This document shows positions 1 through 33,129 of a stretch of 33,129 nucleotides of DNA, one piece after another. Within the stretch, counting starts at the first letter, position 1. Each line of letters starts with the position of its first letter. The stretch is from a virus. Under the pieces are notes generated by a model, which was not told the origin of the DNA, ran no database searches, and saw nothing but the letters and a program-made list of their open reading frames with translations. A program made the translations under genes and the position numbers. The DNA is taken from positions 1 through 33,129 of the IMG/VR virus record IMGVR_UViG_3300006071_000050, one strand, 5' to 3'.

Positions 1-15
1 ACGAAGACGAATGAA

Positions 16-42
16 CGAGGGTGCCCGAAAAGGCAAACTCGC
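16..42 (+). other. Small hairpin at window edge
   Basis: CGAG and TGCC pair with GGCA and CTCG to give a compact stem-loop just before the first tRNA. It may be the tail of an upstream structured element cut by the window edge. No protein gene is seen here. Confidence 0.35.
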
Positions 43-57
43 ACAACTTAGAAAATT

Positions 58-132
58 GGCCGTGTAGCTCAGAGGAAGAGCATTCGCCTGTCACGCGAAA
101 GGTCGGGGTATCGTAATCCCTCACGGTCGCCA
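58..132 (+). tRNA. tRNA-Asp(GTC)
   Basis: The acceptor stem GGCCGTG/CACGGTC, the D stem GCTC/GAGC and the anticodon stem TTCGC/GCGAA all pair, with loop CTGTCAC giving anticodon GTC. CCA is encoded. The T arm is unusual: its loop reads ATCGTAA instead of TTCGANN, and its stem has a U-U mismatch next to the loop. Confidence 0.85.
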
Positions 133-137
133 GTTTA

Positions 138-230
138 TGAAGTGAGTCTAGTGCGTTTCAGAGCGTAGGTATGTGGATACTATACTAGTTACTTAACCGT
201 TCAAATCGGTGAGCCGACTCTGACACTTCA
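138..230 (+). ncRNA. Structured element closed by a 7-bp stem
   Basis: TGAAGTG (138-144) pairs with CACTTCA (224-230), and AGTC (145-148) continues with GACT (216-219) across a four-base bulge. Inside is a T-arm-like hairpin (ACCG, loop TTCAAAT, CGGT). It does not fold as a normal tRNA. It could be a tRNA-derived relic or a small structured RNA in the tRNA transcript; no function is assigned. Confidence 0.35.
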
Positions 231-242
231 TATTAATTTAAT

Positions 243-341
243 GTTGGGTATGGCATAGTTGCTTTCAGAGGGATTTCTAGACCCCGAGAAGAATGGAGAA
301 AATGCTTAACCGCAGGGTGCAATAACCCCCGCCCGACGCCA
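243..341 (+). ncRNA. tRNA-like element ending in CCA
   Basis: GTTGGGT (243-249) pairs with GCCCGAC (331-337) and is followed by G plus CCA, exactly where a tRNA acceptor would end, and the same GTTT spacer follows as after other tRNAs of the array. The interior does not give clear D and anticodon arms, and the T arm is poor (AGGGT/CCCCC around GCAATAA). It may be a decayed tRNA or an RNA that mimics a tRNA end. Confidence 0.35.
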
Positions 342-342
342 G

Positions 343-429
343 TTTCCGACTATGGCTGATCATCATAGGTGGGAAAGTCCAAGAGATTAAGATCGCCCGA
401 TTTGATCACGGGAATCTTACTTATCTCTT
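343..429 (+). ncRNA. Two consecutive hairpins before a tRNA-like gene
   Basis: The first hairpin pairs TTTCC with GGAAA (343-347/372-376) and CTATG with CATAG (350-354/364-368). The second pairs AAGAGA with TCTCTT (381-386/424-429) and AAGAT with ATCTT (389-393/414-418). The second ends one base before the tRNA-like gene at 430, which suggests a role in processing the tRNA transcript. No protein gene is seen between 133 and 430. Confidence 0.4.
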
Positions 430-500
430 GCTTCGTTCGTCTAGCGGACAGGACGCCGACCGGGAAGGTCGGGAACATGGGTTCGAATCCCATACGAGGG
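430..500 (+). pseudogene. Degenerate tRNA, anticodon position GGA
   Basis: D stem GTCT/GGAC, anticodon stem CCGAC/GTCGG and T arm ATGGG/CCCAT with loop TTCGAAT are all present. However, the first acceptor pair is G-G, the anticodon loop CGGGAAG lacks U33, and no CCA follows, unlike almost every other tRNA here. The GGA anticodon would be Ser, yet the variable loop is short. It is probably a decayed tRNA, although post-transcriptional CCA addition cannot be excluded. Confidence 0.5.
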
Positions 501-529
501 TTACGACTTTATATAAAGAAAGGAAGATC

Positions 530-769
530 ATGTTCTATGAAAAGTGCGCTGAGATCCTCGGCGTGACCTACGAATGTGAATCTTTCCCTTATCGCTATCG
601 CACTCGCTGGAACAATCGTTCAGCAGGTAATGGTAGGTTTGAGGGCTACGGAATAATCAGAAAGTTTGGTGATCACTATCAAGTGGCGTTAACTCGTCCG
701 ATAGCACATCACGCTATCTATCGTTCCGAAGAAGAAGTATTCGCATTCCTGAGAAGTTTATCTCAATGA
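530..769 (+). CDS. Small hypothetical protein (79 aa)
   Basis: The ATG at 530 is chosen because AAAGGAAG lies 5 nt upstream; a longer in-frame start at 428 would run through the tRNA-like gene. The product is basic, rich in Arg and aromatic residues, with no signal peptide or membrane segment. It starts 29 nt after the degenerate tRNA, and its stop lies at the edge of the first copy of the covarying hairpin element. I do not recognise a family. Confidence 0.6.
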   Translation: MFYEKCAEILGVTYECESFPYRYRTRWNNRSAGNGRFEGYGIIRKFGDHYQVALTRPIAHHAIYRSEEEVFAFLRSLSQ

Positions 770-861
770 TAGACTTATTAGATGAACACACAGGACGGAC
801 ATAGGCCCCGTAACACGGGCGAGAATGGTGGTGACGACAGTGTGTTCTTCTAATAAGTTTA
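770..861 (+). ncRNA. Covarying hairpin element, copy 1
   Basis: The 21-nt arms 770-790 and 841-861 pair throughout except for one U-U mismatch and one G-U pair. The inner half is GATGAACACA against TGTGTTCTTC, shared by all three copies; the outer half differs between copies but keeps pairing. The apical part holds a CCCG/CGGG hairpin. The right arm ends 2 nt before tRNA-Phe, so a role as a cleavage or processing site is inferred. Confidence 0.6.
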
Positions 862-863
862 CT

Positions 864-939
864 GCCTGGGTAGCTCAGTTGGTAGAGCAGGAGACTGAAA
901 ATCTCCGTGTCGGCGGTTCGATTCCGTCCCCAGGCACCA
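864..939 (+). tRNA. tRNA-Phe(GAA)
   Basis: Fully regular cloverleaf: acceptor GCCTGGG/CCCAGGC, D stem GCTC/GAGC, anticodon stem GGAGA/TCTCC with loop CTGAAAA, T loop TTCGATT, encoded CCA. It lies 2 nt after the covarying hairpin element. Confidence 0.96.
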
Positions 940-944
940 GTTTA

Positions 945-1060
945 TGTGTTGTCCCTAAGGAAGTGAAAAAACCCATTGGGAGTCTGGCCGGATCGACGGG
1001 TGACGCCTCACTCGGATCCCAAATGACAAGTAGCTTTTAGTGTAACGACTAAACAACACA
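945..1060 (+). ncRNA. Structured intergenic element A
   Basis: TGTGTTGT (945-952) pairs with ACAACACA (1053-1060). Inner hairpins include GGGA...TCCC around 978-1020 and TTTAGT/ACTAAA near 1036-1053. No protein reading frame with a ribosome site fits. Together with element B it fills the 318 nt between tRNA-Phe and the HNH gene. Confidence 0.4.
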
Positions 1061-1065
1061 CCTAA

Positions 1066-1199
1066 TTACTCGCGTGTGTACAGTATGCCGTATGAGATAG
1101 GGGACATTCTCAATTCTCTCCTATGTACCCGAAGGCTGTAGCAGTAGTTGAAAGATACTATCAGTGATTTAATTTGAGACATGGATCACGGCGAGTAAA
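1066..1199 (+). ncRNA. Structured intergenic element B
   Basis: ACTCGC plus GTG (1068-1076) pairs with CAC plus GCGAGT (1187-1196) with one bulged base. Within it GGGACAT can pair with ATGTACCC. It follows element A directly and ends just before the late promoter of the HNH gene at 1258. No known RNA family is recognised. Confidence 0.4.
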
Positions 1200-1220
1200 T
1201 ACTAAATTGGTAGACTAAAT

Positions 1221-1228
1221 GATAAATA
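1221..1228 (+). promoter_or_regulatory. T4-type late promoter box GATAAATA
   Basis: The GATAAATA box lies 37 nt before the ATG of the HNH gene. By T4 geometry RNA would start near 1234. AATTGG (1205-1210) and CCAATT (1239-1244) flank the box, the right arm abutting the AAGGAA ribosome site; only read-through RNA would contain both arms. Confidence 0.65.
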
Positions 1229-1257
1229 GTTGTGTCACCCAATTAAGGAACACTACT

Positions 1258-1920
1258 ATGAGTAAAAGAGGGCCCAAGAAAGCAGAAGCAATAATAACTA
1301 CTGAATTATGTAGTTATGGATGTGGTTTGGTTGCAAACTTTAGAAACAAGTCAGGTAAACTGATGTGTGGTCCTGGAGCCGCTTCCTGCTCTGAGATTAA
1401 AAAGAAAAACTCCGCTGCCGGAAAAGCAGCATATGATTCCGGGCAACGACCTTCTGCGAAAGAGGCTTATGAATCGTTATCTGATACTGCCAAAAATAAC
1501 ATGAATTGGAATGCAGGAAAACGATATGCAGATTTCTCACATAATGGAAAGGGTCAGCACAAAAGCGCACTAATTGCTGAGAGAGGATATTGTTGTGAGG
1601 GTTGTGGACTCTCTGAGTGGAGAGGAAAACCGATTGTTCTTGAATTGGAGCATAAAAACGGCGACCGCAAAGATAACACAAAGGATAACCTTGAATTACT
1701 ATGCCCTAACTGTCACGCACAGACTCCTACTTGGAGAAAGGGTTGGGTAAAAGGGTTCAAAACAAGTAGATACACCGATGAGCAGCTAATAGCTGCTATC
1801 AAGGATTCAGAAAACTTGAATCAGGTATTAGAAAAATTAGATTTACGATACGGATCAGTTAAGAAGATAGTAAATCTAATATCAGAACATAATATTTCTT
1901 TTAAGAGGAAATTAAACTAA
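1258..1920 (+). CDS. HNH homing endonuclease with N-terminal zinc-finger-like domain
   Basis: Predicted free-standing HNH endonuclease (220 aa) that would cut DNA, probably spreading its own gene within the tRNA array. Residues 18-45 form a Cys-rich module (CSYGCG, then two more Cys), also present in the products at 6262 and 9472. The nuclease core spans about residues 112-160: Cys pairs CEGC and CPNC with the HNH signature LEHKNGD...N...CPNCH (His132, His153). The C-terminal 60 residues are Lys-rich and may bind DNA. ATG 1258 is chosen because AAGGAA lies 7 nt upstream; an in-frame start at 1219 lies before the late transcription start. The gene ends 11 nt before tRNA-Leu(TAG). Confidence 0.9.
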   Translation: MSKRGPKKAEAIITTELCSYGCGLVANFRNKSGKLMCGPGAASCSEIKKKNSAAGKAAYDSGQRPSAKEAYESLSDTAKNNMNWNAGKRYADFSHNGKGQHKSALIAERGYCCEGCGLSEWRGKPIVLELEHKNGDRKDNTKDNLELLCPNCHAQTPTWRKGWVKGFKTSRYTDEQLIAAIKDSENLNQVLEKLDLRYGSVKKIVNLISEHNISFKRKLN

Positions 1921-1931
1921 ATAAAATCAAC

Positions 1932-2009
1932 GGGGCTATGGGCAAATTGGTAAAGTCGTTACGTTTAGGCCGTAAAGTTCTCCCGGTTCGAGTCCGGGTA
2001 GCCCCACCA
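1932..2009 (+). tRNA. tRNA-Leu-like(TAG) with short variable loop
   Basis: Acceptor GGGGCTA/TAGCCCC, anticodon stem TTACG/CGTAA with loop TTTAGGC (anticodon TAG), T arm CCCGG/CCGGG, CCA encoded. The D arm resembles Leu tRNAs, with a three-pair GGC/GTC stem. The variable loop is only 6 nt, whereas bacterial Leu tRNAs carry a long arm, so its charging identity is uncertain. Confidence 0.85.
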
Positions 2010-2020
2010 AGTTTCACGAA

Positions 2021-2120
2021 GGTGGTATGTAGGACAGGTGAAAATGTCCGAGGACCGGGATTCCCTCTACCCGCACCAATCATAACGTCGATGAGGGTTC
2101 GAGTCCCTTCATCCGTACCA
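2021..2120 (+). pseudogene. tRNA remnants (two decayed tRNA pieces)
   Basis: The region 2093-2120 is a good tRNA 3' half: T stem GAGGG/CCCTT with loop TTCGAGT, then CATCCGT, A and CCA. It is preceded by CATAAC, like the 3' side of a Met anticodon loop, but no partner acceptor strand is found. Upstream, 2021-2079 holds an anticodon-arm-like hairpin (GGACA/TGTCC) and a tail ending GCACCA without a proper T arm. Both look like leftovers of tRNA loss or recombination. Confidence 0.5.
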
Positions 2121-2123
2121 AGC

Positions 2124-2131
2124 GATAAATA
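2124..2131 (+). promoter_or_regulatory. Late promoter GATAAATA with masking repeat
   Basis: The predicted start is near 2137. The repeat ACTCTC (2131-2136)/GAGAGT (2142-2147) covers the GGAG ribosome site (2141-2144). RNA started at the late promoter would lack the left arm, while read-through RNA would have it and mask the site. Confidence 0.7.
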
Positions 2132-2150
2132 CTCTCAATAGGAGAGTACA

Positions 2151-2324
2151 ATGGATCCAAAACTTCAAGCACAAATCAAAGATTATCTAGCTAATAATCT
2201 AACCCTCTCATATGAGATTACTCCTGACATGTATGGCATTAAGCCAGATCAAATAACGTTTCAGTTGAATCTTGAGGGTGAACCTATCAATACAGTAGTA
2301 TTATACAGCTTAACAGGAAATTAA
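2151..2324 (+). CDS. Small hypothetical protein (57 aa)
   Basis: The 57-codon frame starts at ATG 2151 with AGGAG 6 nt upstream and a late promoter box at 2124; this clean signal set is the main reason to call it. The product starts MDPKLQAQIKDYL and looks soluble and acidic with an amphipathic N-terminal helix, and no Cys or membrane segment. It sits between tRNA remnants and tRNA-Leu(CAA), ending 5 nt before the tRNA. I do not recognise a family. Confidence 0.7.
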   Translation: MDPKLQAQIKDYLANNLTLSYEITPDMYGIKPDQITFQLNLEGEPINTVVLYSLTGN

Positions 2325-2329
2325 GTTTT

Positions 2330-2415
2330 GCCCGTATGGTGGAATCGGTAGACGCGCCTGACTCAAAATCAGGTATCCAAAAGGTGTGGGGGTTCAAGTC
2401 CCTCTACGGGCACCA
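2330..2415 (+). tRNA. tRNA-Leu(CAA)
   Basis: Class II tRNA: acceptor GCCCGTA/TACGGGC, anticodon stem CCTGA/TCAGG with loop CTCAAAA, long variable arm, T loop TTCAAGT, CCA encoded. Confidence 0.96.
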
Positions 2416-2424
2416 AATTATCTA

Positions 2425-2444
2425 CTCGGTTCGAGTCCGAGCTA
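2425..2444 (+). pseudogene. Isolated tRNA T-arm remnant
   Basis: CTCGG/CCGAG around loop TTCGAGT is a perfect T arm, but no acceptor strand, CCA or anticodon arm accompanies it. It lies 9 nt after tRNA-Leu(CAA) and is best read as a relic of a deleted tRNA. Confidence 0.5.
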
Positions 2445-2449
2445 AACAT

Positions 2450-2704
2450 AGGGATGGCCTCCTAATGACATGAGGTGCTCACAGGGAGCGGATACTAAAG
2501 TTTTGTAGTGGGTGTTGGAAGTAATAGTCACAGAGCCTATACTGGCCAGTTGAATCTCTGTAACGGATGACGGTTCAAGTACGCAAAATGGAAACCATCT
2601 GACAACGACTTCAACAACGCACCCTAGTATATACCGGCGCTTTTAATAGGTATGGAATGCTGCTGATGTTGTGGTACAGCAGGCCCACTATAAAATCATT
2701 CAAT
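2450..2704 (+). ncRNA. Structured intergenic region
   Basis: No protein gene is seen. GGGTGTTG-GAAGT (2510-2522) pairs with ACTTC and CAA, then CACCC (2608-2624), with small bulges; inside are ACAGAG/CTCTGT and smaller hairpins. Downstream, ATACC/GGTAT (about 2632-2652) and TGCTG/CAGCA form two more stem-loops before tRNA-Thr(CGT). The pattern resembles the other stem-closed elements of this island. Confidence 0.35.
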
Positions 2705-2780
2705 GCTCTATAAGCATTGCTGGCGATGCGCTGGATTCGTAACCCAGAGATAACAGGTTCGATTCCTGTATAGAGCACCA
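2705..2780 (+). tRNA. tRNA-Thr(CGT)
   Basis: Acceptor GCTCTAT/ATAGAGC, perfect D stem GCAT/ATGC, anticodon loop TTCGTAA (anticodon CGT), T arm ACAGG/CCTGT, CCA encoded. The anticodon-stem pair nearest the loop is an A-C mismatch. Confidence 0.88.
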
Positions 2781-2781
2781 T

Positions 2782-2874
2782 GCACCTGTAGCTCAATGGT
2801 AGAGCGGTGAGCTTATACCTCATGATCGGCAGATTACCGAACGGTTGGGGGTTCAAGTCCCTCCGGGTGCACCA
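2782..2874 (+). tRNA. tRNA(TAT), Ile-type anticodon with long variable arm
   Basis: Acceptor GCACCTG/CGGGTGC, D stem GCTC/GAGC, anticodon stem GTGAG/CTCAT with loop CTTATAC (TAT, reading AUA), T arm GGGGG/CCCTC, CCA encoded. The variable region is over 20 nt with a CGG/CCG hairpin. A long arm is normal for Leu, Ser and Tyr but not Ile, so its charging is open. It begins 1 nt after the preceding tRNA. Confidence 0.8.
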
Positions 2875-2881
2875 ATTTAAT

Positions 2882-2967
2882 GCCCTGGTGGTGGAATGGT
2901 AGACACGCTACCTTGAGGTGGTAGTGGGCGAAAGCTCGTGGAAGTTCGAATCTTCTCTAGGGCACCA
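2882..2967 (+). tRNA. tRNA-Leu(GAG)
   Basis: Class II tRNA: acceptor GCCCTGG/CTAGGGC, anticodon stem CTACC/GGTAG with loop TTGAGGT (GAG), variable arm with GAAA loop, T arm GGAAG/CTTCT, CCA encoded. Confidence 0.95.
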
Positions 2968-2977
2968 AAGATTTCGG

Positions 2978-3006
2978 TTGACAATTCGGTCAATCAAATG
3001 TATAGT
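2978..3006 (+). promoter_or_regulatory. Sigma70-type early promoter
   Basis: TTGACA (2978-2983), 17-bp spacer, TATAGT (3001-3006). It follows tRNA-Leu(GAG) and drives the HNH gene at 3068. Confidence 0.75.
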
Positions 3007-3067
3007 GAAAACACAATAAGGAATTCACTTTGTAGATTACTAAATACAGGAAGAAACAGGAGTTTTT

Positions 3068-3634
3068 ATGGCAGTTCTAGCCCTTGACATTTCAGGTGTC
3101 CCGCGCACGTGGGTCTCCCACGACGAAGCGATTGCATATCACGCAAAAGACCTGGTAGCATGGAGCATGGGTGATGTGATCGCACGTTACCGAGGCGGTG
3201 TCCGAAAGGATGGCACTCGCAGCTATATTGAAACTCCTAGCATCATCGCTATTAAGGGTCATGGTTTTGACTTCAAGAAGCACAATAAGGTTGTGTTGAC
3301 GAATGGTACACTGTTCGCTCGTGACCGACACATTTGCGCTTATTGCGGTAATCATTTCACAAGTCGTAATGACTTGAGCCGTGATCACATTGTTCCTCGG
3401 TTCCACGGTGGTTTGGATGAATGGACTAACGTAGTTACTGCTTGCATTGACTGCAACCAAAAGAAGGGTTGTAAGTCGCTTAAGGAAGCTCGTATGGAAC
3501 TATTGTATATCCCTTACGAACCCAATCACTTTGAAAACTTGATTCTCCAGAATCGTAGCATTCTTGCTGACCAGATGGAGTATCTAATGTCAGGTGTTCC
3601 GAAGCACAGTCGTATTATGTTAAAGGCAGCGTAG
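3068..3634 (+). CDS. HNH endonuclease (188 aa)
   Basis: Predicted HNH nuclease of the single-domain kind common in bacteria and phages. The core spans residues 90-130: CAYC, then SRDHIVPRFHGG (Asp106, His107), Asn121 and CIDCNQKKG with the last Cys pair. The N-terminal 80 residues lack recognisable motifs. ATG 3068 follows ACAGGAG with 5 nt spacing. Unlike most endonucleases of this island it has a clear sigma70 promoter (2978) and no stringent late box, only CTAAATAC near 3041, so it may be made early. It is not closely similar to its HNH neighbours and was probably acquired separately. Confidence 0.9.
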   Translation: MAVLALDISGVPRTWVSHDEAIAYHAKDLVAWSMGDVIARYRGGVRKDGTRSYIETPSIIAIKGHGFDFKKHNKVVLTNGTLFARDRHICAYCGNHFTSRNDLSRDHIVPRFHGGLDEWTNVVTACIDCNQKKGCKSLKEARMELLYIPYEPNHFENLILQNRSILADQMEYLMSGVPKHSRIMLKAA

Positions 3635-3692
3635 GAAAATAAATCCACGTTGCTTTCAACTATTAAATATTATTAAGAGTTCATTCTCTCAT

Positions 3693-3767
3693 TCCCACGT
3701 AGCTCAGTGGCAGAGCCGACGACTGTTAATCGTCTGGTCGGTGGTTCGAATCCATCCGTGGGAGCCA
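3693..3767 (+). tRNA. tRNA-Asn(GTT)
   Basis: Acceptor TCCCACG/CGTGGGA, D stem GCTC/GAGC, anticodon stem GACGA/TCGTC with loop CTGTTAA, T arm GGTGG/CCATC, discriminator G and CCA encoded. Confidence 0.96.
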
Positions 3768-3773
3768 ACTTAA

Positions 3774-3822
3774 AACCTCTAACCTGCAAACTTTTGATAA
3801 ATAGATTTACAGGTTAGAGGTT
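3774..3822 (+). promoter_or_regulatory. Late promoter inside a 13-bp inverted repeat that masks the ribosome site
   Basis: AACCTCTAACCTG (3774-3786) is perfectly complementary to 3810-3822, whose AGAGG (3816-3820) is the ribosome site for the ATG at 3828. The late box GATAAATA (3796-3803) lies in the loop; T4 spacing puts the start near 3809, at the right arm. Read-through RNA should fold and hide the site, late RNA should not. This is the logic known for the T4 endonuclease I-TevI. Confidence 0.8.
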
Positions 3823-3827
3823 ATATT

Positions 3828-4379
3828 ATGAGTTATAGATCAGAAAGCGTAAAGCGTTGGAGAGAAAACACCAAAGATAAAATGGTAGAAGCAATGGGCA
3901 GCAAATGTCAATGTTGCGGATATAATAAGCATACTGCTGCGCTGGCGTTTCATCACATTGATCCTAGTCAGAAAGACATTGGATTTGGTGGTGCTAGAGC
4001 AAACCCAAAGGCATGGCCTAAGATTGTAAATGAACTTAGAAAGTGTATACTGGTATGTCACAATTGCCATAGTGAGATTCATGCAGGCGTTAGAGAGCTT
4101 CCGGAAACGTATGAAGTGTTTAATGAAGCATTTGCTGATTTTAAAAAAGTGTCAGAATATGATGCTTGTCCTATCTGCAATGATAAAAAACCTATTGCTC
4201 AAAAGTTTTGTAGTCATATATGCGCCCAAAAGAACAGTAGAAAAGTTGACTGGGACAGCATTGATTTGTTAGACTTGCTTGATAAACACGGGATTGGGGA
4301 ACTAGAAAATATTCTAGGTGTTTCTAATGCTGCTATATACAAGAGAAGAAACAAGTTATTAAAGAACACGCCGGCTTAG
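3828..4379 (+). CDS. HNH endonuclease whose stop lies in tRNA-Thr
   Basis: Predicted free-standing HNH homing endonuclease (183 aa). The nuclease core is at residues 27-85: CQCC, FHHIDP (His42, His43), CILVCHNCHSEIH with the second Cys pair and the final His. A second Cys cluster (CPIC...FCSHIC, about 115-133) may be a zinc-binding target-recognition module, and the C-terminal 40 residues look like a helix-turn-helix (LDLLDKHGIGELENILGVSN). The last codons and the TAG stop (4377-4379) lie inside tRNA-Thr(TGT): the stop is the TAG of its TTAGCTC. Expression appears limited to late RNA by the repeat at 3774-3822. Confidence 0.9.
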   Translation: MSYRSESVKRWRENTKDKMVEAMGSKCQCCGYNKHTAALAFHHIDPSQKDIGFGGARANPKAWPKIVNELRKCILVCHNCHSEIHAGVRELPETYEVFNEAFADFKKVSEYDACPICNDKKPIAQKFCSHICAQKNSRKVDWDSIDLLDLLDKHGIGELENILGVSNAAIYKRRNKLLKNTPA

Positions 4380-4445
4380 CTCAGGTGGTAGAGCGCGTCA
4401 CTTGTAATGACGATGCCAGGGGTTCGACTCCTCTAGCCGGCACCA
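4370..4445 (+). tRNA. tRNA-Thr(TGT)
   Basis: Acceptor GCCGGCT/AGCCGGC, anticodon stem CGTCA/TGACG with loop CTTGTAA, T arm AGGGG/CCTCT, CCA encoded. Its first 10 nt are also the end of the upstream HNH gene. Confidence 0.96.
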
Positions 4446-4461
4446 TTCTTGAAAAAAGAGG

Positions 4462-4490
4462 TTGACATTCGTTTCAATCTTTAGTATAAG
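4462..4490 (+). promoter_or_regulatory. Sigma70-type promoter before tRNA-Arg
   Basis: TTGACA (4462-4467), 17-bp spacer, TATAAG (4485-4490), 20 nt before tRNA-Arg(TCT). Confidence 0.75.
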
Positions 4491-4510
4491 TAAACATGTA
4501 AAGAGAGATT

Positions 4511-4587
4511 GTCTCCATAGCTCAACTGGATAGAGTACGAGTCTTCTAAACTTGGGGTTGCAGGTTCGAGCCCTGCTGGGGACGCCA
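4511..4587 (+). tRNA. tRNA-Arg(TCT)
   Basis: Acceptor GTCTCCA/TGGGGAC, D stem GCTC/GAGT, anticodon stem CGAGT/ACTTG with loop CTTCTAA, T arm GCAGG/CCTGC, discriminator G and CCA encoded. Confidence 0.95.
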
Positions 4588-4590
4588 AAA

Positions 4591-4598
4591 CATAAATA
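4591..4598 (+). promoter_or_regulatory. Late promoter CATAAATA, leaderless arrangement
   Basis: The box begins 3 nt after the CCA of tRNA-Arg, and its last base is 6 nt before the A of the ATG at 4604. T4 late spacing would start the RNA on the start codon itself. Confidence 0.65.
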
Positions 4599-4603
4599 CT
4601 AAT

Positions 4604-5173
4604 ATGGGAAAGCGCACTTTAATACACGATATGCCTTGGCAAGAAGTACAAGCGTTGTATGATGCTGGTATGTCGCAGCGTGACCTGCAGGGAAAGTTTA
4701 GAATAGCATTCAAAACTTTTCAGAAAGCAAAACGACTTGGGTTGTTTGTTCCAAGAGACTTGTCTTCTGCGTGTAAACTAAGGGCAGCACTAAAGCCCGG
4801 CGACTACACCGAAGTCAGAAGTCAACGTCCGGAACTCGTAAACTATAGAGCAGACTGTTCATTCAAGTTTAATGTGTTTGACTTTCCAGATGAGTTTGAT
4901 ATTGTACTAGTTGAACAGCACGGTTGGTATAAAGCTACAAATCGTGGTAATAATTTAACAGGTGTCAGTAGAGACCATATTGTGAGTGTGAGATACGGAT
5001 TTGATAACGGAATTGATCCGTCAATAATCTCTCACCCTGCTAACTGTCAACTATTACAGCATGGCACAAATGTGTCAAAAGGTAAAAAATGTGACTTGAC
5101 AATTGAAGAACTTTTTGTTAAGATCAGTAAATGGAATGATAAGTATAATAAAGTTTCTGGGGACGTAAGCTAA
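4604..5173 (+). CDS. HNH-like endonuclease ending inside tRNA-Ala
   Basis: Predicted homing-type nuclease (189 aa). Residues 10-50 look like a helix-turn-helix (MPWQEVQALYDAGMSQRDL...), and a C-terminal HNH-like core carries SRDHIVSVRYGF, then HPANCQLLQ and N..KGKK, a variant I associate with phage HNH proteins; it lacks the paired Cys of the zinc-bound type. There is no Shine-Dalgarno before ATG 4604: the late box at 4591 sits so that transcription would begin at the ATG. The last five codons and the TAA stop (5171-5173) overlap tRNA-Ala by 15 nt. The HNH call rests on motif spacing only. Confidence 0.75.
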   Translation: MGKRTLIHDMPWQEVQALYDAGMSQRDLQGKFRIAFKTFQKAKRLGLFVPRDLSSACKLRAALKPGDYTEVRSQRPELVNYRADCSFKFNVFDFPDEFDIVLVEQHGWYKATNRGNNLTGVSRDHIVSVRYGFDNGIDPSIISHPANCQLLQHGTNVSKGKKCDLTIEELFVKISKWNDKYNKVSGDVS

Positions 5174-5232
5174 CGGGAAACTGGCGCCTTTGCAAGGCGC
5201 ACTTGAGGGTTCGATTCCCTCCGTCTCCACCA
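5159..5232 (+). tRNA. tRNA-Ala(TGC)
   Basis: Acceptor GGGGACG/CGTCTCC, anticodon stem GCGCC/GGCGC with loop TTTGCAA, T arm GAGGG/CCCTC, A plus CCA encoded. The D stem (AGCT/AACT) has one mismatch. Its first 15 nt are coding sequence of the upstream endonuclease gene, which may have shaped the odd D arm. Confidence 0.85.
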
Positions 5233-5248
5233 AACATTAATCCACCGT

Positions 5249-5325
5249 CGGGGATTAGCGCAGTCCGGTAGCGCACCTGCTTTGGGAGCAGGGGGTCGTA
5301 GGTTCGAATCCTACATTCCCGACCA
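5249..5325 (+). tRNA. tRNA-Pro(TGG)
   Basis: Acceptor CGGGGAT/ATTCCCG, D stem GCGC/GCGC, anticodon stem CCTGC/GCAGG with loop TTTGGGA, T arm GTAGG/CCTAC, CCA encoded. Confidence 0.96.
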
Positions 5326-5331
5326 TATAAT

Positions 5332-5407
5332 GCCTGAGTAGCTCAGCGGTAGTAGCGTTTCCTTTACACGGAAAATGTCGGGAGTTCGATCCTCTCCTCA
5401 GGTACCA
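5332..5407 (+). tRNA. tRNA-Val(TAC)
   Basis: Acceptor GCCTGAG/CTCAGGT with a G-U first pair, anticodon stem TTTCC/GGAAA with loop TTTACAC, T arm GGGAG/CTCTC, CCA encoded. Confidence 0.94.
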
Positions 5408-5412
5408 TATTC

Positions 5413-5448
5413 AAGGAAAGCTACAGATAATATCTGTAGTTTTTCCTT
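5413..5448 (+). terminator. Terminator-like hairpin
   Basis: CTACAGATA/TATCTGTAG (5421-5439) is followed by TTTTT, with an outer AAGGAAA/TTTCCTT pairing. It separates tRNA-Val from the late gene at 5507. Confidence 0.6.
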
Positions 5449-5452
5449 TTGT

Positions 5453-5460
5453 GATAAATA
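5453..5460 (+). promoter_or_regulatory. Late promoter GATAAATA
   Basis: The box lies directly after the terminator-like hairpin and about 46 nt before the SpeD-like gene, leaving a leader of about 40 nt. Confidence 0.6.
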
Positions 5461-5506
5461 GTTATTCACTGTCTGACAGTAAAATTGAAACGAAAGGTTT
5501 TATGAG

Positions 5507-5899
5507 TTGGCTCAAGTTAATAAGCACATCCTTGTTACAGGATATCTAGAAGAAGCTCCTACTGCGGAGTATGTTACGTTTCTTGAAGACTGGTTCAATC
5601 GTTTGGTTGAAGCAGTTGATATGAAGGTGTTAATTGATCCTATCTGTGTTTGGTGTGACGATGAAGGAAACGAAGGCGTAACGGGGATGGTTGGTATTAC
5701 TACCAGTCACTCATCTATTCATTTTTGGTCAGGTGAACCAAGTTTTTATAAGTTTGATCTATATTCATGCAAGGATTTCGCAATTGAAGCTGTAGCAGAT
5801 ATGCTCAAGGAACTTGGAACCTACAAGTTCACCTACACTGTAGTTGATCGCACAGATGATGAACATCCTGTGATTGACAGTGGTGTTGTCACTTTCTAA
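5507..5899 (+). CDS. SpeD-like pyruvoyl-dependent decarboxylase homologue
   Basis: Resembles the small prokaryotic S-adenosylmethionine decarboxylase fold (130 aa). Known SpeD proteins self-cleave at a Ser that becomes a pyruvoyl group. The segment TTSHSSIHFW aligns with the family ESHLTIHTWPE: Ser67 fits the pyruvoyl Ser, His72 the processing His, and Cys88 in DLYSCKDF the catalytic Cys. The residue before Ser67 is Thr rather than Glu, and the PE after Trp is replaced, so substrate and even self-cleavage are uncertain; some SpeD relatives are reported to decarboxylate ornithine or arginine. The start appears to be TTG 5507, with AAAGG about 9 nt upstream; the ATG at 5502 is out of frame and soon stops. 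It stands alone behind a terminator and a late promoter. Confidence 0.7.
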   Translation: MAQVNKHILVTGYLEEAPTAEYVTFLEDWFNRLVEAVDMKVLIDPICVWCDDEGNEGVTGMVGITTSHSSIHFWSGEPSFYKFDLYSCKDFAIEAVADMLKELGTYKFTYTVVDRTDDEHPVIDSGVVTF

Positions 5900-6036
5900 A
5901 TACCGAGGTTGGAGTTCCCGTGACTCCGTTGGTACCTGAGGACAAAGAGGAAAATAACACTAGTTTCCTCTCCTGCTGGGCCATAATCAAAACATGGGCG
6001 GATACGGAGAGAGTTGTGTTAACTCTCTCCCGACAT
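5900..6036 (+). ncRNA. Hairpin-rich region before tRNA-Trp
   Basis: Three perfect stem-loops follow each other: GGAGT/ACTCC (about 5911-5927), GAGGAAA/TTTCCTC (about 5947-5970) and GGAGAGAGTT/AACTCTCTCC (6006-6015/6021-6030). None has a long T run, so they look more like processing or spacer structures than terminators. No protein gene is seen. Confidence 0.45.
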
Positions 6037-6110
6037 GCGAGTGTGGTGTAACGGTAGCATGATGGTCTCCAAAACCATTCGTCGGGGTTCAAATCCCTGC
6101 ACTCGTGCCA
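6037..6110 (+). tRNA. tRNA-Trp(CCA)
   Basis: Acceptor GCGAGTG/CACTCGT, anticodon stem ATGGT/ACCAT with loop CTCCAAA, T loop TTCAAAT, discriminator G and CCA encoded. Confidence 0.95.
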
Positions 6111-6129
6111 AACTTTCTGAAAATAGTTC

Positions 6130-6158
6130 TTGACATTACTCTAACAATGTCGTATAAA
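6130..6158 (+). promoter_or_regulatory. Sigma70-type promoter
   Basis: TTGACA (6130-6135), 17-bp spacer, TATAAA (6153-6158), about 100 nt before the HNH gene at 6262. Its RNA would include both arms of the weak repeat around the late promoter at 6237. Confidence 0.7.
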
Positions 6159-6236
6159 GAGATATACAGAGTGAGAAACACATTCTGGTCTTTGACAATG
6201 TTGGTTAAGTTTTAAGTGAAAAGTCTGTCTACCAGG

Positions 6237-6244
6237 TATAAATA
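6237..6244 (+). promoter_or_regulatory. Late promoter TATAAATA
   Basis: Exact T4 late consensus; the predicted start near 6250 is just before AGGAG (6251-6255). GTCT-A-CC (6227-6233) or AGTCT (6222-6226) can pair with the region holding AGGAG in longer RNAs only. The pairing is short, so masking is tentative here. Confidence 0.7.
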
Positions 6245-6261
6245 CATTATAGGAGACTATT

Positions 6262-6882
6262 ATGTATTGTGAGTATGGGTGTGGACAGACTTCTCACTAT
6301 CTTCTTAAGAATGGCAAAAACTGCTGTTCTAAGAGACCGGCAGGCTGCCCGGAGATTAAAAGCAAAAACTCGCTTGCAACCAAACGGGTATATGCAACCG
6401 GTGCTAGACCTTCTGCGAAAGAAGCATATTCATCAATGAGCGAGGATGCTAAAACTCGCATGAATTGGAATAAGGATAAGTATCCTAACACTGTATTTGA
6501 ATACGGTGGAACTGGTAGTCATAAAGCTGTTCTCATCCAAGAACGCGGGCACAGGTGCGAAGCATGTGGATTAGAAGAATGGCAAGGTCATAAGGTTCCT
6601 CTAGAGTTAGAACATATTGATGGTGACAATAAGAACAACATTAAAGAAAATCTCAAACTACTATGCTGCAACTGCCACGCATTGACCGATACCTGGAGAG
6701 GTAGAAATATCAACTCAGGAAAGGTAAAAGTAAGTGACGATGAGCTATTGACAGCCCTTGAGGAATGTAGTAGTATAAGAAAAGCATTACAGAAAGTAGG
6801 TCTTACCCCAAAGGGAGGGAACTACGCTAGAGCTAACAAATTACGGGCGCGTGGCGAAATTGGTCATACGCAGGAGACTTAA
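6262..6882 (+). CDS. HNH homing endonuclease whose stop is the tRNA-Leu anticodon
   Basis: 206-aa paralogue of the product of 1258-1920: same Cys-rich N-terminus (CEYGCG...CCSKRPAGC), same linker block (PSAKEAY, MNWN) and same nuclease core (CEAC, LELEHIDGDNKNN, CCNCHALTDTW; His118, Asn130, His139). AGGAG precedes ATG 6262 by 6 nt. The final 13 codons run through the acceptor, D arm and 5' anticodon stem of tRNA-Leu(TAA), and the stop codon 6880-6882 coincides exactly with the tRNA anticodon. The C-terminal tail is thus dictated by the tRNA sequence, as if the gene was inserted so that its frame runs into the tRNA. Confidence 0.92.
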   Translation: MYCEYGCGQTSHYLLKNGKNCCSKRPAGCPEIKSKNSLATKRVYATGARPSAKEAYSSMSEDAKTRMNWNKDKYPNTVFEYGGTGSHKAVLIQERGHRCEACGLEEWQGHKVPLELEHIDGDNKNNIKENLKLLCCNCHALTDTWRGRNINSGKVKVSDDELLTALEECSSIRKALQKVGLTPKGGNYARANKLRARGEIGHTQET

Positions 6883-6931
6883 AATCTCCCGGATTTATTC
6901 CGTGTCGGTTCGAGTCCGACCGCGCCCACCA
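6845..6931 (+). tRNA. tRNA-Leu(TAA)
   Basis: Class II tRNA: acceptor GGGCGCG/CGCGCCC, anticodon stem GGAGA/TCTCC with loop CTTAAAA, long variable arm, T arm GTCGG/CCGAC, CCA encoded. Bases 6845-6882 are also HNH coding sequence. Confidence 0.96.
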
Positions 6932-6939
6932 AGTTTAGC

Positions 6940-7015
6940 GGCCCCTTCGTCTAGAGGCCTAGGACACTGCCCTTTCACGGCAACGACACGGGTTCGAATC
7001 CCGTAGGGGTCACCA
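6940..7015 (+). tRNA. tRNA-Glu(TTC)
   Basis: Acceptor GGCCCCT/AGGGGTC, anticodon loop CTTTCAC in a stem TGCC/GGCA with an outer C-A mismatch, T arm ACGGG/CCCGT, CCA encoded. Confidence 0.93.
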
Positions 7016-7020
7016 GTCGC

Positions 7021-7028
7021 TATAAATA
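7021..7028 (+). promoter_or_regulatory. Late promoter TATAAATA
   Basis: The box lies 6 nt after tRNA-Glu. The leader of about 40 nt to the lipoprotein gene carries a 6-bp hairpin (GATCCG/CGGGTC) and then AAGGAA. Confidence 0.75.
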
Positions 7029-7075
7029 CAGAGATCCGATGAAACGGGTCCAAAAAACAAAACAAGGAAAATAAC

Positions 7076-7273
7076 ATGAAGAAGATTGTTACTCTTGCTG
7101 CTGTTGCAGCACTAACTACCCTTGCTGCTTGCAGCGGTAAGGCTCCGGAAGCAGCCAGCACTGATGCTGCTACTAGCGCCGCATCTGACGCTGCATCTGA
7201 TGCTGCTACTGCCGCTGCTACTGACGTAGCTGGTGGTAAGACTGATCGTGATACTTCGGTAGAAGCCAAGTAA
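7076..7273 (+). CDS. Small Ala-rich lipoprotein (65 aa)
   Basis: The first 18 residues are a classic lipoprotein signal: MKK, a hydrophobic stretch of Ala, Leu, Val and Thr, then lipobox LAAC with Cys19 followed by Ser. Family knowledge says such a protein is cut before the Cys, lipidated, and held in a membrane. The mature part is a low-complexity Ala/Ser/Asp stretch with repeated SDAA-type units and a short charged end, so it may act as a spacer or envelope modifier rather than an enzyme. AAGGAAAATAAC precedes ATG 7076, and a strong late promoter is at 7021. A role in lysis or superinfection exclusion is possible but unproven. Confidence 0.8.
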   Translation: MKKIVTLAAVAALTTLAACSGKAPEAASTDAATSAASDAASDAATAAATDVAGGKTDRDTSVEAK

Positions 7274-7290
7274 TCTAAAAGGAGCCAATC

Positions 7291-7518
7291 GTGGGTGAAG
7301 TTATTCACGTTGAGTTTGGTAAGATGGACATTGAAGAACAGGAGGTTCTAGGGGTAAACTTAGACCTTACTGCTTACTTGGACACATTGCGTAATCAAGG
7401 AATTATTGAAGATGACATTCTTGACATTATTGACGCAATCAACGACATGGATGCATACTTTGCCGCAGATGATGAGGTAAAGACATTCGCTGATGGTTGG
7501 CTCCAACAGTTTTTATAA
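7291..7518 (+). CDS. Small acidic protein (75 aa), GTG start
   Basis: GTG 7291 has AAAGGAG 7 nt upstream and lies 17 nt after the lipoprotein stop, so the two are probably co-transcribed from the late promoter at 7021. The product is strongly acidic and largely helical (EEDILDIIDAINDMDAYF), with no membrane segment. I do not recognise a family. Confidence 0.75.
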   Translation: MGEVIHVEFGKMDIEEQEVLGVNLDLTAYLDTLRNQGIIEDDILDIIDAINDMDAYFAADDEVKTFADGWLQQFL

Positions 7519-7524
7519 GTTAAT

Positions 7525-7610
7525 GCGTAGGTGGGTGAGTGGTTAATACCAGCAGACTGTAAATCTGCCGTCGTGAGACTACGTTGGTTCGAATCCAACC
7601 CTGCGCACCA
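7525..7610 (+). tRNA. tRNA-Tyr(GTA)
   Basis: Class II tRNA: acceptor GCGTAGG/CCTGCGC, anticodon stem GCAGA/TCTGC with loop CTGTAAA, long variable arm, T arm GTTGG/CCAAC, CCA encoded. Confidence 0.95.
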
Positions 7611-7616
7611 AACATT

Positions 7617-7635
7617 GCTCTTGTAGCTCAATAAT
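7617..7635 (+). pseudogene. tRNA 5' remnant
   Basis: GCTCTTGTAGCTCAATAAT matches the acceptor and D-stem start of a typical tRNA (TAGCTCAA), then breaks off into the next intact tRNA. It is read as a truncated duplicate. Confidence 0.5.
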
Positions 7636-7637
7636 AT

Positions 7638-7713
7638 GGTCCCGTAGCTCAATTGGTAGAGCTGGCCGCTCATAACGGCTAGGTTGTCGGATCGTGCCCG
7701 GCCGGGACTACCA
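7638..7713 (+). tRNA. tRNA-Met(CAT), elongator-type
   Basis: Acceptor GGTCCCG/CGGGACT, D stem GCTC/GAGC, anticodon stem GGCCG/CGGCT with loop CTCATAA, CCA encoded. The T loop starts ATCG instead of TTCG, as in tRNA-Asp at 58. A lysidine-modified Ile tRNA cannot be excluded. Its last 6 nt overlap the end of the antisense HNH gene. Confidence 0.88.
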
Positions 7714-8145
7714 CCAACGATTGCCCTTGCTACGATTCTCTTTGATAGTGAGATATTGCAGGTTATCTTCATGGTGCTTCCCTCCCTTTGAAAGGGGCAC
7801 AATATGATCAACTTCATGACCTTCGGGACAGTTGCGATATATCTCTTTTATCTTTGCAAGATTAGCGCCGGGGTCAAGAACTTTGTATTGTCTTGCGCGA
7901 TATCTGCTTTGACGCATTGCATTTGATTTTTTGAGGTGCTCCTCACTAACTCTAAGTGCATCTGAGCTACACTGCATAGAGCAATACTTCTTTGATGTAG
8001 TAATAGTTCCGCAATGAGCGCAAGGATGAGGAAACACCTTTCTTTCTACTCTGCAAACTCCGCGATTATTATGTTTAGCAGAGCAGGATTTTGAACAGAA
8101 TCTAGGATTTGACGTTTCTTTATCACAGTGAATGCATTTGTTCAT
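7708..8145 (-). CDS. HNH endonuclease on the opposite strand
   Basis: 145-aa HNH protein and the only reverse-strand gene in the tRNA island. The N-terminus has two Cys-rich zinc-ribbon-like modules (CIHC...FCSKSC and CAHC...YCSMQC). The nuclease core near the C-terminus reads CPEGHEVDHIVPLSKGG...HEDNLQYL...ENRSKGNRW. The TAG stop is read from 7710-7708, inside the CCA end of tRNA-Met, so the gene and tRNA converge and overlap by 6 nt. No Shine-Dalgarno is seen; a late box (AATAAATA on this strand, 8158-8151) ends 6 nt before the ATG, as in the leaderless genes on the other strand. Confidence 0.88.
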   Translation of the reverse strand: MNKCIHCDKETSNPRFCSKSCSAKHNNRGVCRVERKVFPHPCAHCGTITTSKKYCSMQCSSDALRVSEEHLKKSNAMRQSRYRARQYKVLDPGANLAKIKEIYRNCPEGHEVDHIVPLSKGGKHHEDNLQYLTIKENRSKGNRWW

Positions 8146-8150
8146 ACTAT

Positions 8151-8158
8151 TATTTATT
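8151..8158 (-). promoter_or_regulatory. Late promoter AATAAATA, leaderless arrangement (reverse strand)
   Basis: On the reverse strand the last base of the box is 6 nt before the A of the HNH start codon at 8145. Confidence 0.6.
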
Positions 8159-8219
8159 CCTATTGCGTTACGGTACGGTACTAGATTCGAATCATTTTTT
8201 ATAACACGCCTTACAAAGA

Positions 8220-8227
8220 GTTAAATA
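8220..8227 (+). promoter_or_regulatory. Late-type box GTTAAATA, leaderless arrangement
   Basis: A weaker match to the late consensus, but its last base is again exactly 6 nt before the start codon at 8233, and no ribosome site is present. Confidence 0.5.
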
Positions 8228-8232
8228 GACAT

Positions 8233-8895
8233 ATGAGAAAACTTTTTGCACTAGTAGCCCTTTTGTTTGCAACTCCTGTCTATGCACAGAGTAATCAAAC
8301 AACCGATGGAACTCATGCTGTATTAGCAGTAGGTGGAATGTTTACTGATCATGGTAATGCCACTGCTACTGTTGACGGCGAGTTGACTACGCAGTATGGT
8401 CGCTGGCAGGGAGTTTACGATATCAACTATAACTATCAGCAGAGCAAGAGTGTTGCAACTGTCAACATGGGTGCCGCTGAAATCAAGCGTAACTATGCAT
8501 TGAATGATAGAAACTATGTAATCGGTGATATTCGTTACGATTACAATCAGTTCCGTCCTTGGCAGAATACTTATGTTGTTGCAAGCGGCTGGGGCTATAA
8601 GGTTTATCGTAGCGATCATATCAAGGTCAGCAATGAGTTATCTGCTGGTTATAGACACACTGACGATGGTGACTACTTTGTTGCTCGTGACAGTGTTTGG
8701 TTCCGTTATTCAAATGGTCCATTGACCGCGTATAACAAGTTTCTTTATGAAAAGAGCAACATTGATTATTACCGAAATCAAGCTGCAATCACGTATAACT
8801 TGAATAATTTGGTTGCAATTGGTGTTCAAAATCTATATACTAGAGATATTAAAGAGAATGATATTACTAGCTTTACACTAGGTGTAAAGTTTTAA
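8233..8895 (+). CDS. Outer-membrane beta-barrel protein, DUF481-like (YdiY type)
   Basis: 220-aa protein with a cleavable signal peptide ([18 protein letters not shown], cut before Gln19). The rest alternates hydrophobic and polar residues in strands rich in Tyr, Asn and Trp and ends in Phe, the usual outer-membrane barrel signature. The pattern ([42 protein letters not shown], final FTLGVKF) resembles the DUF481/YdiY family. In the host it would be exported and inserted into the outer membrane; a phage could use this to block receptors or change permeability, which is inference. It has no Shine-Dalgarno and a late-type box 6 nt before the ATG. It is followed 7 nt later by tRNA-Ser(TGA). Confidence 0.8.
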
Positions 8896-8902
8896 CAAAT
8901 AC

Positions 8903-8990
8903 GGAGAGATGGCAGAGTGGTCGATTGCGGCGGTCTTGAAAACCGCTGAACTGCAAGGTTCCGTGGGTTCGAATCCCACTCTCTCCGCCA
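8903..8990 (+). tRNA. tRNA-Ser(TGA)
   Basis: Class II tRNA: acceptor GGAGAGA/TCTCTCC, anticodon loop CTTGAAA, long variable arm, T arm GTGGG/CCCAC, discriminator G and CCA encoded. Confidence 0.96.
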
Positions 8991-9008
8991 AGTTTAGAAA
9001 GTCCAAAT

Positions 9009-9413
9009 ATGTCGTATGTACTGTTTCTTGATGATGTTAGAAACCCTGACGATGTAACTTGGGCTGAATTCCCTCGCTTTGAGACTACATTCACTGTTCG
9101 CAACTATGAAGGATTTGTCAATCAAATCTCTCGCGGAGGAATGCCAGCTTTCGTTTGTTTTGATCATGATCTAGCTGACGAACATTATATAGCTATGCTC
9201 AAAGAAAACGAAAGTGATCCTGTCAAACAGCTTGAAACTATCGTAGACTATGGTACTGAAAAGACTGGTTACGATTGTGCCAAGTGGCTCGTTGACTATT
9301 GCAGTGAGAAAGGTTTCAAGTTCCCTAAGTACATTGTTCACTCAATGAACCCTGCTGGAAAAGAACGTATCACTGGATACATTGAAAATGCGAGAAAACA
9401 TTTGGATATATGA
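9009..9413 (+). CDS. Cyclic-phosphate-processing receiver-domain protein
   Basis: 134-aa protein with the compact receiver-like fold that Aravind and colleagues linked to RNA repair. [11 protein letters not shown] (residues 5-15) carries the acidic pair, [10 protein letters not shown] (about 47-57) the Asp-His-Asp motif, [12 protein letters not shown] the conserved Gly-Asp region, and [13 protein letters not shown] the final HS-N-G element. In this family the receiver phosphorylation site is replaced by these His/Asp residues, thought to act on cyclic phosphate ends of RNA or nucleotides. Its place amid tRNA genes fits tRNA or RNA-end repair after host nuclease attack, but that is inference. 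ATG 9009 has only a weak GAAAG upstream. Confidence 0.7.
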
Positions 9414-9442
9414 GGCTTAAACCACTTGTTTAACGAACAAAT

Positions 9443-9477
9443 GATAAATAGATCATACAAGGAAATAAAGTATGATC
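9443..9477 (+). promoter_or_regulatory. Late promoter with start-codon-masking repeat
   Basis: GATAAATA (9443-9450) is followed by GATCATAC (9451-9458), perfectly complementary to GTATGATC (9470-9477), which contains the ATG at 9472; the loop holds the AAGGAA ribosome site. The predicted late start near 9456 removes most of the left arm. Confidence 0.75.
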
Positions 9478-10170
9478 TGTGATTATGGTTGTGGTAGCAA
9501 AGCTATAAAAACGCTTAAGAACAGTAAAAACTGTTGTAGCAACTCACCAAGCTCTTGTCCTGCAATGAAGGCCAAGAATAGCGATAGAGTCAAAGCTAGG
9601 CGGGCTATAGCAGGTGACTCTTATTGGAAGAATGGGCACCCTAAGGGCAATACTAGCGGAAAGGCGTTGTTGGGTAAAACTTACGATGCATTGTACGGCA
9701 ATGAAGCACTTGCCCAACGCTTGTCCCGATCATTGGGTAATAAAGGAAAAGGCTCATACAAGAACTTTACTCCTGAACAGAAACTAGAACACGCTTCTCG
9801 TGCTAGAGAAAACATTCTTGCAAGATATGAATCCGGATGGATGCCAAAGGCAGGTAGGTGCAAGAAGATTCAGTATGTATCTCCGATCGCAGGCACTGTC
9901 TGGGTAGACGGCACCTGGGAGTTAGCGGTTGCTAAATGGCTAGACCTTAAAGGATATATGTGGAAACGAAATACTACACGATTCCCCTATACTAATCTTA
10001 AAGGTAACTTGAGTCATTACACTCCGGATTTCTACGTTGAAGAAATGGGAGGGTATTTAGAGATTAAGGGTTATGAAACTGCGCTAGATCGCTGTAAGTG
10101 GTCGCAGTTCTCTGAACCTCTCGTAGTCTGGAAGAAAAAAGATTTAGTAGAGAATAGCATACTAGAGTAA
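9472..10170 (+). CDS. Homing-type endonuclease: HNH-family N-terminus with PD-(D/E)XK-like nuclease
   Basis: 232-aa protein with the same Cys-rich N-terminus as the HNH proteins at 1258 and 6262 (CDYGCG...NCCSNSPSSCP, MKAKNS), but without the HNH core. Residues 60-130 contain basic repeats of the kind found in modular DNA-binding regions of homing enzymes. The C-terminal 100 residues hold PDFYVEE followed by YLEIKGY, matching the PD...(D/E)xK active site, preceded by a TWELAVAKWLD helix and NTTRFPY. This looks like a domain swap: one targeting module joined to different nucleases. Late-only expression is suggested by the repeat at 9451-9477. It ends 12 nt before tRNA-Ser(GCT). Confidence 0.82.
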   Translation: MICDYGCGSKAIKTLKNSKNCCSNSPSSCPAMKAKNSDRVKARRAIAGDSYWKNGHPKGNTSGKALLGKTYDALYGNEALAQRLSRSLGNKGKGSYKNFTPEQKLEHASRARENILARYESGWMPKAGRCKKIQYVSPIAGTVWVDGTWELAVAKWLDLKGYMWKRNTTRFPYTNLKGNLSHYTPDFYVEEMGGYLEIKGYETALDRCKWSQFSEPLVVWKKKDLVENSILE

Positions 10171-10182
10171 ATATATCTATAA

Positions 10183-10270
10183 GGAAGGTGGGCAGGCTGG
10201 TAATGCAGCAGATTGCTAATCTGTACAACCCGCAAGGGTTGAGTGGGTTCGATTCCCACACCTTCCGCCA
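10183..10270 (+). tRNA. tRNA-Ser(GCT)
   Basis: Class II tRNA: acceptor GGAAGGT/ACCTTCC, anticodon loop TTGCTAA, long variable arm with an AACCC/GGGTT hairpin, discriminator G and CCA encoded. Confidence 0.95.
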
Positions 10271-10279
10271 AGATAATGG

Positions 10280-10308
10280 TTGACATTCGTTCTGAATGTT
10301 GTTATAAG
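10280..10308 (+). promoter_or_regulatory. Sigma70-type promoter before tRNA-Cys
   Basis: TTGACA (10280-10285), 17-bp spacer, TATAAG (10303-10308). It drives tRNA-Cys, Ile, Lys and the gene at 10604. Confidence 0.75.
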
Positions 10309-10328
10309 AAATCTATAAAGAAATAAAC

Positions 10329-10416
10329 GCCCGGTTGGCAGAGCGGCCGAATGCAGAGGACTGCAAATCCTCCGAGAGTATTCTCCACGCAAGTTCAAAT
10401 CTTGCACCGGGCTCCA
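10329..10416 (+). tRNA. tRNA-Cys(GCA) with long variable arm
   Basis: Acceptor GCCCGGT/ACCGGGC, anticodon stem AGGA/TCCT with loop CTGCAAA, T arm GCAAG/CTTGC, discriminator U as usual for Cys, CCA encoded. The variable region carries a GAGA/TCTC hairpin, which is unusual for Cys. Confidence 0.9.
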
Positions 10417-10422
10417 TTATTT

Positions 10423-10496
10423 GGTTCTGTAGTTAAATGGTATAACGACCGACTGATAATCGGTCATTGGAAGTTCGATTCTTCCCGGAACCACCA
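10423..10496 (+). tRNA. tRNA-Ile(GAT)
   Basis: Acceptor GGTTCTG/CGGAACC, anticodon stem ACCGA/TCGGT with loop CTGATAA, T loop TTCGATT, CCA encoded. Confidence 0.95.
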
Positions 10497-10505
10497 AAGT
10501 TATAT

Positions 10506-10581
10506 GGACCGGTAGCTCAGTAGGTAGAGCATGGGCCTTTTAAGCCTAGGGTCGAGGGTTCAAGCCCCTCCCGGTTCACCA
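10506..10581 (+). tRNA. tRNA-Lys(TTT)
   Basis: Acceptor GGACCGG/CCGGTTC, anticodon stem TGGGC/GCCTA with loop CTTTTAA, T arm GAGGG/CCCTC, CCA encoded. Confidence 0.95.
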
Positions 10582-10603
10582 AATACACAGAAAGGAGAAG
10601 GCA

Positions 10604-10978
10604 ATGGGCTGGCGTGATACTCATGTAGACGTTAATGATATGCTTGGTAAGACCTTCTCTAAGGTTACTGCTACTATGGATACAGTAACGTTTGAAAACG
10701 ATGAAGTATGTTATGTGCTTTATCATGATCAAGATTGTTGCGAATCAGTGGTAGTTGAAGATATCAACGGTGATCTTGAAGACCTCGCGGGTTGGCCATT
10801 GCTAATCGCTCGTGAAGATCACAATGCGGATGGAACAAAATTAGATGAAGAATCCTATACGTGGACCTTCTACAACTTCGCAACCTTCAAGGGGTATGTG
10901 ACTATTAGGTTCCTCGGAACTTCAAATGGTTATTACAGCGAAAGTGTATATTGTAAGAAAGAAACTTTGAAAAAGTAA
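10604..10978 (+). CDS. Conserved phage protein, DUF7448-like (124 aa)
   Basis: The segment MLGKTFSKVTATMDTVTF, then VLYHDQDCCESVVVEDINGDLEDLAGWPLL, matches a small phage/bacterial family I recall as DUF7448, whose hallmark is the HDQDCCE(S)V motif; the function is unknown. The protein is acidic, probably beta-rich, with no signal or membrane segment. AAAGGAG is 7 nt before ATG 10604. It is the last gene of the transcript starting at 10280 and lies 22 nt after tRNA-Lys. The DUF number is from memory and not verified. Confidence 0.75.
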   Translation: MGWRDTHVDVNDMLGKTFSKVTATMDTVTFENDEVCYVLYHDQDCCESVVVEDINGDLEDLAGWPLLIAREDHNADGTKLDEESYTWTFYNFATFKGYVTIRFLGTSNGYYSESVYCKKETLKK

Positions 10979-10987
10979 AAAAAACGG

Positions 10988-11016
10988 TTGACAAGCAACG
11001 AGAAGTATAGTATATC
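10988..11016 (+). promoter_or_regulatory. Sigma70-type promoter inside an inverted repeat
   Basis: TTGACA (10988-10993), 17-bp spacer, TATATC (11011-11016). The 14-nt arm 10992-11005 in the spacer is perfectly complementary to 11086-11099. A second arm, CGAGAAGCT (11032-11040), competes for the same right arm (AGCTTCTCG, 11084-11092) and is the only one present in RNA started here. Confidence 0.65.
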
Positions 11017-11031
11017 TAGTATATCAAGTGA

Positions 11032-11092
11032 CGAGAAGCTCCGAATGGTCTTTCGTATATTGCTAGTTATTGCTAAGTGGACTAGCTTCTCG
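11032..11092 (+). ncRNA. Leader hairpin with competing partner
   Basis: CGAGAAGCT/AGCTTCTCG (9 bp) encloses about 43 nt. Read-through RNA can instead form the 14-bp helix 10992-11005/11086-11099, so two exclusive folds exist depending on where transcription began. No gene lies between 10979 and 11288; besides this element the stretch holds covarying hairpin copy 2. Confidence 0.45.
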
Positions 11093-11099
11093 TTGCTTG

Positions 11100-11199
11100 A
11101 AAACAACTTAGATGAACACAGTAGGTAGTGCTTTCTTAGATATCATAATGTTAGCAACCAACTCCCGCATTGCGGGTCTGTGTTCTTCTAAGTTGTTTT
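11100..11199 (+). ncRNA. Covarying hairpin element, copy 2
   Basis: Arms 11100-11121 and 11178-11199 pair over 22 positions with the same single U-U mismatch as copies 1 and 3. GATGAACACA/TGTGTTCTTC is conserved while the outer pairs differ. The apical region includes CCCGC/GCGGG. tRNA-Lys(CTT) begins 90 nt later. Confidence 0.6.
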
Positions 11200-11288
11200 A
11201 TCAATAAGCAGTACCGTCTGCTGAACCAATGCCTGAAGGAGATTAAGTTCTCCCCGTAGTCGTTGAAAACAAAACGGACAGTTTATAT

Positions 11289-11374
11289 GGACGTATTGGA
11301 CAATTGGTTGGTCCAGCAGACTCTTAATCTGCCGCAGAAATGCCTTGTGAGTTCGAGCCTCACTACGTCCTCCA
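11289..11374 (+). tRNA. tRNA(CTT), Lys-type anticodon with extended variable arm
   Basis: Acceptor GGACGTA/TACGTCC, D stem GGAC/GTCC, anticodon stem GCAGA/TCTGC with loop CTCTTAA (CTT), T arm GTGAG/CTCAC, discriminator U and CCA encoded. The variable region is 14 nt with a GCA/TGC stem. Both the long arm and U73 are atypical for Lys. Confidence 0.82.
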
Positions 11375-11523
11375 ATTCATGCTATAACAGATGCATATGC
11401 TATAGCGAGAGAGTACACCTGACGCTGCAGGGTTGCCGGCGTGTATGATAATAAAAAGGTGGGGCAAGAGTCCTCAGGTTTACCCAGTGATTTTATGGCA
11501 AATTATTGATAGTGGAGAATGTT
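11375..11523 (+). other. Intergenic stretch before the PTH2 gene
   Basis: It contains the near repeat TGCTATAACAG/TGCTATAGCG and a short ACGC/GCGT hairpin around a CTGCAG. No promoter box of either class and no further gene is recognised. Confidence 0.25.
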
Positions 11524-11901
11524 ATGAAATACAAAATGTACGCTATCTTTGCCAAAGAGAGCGTTGCAAAGATGAAAGGTATTCGAGGTAAGATGTGTAC
11601 TCAAGCAGGCCATGCTTATCTACATGCTTATTGGGATTCTTTGAATCCTGAGAAGTGCTTTATTGATCAAGTACGAGCATACATGAATAGCGACCGTGCT
11701 TACAAGATTACTCTTATCGTAGATACTGTTGATGAGCTTAAGGCTCTCCAGGAAAAGTATAAGGATGTCTGCGGTACGAGTCTTGTAACTGACGCTGGAT
11801 TCACTGTGTTCAATGAACCAACTACGACTTGTCTTGGTCTTGGTCCTATCAGTGAAGACAACATCGGTGACGATTTGAAAGCGTTGAAGACTTTTACATA
11901 A
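11524..11901 (+). CDS. pth2: Peptidyl-tRNA hydrolase, PTH2 family
   Basis: 126-aa protein matching the archaeal/eukaryotic-type Pth2 fold, which releases peptides from peptidyl-tRNA. The order of motifs fits: MKYKMYAIFAKES (first strand), GIRGKMCTQAGHAYLHAY (the GKxxxQxxHA motif), YKITLIVDTVDELKAL, then TSLVTDAGFTVF (DAGxT) and CLGLGP (the GxGP loop). Length is typical. ATG 11524 is chosen because GGAG lies 5 nt upstream; a TTG at 11506 has none. It lies between tRNA-Lys(CTT) and tRNA-Met, ending 3 nt before the latter. Together with the tRNAs it may keep the tRNA pool usable when ribosomes stall during infection, which is inference. Confidence 0.85.
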   Translation: MKYKMYAIFAKESVAKMKGIRGKMCTQAGHAYLHAYWDSLNPEKCFIDQVRAYMNSDRAYKITLIVDTVDELKALQEKYKDVCGTSLVTDAGFTVFNEPTTTCLGLGPISEDNIGDDLKALKTFT

Positions 11902-11904
11902 TAT

Positions 11905-11981
11905 GGCAGTATAGCTCAGTTGGTCAGAGCGTCCGGCTCATATCCGGAAGGTCGCAGGTTCGGATCCTGCTACTGCTACCA
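11905..11981 (+). tRNA. tRNA-Met(CAT), elongator-type
   Basis: Acceptor GGCAGTA/TACTGCT, anticodon stem TCCGG/CCGGA with loop CTCATAT, T arm GCAGG/CCTGC, CCA encoded. It is the second elongator-type CAT tRNA; one of the two could be an Ile tRNA for AUA codons. Confidence 0.93.
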
Positions 11982-11998
11982 AAGTTTACCCAAAATGA

Positions 11999-12027
11999 TT
12001 GATTATCATATTGGTTTATAGTATAAG
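11999..12027 (+). promoter_or_regulatory. Sigma70-type promoter (weaker)
   Basis: TTGATT (11999-12004), 17-bp spacer, TATAAG (12022-12027). TTTACCCAAAA lies just upstream, similar to the CCCA box found in the spacers of later promoters. Confidence 0.6.
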
Positions 12028-12051
12028 CAATGAAACACAAAGGGAAGAAGA

Positions 12052-12612
12052 ATGCAAGTTTCACTACGTAAGGCAAATGCAATCCAGATCGCAATCAACG
12101 AAGCTCTTAAGGGCCTTGAATTCAAGGCTGATGTCAGCATCAATGAATTCCAGAAGCCAGAAGAAGTGATCGCTGCTGCGTCAACGACCTTCTTTGATAA
12201 CATCAACCGTCGTAATGCACTGCTCCGTAGTCTCTATGAGATCCGCAAAGCAACTGCATCTGCTAACGCAACTAACGACATTGATGGTCGTCTCGCTGAT
12301 CTTGCTTTTCTAGAGAAGGAAGTAACTTTCTTCACTGCTTATAGCAAGGCTAAGGAACGTTTGGACGGTGAAGTCATTCGTGGCAAGCTCGTGAAGATTG
12401 CCAACCGCACGGAAGATAGCTACTATGCTAAGGCAGAAGTAGAAACTTCTATCTTTACCCAGAATGACATCAAGACCCTTAATCGTCTTGCTGTCAAGGC
12501 AAAGAAGGAAAAGCAGAAGTTGCAGGATGAGTTGCTTGAACTTAATGTTCGCACGACCATTGAACTGTCCGACGAGACAGTTGCAACACTGACTAACGAG
12601 GATATCCTCTAA
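12052..12612 (+). CDS. Hypothetical coiled-coil protein (186 aa)
   Basis: Highly charged, helical product with likely coiled-coil segments at about residues 8-24, 60-115 and 143-165 (LNRLAVKAKKEKQKLQDELLELN), and no Cys or membrane segment. AGGGAAG precedes ATG 12052 and a promoter lies at 11999. It is the last protein gene before the long non-coding RNA region. I do not recognise a named family; a structural or nucleic-acid-associated role is possible. Confidence 0.8.
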   Translation: MQVSLRKANAIQIAINEALKGLEFKADVSINEFQKPEEVIAAASTTFFDNINRRNALLRSLYEIRKATASANATNDIDGRLADLAFLEKEVTFFTAYSKAKERLDGEVIRGKLVKIANRTEDSYYAKAEVETSIFTQNDIKTLNRLAVKAKKEKQKLQDELLELNVRTTIELSDETVATLTNEDIL

Positions 12613-12618
12613 CAGTTT

Positions 12619-12868
12619 GGTAGCATCTTCGGATGTTACCGGGGAGAGAAAGAGAGATTAGAGTAGACACCCTGGTATCGGATGATACTTTACAGCACGG
12701 CGCTCGAAACGCTTATAATAGCATGAACCAGGCTTTATTCAACTTTGTGAATTGCTTGCTTGGACATACGCTATTTTGCAGTTTGTTTAGTGTTCAGTGT
12801 GTATAGATTTTACCCTTTGGGTTGGTCGCTGCATATTGCTTTGTCTATCACTTACTCTTTCTCTTCCA
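12619..12868 (+). ncRNA. Structured RNA domain upstream of the giant RNA
   Basis: It begins with a UUCG-capped 9-bp hairpin (12619-12640). A purine-rich strand AGAGAAAGAG (about 12645-12654) pairs with CTCTTTCTCT near 12855-12865, closing about 230 nt. Inside are CCTGGT/ACCAGG, GTATC/GATAC, GCG/CGC and ACCC/GGGT hairpins. No reading frame with a ribosome site fits. It may be a separate RNA or the 3' leader of the transcript from 11999. Confidence 0.5.
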
Positions 12869-12898
12869 AACTTTTTTCGTAAATAGGCAAAAAAGTTC

Positions 12899-12927
12899 TT
12901 GACAACGGTTACGAACTTTGATATAAT
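12899..12927 (+). promoter_or_regulatory. Perfect consensus sigma70 promoter
   Basis: TTGACA (12899-12904), 17-bp spacer, TATAAT (12922-12927): the only promoter in the window with both hexamers perfect. It points into about 900 nt without a protein gene, implying strong synthesis of a non-coding RNA. Confidence 0.85.
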
Positions 12928-12933
12928 GAGTTT

Positions 12934-13818
12934 ATCAAGACAAGAGATTGTCTTAGCTCTTTGAAAATTGAATATAAGAATTGGGGGCATAGCCTCATTA
13001 GGGTAAGCACAGTAATGTGCCTAAAGCAAGGTTTCCTATAAACTTGCGCTCGTAAGAGTCCATCTATGCAAGCCTGAACTAGCCGAAAGGCCCGTCCGTA
13101 GAAAGGCGGTAGGTAGTAAGTCAGGTATAGCGTCCCGAAGGGGATAGTCTACAGAGCCAAATCGGTGAGTAGATAAGAGGGTTGGCGCTCTCACGATGTA
13201 CAGCCAAACTGACGAATATCGAAGGTTAACAGGTAGTTATTGAGTCTGACCTCGCAAGGAAAGGCAAGATAGCAATACAAACGAAGAAGGAGGACACTTG
13301 CTCCGGATCCGTGAAGTATGGTTGAGTAGCCCGCAAGGCAAAAGACATGAGGTGTGTTGTATTCTGTATCTAACAAGGTATGGAGCAACTGGAGCAGCAC
13401 ATCTTGGTAGGTTCGCAAATAACTCAGCGGTAGAGTAATCCACTTCTAATGGATCGGCTTAGGTTCAAATCCTAATTTGATAAACAAAAGCGAAAGACTG
13501 CTCCGGTACTATGTGAAAGGTGCTTAATACCTCACTCGCAAGGGAATGAGGTTCAGGGAAGCCCGCAAGGCCGAACTGATTGATCGGAAAGAAAGCGTAA
13601 CGGTTTAGCGACTGTGAATAGCCCGCAAGGCTAACGAAAGATAGATGGTCGAATAGCATAGTGCGACGAGTCAAACGCCAGACTCTCAAAAAGGCAGCAT
13701 TGAGTGATACTAGATGACTGTAACAAGCTCTAGTGGATAACGGTAGAACGGTCCTCGCAAGGGATTCGGTAATGACCAAAGTCACTCGTCTAAAGCTGTA
13801 ATCTCAGGCTGTACAAAA
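12934..13818 (+). ncRNA. Giant ornate non-coding RNA (GOLLD/ROOL-like candidate)
   Basis: About 885 nt without a credible coding frame, behind a perfect promoter. It has six CGCAAGG hairpin caps (13253, 13332, 13537, 13564, 13624, 13756) and other tetraloop hairpins (GCC-GAAA-GGC; CCC-GAAG-GGG). Long-range helices include TGTACAGCC/GGCTGTACA (13197-13205/13807-13815), then GACGA/TCGTC (13211-13215/13786-13790); TTGCTCC/GGAGCAA (13298-13304/13382-13388); and GGAGCAG/CTGCTCC (13391-13397/13498-13504), which encloses a tRNA-like domain. Local stems include CCTGA/TCAGG and GCAAG/CTTGC. Giant ornate RNAs of the GOLLD and ROOL classes are known from phages near tRNA genes and can form RNA-only multimers; class membership was not tested here. 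The 3' end near 13818 is set by the last helix and the following late promoter. Confidence 0.7.
13413..13482 (+). ncRNA. tRNA-Arg(TCT)-like domain inside the giant RNA
   Basis: D stem ACTC/GAGT, anticodon stem ATCCA/TGGAT with loop CTTCTAA and T arm TTAGG/CCTAA with loop TTCAAAT are all perfect. The acceptor has only CAAA/TTTG plus one outer pair, and AACA replaces CCA. It is enclosed by the GGAGCAG/CTGCTCC helix. It seems kept for shape rather than charging, although a released, end-repaired tRNA is conceivable. Confidence 0.65.
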
Positions 13819-13826
13819 GATAAATA
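13819..13826 (+). promoter_or_regulatory. Late promoter GATAAATA
   Basis: The box lies at the end of the giant RNA, with a predicted start near 13832 at the left arm of covarying hairpin copy 3. It would give late transcription of the fMet and Gly tRNAs. Confidence 0.6.
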
Positions 13827-13830
13827 ATAT

Positions 13831-13895
13831 TAGACTATTTTGATGAACACATATGCACCTCCCAAAATTGTTTGTGTGTTCTTCAAAATAGTTTA
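13831..13895 (+). ncRNA. Covarying hairpin element, copy 3
   Basis: Arms 13831-13851 and 13875-13895 pair over 21 positions with the same U-U mismatch and the same G-U pair as copy 1, although several outer pairs are exchanged. The apical loop is short and lacks the GC hairpin of the other copies. It ends 4 nt before tRNA-fMet. Confidence 0.6.
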
Positions 13896-13899
13896 GTGT

Positions 13900-13978
13900 C
13901 GTGGGGTAGAGGAGTCTGGTCGTCCTCGCTGGTCTCATAAGCCGGAAATCGTCGGTTCAAATCCGACCCCCGCAACCA
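13900..13978 (+). tRNA. Initiator tRNA-fMet(CAT)
   Basis: CGTGGGG/CCCCGCA leaves the C1-A72 mismatch that marks bacterial initiator tRNA, and the T arm GTCGG/CCGAC with the ACCA end closely follows the E. coli sequence. D stem GAGG/CCTC; anticodon loop CTCATAA. The usual three G-C pairs of the anticodon stem are only partly kept (G-C, G-C, then U-G). Confidence 0.9.
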
Positions 13979-13979
13979 A

Positions 13980-14053
13980 GCGGTATTAGCACAATGGTAG
14001 TGCAGCAGCCTTCCAAGCTGAGTACGCGGGTTCGATTCCCGCATACCGCTCCA
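13980..14053 (+). tRNA. tRNA-Gly(TCC)
   Basis: Acceptor GCGGTAT/ATACCGC, D stem GCAC/GTGC, anticodon loop CTTCCAA, T arm GCGGG/CCCGC, discriminator U and CCA encoded. Only one base separates it from tRNA-fMet. Confidence 0.95.
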
Positions 14054-14064
14054 AAGTTTAGATA

Positions 14065-14125
14065 ACTTGCATACTTGAGAAATCAAGCGAACAAATAGGC
14101 TAACGAATATGGGCGCTATGCAAGT
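14065..14125 (+). ncRNA. Hairpin element between Gly tRNAs
   Basis: ACTTGCATA (14065-14073) pairs perfectly with TATGCAAGT (14117-14125), with CTTG/CAAG inside. The remaining 86 nt up to tRNA-Gly(GCC) contain only a short GTGT/ACAC stem. Confidence 0.4.
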
Positions 14126-14211
14126 CATACACTACGAACTGCTGTCAAAGACGATAAATGCCCGACCCAGGCTATTGCAGGACTAGTGTTTCTAAAAGTT
14201 AATACACTCTT

Positions 14212-14286
14212 GCGGGTGTAGCTCAGTGGTAGAGCCCTTCGTTGCCAACGAAGCTGTCGGCGGTTCGAATCCGCTCACCCGCTCCA
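14212..14286 (+). tRNA. tRNA-Gly(GCC)
   Basis: Acceptor GCGGGTG/CACCCGC, D stem GCTC/GAGC, anticodon stem CTTCG/CGAAG with loop TTGCCAA, T arm GGCGG/CCGCT, CCA encoded. It is the last tRNA in the window. Confidence 0.96.
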
Positions 14287-14315
14287 AACTTATCACTTAA
14301 ATAGCAGTTTTATTA

Positions 14316-14350
14316 GGTAGAGTATAAATACTCTTATGCGAAACTCTACC
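14316..14350 (+). promoter_or_regulatory. Late promoter in nested repeats at a leaderless start
   Basis: TATAAATA (14323-14330) ends 6 nt before the ATG at 14336. GGTAGAGT (14316-14323) pairs with ACTCTACC (14343-14350) inside the gene, and GAGTAT/ATACTC forms a smaller palindrome. Read-through RNA would lock the start codon in a hairpin; late RNA would begin on the ATG. Confidence 0.65.
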
Positions 14351-14731
14351 AAAACATATCTGTGCAAAAACTGCGGATCCGAATCTAAGTGGTCTCACCA
14401 AAAAACCAATGTTTTCTGTAGCAACAAGTGCTGCGGAGAATATAAATTGAAAGAAACTAAACAGCGTTTCTTGTTAGGACAGGTTGCAGAAAGACCTATT
14501 CTACGGCGATTGCTCACTGAAACAGTAGGATATTCGTGTAGTGAATGTAGCATAAGCGAATACAACAATCTCCCTATCACATTACAAGTAGATCATATTG
14601 ACGGCAATGCTTCAAACAATATGCCCGATAATTTGCGATTGATTTGTCCTAACTGCCATAGTCAATCTCCTACTTTTGGAGGAAGAAATAAGGGCAATGG
14701 TAGAGCAGCAAGAGGGCTTCCACTAAGATAA
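14336..14731 (+). CDS. Small HNH endonuclease (131 aa)
   Basis: Compact HNH protein: an N-terminal Cys module (CKNC...FCSNKC) and a core CSECSISEYNNLPITLQVDHIDGN...NNMPDNLRLICPNCHSQSPTF containing the His-Asn-His set. The core is close to that of the 1258 and 6262 products (LxxDHIDGN, LLCPNCH, SPT) but the Cys-rich 40-residue N-terminus differs. No Shine-Dalgarno precedes ATG 14336; the late box geometry implies a leaderless late mRNA. It closes the tRNA island, 49 nt after tRNA-Gly(GCC). Confidence 0.88.
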   Translation: MRNSTKTYLCKNCGSESKWSHQKTNVFCSNKCCGEYKLKETKQRFLLGQVAERPILRRLLTETVGYSCSECSISEYNNLPITLQVDHIDGNASNNMPDNLRLICPNCHSQSPTFGGRNKGNGRAARGLPLR

Positions 14732-14733
14732 CA

Positions 14734-14750
14734 GCATAAATACATTATGC
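14734..14750 (+). promoter_or_regulatory. Late promoter CATAAATA at a leaderless start
   Basis: The box 14735-14742 ends 5 nt before ATG 14747. GCATAA (14734-14739) pairs with TTATGC (14745-14750), which contains the ATG. Confidence 0.6.
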
Positions 14751-15259
14751 AAATAATTTCATACCAAGGTATATACGATGGGCAGAACTTTGAATCTGCT
14801 AACACACCTAACCAGTTGGGTCAAGCATTCAACAATGGTTATTCCGTCGTGGCTGATGTATGGAGAATAGATGATGTTCTCTGCATTGGTACTGAAAACA
14901 ATCCAATACAAGTCACTGACAAGTACCTTCAAGGCAATCGTTTTTGGTTGAACTGTCGCAATGATGATGCTTATGCTTATCTATTAGCACAGCCAAGAAA
15001 ACTATATCCTCATGTTTTTCAGTTTTCAAATGACACAGAATCAACACCTGCTGATGTAACAGGTGGTCAGCAAATGGTACCGGGCAATGTACCTATCGAC
15101 AACGCTACAAGCATTGTATTTCTTCCTGAGATTGTAGATCGTGGATTGTTGAGTACTGCTAAGCTACGCTGTTATGGTGCTGTTAGTGTTTACTGCACCT
15201 TCATTCGTAGAATGCGTACAGAAGGTCAGTGGTACGGTGACGTAAACATACCATTCTAA
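14747..15259 (+). CDS. Hypothetical protein, possible degenerate phosphodiesterase-like fold (170 aa)
   Basis: The run VVADVWRIDDVLCIGTENNPIQV...FLNCRNDDAYAYLL...HVFQFSND, then SIVFLPEIVDRG, recalls in layout the glycerophosphodiesterase/PI-PLC-like phage proteins that carry a GHDxP motif and an MPE near the end. Here the catalytic-type His-Asp is replaced by GTEN, so activity is doubtful and the resemblance may be only of fold. No signal peptide or membrane segment. There is no Shine-Dalgarno; a late box lies 5 nt before ATG 14747. Family assignment is weak. Confidence 0.75.
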   Translation: MQIISYQGIYDGQNFESANTPNQLGQAFNNGYSVVADVWRIDDVLCIGTENNPIQVTDKYLQGNRFWLNCRNDDAYAYLLAQPRKLYPHVFQFSNDTESTPADVTGGQQMVPGNVPIDNATSIVFLPEIVDRGLLSTAKLRCYGAVSVYCTFIRRMRTEGQWYGDVNIPF

Positions 15260-15272
15260 TTCATAACTATCT

Positions 15273-15295
15273 AGCACATTGGTGCTTTATCTTTT
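15273..15295 (+). terminator. Weak terminator-like hairpin
   Basis: AGCAC/GTGCT (15273-15277/15282-15286) is followed by TTTATCTTTT. It lies just after the 14747 gene. Confidence 0.4.
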
Positions 15296-15376
15296 CTCGC
15301 CGGCTCAGCTAATGCTTAGAGCGAAATGGTACCGAGACCCTTCCCCACAAACTTTTTAAAAACAAATTGAATAATA

Positions 15377-15416
15377 GCATTTAGTGCTTGACACTATGCC
15401 CAAAACATTGTATAAC
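15377..15416 (+). promoter_or_regulatory. Sigma70-type promoter with CCCA spacer box and inverted repeat
   Basis: TTGACA (15388-15393), 17-bp spacer containing TGCCCAAAAC, TATAAC (15411-15416). GCAT and AGTG (15377-15386) pair with CACT and ATGC (15392-15399) across the -35, a possible operator. Confidence 0.7.
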
Positions 15417-15437
15417 AGTTATAGAAAGGAATTAAAC

Positions 15438-16019
15438 ATGCCATCAGTTTTTCTGACCAGCGACACTCACTTTGGTCATAAGGGCATCTGCCAGTTCACG
15501 AACTACGATGGCTCGCCTGTGCGTCCATGGGACGATGTGAATGAAATGGACGAAGAAATGATCAAACGGTGGAACGAAACCGTTGGTCCCAAAGATAAAG
15601 TCTATCACCTGGGCGATGTTGTCATCAATCGCAAGAGCCTGCAGATCCTGGATCGTCTGAATGGTGATAAGGTTCTGATCAAAGGCAATCACGACATCTT
15701 TAAGCTGTCTGACTACACGAAGTACTTTCGTGACATTCGTGCTTATCATGTTATGAATGGTTGTATCCTGAGTCATATTCCTGTGCATAAGGACAGCATC
15801 GCTCGTTTCGGTGCTAACATTCATGGTCACACTCATGGTAATCGTGTTATGAAACAAGAAATCAATGGTATTGGTCCTCTCGTGATTGATCCAGATTACT
15901 TCTGCGTTTGCGTTGAGCAGACTGACTACCGTCCGATTCTGTTTGAAGAAGTATTGCAGAAGATCAAGGATCAGGGTGGAACTGTCGGTTTCAGAAATGG
16001 TAACGGACCTATAATGTGA
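15438..16019 (+). CDS. Metallophosphoesterase (calcineurin-like)
   Basis: 193-aa member of the calcineurin-like phosphoesterase superfamily, with all metal-binding blocks in order: SDTHFGH (Asp9, His11), YHLGDVV, KGNHDIF, LSHIPVH and NIHGHTHGN. These bind two metal ions and hydrolyse phosphomono- or diesters; the substrate is unknown. Length is typical of the short phage/bacterial type. ATG 15438 is chosen for AAAGGA upstream; an in-frame TTG at 15384 lies inside the promoter. Its stop lies in an inverted repeat shared with the next promoter. Confidence 0.9.
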   Translation: MPSVFLTSDTHFGHKGICQFTNYDGSPVRPWDDVNEMDEEMIKRWNETVGPKDKVYHLGDVVINRKSLQILDRLNGDKVLIKGNHDIFKLSDYTKYFRDIRAYHVMNGCILSHIPVHKDSIARFGANIHGHTHGNRVMKQEINGIGPLVIDPDYFCVCVEQTDYRPILFEEVLQKIKDQGGTVGFRNGNGPIM

Positions 16020-16052
16020 GGGGTTGACACTCCTCACATTATATGTTATAGT
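16010..16052 (+). promoter_or_regulatory. Sigma70-type promoter overlapped by a 12-bp inverted repeat
   Basis: TTGACA (16024-16029), 17-bp spacer, TATAGT (16047-16052). TATAATGTGAGG (16010-16021, holding the previous stop codon) is complementary to 16032-16043 in the spacer. It could be an operator or stop upstream transcripts. Confidence 0.7.
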
Positions 16053-16109
16053 GAGACTACAATAATGTTTGAAGATGAATGGTGTTCATTTGAACCAAGG
16101 GAGTTAAAA

Positions 16110-16418
16110 ATGCCGTATTACAACGATAGATACCGAACTCGCGGTGACGATGTTGCTACTGCATTGCTTGAAGCATATGCTGATGGTGTTGAGTTTGCGG
16201 AACTTATTCGTAAGAACGCAACTGTTCGCCAGTACTGGTACACTGTGCAGAGTGAACGTGCAGATAAGCTCAAGAAGGCTGAGCAGGAAAAGATTCGTAG
16301 GCAGAAGGCTGCCGAAAAGAAGAAGCTGGAAGATGCCGCTCGTGCAGAAGTTGTTGCGAAGTTGACTCCAGAAGAACTTGCTGCGTTTGGTCTTAACAAG
16401 AAAGGATATCACCGATGA
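16110..16418 (+). CDS. Hypothetical charged helical protein (102 aa)
   Basis: ATG 16110 is preferred because AAGGGAG lies 6 nt upstream; an in-frame ATG at 16065 is only a few bases after the predicted transcription start and lacks a ribosome site. The second half is a long Lys/Glu/Ala-rich helix (ERADKLKKAEQEKIRRQKAA..., then LEDAARAEVVAKLTPEELAAFGL), probably a coiled coil. Its stop overlaps the next start (ATGA), so the two are translationally coupled. Confidence 0.75.
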   Translation: MPYYNDRYRTRGDDVATALLEAYADGVEFAELIRKNATVRQYWYTVQSERADKLKKAEQEKIRRQKAAEKKKLEDAARAEVVAKLTPEELAAFGLNKKGYHR

Positions 16419-16747
16419 GCGAAGATACTGAACTCCAGATCGCACCCGAAGTTTACGAAGAAATCCTTCGTAACACTGAAAAGAAGAACTATATCAATCA
16501 AAACGAGCGTATCCTTCGCAAGACGATGGTTCAGCTTGTTAAGAGCGGTCATGCTACTTTCTTGTTCTTGCGTGATGATGAAAGCCGTGCATGGTGGGGC
16601 AAGGTCGTTAAGGCTGCTACTGAAACGGTAAACAAGCGTAAGGAAGCGTGGGACAAGTATCATATTAAGCTGAATGCTTGGAACCGACTGTCCGAAGCTG
16701 ATCGCAAGACGTTGAAGCTAACTATGCCTAAAGAGCCTAAGATTTAA
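16415..16747 (+). CDS. Hypothetical protein (110 aa)
   Basis: Overlaps the previous gene by 4 nt. The product is mostly helical and basic, with a conserved-looking stretch FLFLRDDESRAWWGKVVKAATETVNKRKEAW. No membrane segment or known motif. It is part of the small-gene operon starting at 16024. Confidence 0.75.
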   Translation: MSEDTELQIAPEVYEEILRNTEKKNYINQNERILRKTMVQLVKSGHATFLFLRDDESRAWWGKVVKAATETVNKRKEAWDKYHIKLNAWNRLSEADRKTLKLTMPKEPKI

Positions 16748-16749
16748 CT

Positions 16750-16995
16750 ATGGAACATAGAGATTATCTTGGCCGTGATATTGAAGTTGGGGATAGCGTT
16801 ATTTTCGTTATCCCCAACGGACGAGAACTGCAACTTGGTAGAGTCACTAAATTGACTAACAAGAACGTTAGAGTTGCATTTCGGCATGATCGGGGCTGGC
16901 AGAAGGATCGTGAAGACACTACTATTCGTCCCCCTAAAGATGTTGTGAAGGTCGATGGACCTTATCTAACTATGTTTCTGCTCAAGCGAGACTAA
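16750..16995 (+). CDS. Small beta-rich protein (81 aa)
   Basis: Starts 3 nt after the previous stop. The pattern DYLGRDIEVGDSVIFVIPNGRELQLGRVTKLTNKNVRVAF is that of a small five-strand barrel such as an SH3/KOW-like fold (GD.V.F ... GRV...V.V). It may bind nucleic acid, which is inference. Same operon as its neighbours. Confidence 0.75.
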   Translation: MEHRDYLGRDIEVGDSVIFVIPNGRELQLGRVTKLTNKNVRVAFRHDRGWQKDREDTTIRPPKDVVKVDGPYLTMFLLKRD

Positions 16996-17027
16996 ATTAT
17001 CTCTTTAACGTAAGAAAGAAAAAAGAA

Positions 17028-17336
17028 ATGATGAATACCTACGAACCCGAAATTAACTTCAATGATCACGATTGGGATATCTTTTCTAAGTGGTTGAAGG
17101 GTGTGATTTATACAGCAGGCGCAACTGTTACCTTTACTAAGAAGGATGGCACTGAACGTGTTATGAAGTGTACGCTTCAACCTGATCTTCTCCCTGTGCA
17201 GGAAATTAAGGAAGATGCAAAGCCGCGCAAAACTTCGGATTCTACAATGGCAGTCTATGATCTTGACGCAAATAGCTGGCGCAGTTTCACGATTCGGTCG
17301 GTGAAGCGTGTAGAATTTGCGATGAGCGAAGACTAA
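17028..17336 (+). CDS. WYL_2-type Sm-like SH3-barrel phage protein (102 aa)
   Basis: The second half fits the small phage family known as WYL_2 (Sm-like SH3 beta-barrel): GTERVMKCTLQPDLLPVQE, then MAVYDLDANSWRSFTIRSVKRVEF. Related domains in other contexts sense ligands or bind nucleic acid; in phages the role is unknown. Two ATG codons stand in tandem (17028, 17031) after AAGAAAG; the first is kept. Last gene of the 16024 operon. Confidence 0.8.
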   Translation: MMNTYEPEINFNDHDWDIFSKWLKGVIYTAGATVTFTKKDGTERVMKCTLQPDLLPVQEIKEDAKPRKTSDSTMAVYDLDANSWRSFTIRSVKRVEFAMSED

Positions 17337-17355
17337 AACTACCAATAAAAGCATA

Positions 17356-17570
17356 TTATAGTGGCGCTAAGCCACTAAGTATTAGTGTCAGTTGTGAGAA
17401 TTCTGACACAAGAGACCAGCTTTATACACTGGTTTCGATTGACTGATATTTCAGTTGATTGCCGCACGATCACATAGTAAGAAACACAAAGGATATATCC
17501 TGTTTCTTATTCTGATCGTCGGAAGAGCTACTTTAGTAGATAGATAGGGTGTCCCATTAGAAGGACAATA
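17356..17570 (+). ncRNA. Run of seven hairpins before the cell-wall hydrolase gene
   Basis: In order: AGTGGC/GCCACT; GTGTCA/TGACAC; ACCAG/CTGGT; ACTGA/TCAGT; a larger element closed by CGATC/GATCG with AAGAAAC/GTTTCTT inside; CTACT/AGTAG; and TGTCC/GGACA. They cover most of the 279-nt gap, with no T runs and no coding frame. They may form a structured leader controlling the hydrolase or a separate small RNA. Confidence 0.5.
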
Positions 17571-17615
17571 CAATATACCCATCGTATCATAGAGCGGCCC
17601 AATTAAGGAAATAAA

Positions 17616-18257
17616 ATGTATAATTCTCAACTAAAGACTACTGATGTAGTCAATGGTGTAAAGTTAATTGTTGCCTCACTTGCACTATTAATCGGTTGGC
17701 ACAACTATAGTACAGCACACGCAGCAACTGGCGTACTAACACAATATCACACGGTGCAGCCGCATCCCCAGTTAGTACAAATCTCGCCAGTAAAAATAAA
17801 AGAAAAACAAATTGAACTAGGCTACAAGAAGGCTAAATTCCTGTCAGTCGTGGAAACAACAGATAAGATTCATTACTCAAAGAACGATTTGTTCTGTATG
17901 GCTAAGAATATCTACCACGAAGCTGGCAATCAGTCCGAAAAGGGCAAGTTAGCAGTAGCACAAGTCACTATCAATAGAACCCGCGATCCTAAGTTCGCCG
18001 GAAGGGTTTGTGATGTGGTAATGGCTAGAAATCAGTTCTCTTGGACTAACAATCATAGAATGCGCTGGACACACCCTAAGGGAGAAATGTGGAACGAAAG
18101 CGTTAGAGTAGCAAAGAATGCTCTTGAAAATGGCGTTAGAGTCAAGGGAATGGAAAGTGCATTGTACTATCACGCAAACTATGTTCACCCTCGTTGGAGA
18201 CATGTTGAGCGTTTAGCACAGATTGGTGCACATATATTCTATGTGAGAAACGTATAA
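17616..18257 (+). CDS. SleB-type cell-wall hydrolase with N-terminal membrane segment
   Basis: 213 aa. Residues 16-34 (KLIVASLALLIGWHNYS) form an uncleaved anchor or weak signal, and about 60 residues of linker follow. The catalytic domain (about 90-213) matches SleB-like Hydrolase_2: LFCMAKNIYHEAGNQSEKG with the essential Glu, AVAQVTINRTRDP, QFSWTNN, and the end YYHANYVHPRW. Such enzymes cleave the glycan strands of peptidoglycan, so this is a likely endolysin or auxiliary lysin, the N-terminal segment possibly acting as signal-arrest-release. AAGGAA precedes ATG 17616. A strong terminator follows. Confidence 0.88.
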   Translation: MYNSQLKTTDVVNGVKLIVASLALLIGWHNYSTAHAATGVLTQYHTVQPHPQLVQISPVKIKEKQIELGYKKAKFLSVVETTDKIHYSKNDLFCMAKNIYHEAGNQSEKGKLAVAQVTINRTRDPKFAGRVCDVVMARNQFSWTNNHRMRWTHPKGEMWNESVRVAKNALENGVRVKGMESALYYHANYVHPRWRHVERLAQIGAHIFYVRNV

Positions 18258-18268
18258 CAAACAAATTA

Positions 18269-18299
18269 GGTAGGGTCTTAATCGGCCCTACCTTTTTTT
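18269..18299 (+). terminator. Rho-independent terminator
   Basis: GGTAGGG/CCCTACC (18269-18275/18286-18292) followed by seven T. Confidence 0.92.
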
Positions 18300-18318
18300 G
18301 TGGCTGGCACGATTTTGG

Positions 18319-18347
18319 TTGACACGGTTGCCCAAAACTGTTATAAC
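18319..18347 (+). promoter_or_regulatory. Sigma70-type promoter with CCCA spacer box
   Basis: TTGACA (18319-18324), 17-bp spacer with TTGCCCAAAAC, TATAAC (18342-18347). The -10 to start region ACGAATGTATAGCAAGGAGA is nearly the same as after the promoter at 22225. Confidence 0.8.
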
Positions 18348-18372
18348 GAATGTATAGCAAGGAGACACTGAT

Positions 18373-18687
18373 ATGTCGTTTTTCACTATCGTCGGTATGA
18401 TCGTTTCGGGTATTGTTGCTTTTGTGTTTGTTGCAATTACTGTGATCCTGGTCAAAGACTTCATCGGCTATCAGAAGGGCGCTCGAAATGCTCGTGATTA
18501 TAGCTATACCGGTCCTGATCGCGGTCAGTGGTTCTGGACCAAGTATGGCGCCAAGACTTGGCTAAGCTCGTTCCGTAAGGGCGGCGGCTGGTTCTACACT
18601 GTTGCTGACCCTGAGGATGATAACTTCGACCTGGAAATCTATGAGGATGGTCGTATCGTTCGTAAGCCCACTCGTTATCCCGGCTAA
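18373..18687 (+). CDS. Small single-pass membrane protein (104 aa)
   Basis: Residues 5-28 (TIVGMIVSGIVAFVFVAITVI) form one membrane helix near the N-terminus; the remaining 75 residues are soluble, rich in Trp, Tyr and Gly (QWFWTKYGAKTWLSSFRKGGGWFY) and end acidic then basic. Holin- or antiholin-like roles cannot be excluded given the hydrolase upstream, but the separate promoter and terminator argue against one operon. AAGGAG precedes ATG 18373. No family recognised. Confidence 0.75.
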   Translation: MSFFTIVGMIVSGIVAFVFVAITVILVKDFIGYQKGARNARDYSYTGPDRGQWFWTKYGAKTWLSSFRKGGGWFYTVADPEDDNFDLEIYEDGRIVRKPTRYPG

Positions 18688-18699
18688 GGAGTAATCATA

Positions 18700-18918
18700 A
18701 TGCTTGATAATACCCTCAAGTGGGTTGGTACATTGTGTACGATTGGTGGCGCTATCGCTACTTCTGCAAGTGTTGATCCGCTCAACGTTGTACTGTTCAA
18801 CATAGGTTCTATTGCTTGGCTCATTGCTGCTGTGCGTATGCGCGAGACTGCTTTGATTGCAGTGAATGCAGGTCTGTTGGTCATCTACATGGCAGGTTGT
18901 GCTGTACGATTTTTTTAA
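18700..18918 (+). CDS. Small multi-pass membrane protein (72 aa)
   Basis: Nearly the whole product is hydrophobic, with likely helices at about 8-24, 28-43 and 50-70 (LKWVGTLCTIGGAIAT, VVLFNIGSIAWLIAAV, TALIAVNAGLLVIYMAG), the last two joined by RMRE. AAGGAG is 8 nt upstream and the gene begins 12 nt after the previous stop. The pattern is like small phage membrane proteins, with a faint SemiSWEET-like three-helix layout. Function unknown. Confidence 0.75.
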   Translation: MLDNTLKWVGTLCTIGGAIATSASVDPLNVVLFNIGSIAWLIAAVRMRETALIAVNAGLLVIYMAGCAVRFF

Positions 18919-18936
18919 GTTTTCTTCATTTTTTGG

Positions 18937-18965
18937 TTGACACCCGTTACCCATTTTGATATAAG
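18937..18965 (+). promoter_or_regulatory. rIIA promoter (sigma70-type, CCCA box)
   Basis: TTGACA (18937-18942), 17-bp spacer with GTTACCCATTTT, TATAAG (18960-18965). The start should be about 22-25 nt before ATG 18994. Confidence 0.82.
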
Positions 18966-18993
18966 TAATATATCAAGACAGAGAAAGACACAC

Positions 18994-21162
18994 ATGATTA
19001 TCAAGAATAAGATTGACAACGAACCGGTTCTTTCGAACGTCGGTGAGGTTGGCGAGTTCCGTATTCGCAATAGTGCTAAGGCGTTTGGCATTCTTTCGTC
19101 TGGTCTTTATGCTAACAAGATTCGCGCTATCATCCGCGAATACTCGTGCAATGCTGTTGACTCGCACGTTGAAGCAGGCAACACTGATACTCCTTTTGAT
19201 GTTCATCTTCCCAACTCGCTTGAACCTTGGTTCTCAATCCGTGACTATGGTGTGGGTCTTGATGAACAGCAGGTTCGCAACATCTTCACTACTTACTTTG
19301 AATCCACTAAGACTGGCACTGATGAACTGATTGGTGGGCTGGGCCTCGGTTCCAAGTCTGCTTTCAGCTTCACTGACAATTTCACTATCGTTGCCGTCAA
19401 GAATGGCATCAAGCGTGTCTACACTGCATTCATCAATGATCAGGGTGTTCCTTCGATTGCCCCGATGGGTGAAGAAGGTTCCAATGAGCCTGCTGGTGTT
19501 GAGATTCGCTTTGCTGTTGAAGACTCGCTGGACTTCCGTAAGTTTCAGGAAGAAGCTCGTCACGTTTACAAGCATTTCAAGCTGCGTCCTGTAGTCTCTG
19601 GCGGTATCGGTGGATTCACGTTCATTGAACCCGAGTACACTGACCGTGATATTATCCCGGGCGTACATTCTACTGCTAGCACCCGCAACGGATATAGCTA
19701 TGCTATCATGGGTAACATTGAATACCCCCTGCAGGTTCCTGCGAATGCTGACCTCGGTGATCTTGAGCACCTATTGACTTGCGGGCTGGCCATTGAGTTT
19801 GGTATTGGTGAACTTGATATTCAGGCTTCGCGTGAAGGTCTGTCTTACATTCCTGAAACGATTGCTGCTATCAAGGCAAAGCTGGAAGCACTGAATGAGG
19901 TGCTTGCTGATCGCATCGCAGAAGAAATCGCTGCTATCAAGAATCCGTGGGAAAAGGCTTATCGTCTTCGCACTCGCATGAACACCTCGCTTTGGAATGC
20001 TGCGGTTCAGAAGTACCTTGCTGACACTGGCTTTGATCTGATCAACGCTAATCGCTATGGTGATGGCAAGACCTTTTACTTCTCCGAAGATACTCTGGCG
20101 AAGAAGTTCAATATCAAGATCACTGCTTTCAAAATGCGCGGTAGCTACTATGGTGATCGTGTTGCTTCTACGCTTCTTATGCAGAATGTCTATGACAACA
20201 CTAAGGGCTATAGGGACTCCACTCCGCATTGGTCGATTCAGGTAGCTGACACTACACAGTTTGTCATTAACGATACTACGGTCGGTGCTGGTAATCGTGC
20301 TAAGTATCACTGGAAGACTGTTAAGGGCATGGGCGGTAATGATTATGTCTACGTCCTTGAGAAGGCTGACAAGAAGAAGGATATGCGTACTAAGGCATTC
20401 TTCAACGCTCTTTCTACTCCTCCTGCTACGCAGATTCGCAAGGCTTCTACGCTGATGCAGAAGGAACGTGCTGCTGGTATGGGCAAGGACGTTTCTATCC
20501 TGCATCTTGAAAAGCGTGACAACAAGGGTTACATGCGTAGCAACGATATGGTCTGGCGCGATGCTGGTTCGCTTGCTGCATTTGATGATAGCAAGACTTA
20601 CTATTATCTGCCCATGAGCGGTTTTCAGGCTCAGGGTGTCGCTAAGGACTATGATATGAAGTCTTTTGCGAAGGCTCTTAGGGATTCGGGCATCTTGACT
20701 GAAACGGTCTATGGTGTTCGTAAGGCTGACCTTGAAAGTGTTCAGGGTAAGTCTAACTGGGTCAATCTTGACGAATATGTTTCGGCAAAGCTGGCTCAGC
20801 AGGGTGCGCTTGACGTTAAGGGTATCGTTAAGGAAGCTATCGGTCACACCGAATACTTCAAGTTCCCCTATGTGCAGAATGAGATTACGAATACTAATAG
20901 CCCATATCTCAAGATGTACAATGAGTTTGCTACTGTCAATGCTGTGAATAAGTCGGCTCGTCAGGGTTTCCAGACGCTCTGCACTATCTACAACGTGACC
21001 GCAGGAAATGTTAACGTCACCGACGAAATTGCTAAGTACAATACTGAAATGCAGAATGTTCGGTCGCGTTATCCGCTCATCAATGAACTGACTCGTTACT
21101 TCCGTGATTACAAGTCCATTGCTGAATATATCAATGCGATTGATATGCTCAAGGGCATTTAA
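18994..21162 (+). CDS. rIIA: rIIA-like protein (GHKL ATPase fold)
   Basis: 722 aa, against 725 for T4 rIIA. The N-terminal third is a GHKL-type ATP-binding domain: IIREYSCNAVDSH (N box with the Mg-binding Asn), FSIRDYGVGLDEQ (G1), GGLGLGSKSAFSF (G2). The rest has no recognised domain. In T4 the rIIA and rIIB proteins act together at the membrane, allowing growth on lambda lysogens and affecting lysis timing; that role is transferred by analogy. ATG 18994 is chosen because it follows the promoter by 28 nt; an upstream in-frame TTG lies on the -35 box. Ribosome site is weak (GAGAAAG). rIIB follows with its own promoter. Confidence 0.88.
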   Translation: MIIKNKIDNEPVLSNVGEVGEFRIRNSAKAFGILSSGLYANKIRAIIREYSCNAVDSHVEAGNTDTPFDVHLPNSLEPWFSIRDYGVGLDEQQVRNIFTTYFESTKTGTDELIGGLGLGSKSAFSFTDNFTIVAVKNGIKRVYTAFINDQGVPSIAPMGEEGSNEPAGVEIRFAVEDSLDFRKFQEEARHVYKHFKLRPVVSGGIGGFTFIEPEYTDRDIIPGVHSTASTRNGYSYAIMGNIEYPLQVPANADLGDLEHLLTCGLAIEFGIGELDIQASREGLSYIPETIAAIKAKLEALNEVLADRIAEEIAAIKNPWEKAYRLRTRMNTSLWNAAVQKYLADTGFDLINANRYGDGKTFYFSEDTLAKKFNIKITAFKMRGSYYGDRVASTLLMQNVYDNTKGYRDSTPHWSIQVADTTQFVINDTTVGAGNRAKYHWKTVKGMGGNDYVYVLEKADKKKDMRTKAFFNALSTPPATQIRKASTLMQKERAAGMGKDVSILHLEKRDNKGYMRSNDMVWRDAGSLAAFDDSKTYYYLPMSGFQAQGVAKDYDMKSFAKALRDSGILTETVYGVRKADLESVQGKSNWVNLDEYVSAKLAQQGALDVKGIVKEAIGHTEYFKFPYVQNEITNTNSPYLKMYNEFATVNAVNKSARQGFQTLCTIYNVTAGNVNVTDEIAKYNTEMQNVRSRYPLINELTRYFRDYKSIAEYINAIDMLKGI

Positions 21163-21165
21163 TTC

Positions 21166-21194
21166 TTGACAAATCAAACTTAATGTGTTATAAC
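21166..21194 (+). promoter_or_regulatory. rIIB promoter (sigma70-type)
   Basis: TTGACA (21166-21171), 17-bp spacer without a CCCA box, TATAAC (21189-21194), starting 4 nt after the rIIA stop. Confidence 0.8.
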
Positions 21195-21228
21195 TTAGTT
21201 CTCAACTCGTAATAGAAGGTAATTTAAT

Positions 21229-22161
21229 ATGTCGTTTCCGTACATCATCCAGGGTTCGAATATCACTGTTGTTATCGGCACTACGCCGCATACTGTGACT
21301 AAGAGCCATATTGCATACAATAAGCTGCTCAACGCTATCAAGTCCAATGATTGGGAAACTGTTCAGGACATCATTGAGCCGAAGAAGGCTGTGATCAACT
21401 TCGGTCAGGGCAACATTGAGATTGAAGGCGACAAGATTTTCTGGAAGGGCCGCGAAATGCACAATGCGCTCACCAAGCGCATGGTTGCTATGATTCAGGA
21501 AGACTTCCCGGTCGAGCCGCTCGTTGCTTTCATGGAAAATCTCATGGAGAATCCGAGCAAGCGGGCTGTCACTGAACTCTATGGTTTCCTCGAAAAGAAC
21601 ACTCTTCCGATCACTCCCGATGGTTGCTTCCTCGCTTACAAGAAGGTCCGCGGCGACTACATGGACTGTCATTCGGGTACTGTGCTGAACAAGCCGGCTG
21701 TCTATATGACTGACGCTGATAAGGCTGTTCTGGTCGAAGCTGCTGGTAAGAATAACGAAGTTACTGTTGATGTGGTTGATGGTGTGACGGTTGTTTCTAT
21801 GGATCGTAACATGGTTGACGATGATCAAAACCGTACTTGCTCGGTCGGTCTGCACTTCTGTTCGAAGGATTATCTCAATCACTTCGGCGGTGATCGTATC
21901 ATCGTTCTCAAGATCAATCCGCGTGATGTTGTCAGCATCCCGAATGATTACAATGACTCTAAGGGCCGTGCTTGCCGCTACGAAATCGTTGATGAAATCG
22001 ACAAGGATAAGGCTGACGAAGCCTTTGAGAAGGCGGTGCAGGCTAAGGCAGAAGCCGAAGCCAGCGTGATCGCTGAAAAGGAACTTGCTAACTTCATCAA
22101 GGCTGCGCGTGCTGCTGCTGTTGAAGCTGCTAAGGAACAGCTTGCTTCCGATAGCGAGTAA
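21229..22161 (+). CDS. rIIB: rIIB-like protein
   Basis: 310 aa, against 312 for T4 rIIB, and placed directly after rIIA. Typical features are GSNITVVIGTTPHTVTKSH, the WKGREMHNALTKRM block, ALVAF-type helix MENLMENPSKRAVTELYGFLEKNTLPITPDGCFLAYKK (seen at about 100-145) and the late segment CSVGLHFCSKDYL...GGDRIIVLKINPRDVVSIP. The C-terminal 60 residues are a charged Ala/Glu/Lys helix. It is expected to work with rIIA. GAAGG precedes ATG 21229. A strong terminator follows. (Segments quoted here are short landmarks; spacing was judged by eye.). Confidence 0.88.
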   Translation: MSFPYIIQGSNITVVIGTTPHTVTKSHIAYNKLLNAIKSNDWETVQDIIEPKKAVINFGQGNIEIEGDKIFWKGREMHNALTKRMVAMIQEDFPVEPLVAFMENLMENPSKRAVTELYGFLEKNTLPITPDGCFLAYKKVRGDYMDCHSGTVLNKPAVYMTDADKAVLVEAAGKNNEVTVDVVDGVTVVSMDRNMVDDDQNRTCSVGLHFCSKDYLNHFGGDRIIVLKINPRDVVSIPNDYNDSKGRACRYEIVDEIDKDKADEAFEKAVQAKAEAEASVIAEKELANFIKAARAAAVEAAKEQLASDSE

Positions 22162-22174
22162 TCTAAACTAATTT

Positions 22175-22212
22175 GGTACCGGCAGATTATTTTAGTCTGT
22201 CGGTACCTTTTT
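22175..22212 (+). terminator. Rho-independent terminator after rIIB
   Basis: GGTACCGGCAGA (22175-22186) pairs with TCTGTCGGTACC (22196-22207), with one G-U pair, followed by TTTTT. Confidence 0.9.
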
Positions 22213-22224
22213 GGATAAAAAAGG

Positions 22225-22253
22225 TTGACAATGGGTACCCATTTTGTTATAAC
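22225..22253 (+). promoter_or_regulatory. Sigma70-type promoter with palindromic GGGTACCC box
   Basis: TTGACA (22225-22230), 17-bp spacer with ATGGGTACCCATTTT, TATAAC (22248-22253). The CCCA box is part of the 10-bp palindrome ATGGGTACCCAT, a good operator candidate. Confidence 0.82.
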
Positions 22254-22278
22254 GAATGTATAGCAAGGAGATACTGAA

Positions 22279-22476
22279 ATGAAGTATATGATTCAAATCA
22301 GGACCACTGTTGATGAAGCTGAAAAGTTCATTCGTCAGCTTTCCACTCAGGGCTACACCGCACACCGAGTGTGTGACGATGTTCATTTCACCGATGATGA
22401 AACCGGCATGACTTCTATTCGCTATGCTGTTAGTTTTGTCGGAGACGAAGCCTGTATCGGCGTTCGTCCTTCGTAA
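22279..22476 (+). CDS. Small hypothetical protein (65 aa)
   Basis: Begins after AAGGAGATACTGAAATG, a leader repeated before the next gene. The product MKYMIQIRTTVDEAEKFIRQL... alternates strands and one helix, like a small alpha-beta fold (ferredoxin-like layout). No motif recognised. First gene of the 22225 operon. Confidence 0.75.
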   Translation: MKYMIQIRTTVDEAEKFIRQLSTQGYTAHRVCDDVHFTDDETGMTSIRYAVSFVGDEACIGVRPS

Positions 22477-22490
22477 TAGGAGATACTGAA

Positions 22491-22673
22491 ATGCTTCCTG
22501 AACTCTATCAAGCTATTCTTGTCAACTTTGGCAATGATATTTACCTCGGTAAGTCGCTTCACGATGCTATGGATGCAGTGAAGAAGGCTGGCTTTGAAGC
22601 TATTGTGCTGCTTAATGGGGCACTCATTGCTTCGTTTTCTCCTATCAGTGGTTGGAAGTATTACAATGCCTAA
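22491..22673 (+). CDS. Small hypothetical protein (60 aa)
   Basis: Starts 14 nt after the previous stop behind the same AGGAGATACTGAAATG leader, suggesting leader duplication. One amphipathic N-terminal helix and a hydrophobic middle (FEAIVLLNGALIASF). Its last 8 nt overlap the next gene. No family recognised. Confidence 0.72.
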   Translation: MLPELYQAILVNFGNDIYLGKSLHDAMDAVKKAGFEAIVLLNGALIASFSPISGWKYYNA

Positions 22674-22842
22674 GGATCCTAATCAGCTTTTTGAAGATGG
22701 TTTCGCTAATATCTGCCTTGCTGCCTACAAACTCCGTAAGGAAGGTAAGCATCAGGAAGCATGTGATGGTATTGGTCATATCATTGACCTTTTGATGCAA
22801 GATCGTCAGGAAATCCGAAAGATCGCAAAAATTAATTTGTAA
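22666..22842 (+). CDS. Small helical protein (58 aa)
   Basis: ATG 22666 overlaps the end of the previous gene by 8 nt, indicating translational coupling; starting further upstream would read through the neighbour in another frame. The product MPKDPNQLFEDGFANICLAAY... is three short helices with a Lys-rich end. No motif recognised. Confidence 0.7.
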   Translation: MPKDPNQLFEDGFANICLAAYKLRKEGKHQEACDGIGHIIDLLMQDRQEIRKIAKINL

Positions 22843-22858
22843 AAAGGTCATTTTTTGG

Positions 22859-22887
22859 TTGACAAGTTTACCCAAACTTGTTATAAG
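22859..22887 (+). promoter_or_regulatory. Sigma70-type promoter with CCCA spacer box
   Basis: TTGACA (22859-22864), 17-bp spacer with TTTACCCAAAC, TATAAG (22882-22887). Confidence 0.8.
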
Positions 22888-22919
22888 AGTATATCAAGAG
22901 CGAAGAAAGGGTTTCTAAA

Positions 22920-23063
22920 ATGGCTATCATTTTTCTCAACATTGAAACGATGAATGAAGAACCCGGCACGTTCGTAAAGTACGTCGGTCCTTTCAAGGCT
23001 ATGATCAAGAATCAGGCTGGACAGAAGTTGGTTGTTGATATTGACGATTTTTGGGCCCGGTGA
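22920..23063 (+). CDS. Very small protein (47 aa)
   Basis: ATG 22920 has AAAGG about 9 nt upstream and its own promoter at 22859, which supports a real gene despite its size. The product starts MAIIFLNIETMNEEPG and is a short mixed alpha-beta chain ending DIDDFWAR. It stops 8 nt before the next promoter. Function unknown. Confidence 0.65.
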   Translation: MAIIFLNIETMNEEPGTFVKYVGPFKAMIKNQAGQKLVVDIDDFWAR

Positions 23064-23071
23064 TTTTTTGG

Positions 23072-23100
23072 TTGACTTACCCATAAAACGGGTATATAGT
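23072..23100 (+). promoter_or_regulatory. Sigma70-type promoter with CCCA spacer box
   Basis: TTGACT (23072-23077), 17-bp spacer with TTACCCATAAAACGGG, TATAGT (23095-23100). Confidence 0.7.
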
Positions 23101-23131
23101 TAATTATAGACTGAGAAAACGGAGATACGAA

Positions 23132-23500
23132 ATGGCTTATATGTCGCAGCAGCACAAGCAGGAACTGGCCCCCGCGATCAAGGCTATCTGCAAGAAGTAT
23201 GGCATCAAGGGTTCGCTGGCGGTTCGTCATCACTCTACTCTCGTTCTCAACATCAAGTCTGGCAAGATCGACTTCGCTAAGGATTCGACCTCTGACAACT
23301 ATAACTATCAGGTCAACACTTACTGGGCGCACGAACACTACACCGGTAAGGCTAAGAAGTTTCTCGCAGAAGTCATTGCTGCGATGAAGGGTCCGAAGTT
23401 CTTTGATAACTCGGATGCCATGACTGACTATTTTCATGTCAGCCATTACATTGACATCAACGTGGGCAATTGGAATAAGCCCTACATCGTAACTAAGTAA
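23132..23500 (+). CDS. Conserved phage protein, LPD29-like (122 aa)
   Basis: The layout (N-terminal helix QQHKQELAPAIKAICKKYG, then SLAVRHHSTLVLNIKSG, YQVNTYWAHEHYTGKAKKFLAEVIAAM and a Tyr-rich end DYFHVSHYIDINVGNW) resembles a small domain common in phages and mobile elements that I recall as LPD29. Function unknown; the aromatic, basic face could bind nucleic acid. GGAG precedes ATG 23132. The assignment is from memory. Confidence 0.75.
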   Translation: MAYMSQQHKQELAPAIKAICKKYGIKGSLAVRHHSTLVLNIKSGKIDFAKDSTSDNYNYQVNTYWAHEHYTGKAKKFLAEVIAAMKGPKFFDNSDAMTDYFHVSHYIDINVGNWNKPYIVTK

Positions 23501-23511
23501 GGAGAATTAAT

Positions 23512-23670
23512 ATGACTCGTCAGTGGTTTGTTCAGGTCCGTCTTAAGGACGAAGCGGGCGCCGCAGTTGCCCGGCAGTATGTAAATGCTGCGAATTCGTA
23601 TGAAGCTATTCAGATTGCAAAGGCTCTTTATGGTCGCTTGCTGATTTCTGAGAGCGCATTTCCCGCGTAA
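23512..23670 (+). CDS. Small hypothetical protein (52 aa)
   Basis: ATG 23512 follows AAGGAG with 6 nt spacing, 11 nt after the previous stop. The product MTRQWFVQVRLKDEAG... looks like a two-strand, one-helix fold. It shares the operon of the 23132 gene and ends 9 nt before the terminator hairpin. Confidence 0.72.
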   Translation: MTRQWFVQVRLKDEAGAAVARQYVNAANSYEAIQIAKALYGRLLISESAFPA

Positions 23671-23679
23671 TGAAAATAT

Positions 23680-23713
23680 GGGTGCCCAAAGTTGTTGACT
23701 TTGGGCACCCTTT
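23680..23713 (+). terminator. Terminator hairpin overlapping the next promoter
   Basis: GGGTGCCCAAAGT (23680-23692) is perfectly complementary to 23698-23710, then TTT. The loop and right arm hold the next -35 (TTGACT, 23695). Confidence 0.8.
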
Positions 23714-23723
23714 GTGTTAACTA
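23695..23723 (+). promoter_or_regulatory. Sigma70-type promoter, weak -10
   Basis: TTGACT (23695-23700) followed after 17 bp by TAACTA (23718-23723); TATAAA at 23722 is a better hexamer but 21 bp away. It is needed to explain the gene pair at 23754 downstream of the terminator. Confidence 0.45.
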
Positions 23724-23753
23724 TAAACTATAACAGAAACTGGAGTAATAACT

Positions 23754-24116
23754 ATGACTGCACAAACTTTTACCGTAGTCGGTATCACTGATCACAATAG
23801 TAGTGTCAAGGTTCGTTTCACTGATGACTTGGTTCGCCGTGTCAAGCAGTTTAGTAAGGGTGGCGCTACTCGCATTGACTTTATTGAACTGCCCAATGCA
23901 ATGACTAAGATTGAAGCTCTTGAGTATATGCTTACTTGTAAGGAGTTTCAGTCCGAAGATGATCAGGCAACGATTCAGGACACTCTTGAAGACAAGATCA
24001 AGGAATCTCGCAAGGGTGAAGTGAAGGTCAAGGCTAAGCCTTCGCTTGATGCTATCAAGAATCGTCCTCGCAAGGATGTTTCCGTTGACGATATTCTAGG
24101 GGCTGTCAATGGCTAA
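23754..24116 (+). CDS. Hypothetical protein (120 aa)
   Basis: A beta-rich first half (MTAQTFTVVGITDHNSSVKVRF..., DLVRRVKQFSKGGATRIDFIEL), a helical middle and a basic, Pro/Lys-rich tail ending with a short amphipathic SVDDILGAV motif that might dock a partner. TGGAG lies 8-9 nt before ATG 23754. It overlaps the next gene by 8 nt. No family recognised. Confidence 0.75.
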   Translation: MTAQTFTVVGITDHNSSVKVRFTDDLVRRVKQFSKGGATRIDFIELPNAMTKIEALEYMLTCKEFQSEDDQATIQDTLEDKIKESRKGEVKVKAKPSLDAIKNRPRKDVSVDDILGAVNG

Positions 24117-24315
24117 GGGTATCACAAAGGTCAGTGATAAGCTAAAGAAGGTTTCCGAACAGGTCAATGTTTACTTCTATGACAATGCTTATATGGTAGA
24201 AGTCAGTGGACGAGACAGTAATGACGATTGGTCAAATGTCAAGTTGGTCTGTCGTGATCTAGCAGAAGTTCGAATCATTCTTGAAGAAGTAGATTCGCTT
24301 CCCAAGGACAATTAA
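24109..24315 (+). CDS. Small hypothetical protein (68 aa)
   Basis: Overlaps the preceding gene by 8 nt, so translation is probably coupled. The product MAKGITKVSDKLKKVSEQVNVYFYDNAYMVEV... has a basic helix followed by strands. It is the last gene before the bidirectional terminator. Function unknown. Confidence 0.75.
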   Translation: MAKGITKVSDKLKKVSEQVNVYFYDNAYMVEVSGRDSNDDWSNVKLVCRDLAEVRIILEEVDSLPKDN

Positions 24316-24318
24316 TGA

Positions 24319-24345
24319 AAAGCCCCCTTAATCGGGGGCTTTTTT
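24319..24345 (+). terminator. Bidirectional rho-independent terminator
   Basis: AGCCCCC/GGGGGCT (24321-24327/24334-24340) with TTTTT after it on this strand and a T run on the other strand. It separates convergent operons. Confidence 0.92.
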
Positions 24346-25189
24346 ATGGGTTGTTTACTGATTTGATGACCCAGAAGTCACTACTCATGCTAGTGTTCTG
24401 AATAACCTGATATGGCATATAGAAGTACCCGTGATCGCCCCAGTTCGTTCCCCAGCTATTCTTGACGATGAAACGCTGGGTACTATTGTTGTATCCAACT
24501 AGAAGCACTGCGTGGCCTCCTAGGACGCTCTCTGAGCGTGTGTTGGGGTAGGGCATGTTAGCAGTAGTATGCCACCAATTGCCACTCTCAAAACTGCTGT
24601 AAACAGTGAATCCGATAACAACAGGATATCCATTTGCAAGCGCATTGATACATGCATTGAAGTCGGTAGCACGTTCGTACAGTGTAACCTTACGTCTAGC
24701 AGCATCAGACACAGCAGCACTACTAGGAGCTGTTCTAAACTTATTTATATTGTAAGGCCATAGAGTTTCTAACGGTGCACCATAAGTGTAGCAAGCTCTG
24801 ATGCCGTCTCTAATATATGCACCGCTATCATAGTTAACCGTGCCCTCTAATAATCTTTCATAGTAGTAGATGAATAATCTACTGACTTCGGTGTTCTTAC
24901 CGTTCTTCTTGTCAATAATTTCTATCGCTTCTGCAATAGCATTACCTGTGCAGCTTCCTAGATTACCCTGATCTTCAACTGGAGTAGGATACAATGTTCT
25001 AAGATCAACAGTTGATGGAGTAGTAGATAGAGTTACTGGTTGATAGATATAGTCTCGTGAGTCAGGCTTGTCAGCTACCCAGTGATATTTAGGAATACTA
25101 AAATCAGATTTAAAAGCAGTAGCAACTATGGGCTTATGGCTTAGACCAGGATCTTGTGTAACATCAATAACTGTGCGTGGATCTCTCAT
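24344..25189 (-). CDS. Papain-family (C1) cysteine peptidase
   Basis: 281 aa. The catalytic domain starts after about 60 residues: DQGNLGSCTGNA gives the oxyanion Gln and the catalytic Cys, GGHAVLLVGY the catalytic His, and KNSWGTNWGDHGYFYMP the Asn, all in papain order. The N-terminal stretch (YHWVADKPDSRDYIYQP) is typical of bacterial and viral C1 proteins that lack a classical inhibitory propeptide. No signal peptide. As the last gene of the tail-fibre operon it might process fibres or host surface proteins, which is inference. AAGGAA precedes the ATG. It ends at the bidirectional terminator. Confidence 0.9.
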   Translation of the reverse strand: MRDPRTVIDVTQDPGLSHKPIVATAFKSDFSIPKYHWVADKPDSRDYIYQPVTLSTTPSTVDLRTLYPTPVEDQGNLGSCTGNAIAEAIEIIDKKNGKNTEVSRLFIYYYERLLEGTVNYDSGAYIRDGIRACYTYGAPLETLWPYNINKFRTAPSSAAVSDAARRKVTLYERATDFNACINALANGYPVVIGFTVYSSFESGNWWHTTANMPYPNTRSESVLGGHAVLLVGYNNSTQRFIVKNSWGTNWGDHGYFYMPYQVIQNTSMSSDFWVIKSVNNP

Positions 25190-25200
25190 TGTTGTTTTCC

Positions 25201-25872
25201 TTATCGTAGATCAAAAAGAATAATTTCCGATTCTTCTGGATTAGTTATGTTGATATTAGATTCTTCAATAAAACTTAGTCCATCGCCCTCAACTAACTCT
25301 AAACCGTTAACAGTTATAGTACCAGTCACTACATACAAGTAGTATTTTCTATTACTGTCTAAGTCAAAGCTAAAGTCTTGTGTGAATATTCCAGCTAGTA
25401 ATCTTGCATCTTGCTTAACTGGTAATCTTTCTGTTATATTACAGAACTTATTTAGCTTATCTCGCCTAGAAAACATGCACCATTCATGTGTTGGTTGAGT
25501 ATCAAATACATTTGGTCTGATCCATATTTGCAGATAACGATTTGGGGTGTCACTGGTATTACCTTCAGTGTGATGTATACCACTACCTGCACTCATGCGT
25601 TGGACAGCACCAGCTGGAACTTCTATATCATTACCCAAGCTGTCTACATGATGACTTGAACCCTCAACTACATAGCCGAAAATTTCCATGTTCTTGTGTT
25701 CGTGCCAGGGAACTTGCCATGCATACTGAACCCGATCATCATTGATAGTTTGTAAGTCGCTAAAGTTCATATAACGACTATCATAGTAACTAGGGAAACT
25801 GAAAGTTCTTCTTGTATCCATGAAGGGCGCAGTAATATGGCCCCTACTATTAGCGGGACGATGTACGATCAT
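25201..25872 (-). CDS. Pirin-like cupin protein
   Basis: 223 aa with the pirin layout of two cupin halves. Typical segments: FSFPSYYDSRYMNFSDLQTIND, PWHEHKNMEIFGYVVEGSSHH (metal-binding His residues), VPAGAVQRMSAGSGIHHTEGN, RYLQIWIRP, and a second, degenerate barrel. Known pirins bind a metal and act as quercetinases or transcription cofactors; why a phage would place one in its tail operon is unclear. It starts at the base after the stop of the 25873 gene (TAA then ATG), without its own ribosome site, so coupling is likely. Confidence 0.88.
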   Translation of the reverse strand: MIVHRPANSRGHITAPFMDTRRTFSFPSYYDSRYMNFSDLQTINDDRVQYAWQVPWHEHKNMEIFGYVVEGSSHHVDSLGNDIEVPAGAVQRMSAGSGIHHTEGNTSDTPNRYLQIWIRPNVFDTQPTHEWCMFSRRDKLNKFCNITERLPVKQDARLLAGIFTQDFSFDLDSNRKYYLYVVTGTITVNGLELVEGDGLSFIEESNINITNPEESEIILFDLR

Positions 25873-26388
25873 TTAGCACCAATTAACTTGATCAACGATA
25901 GGAGGTTGAATTAATGTGAATGTTGCTGGAAACAGAAATGTTCCATTTGCTGCCTTCATAGTAGGTGAAAATCGTGGATCCTGTCCTGGAGTATCCCAGC
26001 CAGTAACATTAGTATCAACTGTGCCCATAGCTAAAAAGCTAGTCTCATTCATTATGACCATTACATTGCGTGTAGTATTAGTGCTACTTCCCGGGGCCCA
26101 TTGTACATCAAACAAGTAACTATTGCTACCGATTGATAAACTATTATTGTTAAAAAAGTTTACTAACTCAGCAGCCTTTGGACCAGTTAGAGTAGGATTG
26201 TAACATGCTCCGGTAGAGTTGAAGTCGCCGCCGATACTAAACCCTGTATTATCGCCCTCACAACCTGTACCAAAGCCAACACTACTAATGTCTGCTGAAG
26301 TTAATACGAATAAAGGTCTCGTAGCACCAATGTTGATGCCACCGCCGACGCTAATCCCTGCTCCTAATTGTATTCCTGATACGCTCAT
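25873..26388 (-). CDS. Tail-fibre-associated protein sharing the adhesin C-terminus (171 aa)
   Basis: The N-terminus GIQLGAGISVGGGINIG matches in style those of the 27340 and 30705 products, and the C-terminus (FDVQWAPGS..., GTFLFPATFTL..P.I...NWC) is a paralogue of the last 100 residues of the 1060-aa adhesin (GTFNFPATFTL..P.I...YWC). It looks like the end domain of that adhesin on a short stem. No signal peptide. AAGGAA precedes the ATG. Role in fibre assembly or as a tip is inferred. Confidence 0.78.
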   Translation of the reverse strand: MSVSGIQLGAGISVGGGINIGATRPLFVLTSADISSVGFGTGCEGDNTGFSIGGDFNSTGACYNPTLTGPKAAELVNFFNNNSLSIGSNSYLFDVQWAPGSSTNTTRNVMVIMNETSFLAMGTVDTNVTGWDTPGQDPRFSPTMKAANGTFLFPATFTLIQPPIVDQVNWC

Positions 26389-26398
26389 CGTTTATTCC

Positions 26399-27340
26399 TT
26401 AAAGCCCGAATCTTGTTCTATTAGCATTCCAGCTAGCAGTTACATCGTCTGCATTCATATATCCATCATAGATATTGACAATACCTAATTTACCGTCCCA
26501 GTACTCGGCATTGTCCCATCTTTCCATCAATCTAATGCCTTGTCCACTGCCATATGCATTACCCGCAGCGATAGATGATGATTCTACTAATGTATTATTG
26601 ACATACAAATTAACATTGTAACCATCATATGTACCTACAATTTGATACCAGTTATCAGGTGTTAGACTATAATCAGGGTTAGTATAAATCCATTGACCTC
26701 CATTCCACCACCCGGTTGATAATCCGGTTGTAGTATTAGAGATAGAACCTAAGGTATAGTTGATTCCGCTATCCCCTGTATAGGTCTCTGTTACGATTTC
26801 AGGTGATCCTGGTGTATTGTTACCCGTGTAATAGTGCCAAACTTCAACTGCCCATGTACTTAGATTAGGTAGGCTAGAAGTACAAATTGCAGATTGACTT
26901 GAAGCTGCATCAAAGACTAAACTACCACCGTCAATGTTGTCATATGTAACACCGTTTTGTAATATGAACGCACGATCAGAGATAGAGTCAATCCAAGACA
27001 CTTCGCTAGTGAATGCGTAAGACTGACCTGAAAGGAATACACCATTGCTAATAGTTACTATAGTACTATATTGATCACTTGGATTGCACGAAACCGCGGT
27101 TACTACCCATGTAGGATTTCCAACTACAGTCCATCCTATGGTAATATCTGCATATCTTGAATCATTAGGTCTAAAGAAATTACCGGTATCACTATTAGAA
27201 CCGTTAATATTCTGTGAGGCTGAAGTAGTAACAACACTGTAAGTTGCAGCGTCAAGATTCAACATTAATACAGGAGGCATATGTATACTAATACCTGATC
27301 CAAGTGTTATGCCAGTGCCTGTGATTGTTAATCCGCTCAT
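26399..27340 (-). CDS. LamG-domain tail-fibre protein (313 aa)
   Basis: After the shared start GITLGSGISI comes a region of about 90 residues (SDTGNFFRPNDSRYADITIGW...), then a concanavalin/LamG-like lectin domain at about 130-310: LVFDAASSQ, WAVEVWHYY, WYQIVGTYDGYNVNLYVNNTL, WDGKLGIVNIYDG and the ending DVTASWNANRTRFGL. Such domains bind glycans and suit host recognition. Its ATG overlaps the stop of the 56-aa gene (ATGA). Confidence 0.82.
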   Translation of the reverse strand: MSGLTITGTGITLGSGISIHMPPVLMLNLDAATYSVVTTSASQNINGSNSDTGNFFRPNDSRYADITIGWTVVGNPTWVVTAVSCNPSDQYSTIVTISNGVFLSGQSYAFTSEVSWIDSISDRAFILQNGVTYDNIDGGSLVFDAASSQSAICTSSLPNLSTWAVEVWHYYTGNNTPGSPEIVTETYTGDSGINYTLGSISNTTTGLSTGWWNGGQWIYTNPDYSLTPDNWYQIVGTYDGYNVNLYVNNTLVESSSIAAGNAYGSGQGIRLMERWDNAEYWDGKLGIVNIYDGYMNADDVTASWNANRTRFGL

Positions 27341-27507
27341 TTACCTGCTCCTTTAAAAGGAACTCGTTCTGGTCTTGCTGGCTCTTCAGGCTTAGTTGGT
27401 GCTGACAATCTAGGGGCACTCTTGATTGCTTCTTGTTTAGCAGCAGCGTTTTGCTTGAACTGTTCTCTAGCAGCTTGTGCCTCAGGGGTGTTAAGATGAA
27501 ATGTCAT
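27337..27507 (-). CDS. Small linker/scaffold-like protein (56 aa)
   Basis: The frame MTFHLNTPEAQAAREQFKQN... has AAAGGA before its ATG and overlaps the next start by 4 nt, which supports a real gene. The first half is an Ala/Gln-rich helix, the second Pro/Glu/Lys-rich and probably unstructured. It sits between two adhesin genes and may be a chaperone or fibre accessory peptide; that is a guess. Confidence 0.7.
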   Translation of the reverse strand: MTFHLNTPEAQAAREQFKQNAAAKQEAIKSAPRLSAPTKPEEPARPERVPFKGAGK

Positions 27508-27522
27508 GATATTGTCCTTTAT

Positions 27523-30500
27523 TTAGCACCAATATAGTCCGCCTGATTGAATTGTCGGAGTGCGTAATGTGAATGTTGCTGGGAAGTTAAATGTACCCGG
27601 AACAGTAGTACCACCGGGATCAACATTAGAAGGATTTGCAGTTTCGTATGCTGTATTAGTTGGATCTACCGTACTGATAAAAAGTGAACCATATGTTGCG
27701 CTATAACTCATTCTTACTAAACCATTTGGTATCGTGCTACCATCTCCCCAAGTCACATCAAAGATGTATGCATTGAAGTTATTTACATCATATGGTGCAT
27801 TGTTGTTTTCTGGATTCTGTGTATACACACCTATTGACCTAAAGAACGCAAAAACATTTTGTGCCACTTGTTCGCTTGTAGGATAGATTTGTGTATAATT
27901 ATTCCCAATAGTACCACTGCTCTGCGAGATTGAGTTGTACGGGCCGCCGCTCCCAAAATCACCAGGGTTGATAGTGAATGAAGTCACAAGTGGATCAATT
28001 CCTGCGTTAAACGCAGGGAATGCTCTTGTATCGCCAGGCCACATAATACGAACTGCGCCACCGCCGCCGACACCTCCTGTATAGTATGTAACATTGCTGA
28101 CACCGCCGCCCCAGCCGCCTTGACCTACGATAACTTGTAGCTGCTGTCCCGCATTACCCGGGCTGCCTGGATTTACACTGACATTGTTCTTATATGCCAG
28201 TGCGCCACCGTTACCACCGTCCCATAGACTTGTGCCGCTACCGCCACCACCGCCTGGCCAGCCACCAGCACCACCAGCCCATGAGCTAGCCATACCACCT
28301 TGTGTTCCCGAGTTACCTCTACGAGAGCCGCCTCTGCCGCCTACTGCCTGTGCTTGCCACTCTGAATAAGGACTGTTGCCACTGTAAGTATCGTTATCTA
28401 CCCAGCCGCCGCGTGTGCCCGGGTTGCCAACGCCATACAAACCAACGCCACCACCACCAGATCCGATATCATCATAAATGCCACCGCCACCAGCGCCGGA
28501 TCCACCGATATTACCATCACCTTGTCCGTCAGTATTAGTTGGAAGAGCCTCACTTGCGCCAGTACCACCATTTGATCCTACGTTAGGTGAACCAGCAATG
28601 AAAGTGTATCCGCTTGGTATTGGATGTGCGTTGCTTTCATTGATAGTCCATTTACCAATGCCATTCTGATCACCTTGTGTAGTCATTAAGTACAATGGAA
28701 CTGATATTGTAAATGGTACACCATTCGTATCTGTTGAAGGATCGGCACCAGGATCGCCCATCCAATCACCGCCGTTGACTCTAACCCATGTCAATTGGTT
28801 TAAAACATTAGAGTTGTCAATAGCAATATCAACTACGTCACCTGTTGTAAATGTAGGATATCCTGTATAGGCTTGGGCACCGTTTGTAACAAAACTTCCA
28901 TCATTGTAGAATGCACCACCATTAACATCACTACCTACATAGCTTTGTAGATTAGCGCCATAGTTACCAAAACCAATACCTTGGTTGCCTGATGGCGCCG
29001 CAGTAGTCATAGTTAAACTGAACATTACCTTCTGACCGGTATCTATTTCATATGTACCTGTTGCAATACCAGGATAACTTGCATTGTTTGCAGTTGCTTC
29101 AACGGATAAATTATAATCAGATAAACCCAATACAATATTTGCCTCACCTGTATTGGTATTTCCATTGCTATCATAAACAAATGTTTGCGTAGGATCAAAT
29201 GCTACCACAACATCGTTAGTACCATAGCCACCAGCACCAGCGCCGCCGATTGGCCAGGAATCCAACGCATCTACTACGCCGCCCTTACCGCCGCTATCTC
29301 CCCATAATGGTAATGCACGTGGCCCCGGAGTGCCATCTTGATTTGTATAATATCTACTATCGGTGATTTGTGGAGCACCTTGTGCGCCTACGATAGTTTG
29401 ACCTAAGAAATGATATGTGCCGCCGTTTGTTGATGTCACCGTAGGAGAGATAGTTAATACCACATTTGCTGTATCAGTGCTGTCTACCGCAGTAACCATA
29501 CCATAAACATTACCTTGAATCAATGCCTTGTTGGGATAGTCATTGTTAAAGTCTGCACTCGTGATCAACCAACCCGGAGCAACATTGCCTAATAGTGCAG
29601 CATTGTTACCGCCGGTGCAATCAAATGTTATGAACGGTGCATCACTATAACCGGCATTTGTAGTCATGTCTATATTGAAATGTGCCCACTGAGAGTAAAC
29701 ATAACTATCACCACCTGGAGGGCTGAAACCACCCCAAGTACCGCCGCCACCGGCACCAACAGCTACCATGCTGACACTACTTACACCTTGTGGAACTTGG
29801 AAAGTATACTCACCCGGTACAGAGAACAATTGACTGTATGACTGAACAGGCATGTCATTGTCTTGACGCTTAGAGTTAACACCATATGGATTACCATATT
29901 GATTTGTGTAGCTAGTAATTTCGCCGGCACTCAGTGCATAATCCCACACCGTCATCACTGCAAGATCACCATTCAAATAGTTGTTGCCTCCTATTGTACC
30001 CCAATATAATGGTTCGTTACTTCCAATTGGAGCTACGCCTGTTGCTGAACTTACTAATTGGCCGTTAGTATACAACTTCATAGTTTGGCTAACACTGTCA
30101 TATGTAAGTGCTACTGCATACCAGGTATTATACTGATACGGCGTAGTATTATCAAGAACTACTGGAAAGTCGTTAGTATTATTTGCACACAAGAAGGGAT
30201 AATTTCCGAAAATGTTTTGAGGGACAAACTCAAAATACATGTGGTCGCCACCGACGATGCCGCCGCCGTTACCGCTACCTGGATCAAAACCTTTCATTCG
30301 GACTACAGCAAAGATAGTGTAGCTACTACCAGCTGGAATGTTATATCCGTTGATAGTCTCGCTATCAAGATATTGATTATTTAAACCACCATCAAATGTT
30401 ACATAACTTAGTGAACCGTGATTAACGAAGTCACTACCTGTTATATTGCCACTGCCTTCGTTAGTAACATAGACTCCGGTATTACCATATGCACCGTTAG

Positions 30501-30705
30501 CATAATCTGCTGATGTATCAAAGATTAGATTAGTATTTGCTGGCGGCGGGCTATTAAGAAAGTCATTGTGCTGCAAATCAATGCCCTGACCGTTGAAGCT
30601 CGCACTGTTGCCCATGACATATTGCAATATCATGTTACCTGTTGGAGCCGAACCGACTCCCAAAACCATTCCCGATCCTAATACTACGCCCGGTGCAATC
30701 TGCAT
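27523..30705 (-). CDS. Large LamG/glycine-rich adhesin tail fibre (1060 aa)
   Basis: Domains in order: shared N-terminus GVVLGSGMVLGVG; a LamG-like lectin region at about 55-270 (YVTFDGGLNNQYLDSETI, WYAVALTYDSVSQTMKLYTNG, LAVMTVWDYALSAGEI); a beta-sandwich-rich middle; a glycine-rich part at about 720-930 with many GGxG and GAGG clusters, like the receptor-binding glycine motifs of phage fibre tips; and the C-terminal domain shared with the 25873 product, ending YWC. It is the probable main host-recognition adhesin. The glycine-rich block shows codon-level repetition that favours recombination. A late box on this strand at 30738-30731 and AAAGGAT precede the ATG. Confidence 0.85.
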   Translation of the reverse strand: MQIAPGVVLGSGMVLGVGSAPTGNMILQYVMGNSASFNGQGIDLQHNDFLNSPPPANTNLIFDTSADYANGAYGNTGVYVTNEGSGNITGSDFVNHGSLSYVTFDGGLNNQYLDSETINGYNIPAGSSYTIFAVVRMKGFDPGSGNGGGIVGGDHMYFEFVPQNIFGNYPFLCANNTNDFPVVLDNTTPYQYNTWYAVALTYDSVSQTMKLYTNGQLVSSATGVAPIGSNEPLYWGTIGGNNYLNGDLAVMTVWDYALSAGEITSYTNQYGNPYGVNSKRQDNDMPVQSYSQLFSVPGEYTFQVPQGVSSVSMVAVGAGGGGTWGGFSPPGGDSYVYSQWAHFNIDMTTNAGYSDAPFITFDCTGGNNAALLGNVAPGWLITSADFNNDYPNKALIQGNVYGMVTAVDSTDTANVVLTISPTVTSTNGGTYHFLGQTIVGAQGAPQITDSRYYTNQDGTPGPRALPLWGDSGGKGGVVDALDSWPIGGAGAGGYGTNDVVVAFDPTQTFVYDSNGNTNTGEANIVLGLSDYNLSVEATANNASYPGIATGTYEIDTGQKVMFSLTMTTAAPSGNQGIGFGNYGANLQSYVGSDVNGGAFYNDGSFVTNGAQAYTGYPTFTTGDVVDIAIDNSNVLNQLTWVRVNGGDWMGDPGADPSTDTNGVPFTISVPLYLMTTQGDQNGIGKWTINESNAHPIPSGYTFIAGSPNVGSNGGTGASEALPTNTDGQGDGNIGGSGAGGGGIYDDIGSGGGGVGLYGVGNPGTRGGWVDNDTYSGNSPYSEWQAQAVGGRGGSRRGNSGTQGGMASSWAGGAGGWPGGGGGSGTSLWDGGNGGALAYKNNVSVNPGSPGNAGQQLQVIVGQGGWGGGVSNVTYYTGGVGGGGAVRIMWPGDTRAFPAFNAGIDPLVTSFTINPGDFGSGGPYNSISQSSGTIGNNYTQIYPTSEQVAQNVFAFFRSIGVYTQNPENNNAPYDVNNFNAYIFDVTWGDGSTIPNGLVRMSYSATYGSLFISTVDPTNTAYETANPSNVDPGGTTVPGTFNFPATFTLRTPTIQSGGLYWC

Positions 30706-30730
30706 ATCTTATCCTTTGATTCTTTCTCTA

Positions 30731-30738
30731 TATTTATC
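30731..30738 (-). promoter_or_regulatory. Late promoter GATAAATA (reverse strand)
   Basis: On the reverse strand the box ends 26 nt before the adhesin ATG at 30705, leaving a leader of about 20 nt with AAAGGA. Confidence 0.7.
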
Positions 30739-30750
30739 GTATTCGTATTG

Positions 30751-31452
30751 TTACAAACCAAACACGCTTTTCAGTCCATAGTAGTTCTGTTGTATCTGCT
30801 CTTGTGTCAACTTAGCAGTATATAAAAACATATTAGCAATATACCCAAATGGTTGTCCGCCAGGAGCACTTGCATTGCCTGTAATGTTGTGATTATTACC
30901 TGCGGATGACGCTGTAGTAGTACCTACTTGTTTTCCGTTTATATAAAATGTTTGTCCACTACTATCACCAGTCACTGCCCATTGTGTCCATACATTAGCA
31001 AGACTGGATACATCATATCCGGCTGAATGAAAGTTAGTACCGTTGTTGTCCCAAGTTCCTAATTGATTAGTGCCTATACCAATTAACAATGGATGATCAT
31101 CGGGATAGGTTCTAAAAAGTGTACGATAGTTTGCTGTACTAGCAATCATCCTAGCCCATGAAATATACGTAAAGCCTGATGTAGGTAACACTGGCCCTGC
31201 ACTAGCGGCTGATATAGCATTGTTCACACTAGGACCACTACAGTCAAAACATTTAACCCCACTTAATACAGTATATTGACTAGCGTTTATGATATTCTGT
31301 GTTCTACCGTTACCGCTCAAGTCAGTGATCGTAGTACCAGTACCGGGATAACTAGATGAGTTGTTAGCATCTATCCATATGGCAAGGTTTTGCCTGATGA
31401 TACTAGCATCAACAACTCTTGTACCTTTAAGTGCGACACCTTGAATTATCAT
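30751..31452 (-). CDS. LamG-domain tail-fibre protein (233 aa)
   Basis: Almost the whole protein is one concanavalin/LamG-like domain: LAIWIDANNSSSYPG, TDLSGNGRTQNI, YISWARMIAS, WTQWAVTGDSSGQTFYINGK and the end YTAKLTQEQIQQNYYGLKS. This WIDA...DLSGNG type is common in marine phage structural proteins. Its ATG overlaps the stop of the 31449 gene, so the two are coupled. Likely glycan-binding part of the fibre. Confidence 0.83.
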   Translation of the reverse strand: MIIQGVALKGTRVVDASIIRQNLAIWIDANNSSSYPGTGTTITDLSGNGRTQNIINASQYTVLSGVKCFDCSGPSVNNAISAASAGPVLPTSGFTYISWARMIASTANYRTLFRTYPDDHPLLIGIGTNQLGTWDNNGTNFHSAGYDVSSLANVWTQWAVTGDSSGQTFYINGKQVGTTTASSAGNNHNITGNASAPGGQPFGYIANMFLYTAKLTQEQIQQNYYGLKSVFGL

Positions 31453-33116
31453 ACTAATCGCTCAATAGTAATCAAGTTGTTATTGTAGCTGGCACCAATC
31501 TGTAGTGTGATACGATAGGCTCTGTTGTTAGTAGTGTCAGTAATAATGTATGTTGATGTGTCACCTGCACCAGTAAAGTTATAGCCAAATTGAGAAGTAC
31601 TTGGAGTGGTGTTGACTGTACCGCCTCCTGAATTTCCGCCAGTGCTAGCAGTCAATGAATAACTGCTGCCTATCAATATATTAAACGATCCTGATACGGC
31701 AGCCAAACTTAATCCACGCTGACCACTTGTTGTAACTGTTGCTTTGAGGTTGTCCATTGTTACAAATGTACCAGCATTCACTAGTCCGCTTACACGATTG
31801 TTTAGTAATGTGTTTACACCTGCCGCTGCTTGACTCAAATCAATATAAGCACCGCGAGCAGAACCGCCGCCTTCAAAGAATCTGATTCTATCAATGTACT
31901 GATCAACGATAACAGCATTACCACTCAGTGAACTATTAGGAGCTTTAGTGAAATCAATTTCAGCACCCTCGTTAGAAGGACCTATACCCTGCGCCGGCAA
32001 TGTTAACACGCCAGTGTTATCAAATGTTGCTGAATAACTTCCAGCAACAAGAGTAACGTTCGGGCTTGTACCTTGAACATTACCAGTGATAGATATGTTG
32101 CCACTAAAGTTATTAGCGACAACATTACCAATAACATTGACTACACCAGTACCGTCTGGATCAAGAGTGATATTACCGTTGCTACCTGATACAGACACAA
32201 TGTTTGTTGTGCTTGCTAATACTAGATTACCAGTAACGTTGGCATTACCTGCCTTGATATTGCCTGTAGTAGTGATAGTGTTACTACCAAATGACGCTAA
32301 GAAAGTAGCAACATTGCTGTTGTTATATATTATAGGAGCAGTGTTTTGATAAGATCCGTCATTGAATACAATATAGTTAGCGATTTGCACATTTCCGTTA
32401 GCTAACGTTAGGTTTCTACTCCACCCACCATTTATTGATCTATCAAATAAGTCGCCAGCACCGGCAACACTAGTATTAGCATTTATGGCAAAGAAACCAT
32501 TTCCTTGATAACTTGCAGTGAGTACAGTTGCAATGTTTCCGTTTACAACAACACCACCGTCCATTGTGACACCACTTGGGACAGTAGTTGCTCCACCTGT
32601 ATACAGTGTTCTAGTTAGAAGATTGCCAGAAGTAATATTACCTGGTGCTGTTAAGTTACCAGTTGTATCAAACGTCCAAACCTTCTCTGTGGCATTCTTA
32701 TTTGACTTCAAAACAAGATTAGCTCCTGCCATCAATGTAGTATCAGTATCAGTTATAGCAAGTCTATCACTACCTGCTCGTTTGACATAAAAGTTGCTAT
32801 TGGCACTAATAGTCATATTAAGACCGCCGTCAACTTTAAAGCTGCCGTTAGTGTCTGTGCCGTTATTGCTGAATATAATACTACCATTGTCACTGGCTTG
32901 TGCTACTAATACACCTGGCAATTTTAGATTACCAGTTGGATCAAATTTCCAAGCGGGACCTGTAGAACCATATGTATATACTGCTGTAGGAGCAACACTA
33001 CCCAATGGGGGATTTAGATTCCATTGTATTAGTGGTATATTTAATGTACCGGTGTTGATATAAAGCGGTGGGACAAAGCCTGGATTATAAATCCCATATT
33101 GACCACCTGTAAACAT
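31449..33116 (-). CDS. Tail fibre with beta-repeat stalk (555 aa as seen)
   Basis: It contains many short repeats of the kind GNLTAPGNI, ANVTGNLVLAS, GNISITGNVQ and LTLPAQGIG (about residues 40-390), typical of trimeric beta-helical fibre stalks, followed by a mixed C-terminal domain. No signal peptide. The ATG at 33116 has no clear ribosome site in the 13 nt left, and no in-frame stop lies between it and the window edge, so the true start could be upstream. First gene seen of the reverse-strand fibre operon. Confidence 0.8.
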   Translation of the reverse strand: MFTGGQYGIYNPGFVPPLYINTGTLNIPLIQWNLNPPLGSVAPTAVYTYGSTGPAWKFDPTGNLKLPGVLVAQASDNGSIIFSNNGTDTNGSFKVDGGLNMTISANSNFYVKRAGSDRLAITDTDTTLMAGANLVLKSNKNATEKVWTFDTTGNLTAPGNITSGNLLTRTLYTGGATTVPSGVTMDGGVVVNGNIATVLTASYQGNGFFAINANTSVAGAGDLFDRSINGGWSRNLTLANGNVQIANYIVFNDGSYQNTAPIIYNNSNVATFLASFGSNTITTTGNIKAGNANVTGNLVLASTTNIVSVSGSNGNITLDPDGTGVVNVIGNVVANNFSGNISITGNVQGTSPNVTLVAGSYSATFDNTGVLTLPAQGIGPSNEGAEIDFTKAPNSSLSGNAVIVDQYIDRIRFFEGGGSARGAYIDLSQAAAGVNTLLNNRVSGLVNAGTFVTMDNLKATVTTSGQRGLSLAAVSGSFNILIGSSYSLTASTGGNSGGGTVNTTPSTSQFGYNFTGAGDTSTYIITDTTNNRAYRITLQIGASYNNNLITIERLV

Positions 33117-33129
33117 TATATAAGGATTA

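Follow-up and report, generated by a model that had tools for sequence, protein, structure and literature searches.

A complete class 1b SpeD/AdoMetDC homologue is encoded in a 33,129-nucleotide stretch of viral DNA (IMG/VR record IMGVR_UViG_3300006071_000050, positions 1 to 33,129), called the window below, and it is a genuine gene. On the aligned sequences, the protein falls in a distinct and strongly supported sub-branch of phage SpeD homologues, which is new. The gene has a fixed place in a tRNA array, directly before tRNA-Trp, and this is also new. Among the papers listed in our literature search, we found none on the sub-branch, its loop variation or its fixed place in the array. The idea that phage SpeD homologues have altered substrates was already published in 2023. 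Computation established the family, the fold, the conserved residues, purifying selection, placement in the decarboxylase group and the fixed gene position. We consider it probable that the protein is a self-cleaving SpeD-type enzyme that decarboxylates a basic amino acid, not AdoMet, and would raise the level of a diamine during infection.

Published phage SpeD homologues

Li et al. (2023) described phage SpeD homologues that are without AdoMetDC activity and have shifted to other substrates. In the passages of that paper on phage enzymes (PMC9992855), the homologue from HTVC201P decarboxylated arginine with a kcat/Km of 290. Five homologues from uncultured phages decarboxylated ornithine with kcat/Km values of 160-240; one of these was also active on arginine and another had trace arginine activity. 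According to the same passages, the homologues from phiN3, S-PM2, phiYS40 and P2559S restored spermidine, and that of phiN3 is reported as a bona fide AdoMetDC. The companion paper (PMC10407285) introduces the names SpeDA and SpeDC. Its passages on sequence marks give Gln, Thr, Phe and Tyr for SpeDC and describe a Pro that is fully conserved in AdoMetDC. By term counts and passages, PMC12619734, which deals with large phages of aquatic habitats, does not mention adenosylmethionine, polyamine or decarboxylase.

The gene and its start codon

The features of the gene and its surroundings are listed in Table 1. A sequence-only reading had described a SpeD-like gene with a TTG start and the residues T66-S67-H68, H72, W74-S75-G76 and C88, and we found each of them where that reading had placed it. 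TTG is the sole usual start codon that yields the full domain, as the next in-frame ATG is that of Met39. The same TTG start is common to all 24 close relatives. Another ATG lies 5 bases 5' of the TTG, out of frame, and opens a reading frame of 10-15 codons that overlaps the speD-like start (window 5502-5549). This upstream ATG is kept in 23 of the 24 close relatives and lost in L022; its overlapping reading frame may limit translation of the speD-like gene.

Compared with the window gene, the same-length relatives had dN/dS values of 0.026-0.118 (14 relatives where the ratio was computable; L021, of the same length but with saturated dS, is outside this range). A chance ORF was ruled out by the family score, the selection and the synteny.

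Table 1. Features of the speD-like gene and its flanks in the window.
Feature	Position	Strand	Basis
tRNA-Val (tac), upstream neighbour	5332..5407	+	next tRNA upstream in 24/26 relatives scanned
Hairpin, core CTACAGAT-AAT-ATCTGTAG then TTTTT, terminator-like, closing the tRNA unit	5413..5448	+	predicted
GATAAATA box, candidate (late) promoter element	5453..5460	+	conservation and enrichment; putative function
GAAAGG, candidate ribosome-binding site, 9 bases 5' of TTG	5492..5497	+	putative
SpeD/AdoMetDC-family proenzyme, 130 aa, TTG start	5507..5899	+	ORF call, profiles, predicted structure
Predicted beta chain, residues 1-66	5507..5704	+	alignment with T. maritima Ser63; predicted cleavage before Ser67
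Ser67 codon, predicted pyruvoyl precursor	5705..5707	+	invariant
His72 codon, equivalent to T. maritima His68	5720..5722	+	invariant
Hairpin loop residues 75-83 (SGEPSFYKF), Trp74 to Asp84, 9 residues	5729..5755	+	loop comparison
Cys88 codon, equivalent to T. maritima Cys83	5768..5770	+	invariant
tRNA-Trp (cca), downstream neighbour	6037..6110	+	next tRNA downstream in 26/26 relatives scanned

Family and predicted fold

The protein matched Pfam PF02675 with 45.7 bits (cut-off 25, E 8.9e-12) and PHROG 3125, 'S-adenosylmethionine decarboxylase', with E 4.5e-11. Against TIGR03330, the AdoMetDC equivalog, it scored 35.5 bits, which is under the cut-off of 75.65. All 43 rows of alignment A3 matched PF02675 at E <= 0.001. 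The AlphaFold2 model, made from an input alignment of 43 sequences, had a pLDDT of 93.5 and a pTM of 0.86. The best match among solved structures was Thermotoga maritima SpeD, both in Foldseek (E 2e-6) and in VIA-align (Z 13.6, rmsd 2.6 Å, 113 residues aligned). The PF02675 score, the predicted structure and the top rank of T. maritima SpeD in both structure comparisons support the SpeD fold and family claimed from the sequence.

The sequence-only reading had named two findings that would speak against it, a fold unrelated to SpeD and a lack of conservation of Ser67 and Cys88 among homologues. The predicted model is instead closest to T. maritima SpeD, and Ser67, His72 and Cys88 are present in all 24 close relatives. 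The same three residues are invariant in the 22 rows of alignment A1 and in the 43 rows of A3. The window protein looks like a functional enzyme of the group formed by the phage pyruvoyl decarboxylases.

Relatives and phylogeny

In IMG/VR, a scan with the window protein found 24 loci that share 61-94% identity with it; the longest of their contigs has 360,683 bases. Of the 600 candidate stretches in a wider alignment scan, at least 547 were confirmed, and we retained 80 loci, of which 14 lie on contigs already found in the first IMG/VR scan. Public phage records gave 22 matches at E up to 1, and 11 of these were Pelagibacter phages. The tree was built from a short alignment of 76 rows and 132 columns. 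It included 21 of 36 cellular rows; those omitted were BpsA fusions, rows that were degenerate or incomplete, and a number of duplicates.

All 12 tree rows of the window's branch came together with support of 100/100, and this branch grouped with L050, L051 and L053 at 95/91. A phage group that includes both the window's branch and HTVC201P contained 47 rows (97/91), among them one archaeal row and one row from a bacterial MAG. When 13 long-branch rows were removed, the phage group with HTVC201P had 46 rows and support of 96/97. HTVC201P sits in the other half of the group from the window's branch. Constraint tests, with groups defined after viewing the first tree, rejected a clade that joins the window's branch to six AdoMetDC-like rows (p-AU 0.008) and did not reject one that joins it to phiN3 (p-AU 0.33). 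Given the short alignment and the choice of test groups in the light of the first tree, these results do no more than weaken the AdoMet reading.

Cleavage-site residues and loop length

The sequence-only reading had taken the Thr before Ser67 and the changed residues after Trp74 as an altered cleavage site that marks a different substrate. Thr at position -1 turned out to be the rule across the phage group. It precedes the Ser in all 80 loci kept from the at least 547 confirmed stretches, as ETSH in 62 and as TTSH in 18, with L049 read by eye, so we dismissed the idea of a site peculiar to this protein. In HTVC201P the sequence at the site is IETSHIAFHSWDEDEP, so that a characterised phage arginine decarboxylase also has Thr at -1 and altered residues following the Trp.

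These two residues alone are no substrate code, because three cases contradict it. An apparent SpeD-SpeE fusion, L115, from a Ca. Zambryskibacteria record reads STSHISIHSWPE with STSH, and so has Thr at -1; its synthase part was recognised by eye and its substrate is presumably AdoMet. The sister sub-branch (L024, L045, L047 and L048) retains Pro-Glu after the Trp, in HFWPE. The AdoMetDC of phiN3 has QDSHSSAHFCDV at the site, with neither Glu at -1 nor Pro-Glu. Neither Thr at -1 nor the missing Pro-Glu can therefore serve as the sole criterion of substrate. The proposed change of substrate keeps the support of kinship with phage SpeD homologues whose substrate has changed; the residues cited for it are insufficient by themselves.

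Loop length was counted as the residues between the Trp and the Asp before the Cys, or their counterparts. The loop is 8 residues in the four assayed phage AdoMetDCs (S-PM2, P2559S, phiYS40 and phiN3) and in all 21 cellular rows used. HTVC201P has 10 residues, as do 62 of the 80 viral loci kept from the at least 547 confirmed, and the window's branch has 9, 12 or 6. Proteins of the L024 type, which retain WPE, have the loop of 6, and those of the L014 type the loop of 12. Two loops were read by eye, with 10 residues in L049 and 8 in L152. Loop length after the catalytic His appears to be the better mark of substrate, steadier than Thr at -1 or Pro-Glu.

The published marks were also compared. 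We equated the AdoMetDC Pro of PMC10407285, as its passage on that residue describes it, with the Pro of WPE. The column that we take to correspond has Ser75 in the window protein and Pro in L024, L045, L047 and L048; the AdoMetDCs of phiN3 and phiYS40 have no Pro there. At the SpeDC positions as placed from L147 and L148, the window protein has two of the four marks, Thr and Phe, and lacks Gln and Tyr.

The arginine decarboxylase of HTVC201P (AXH71538) shares with the window protein the SpeD family, the Ser/His/Cys residues, Thr before the Ser and the phage clade. Both have a loop longer than the 8 residues of AdoMetDC and an EGN-G segment. They are 28-32% identical, HTVC201P has ETSHIAFHSWDE where the window protein has TTSHSSIHFWSGE, and the loops are 10 and 9 residues. 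The HTVC201P gene adjoins genes for DNA polymerase and ribonucleotide reductase, whereas the window gene is in a tRNA array. The ornithine decarboxylases LBP and UCP01-UCP04, as described in Table 3 of PMC9992855, are HTVC201P-like proteins of 117-122 aa from freshwater or Lake Baikal phages. Their accessions are ATV46410, QMP83838, CAB5221556, CAB4131572 and CAB4162964. The AdoMetDC of Sinorhizobium phage phiN3 is likewise a class 1b homologue of a large phage, encoded near tRNA genes and with SHSS and HF motifs, but it has Asp at -1, a loop of 8 and no EGN-G, and is 26% identical. T. maritima SpeD (1tlu, 1vr7) has the fold and the counterparts S63, H68 and C83. It is 18-20% identical to the window protein, and differs in that Glu precedes the Ser, WPE follows the His and the loop has 8 residues.

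Gene neighbourhood and upstream elements

The window contains rIIA and rIIB homologues and 30 tRNA genes. Megablast of the rIIA/rIIB region gave no match among phage records. The tRNA genes lie on the + strand at window 58-14286, and small ORFs, HNH-type endonucleases among them, are scattered between them. The tRNA scan covered 26 of the 28 close relatives (L023 and L046 were left out), and several of their contigs are near-copies of each other. The exceptions to the upstream tRNA-Val were L012 and L024. In the next branch out (L050, L051 and L053), no tRNA was found in the stretch scanned.

The GATAAATA box lies 46 bases 5' of the TTG and 3' of the terminator-like hairpin. It was found in 18 of 19 upstream regions (the window and 18 relatives) and is absent from that of L022. 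Counting both strands, the window has 11 copies of KATAAATA, compared with 3.8 expected, and none of 100 shuffles reached 11. Conservation and enrichment together indicate that the box is more than chance. The T4 late box, TATAAATA, differs from it by one base. The box fits a putative late promoter of the gene's own, the late link being by analogy with the T4 box.

The + strand copies of KATAAATA are at window 1221, 2124, 3796, 5453, 6237, 7021, 9443, 13819 and 14323. About 8 of the 9 are 13-55 bases 5' of a plausible gene start, mostly of protein genes between tRNA genes. A palindrome, CTGTCTGACAG, is present between the box and the start (window 5469-5479); it is kept or nearly so in most relatives and absent from L006, L009 and L022. 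Elsewhere in the array, window 9009-9413 encodes a cREC_REC domain protein (cyclic-phosphate processing receiver, PF20274, 67.4 bits), with a possible link to cyclic-nucleotide signalling.

Other SpeD homologues

Several unusual homologues were noticed in the searches. L114/L127 and L115/L128 have a SpeD domain fused to a spermidine-synthase-like part, and Thr rather than Glu before the cleavage Ser. Microcystis phage MaAM05 (L030, MW495066) has an annotated cluster in which two speD copies adjoin speE and speB. The first kind of speD copy is canonical (SESH..WPE) and the other is divergent (AESHITFHSF), which makes the latter a candidate arginine decarboxylase. L157 (445-1818), from a genome that belongs to the phylum of G013, is a fusion of a BpsA-like branched polyamine synthase with a SpeD domain at its C-terminus. 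It and other long ORFs like it (L159-L164, L167) have SNSN or alike where SESH is expected. An archaeal MAG (G012, that of L113) gave six PF02675 matches (loci L130, L133 and L136-L139); L138 is a tandem ORF that contains two of these matches, and L137 has a long C-terminal extension.

Partner genes and probable function

Each of nine close-relative records, including those of 360,683, 333,115 and 179,497 bases, had one PF02675 match. No spermidine synthase, arginase/agmatinase, agmatine deiminase, CN-hydrolase or deoxyhypusine-synthase family was found in these nine records, which are possibly fragments. In the control genomes, each of the five families was matched in several. With no polyamine enzyme of these families alongside, a direct putrescine maker would need the fewest host partners; any partner could come from the host.

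We propose that the proenzyme folds as a class 1b SpeD-type protein and would then cleave itself before Ser67. The resulting alpha chain of 64 residues would begin with a pyruvoyl group formed from Ser67, and this group, with His72 and Cys88, would decarboxylate a basic amino acid. In the infected cell the gene would be expressed from a small transcription unit of its own inside the tRNA array. The diamine supply would rise, and host enzymes could convert the product to spermidine or homospermidine, aiding translation and replication. The most likely substrate is L-ornithine, giving putrescine; judged from the sequences, we hold this choice tentatively, at a little under an even chance.

An arginine decarboxylase of the SpeDA type, passing agmatine to a host agmatinase or agmatine deiminase, is the nearest alternative, though we think it unlikely. 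HTVC201P is the sole assayed member that can be placed inside the phage group, it is an arginine decarboxylase, and it has the Thr at -1 and the loop above 8 in common with the window protein. The passages of PMC9992855 on its relatives also report that the agmatine-using enzymes come from the host, not the phage. However, HTVC201P and the window's branch fall in different halves of the group, and the nine records contain no agmatinase, agmatine deiminase or CN-hydrolase, so that this reading requires a suitable host. An ordinary AdoMetDC that supplies a host spermidine synthase appears quite unlikely. It would agree with the SHSS and HF motifs common to bona fide phiN3, the grouping with phiN3 that was not rejected, the WPE of the sister sub-branch and the SpeD-SpeE fusion that also has Thr at -1. 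On the other hand, the clade with the six AdoMetDC-like rows was rejected, the score is far under the TIGR03330 equivalog cut-off, the loop length is unlike that of all four assayed phage AdoMetDCs, and spermidine synthase is absent from all nine records.

The distinctness of the branch and the two missing SpeDC marks could also point to a pyruvoyl enzyme with some other substrate, or to an inactive regulatory homologue, which we regard as highly improbable. Strong purifying selection and the invariance of every processing and catalytic residue disfavour an inactive form, and lysine was unused by every assayed homologue in the assay passages of PMC10407285. Very unlikely, too, is a separate functional class in the tRNA-array branch. 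This would be a diamine enzyme in a translation cassette before tRNA-Trp, with its own promoter, a TTG start limited by the upstream ATG, a reshaped loop (6, 9 or 12) and a substrate range unseen in SpeDA or SpeDC. Removal of AdoMet as a counter-defence is a weak suggestion, as a phage SAM lyase reached a Z of only 6.6 in VIA-align, a range that possibly reflects a common arrangement.

Decarboxylation of a basic amino acid, with ornithine as the leading candidate, remains our preferred explanation. The window protein and its relatives extend the phage pyruvoyl decarboxylases known from the 2023 work by a branch that is strongly conserved. They also show that Thr before the Ser and the loss of Pro-Glu are insufficient as naive substrate-switch residues. 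If the product is putrescine, the fixed place of the gene amid some 30 phage tRNA genes would link the polyamine supply of the phage to its translation.

Follow-up and report, generated by a model that had tools for sequence, protein, structure and literature searches.

The window, i.e., the whole stretch of 33,129 bp that was analysed (record IMGVR_UViG_3300006071_000050), belongs to a freshwater jumbo-type phage and carries an array of approx. 30 tRNA genes together with one GOLLD RNA. In this array an HNH endonuclease ORF, preceded by a Shine-Dalgarno-like motif, runs into the tRNA-Leu(UAA) gene that follows it (Table 1), with the overlap coding for residues 195–206 of the endonuclease and its stop codon. 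An earlier note on this DNA had claimed that the stop codon is exactly the anticodon of this tRNA, that the endonuclease frame crosses the acceptor, D arm and anticodon stem, and that the same bases serve as tRNA and as protein terminus. All three claims agree with the ORF and tRNA calls, as ARAGORN places the beginning of the anticodon TAA at tRNA position 36, which is 6880. The tRNA scores 56.9 bits with the Rfam tRNA model and folds as a cloverleaf (-35.3 kcal/mol). Since the second IMG/VR contig, L001, carries a junction identical letter for letter, the junction is no frameshift error; sequencing error is also ruled out by an orthologue (L111) and by parallels in cultured phages. The promoter in Table 1 was missed by the consensus scan, which accepts only T as the sixth base of the -10 hexamer.

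Table 1. Coordinates of the features in the window and of the tRNA-Leu(UAA) introns in related loci.
Feature	Position	Strand	Remarks
Cassette, HNH + tRNA-Leu	6199..6932	+	734 nt identical to L001/L018
sigma70-like promoter	6130..6158	+	TTGACA, 17 nt, TATAAA; read from sequence
Segment absent from empty-site relatives	6216..6844	+	compared with L026 and L027 leaders
Shine-Dalgarno-like AGGAGA	6251..6256	+	precedes ATG of HNH ORF 6262-6882
HNH endonuclease ORF	6262..6882	+	206 aa, ATG start, TAA stop
tRNA-Leu(UAA)	6845..6931	+	ARAGORN; 3' CCA encoded
HNH/tRNA-Leu overlap	6845..6882	+	acceptor strand, D arm, anticodon stem 5' strand, anticodon
TAA, HNH stop codon and tRNA-Leu anticodon	6880..6882	+	
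Second cassette	1189..2032	+	HNH 1219-1920 and tRNA-Leu(UAG) 1932-2009; 844 nt identical to L018
HNH ORF 3828-4379 with tRNA-Thr(UGU) 4370-4445	3828..4445	+	TAG stop is tRNA positions 8-10
ORF 4604-5173 with tRNA-Ala(UGC) 5159-5232	4604..5232	+	TAA stop is tRNA positions 13-15; probable nuclease, family assignment weak
Endonuclease ORF 9472-10170 with tRNA-Ser(GCU) 10183-10270	9472..10270	+	12 nt before tRNA; PD-(D/E)XK-like motif, read by eye
Group I introns, anticodon loop of tRNA-Leu(UAA)	L026 6650-6837; L027 1549-1742; L035 2377-2570; L008 4521-4698; L111 1512-1710		RF00028

In a profile search the ORF matched phrog_14736 (HNH endonuclease, E 1.7e-30) over residues 93–195, the match ending at the residue whose codon straddles the tRNA boundary. 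The protein consists of a Cys-rich N-terminal segment, an HNH core (approx. residues 93–152) and a helix-turn-helix-like C-terminal part. Residues C99, C102, H118, N130, C135 and C138 are invariant in the family alignment and the total length is typical for the family; the sequence of the tRNA-encoded tail is not conserved. In the predicted structure (mean pLDDT 81) the last helix runs on through residues 186–204. Pfam at a threshold of 0.01 gave no match for this protein, Foldseek gave only weak HNH matches (E above 0.05), and a profile scan of genome contigs gave solely actinobacterial matches confined to the HNH core. The sole match in the PDB profile search, cytochrome c552, was judged spurious (Cys/His motifs). 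With the phrog_14736 match and the invariant residues, the protein has the catalytic domain of a free-standing HNH homing endonuclease, and the ORF probably encodes a selfish DNA-cutting (homing) nuclease. The closest orthologue after L001 is that of L111 (69% identity; the stretch is identical in L112–L114), and a dN of 0.24 with saturated dS in this comparison indicates that the gene is under purifying selection.

Insertion site and exchange with the tRNA

Relatives of the locus were retrieved through the neighbouring ORF 5507. This ORF (5507–5899) is itself conserved between tRNA-Val and tRNA-Trp in the relatives, and matches a phage S-adenosylmethionine decarboxylase family (phrog_3125, 3.6e-11).

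The relatives keep the tRNA order, mostly without the HNH gene, which is present in the window and L001; as in homing endonucleases, the gene is optional, intergenic and outside any intron or intein in otherwise collinear genomes. The segment that the empty-site relatives lack begins after AAGTTTTAA (6207–6215) and ends at the tRNA 5' end. In their leader, a TTGACA-17-TATAAA promoter is followed by TTCTTTGACATTGTTGG, which leads straight into tRNA-Leu, and therefore the HNH gene sits between the promoter and the tRNA. The earlier note had proposed HNH-free relatives as a check on whether the tRNA boundary is the insertion site, and the comparison bears this out: the edge lies within 3 nt of the tRNA 5' boundary in L026 (where tRNA-Leu starts 3 nt past the point of divergence from the window), and in BP32 compared with T4 the right junction of a related HNH gene is the exact 5' end of an unchanged tRNA-Leu(UAA).

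The HNH protein of BP32 (Tequatrovirus), annotated as 'F-TflIV', is homologous to that of the window (42% over 130 residues of the HNH and helix-turn-helix part), and like it is encoded directly 5' of tRNA-Leu(UAA). Unlike it, the BP32 protein starts with a different N-terminus and carries an additional repeat at its C-terminal end, its ORF stops 6 nt before the tRNA, and the gene took the place of the tRNA-Gln present in T4. Across unrelated phages, relatives of the HNH gene immediately precede Leu tRNAs, namely UAA in the window, L001, L111 and BP32, UAG in LR756508 and CAA in L006, L007 and L010. Homologues ending upstream of the tRNA, by which the earlier note would have had its reading refuted, thus occur in distant relatives (BP32, and LR756508 with 2 nt), but the closest orthologue, in L111, enters tRNA-Leu(UAA) at the same point of the protein, right behind NKL, and ends with a TGA in the D arm.

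The window is 77–98% alike to L018 and L001 over shared segments, while the longest identical runs between the window and L018 are the two HNH + tRNA-Leu pairs (844 and 734 nt, the next being 170 nt). At the 6199–6932 cassette, identity collapses 1 nt past tRNA-Leu. Such identical tracts between diverged flanks correspond to the horizontal spread with flanking DNA that is characteristic of homing endonucleases. F25 and IME341, which belong to different genera, have tRNA-Ile2, an endonuclease and tRNA-Arg in common at 97%, ending 2 nt past tRNA-Arg. From these comparisons, it appears that nuclease and tRNA are passed from phage to phage as a single cassette.

The linked tRNAs are also the more diverged ones: median best identity to clade orthologues was 82% for endonuclease-linked tRNAs and 96% for unlinked tRNAs (p 0.002 in a within-isoacceptor permutation, which ignores phylogeny and in which the window and L018 are not independent). 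The exact tRNA-Leu allele of the window was found in L001 only, therefore no HNH-free copy of it is known. However, tRNA exchange is not obligatory, because T4 and BP32 have identical tRNA-Leu genes without and with the HNH gene, respectively. In L027, an endonuclease of the 9472 type stands beside a resident-type tRNA-Ser. The linked Leu tRNAs are often short and without the long variable arm, as is the case for UAG in the window and for UAA in L036 and L037. These short Leu tRNAs (77–78 nt) adjoining endonuclease genes are located at 1932–2009 (78 nt) in the window, 8853–8929 in L036 and 7476–7552 in L037.

Endonuclease ORFs that end inside tRNA genes

Of 97 non-redundant endonuclease ORFs that were recognised by iterative profiles and are followed by a tRNA, 26 run into it, compared with 9 of the 314 other ORFs (Fisher p~3e-11), across 111 loci which were partly retrieved via these nucleases and which also supplied the control ORFs. 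When the ORFs were clustered by similarity and the count was limited to 60 nt, the numbers were 20/39 for endonucleases and 11/72 for others (p~1e-4), and this test is conservative because some control ORFs resemble GIY-YIG homing enzymes. The overlap of endonuclease and tRNA genes is far from chance. Its depth ranges from 2 to 45 nt across endonuclease ORFs, and the stop position varies as well.

The window itself contains two further overlaps, at tRNA-Thr and tRNA-Ala (Table 1). The endonuclease ORF at 9472–10170 ends before its tRNA-Ser(GCU); its relatives in L096, L098 and L101 run 37 nt into that tRNA. Among cultured phages, coliphages included, the endonuclease of Salmonella phage Se_EM4 has its stop codon at positions 8–10 of tRNA-Met, and the PD-(D/E)XK-like 'endonuclease I' ORF of the T-even phages F25, HEMP5, IME341 and EcWhh-1 extends 38 nt into tRNA-Arg, where U36-A37-A38 is its stop codon. 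The latter resembles the window cassette in that endonuclease and tRNA are common across genera, with the common stretch ending at the tRNA 3' end, but its nuclease fold is unrelated and its tRNA is a different one.

The Sinorhizobium phages phiM7 and phiM12 were rejected as a same-strand parallel, since their HNH gene overlaps the tRNA in antisense. An antisense overlap resembling theirs is present in the window, where the 3' end of a minus-strand HNH gene (7708–8145) overlaps the 3' end of tRNA-Met (7638–7713) by 6 nt. Another gene of the window, HNH_5 at 3068–3634, occupies one and the same location, in front of tRNA-Asn, in almost all relatives, with 76–84% identity (69% in L037); in contrast to the other nucleases, it appears to be fixed in this phage group.

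The position of the stop codon on the anticodon follows from the tRNA. In this tRNA-Leu(UAA), two forward frames are stop-free and the third holds the anticodon TAA only; therefore, any ORF that ends inside it has to stop there (1 in 3 on entering). Over 782 distinct tRNAs, the first stop lies in the anticodon loop in 11% of frames and exactly on the anticodon in 1.3%. Among the 26 distinct tRNA-overlapping endonuclease ORFs, the stop falls in the anticodon loop in 9 cases, against an expectation of 6.7 for a frame drawn at random from those that stop, and so an enrichment of endonuclease stops at the anticodon was rejected. The other overlapping ORFs stop at U8-A9-G10, in the D arm or at U36-A37-A38. 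The exact anticodon position of the HNH stop is an accident of the reading frame and not special. A literature search of partial coverage gave no report of endonuclease ORFs that end in tRNA anticodons.

Proposed mechanism and rival explanations

We consider it likely that the ORF is a free-standing HNH homing endonuclease that was inserted at the tRNA-Leu 5' edge and is exchanged together with the tRNA. The gene would have been placed between the promoter of tRNA-Leu(UAA) and the tRNA itself, and with no stop codon before the tRNA, the ribosome would read the tRNA 5' half as the last 12 codons and stop at the anticodon. The nuclease presumably recognises HNH-free tRNA-Leu alleles, near the leader/tRNA junction or in the anticodon arm, and may be copied in with the linked tRNA by gene conversion. 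The overlap would be a recurrent by-product of insertion at a tRNA boundary, tolerated because the last residues of the family vary. To go further, the element may cut the resident tRNA-Leu of rivals and bring along a tRNA-Leu with the same anticodon, fused at its 3' end, which is uncuttable because it is diverged or intron-protected, so that attack and replacement happen in one step; this extension we put forward only tentatively.

On the shared transcript, RNase P cleavage at 6844/6845 would remove the HNH stop codon from the message, and therefore tRNA maturation and nuclease synthesis should compete. From this a regulatory switch could be proposed, in which RNase P turns the HNH message into a nonstop one, so that nuclease can be produced only as long as the tRNA is processed slowly, e.g., at an early stage of infection, and the ribosome for its part holds up the folding of the tRNA. 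Some conflict is indeed required by the geometry of the overlap, given the established biochemistry of RNase P; hairpins and RNA processing are known to down-regulate homing endonucleases in phages (PMC2988022); and the overlap is kept in the 69% identical L111 orthologue. However, there is free variation in how deep the overlap reaches and where the ORF stops, and in distant relatives the ORF ends short of the tRNA. This is the pattern that tolerance would give rather than a tuned switch, which seems rather unlikely to us.

The locus of L111 raises the possibility of collaborative homing, in which the HNH nuclease cuts near the intron site in the tRNA-Leu(UAA) anticodon, while the group I intron seen in relatives shields the tRNA and moves along with the HNH gene. 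The tRNA-Leu(UAA) behind the orthologous HNH gene of L111 is indeed interrupted by a group I intron (RF00028), located between U34 and A35 like the introns of L026, L027, L035 and L008. We take this to be the site familiar from cyanobacteria, although the introns described here are in phage tRNA genes, unlike the cyanobacterial ones. The layout of L111 is also that of F-CphI at psbA of cyanophage S-PM2, where a free-standing endonuclease is encoded beside a gene with a group I intron (PMC6083498). The tRNA-Leu of the window is, however, uninterrupted, and the tRNA-Leu(UAA) introns of L026, L027, L035 and L008 have no HNH gene of the 6262 type directly upstream, so that collaborative homing is doubtful for the window.

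It seems very unlikely that the overlap shields the nuclease since its loss would harm the tRNA. There is a precedent in T4, where promoters of essential genes inside endonuclease genes favour endonuclease retention (PMC2988022, section 9), and with the tRNA promoter upstream of the HNH gene some deletions would remove that promoter. Yet the ORF and the tRNA have no more than the final 12 codons in common, which leaves 94% of the ORF clear of the tRNA, and a deletion ending at 6844 does not touch the tRNA. Intact tRNAs are common in genomes without the nuclease: HNH-free relatives keep the tRNA, and this includes alleles that are nuclease-linked elsewhere. L018 and L026 have identical tRNA-Phe genes, linked to an endonuclease in L026 but not in L018, the tRNA-Ala allele of the window recurs identically in L001, L026 and L027 without the endonuclease, and closely similar copies of the Thr and short Leu(UAG) types occur without a nuclease. 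The suggestion of the earlier note that loss of the nuclease is tied to damage of the tRNA is, on these comparisons, not supported.

Least probable of all is decay, by which the ORF lost its stop through a deletion and the tail is a meaningless read-through of a dying gene; the unconserved tail would suit it, but the low dN against saturated dS extends over the whole gene, the catalytic residues are intact, and the NKL junction and family-typical length are kept.

Known systems and other features of tRNA arrays

By analogy, SegB and F-CphI are the nearest tested systems to the window HNH. SegB is known to cut within tRNA genes and to drive the inheritance or amplification of the region that holds them (PMC13096335). 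In T4 and T6, as in the window, its gene lies between tRNA genes on the same strand, but SegB is a GIY-YIG enzyme and the window protein, of the HNH type, has no such domain; T4 segB ends 5 nt before tRNA-Arg, while the window HNH ends inside tRNA-Leu. The tRNA-Arg behind segB in T4 is identical to that of F25, in which the 'endonuclease I' ORF occupies the place of segB. As for F-CphI, the difference is that the neighbour of the window HNH is a tRNA without an intron, an intron in the tRNA next to the HNH gene being present at the orthologous L111 locus only.

Phage tRNA arrays are battlegrounds of tRNA-cutting defences and SegB-driven tRNA amplification. If fused endonuclease-tRNA cassettes move, the tRNA identity of phages would be partly set by selfish nucleases and not by codon need. 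The HNH/tRNA overlap also offers a clean test case for the competition of translation and RNase P on one transcript. In addition, annotation pipelines that disallow the overlap of ORFs and tRNAs miscall one of the two; the records of F25 and IME341 list no tRNA-Arg at the endonuclease ORF.

Several other features were observed in the window. The GOLLD RNA (13349–13810, 207.5 bits) contains tRNA-Arg(UCU) at 13412–13485. Within the tRNA array are a peptidyl-tRNA hydrolase PTH2 (11506–11901, Pfam 4.8e-15), 3 nt before tRNA-Met, and a cyclic-phosphate processing receiver domain (cREC; 9009–9413, Pfam 1.9e-18). A papain-family cysteine peptidase (24344–25189, minus strand, Pfam 1.7e-17) adjoins large repetitive structural-looking proteins.

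According to a review, group I introns of phages are mostly situated in protein genes (PMC3984707); besides the tRNA-Leu(UAA) introns, one is located in a tRNA-Asn gene (L062 6566–6767). Inserts of approx. 44–62 nt interrupt tRNA anticodon loops in L019 (7118–7179), L098 (3078–3127) and L160 (1963–2084, minus strand), and phiM7/phiM12 provide a case from cultured phages. The inserts of L098 and phiM7 fold as an acceptor-like stem, a hairpin and a T-arm-like hairpin, i.e., a tRNA inside a tRNA. Finally, a tRNA-like sequence flanked by an inverted repeat of approx. 20 bp (GACTTGTTACGCTATTACTGCA...TGCAGTAATAGCGTAACAAGT) is present in L023 at about 6805–6960, and similar stretches occur in the tRNA arrays of L019, L026 and L027.
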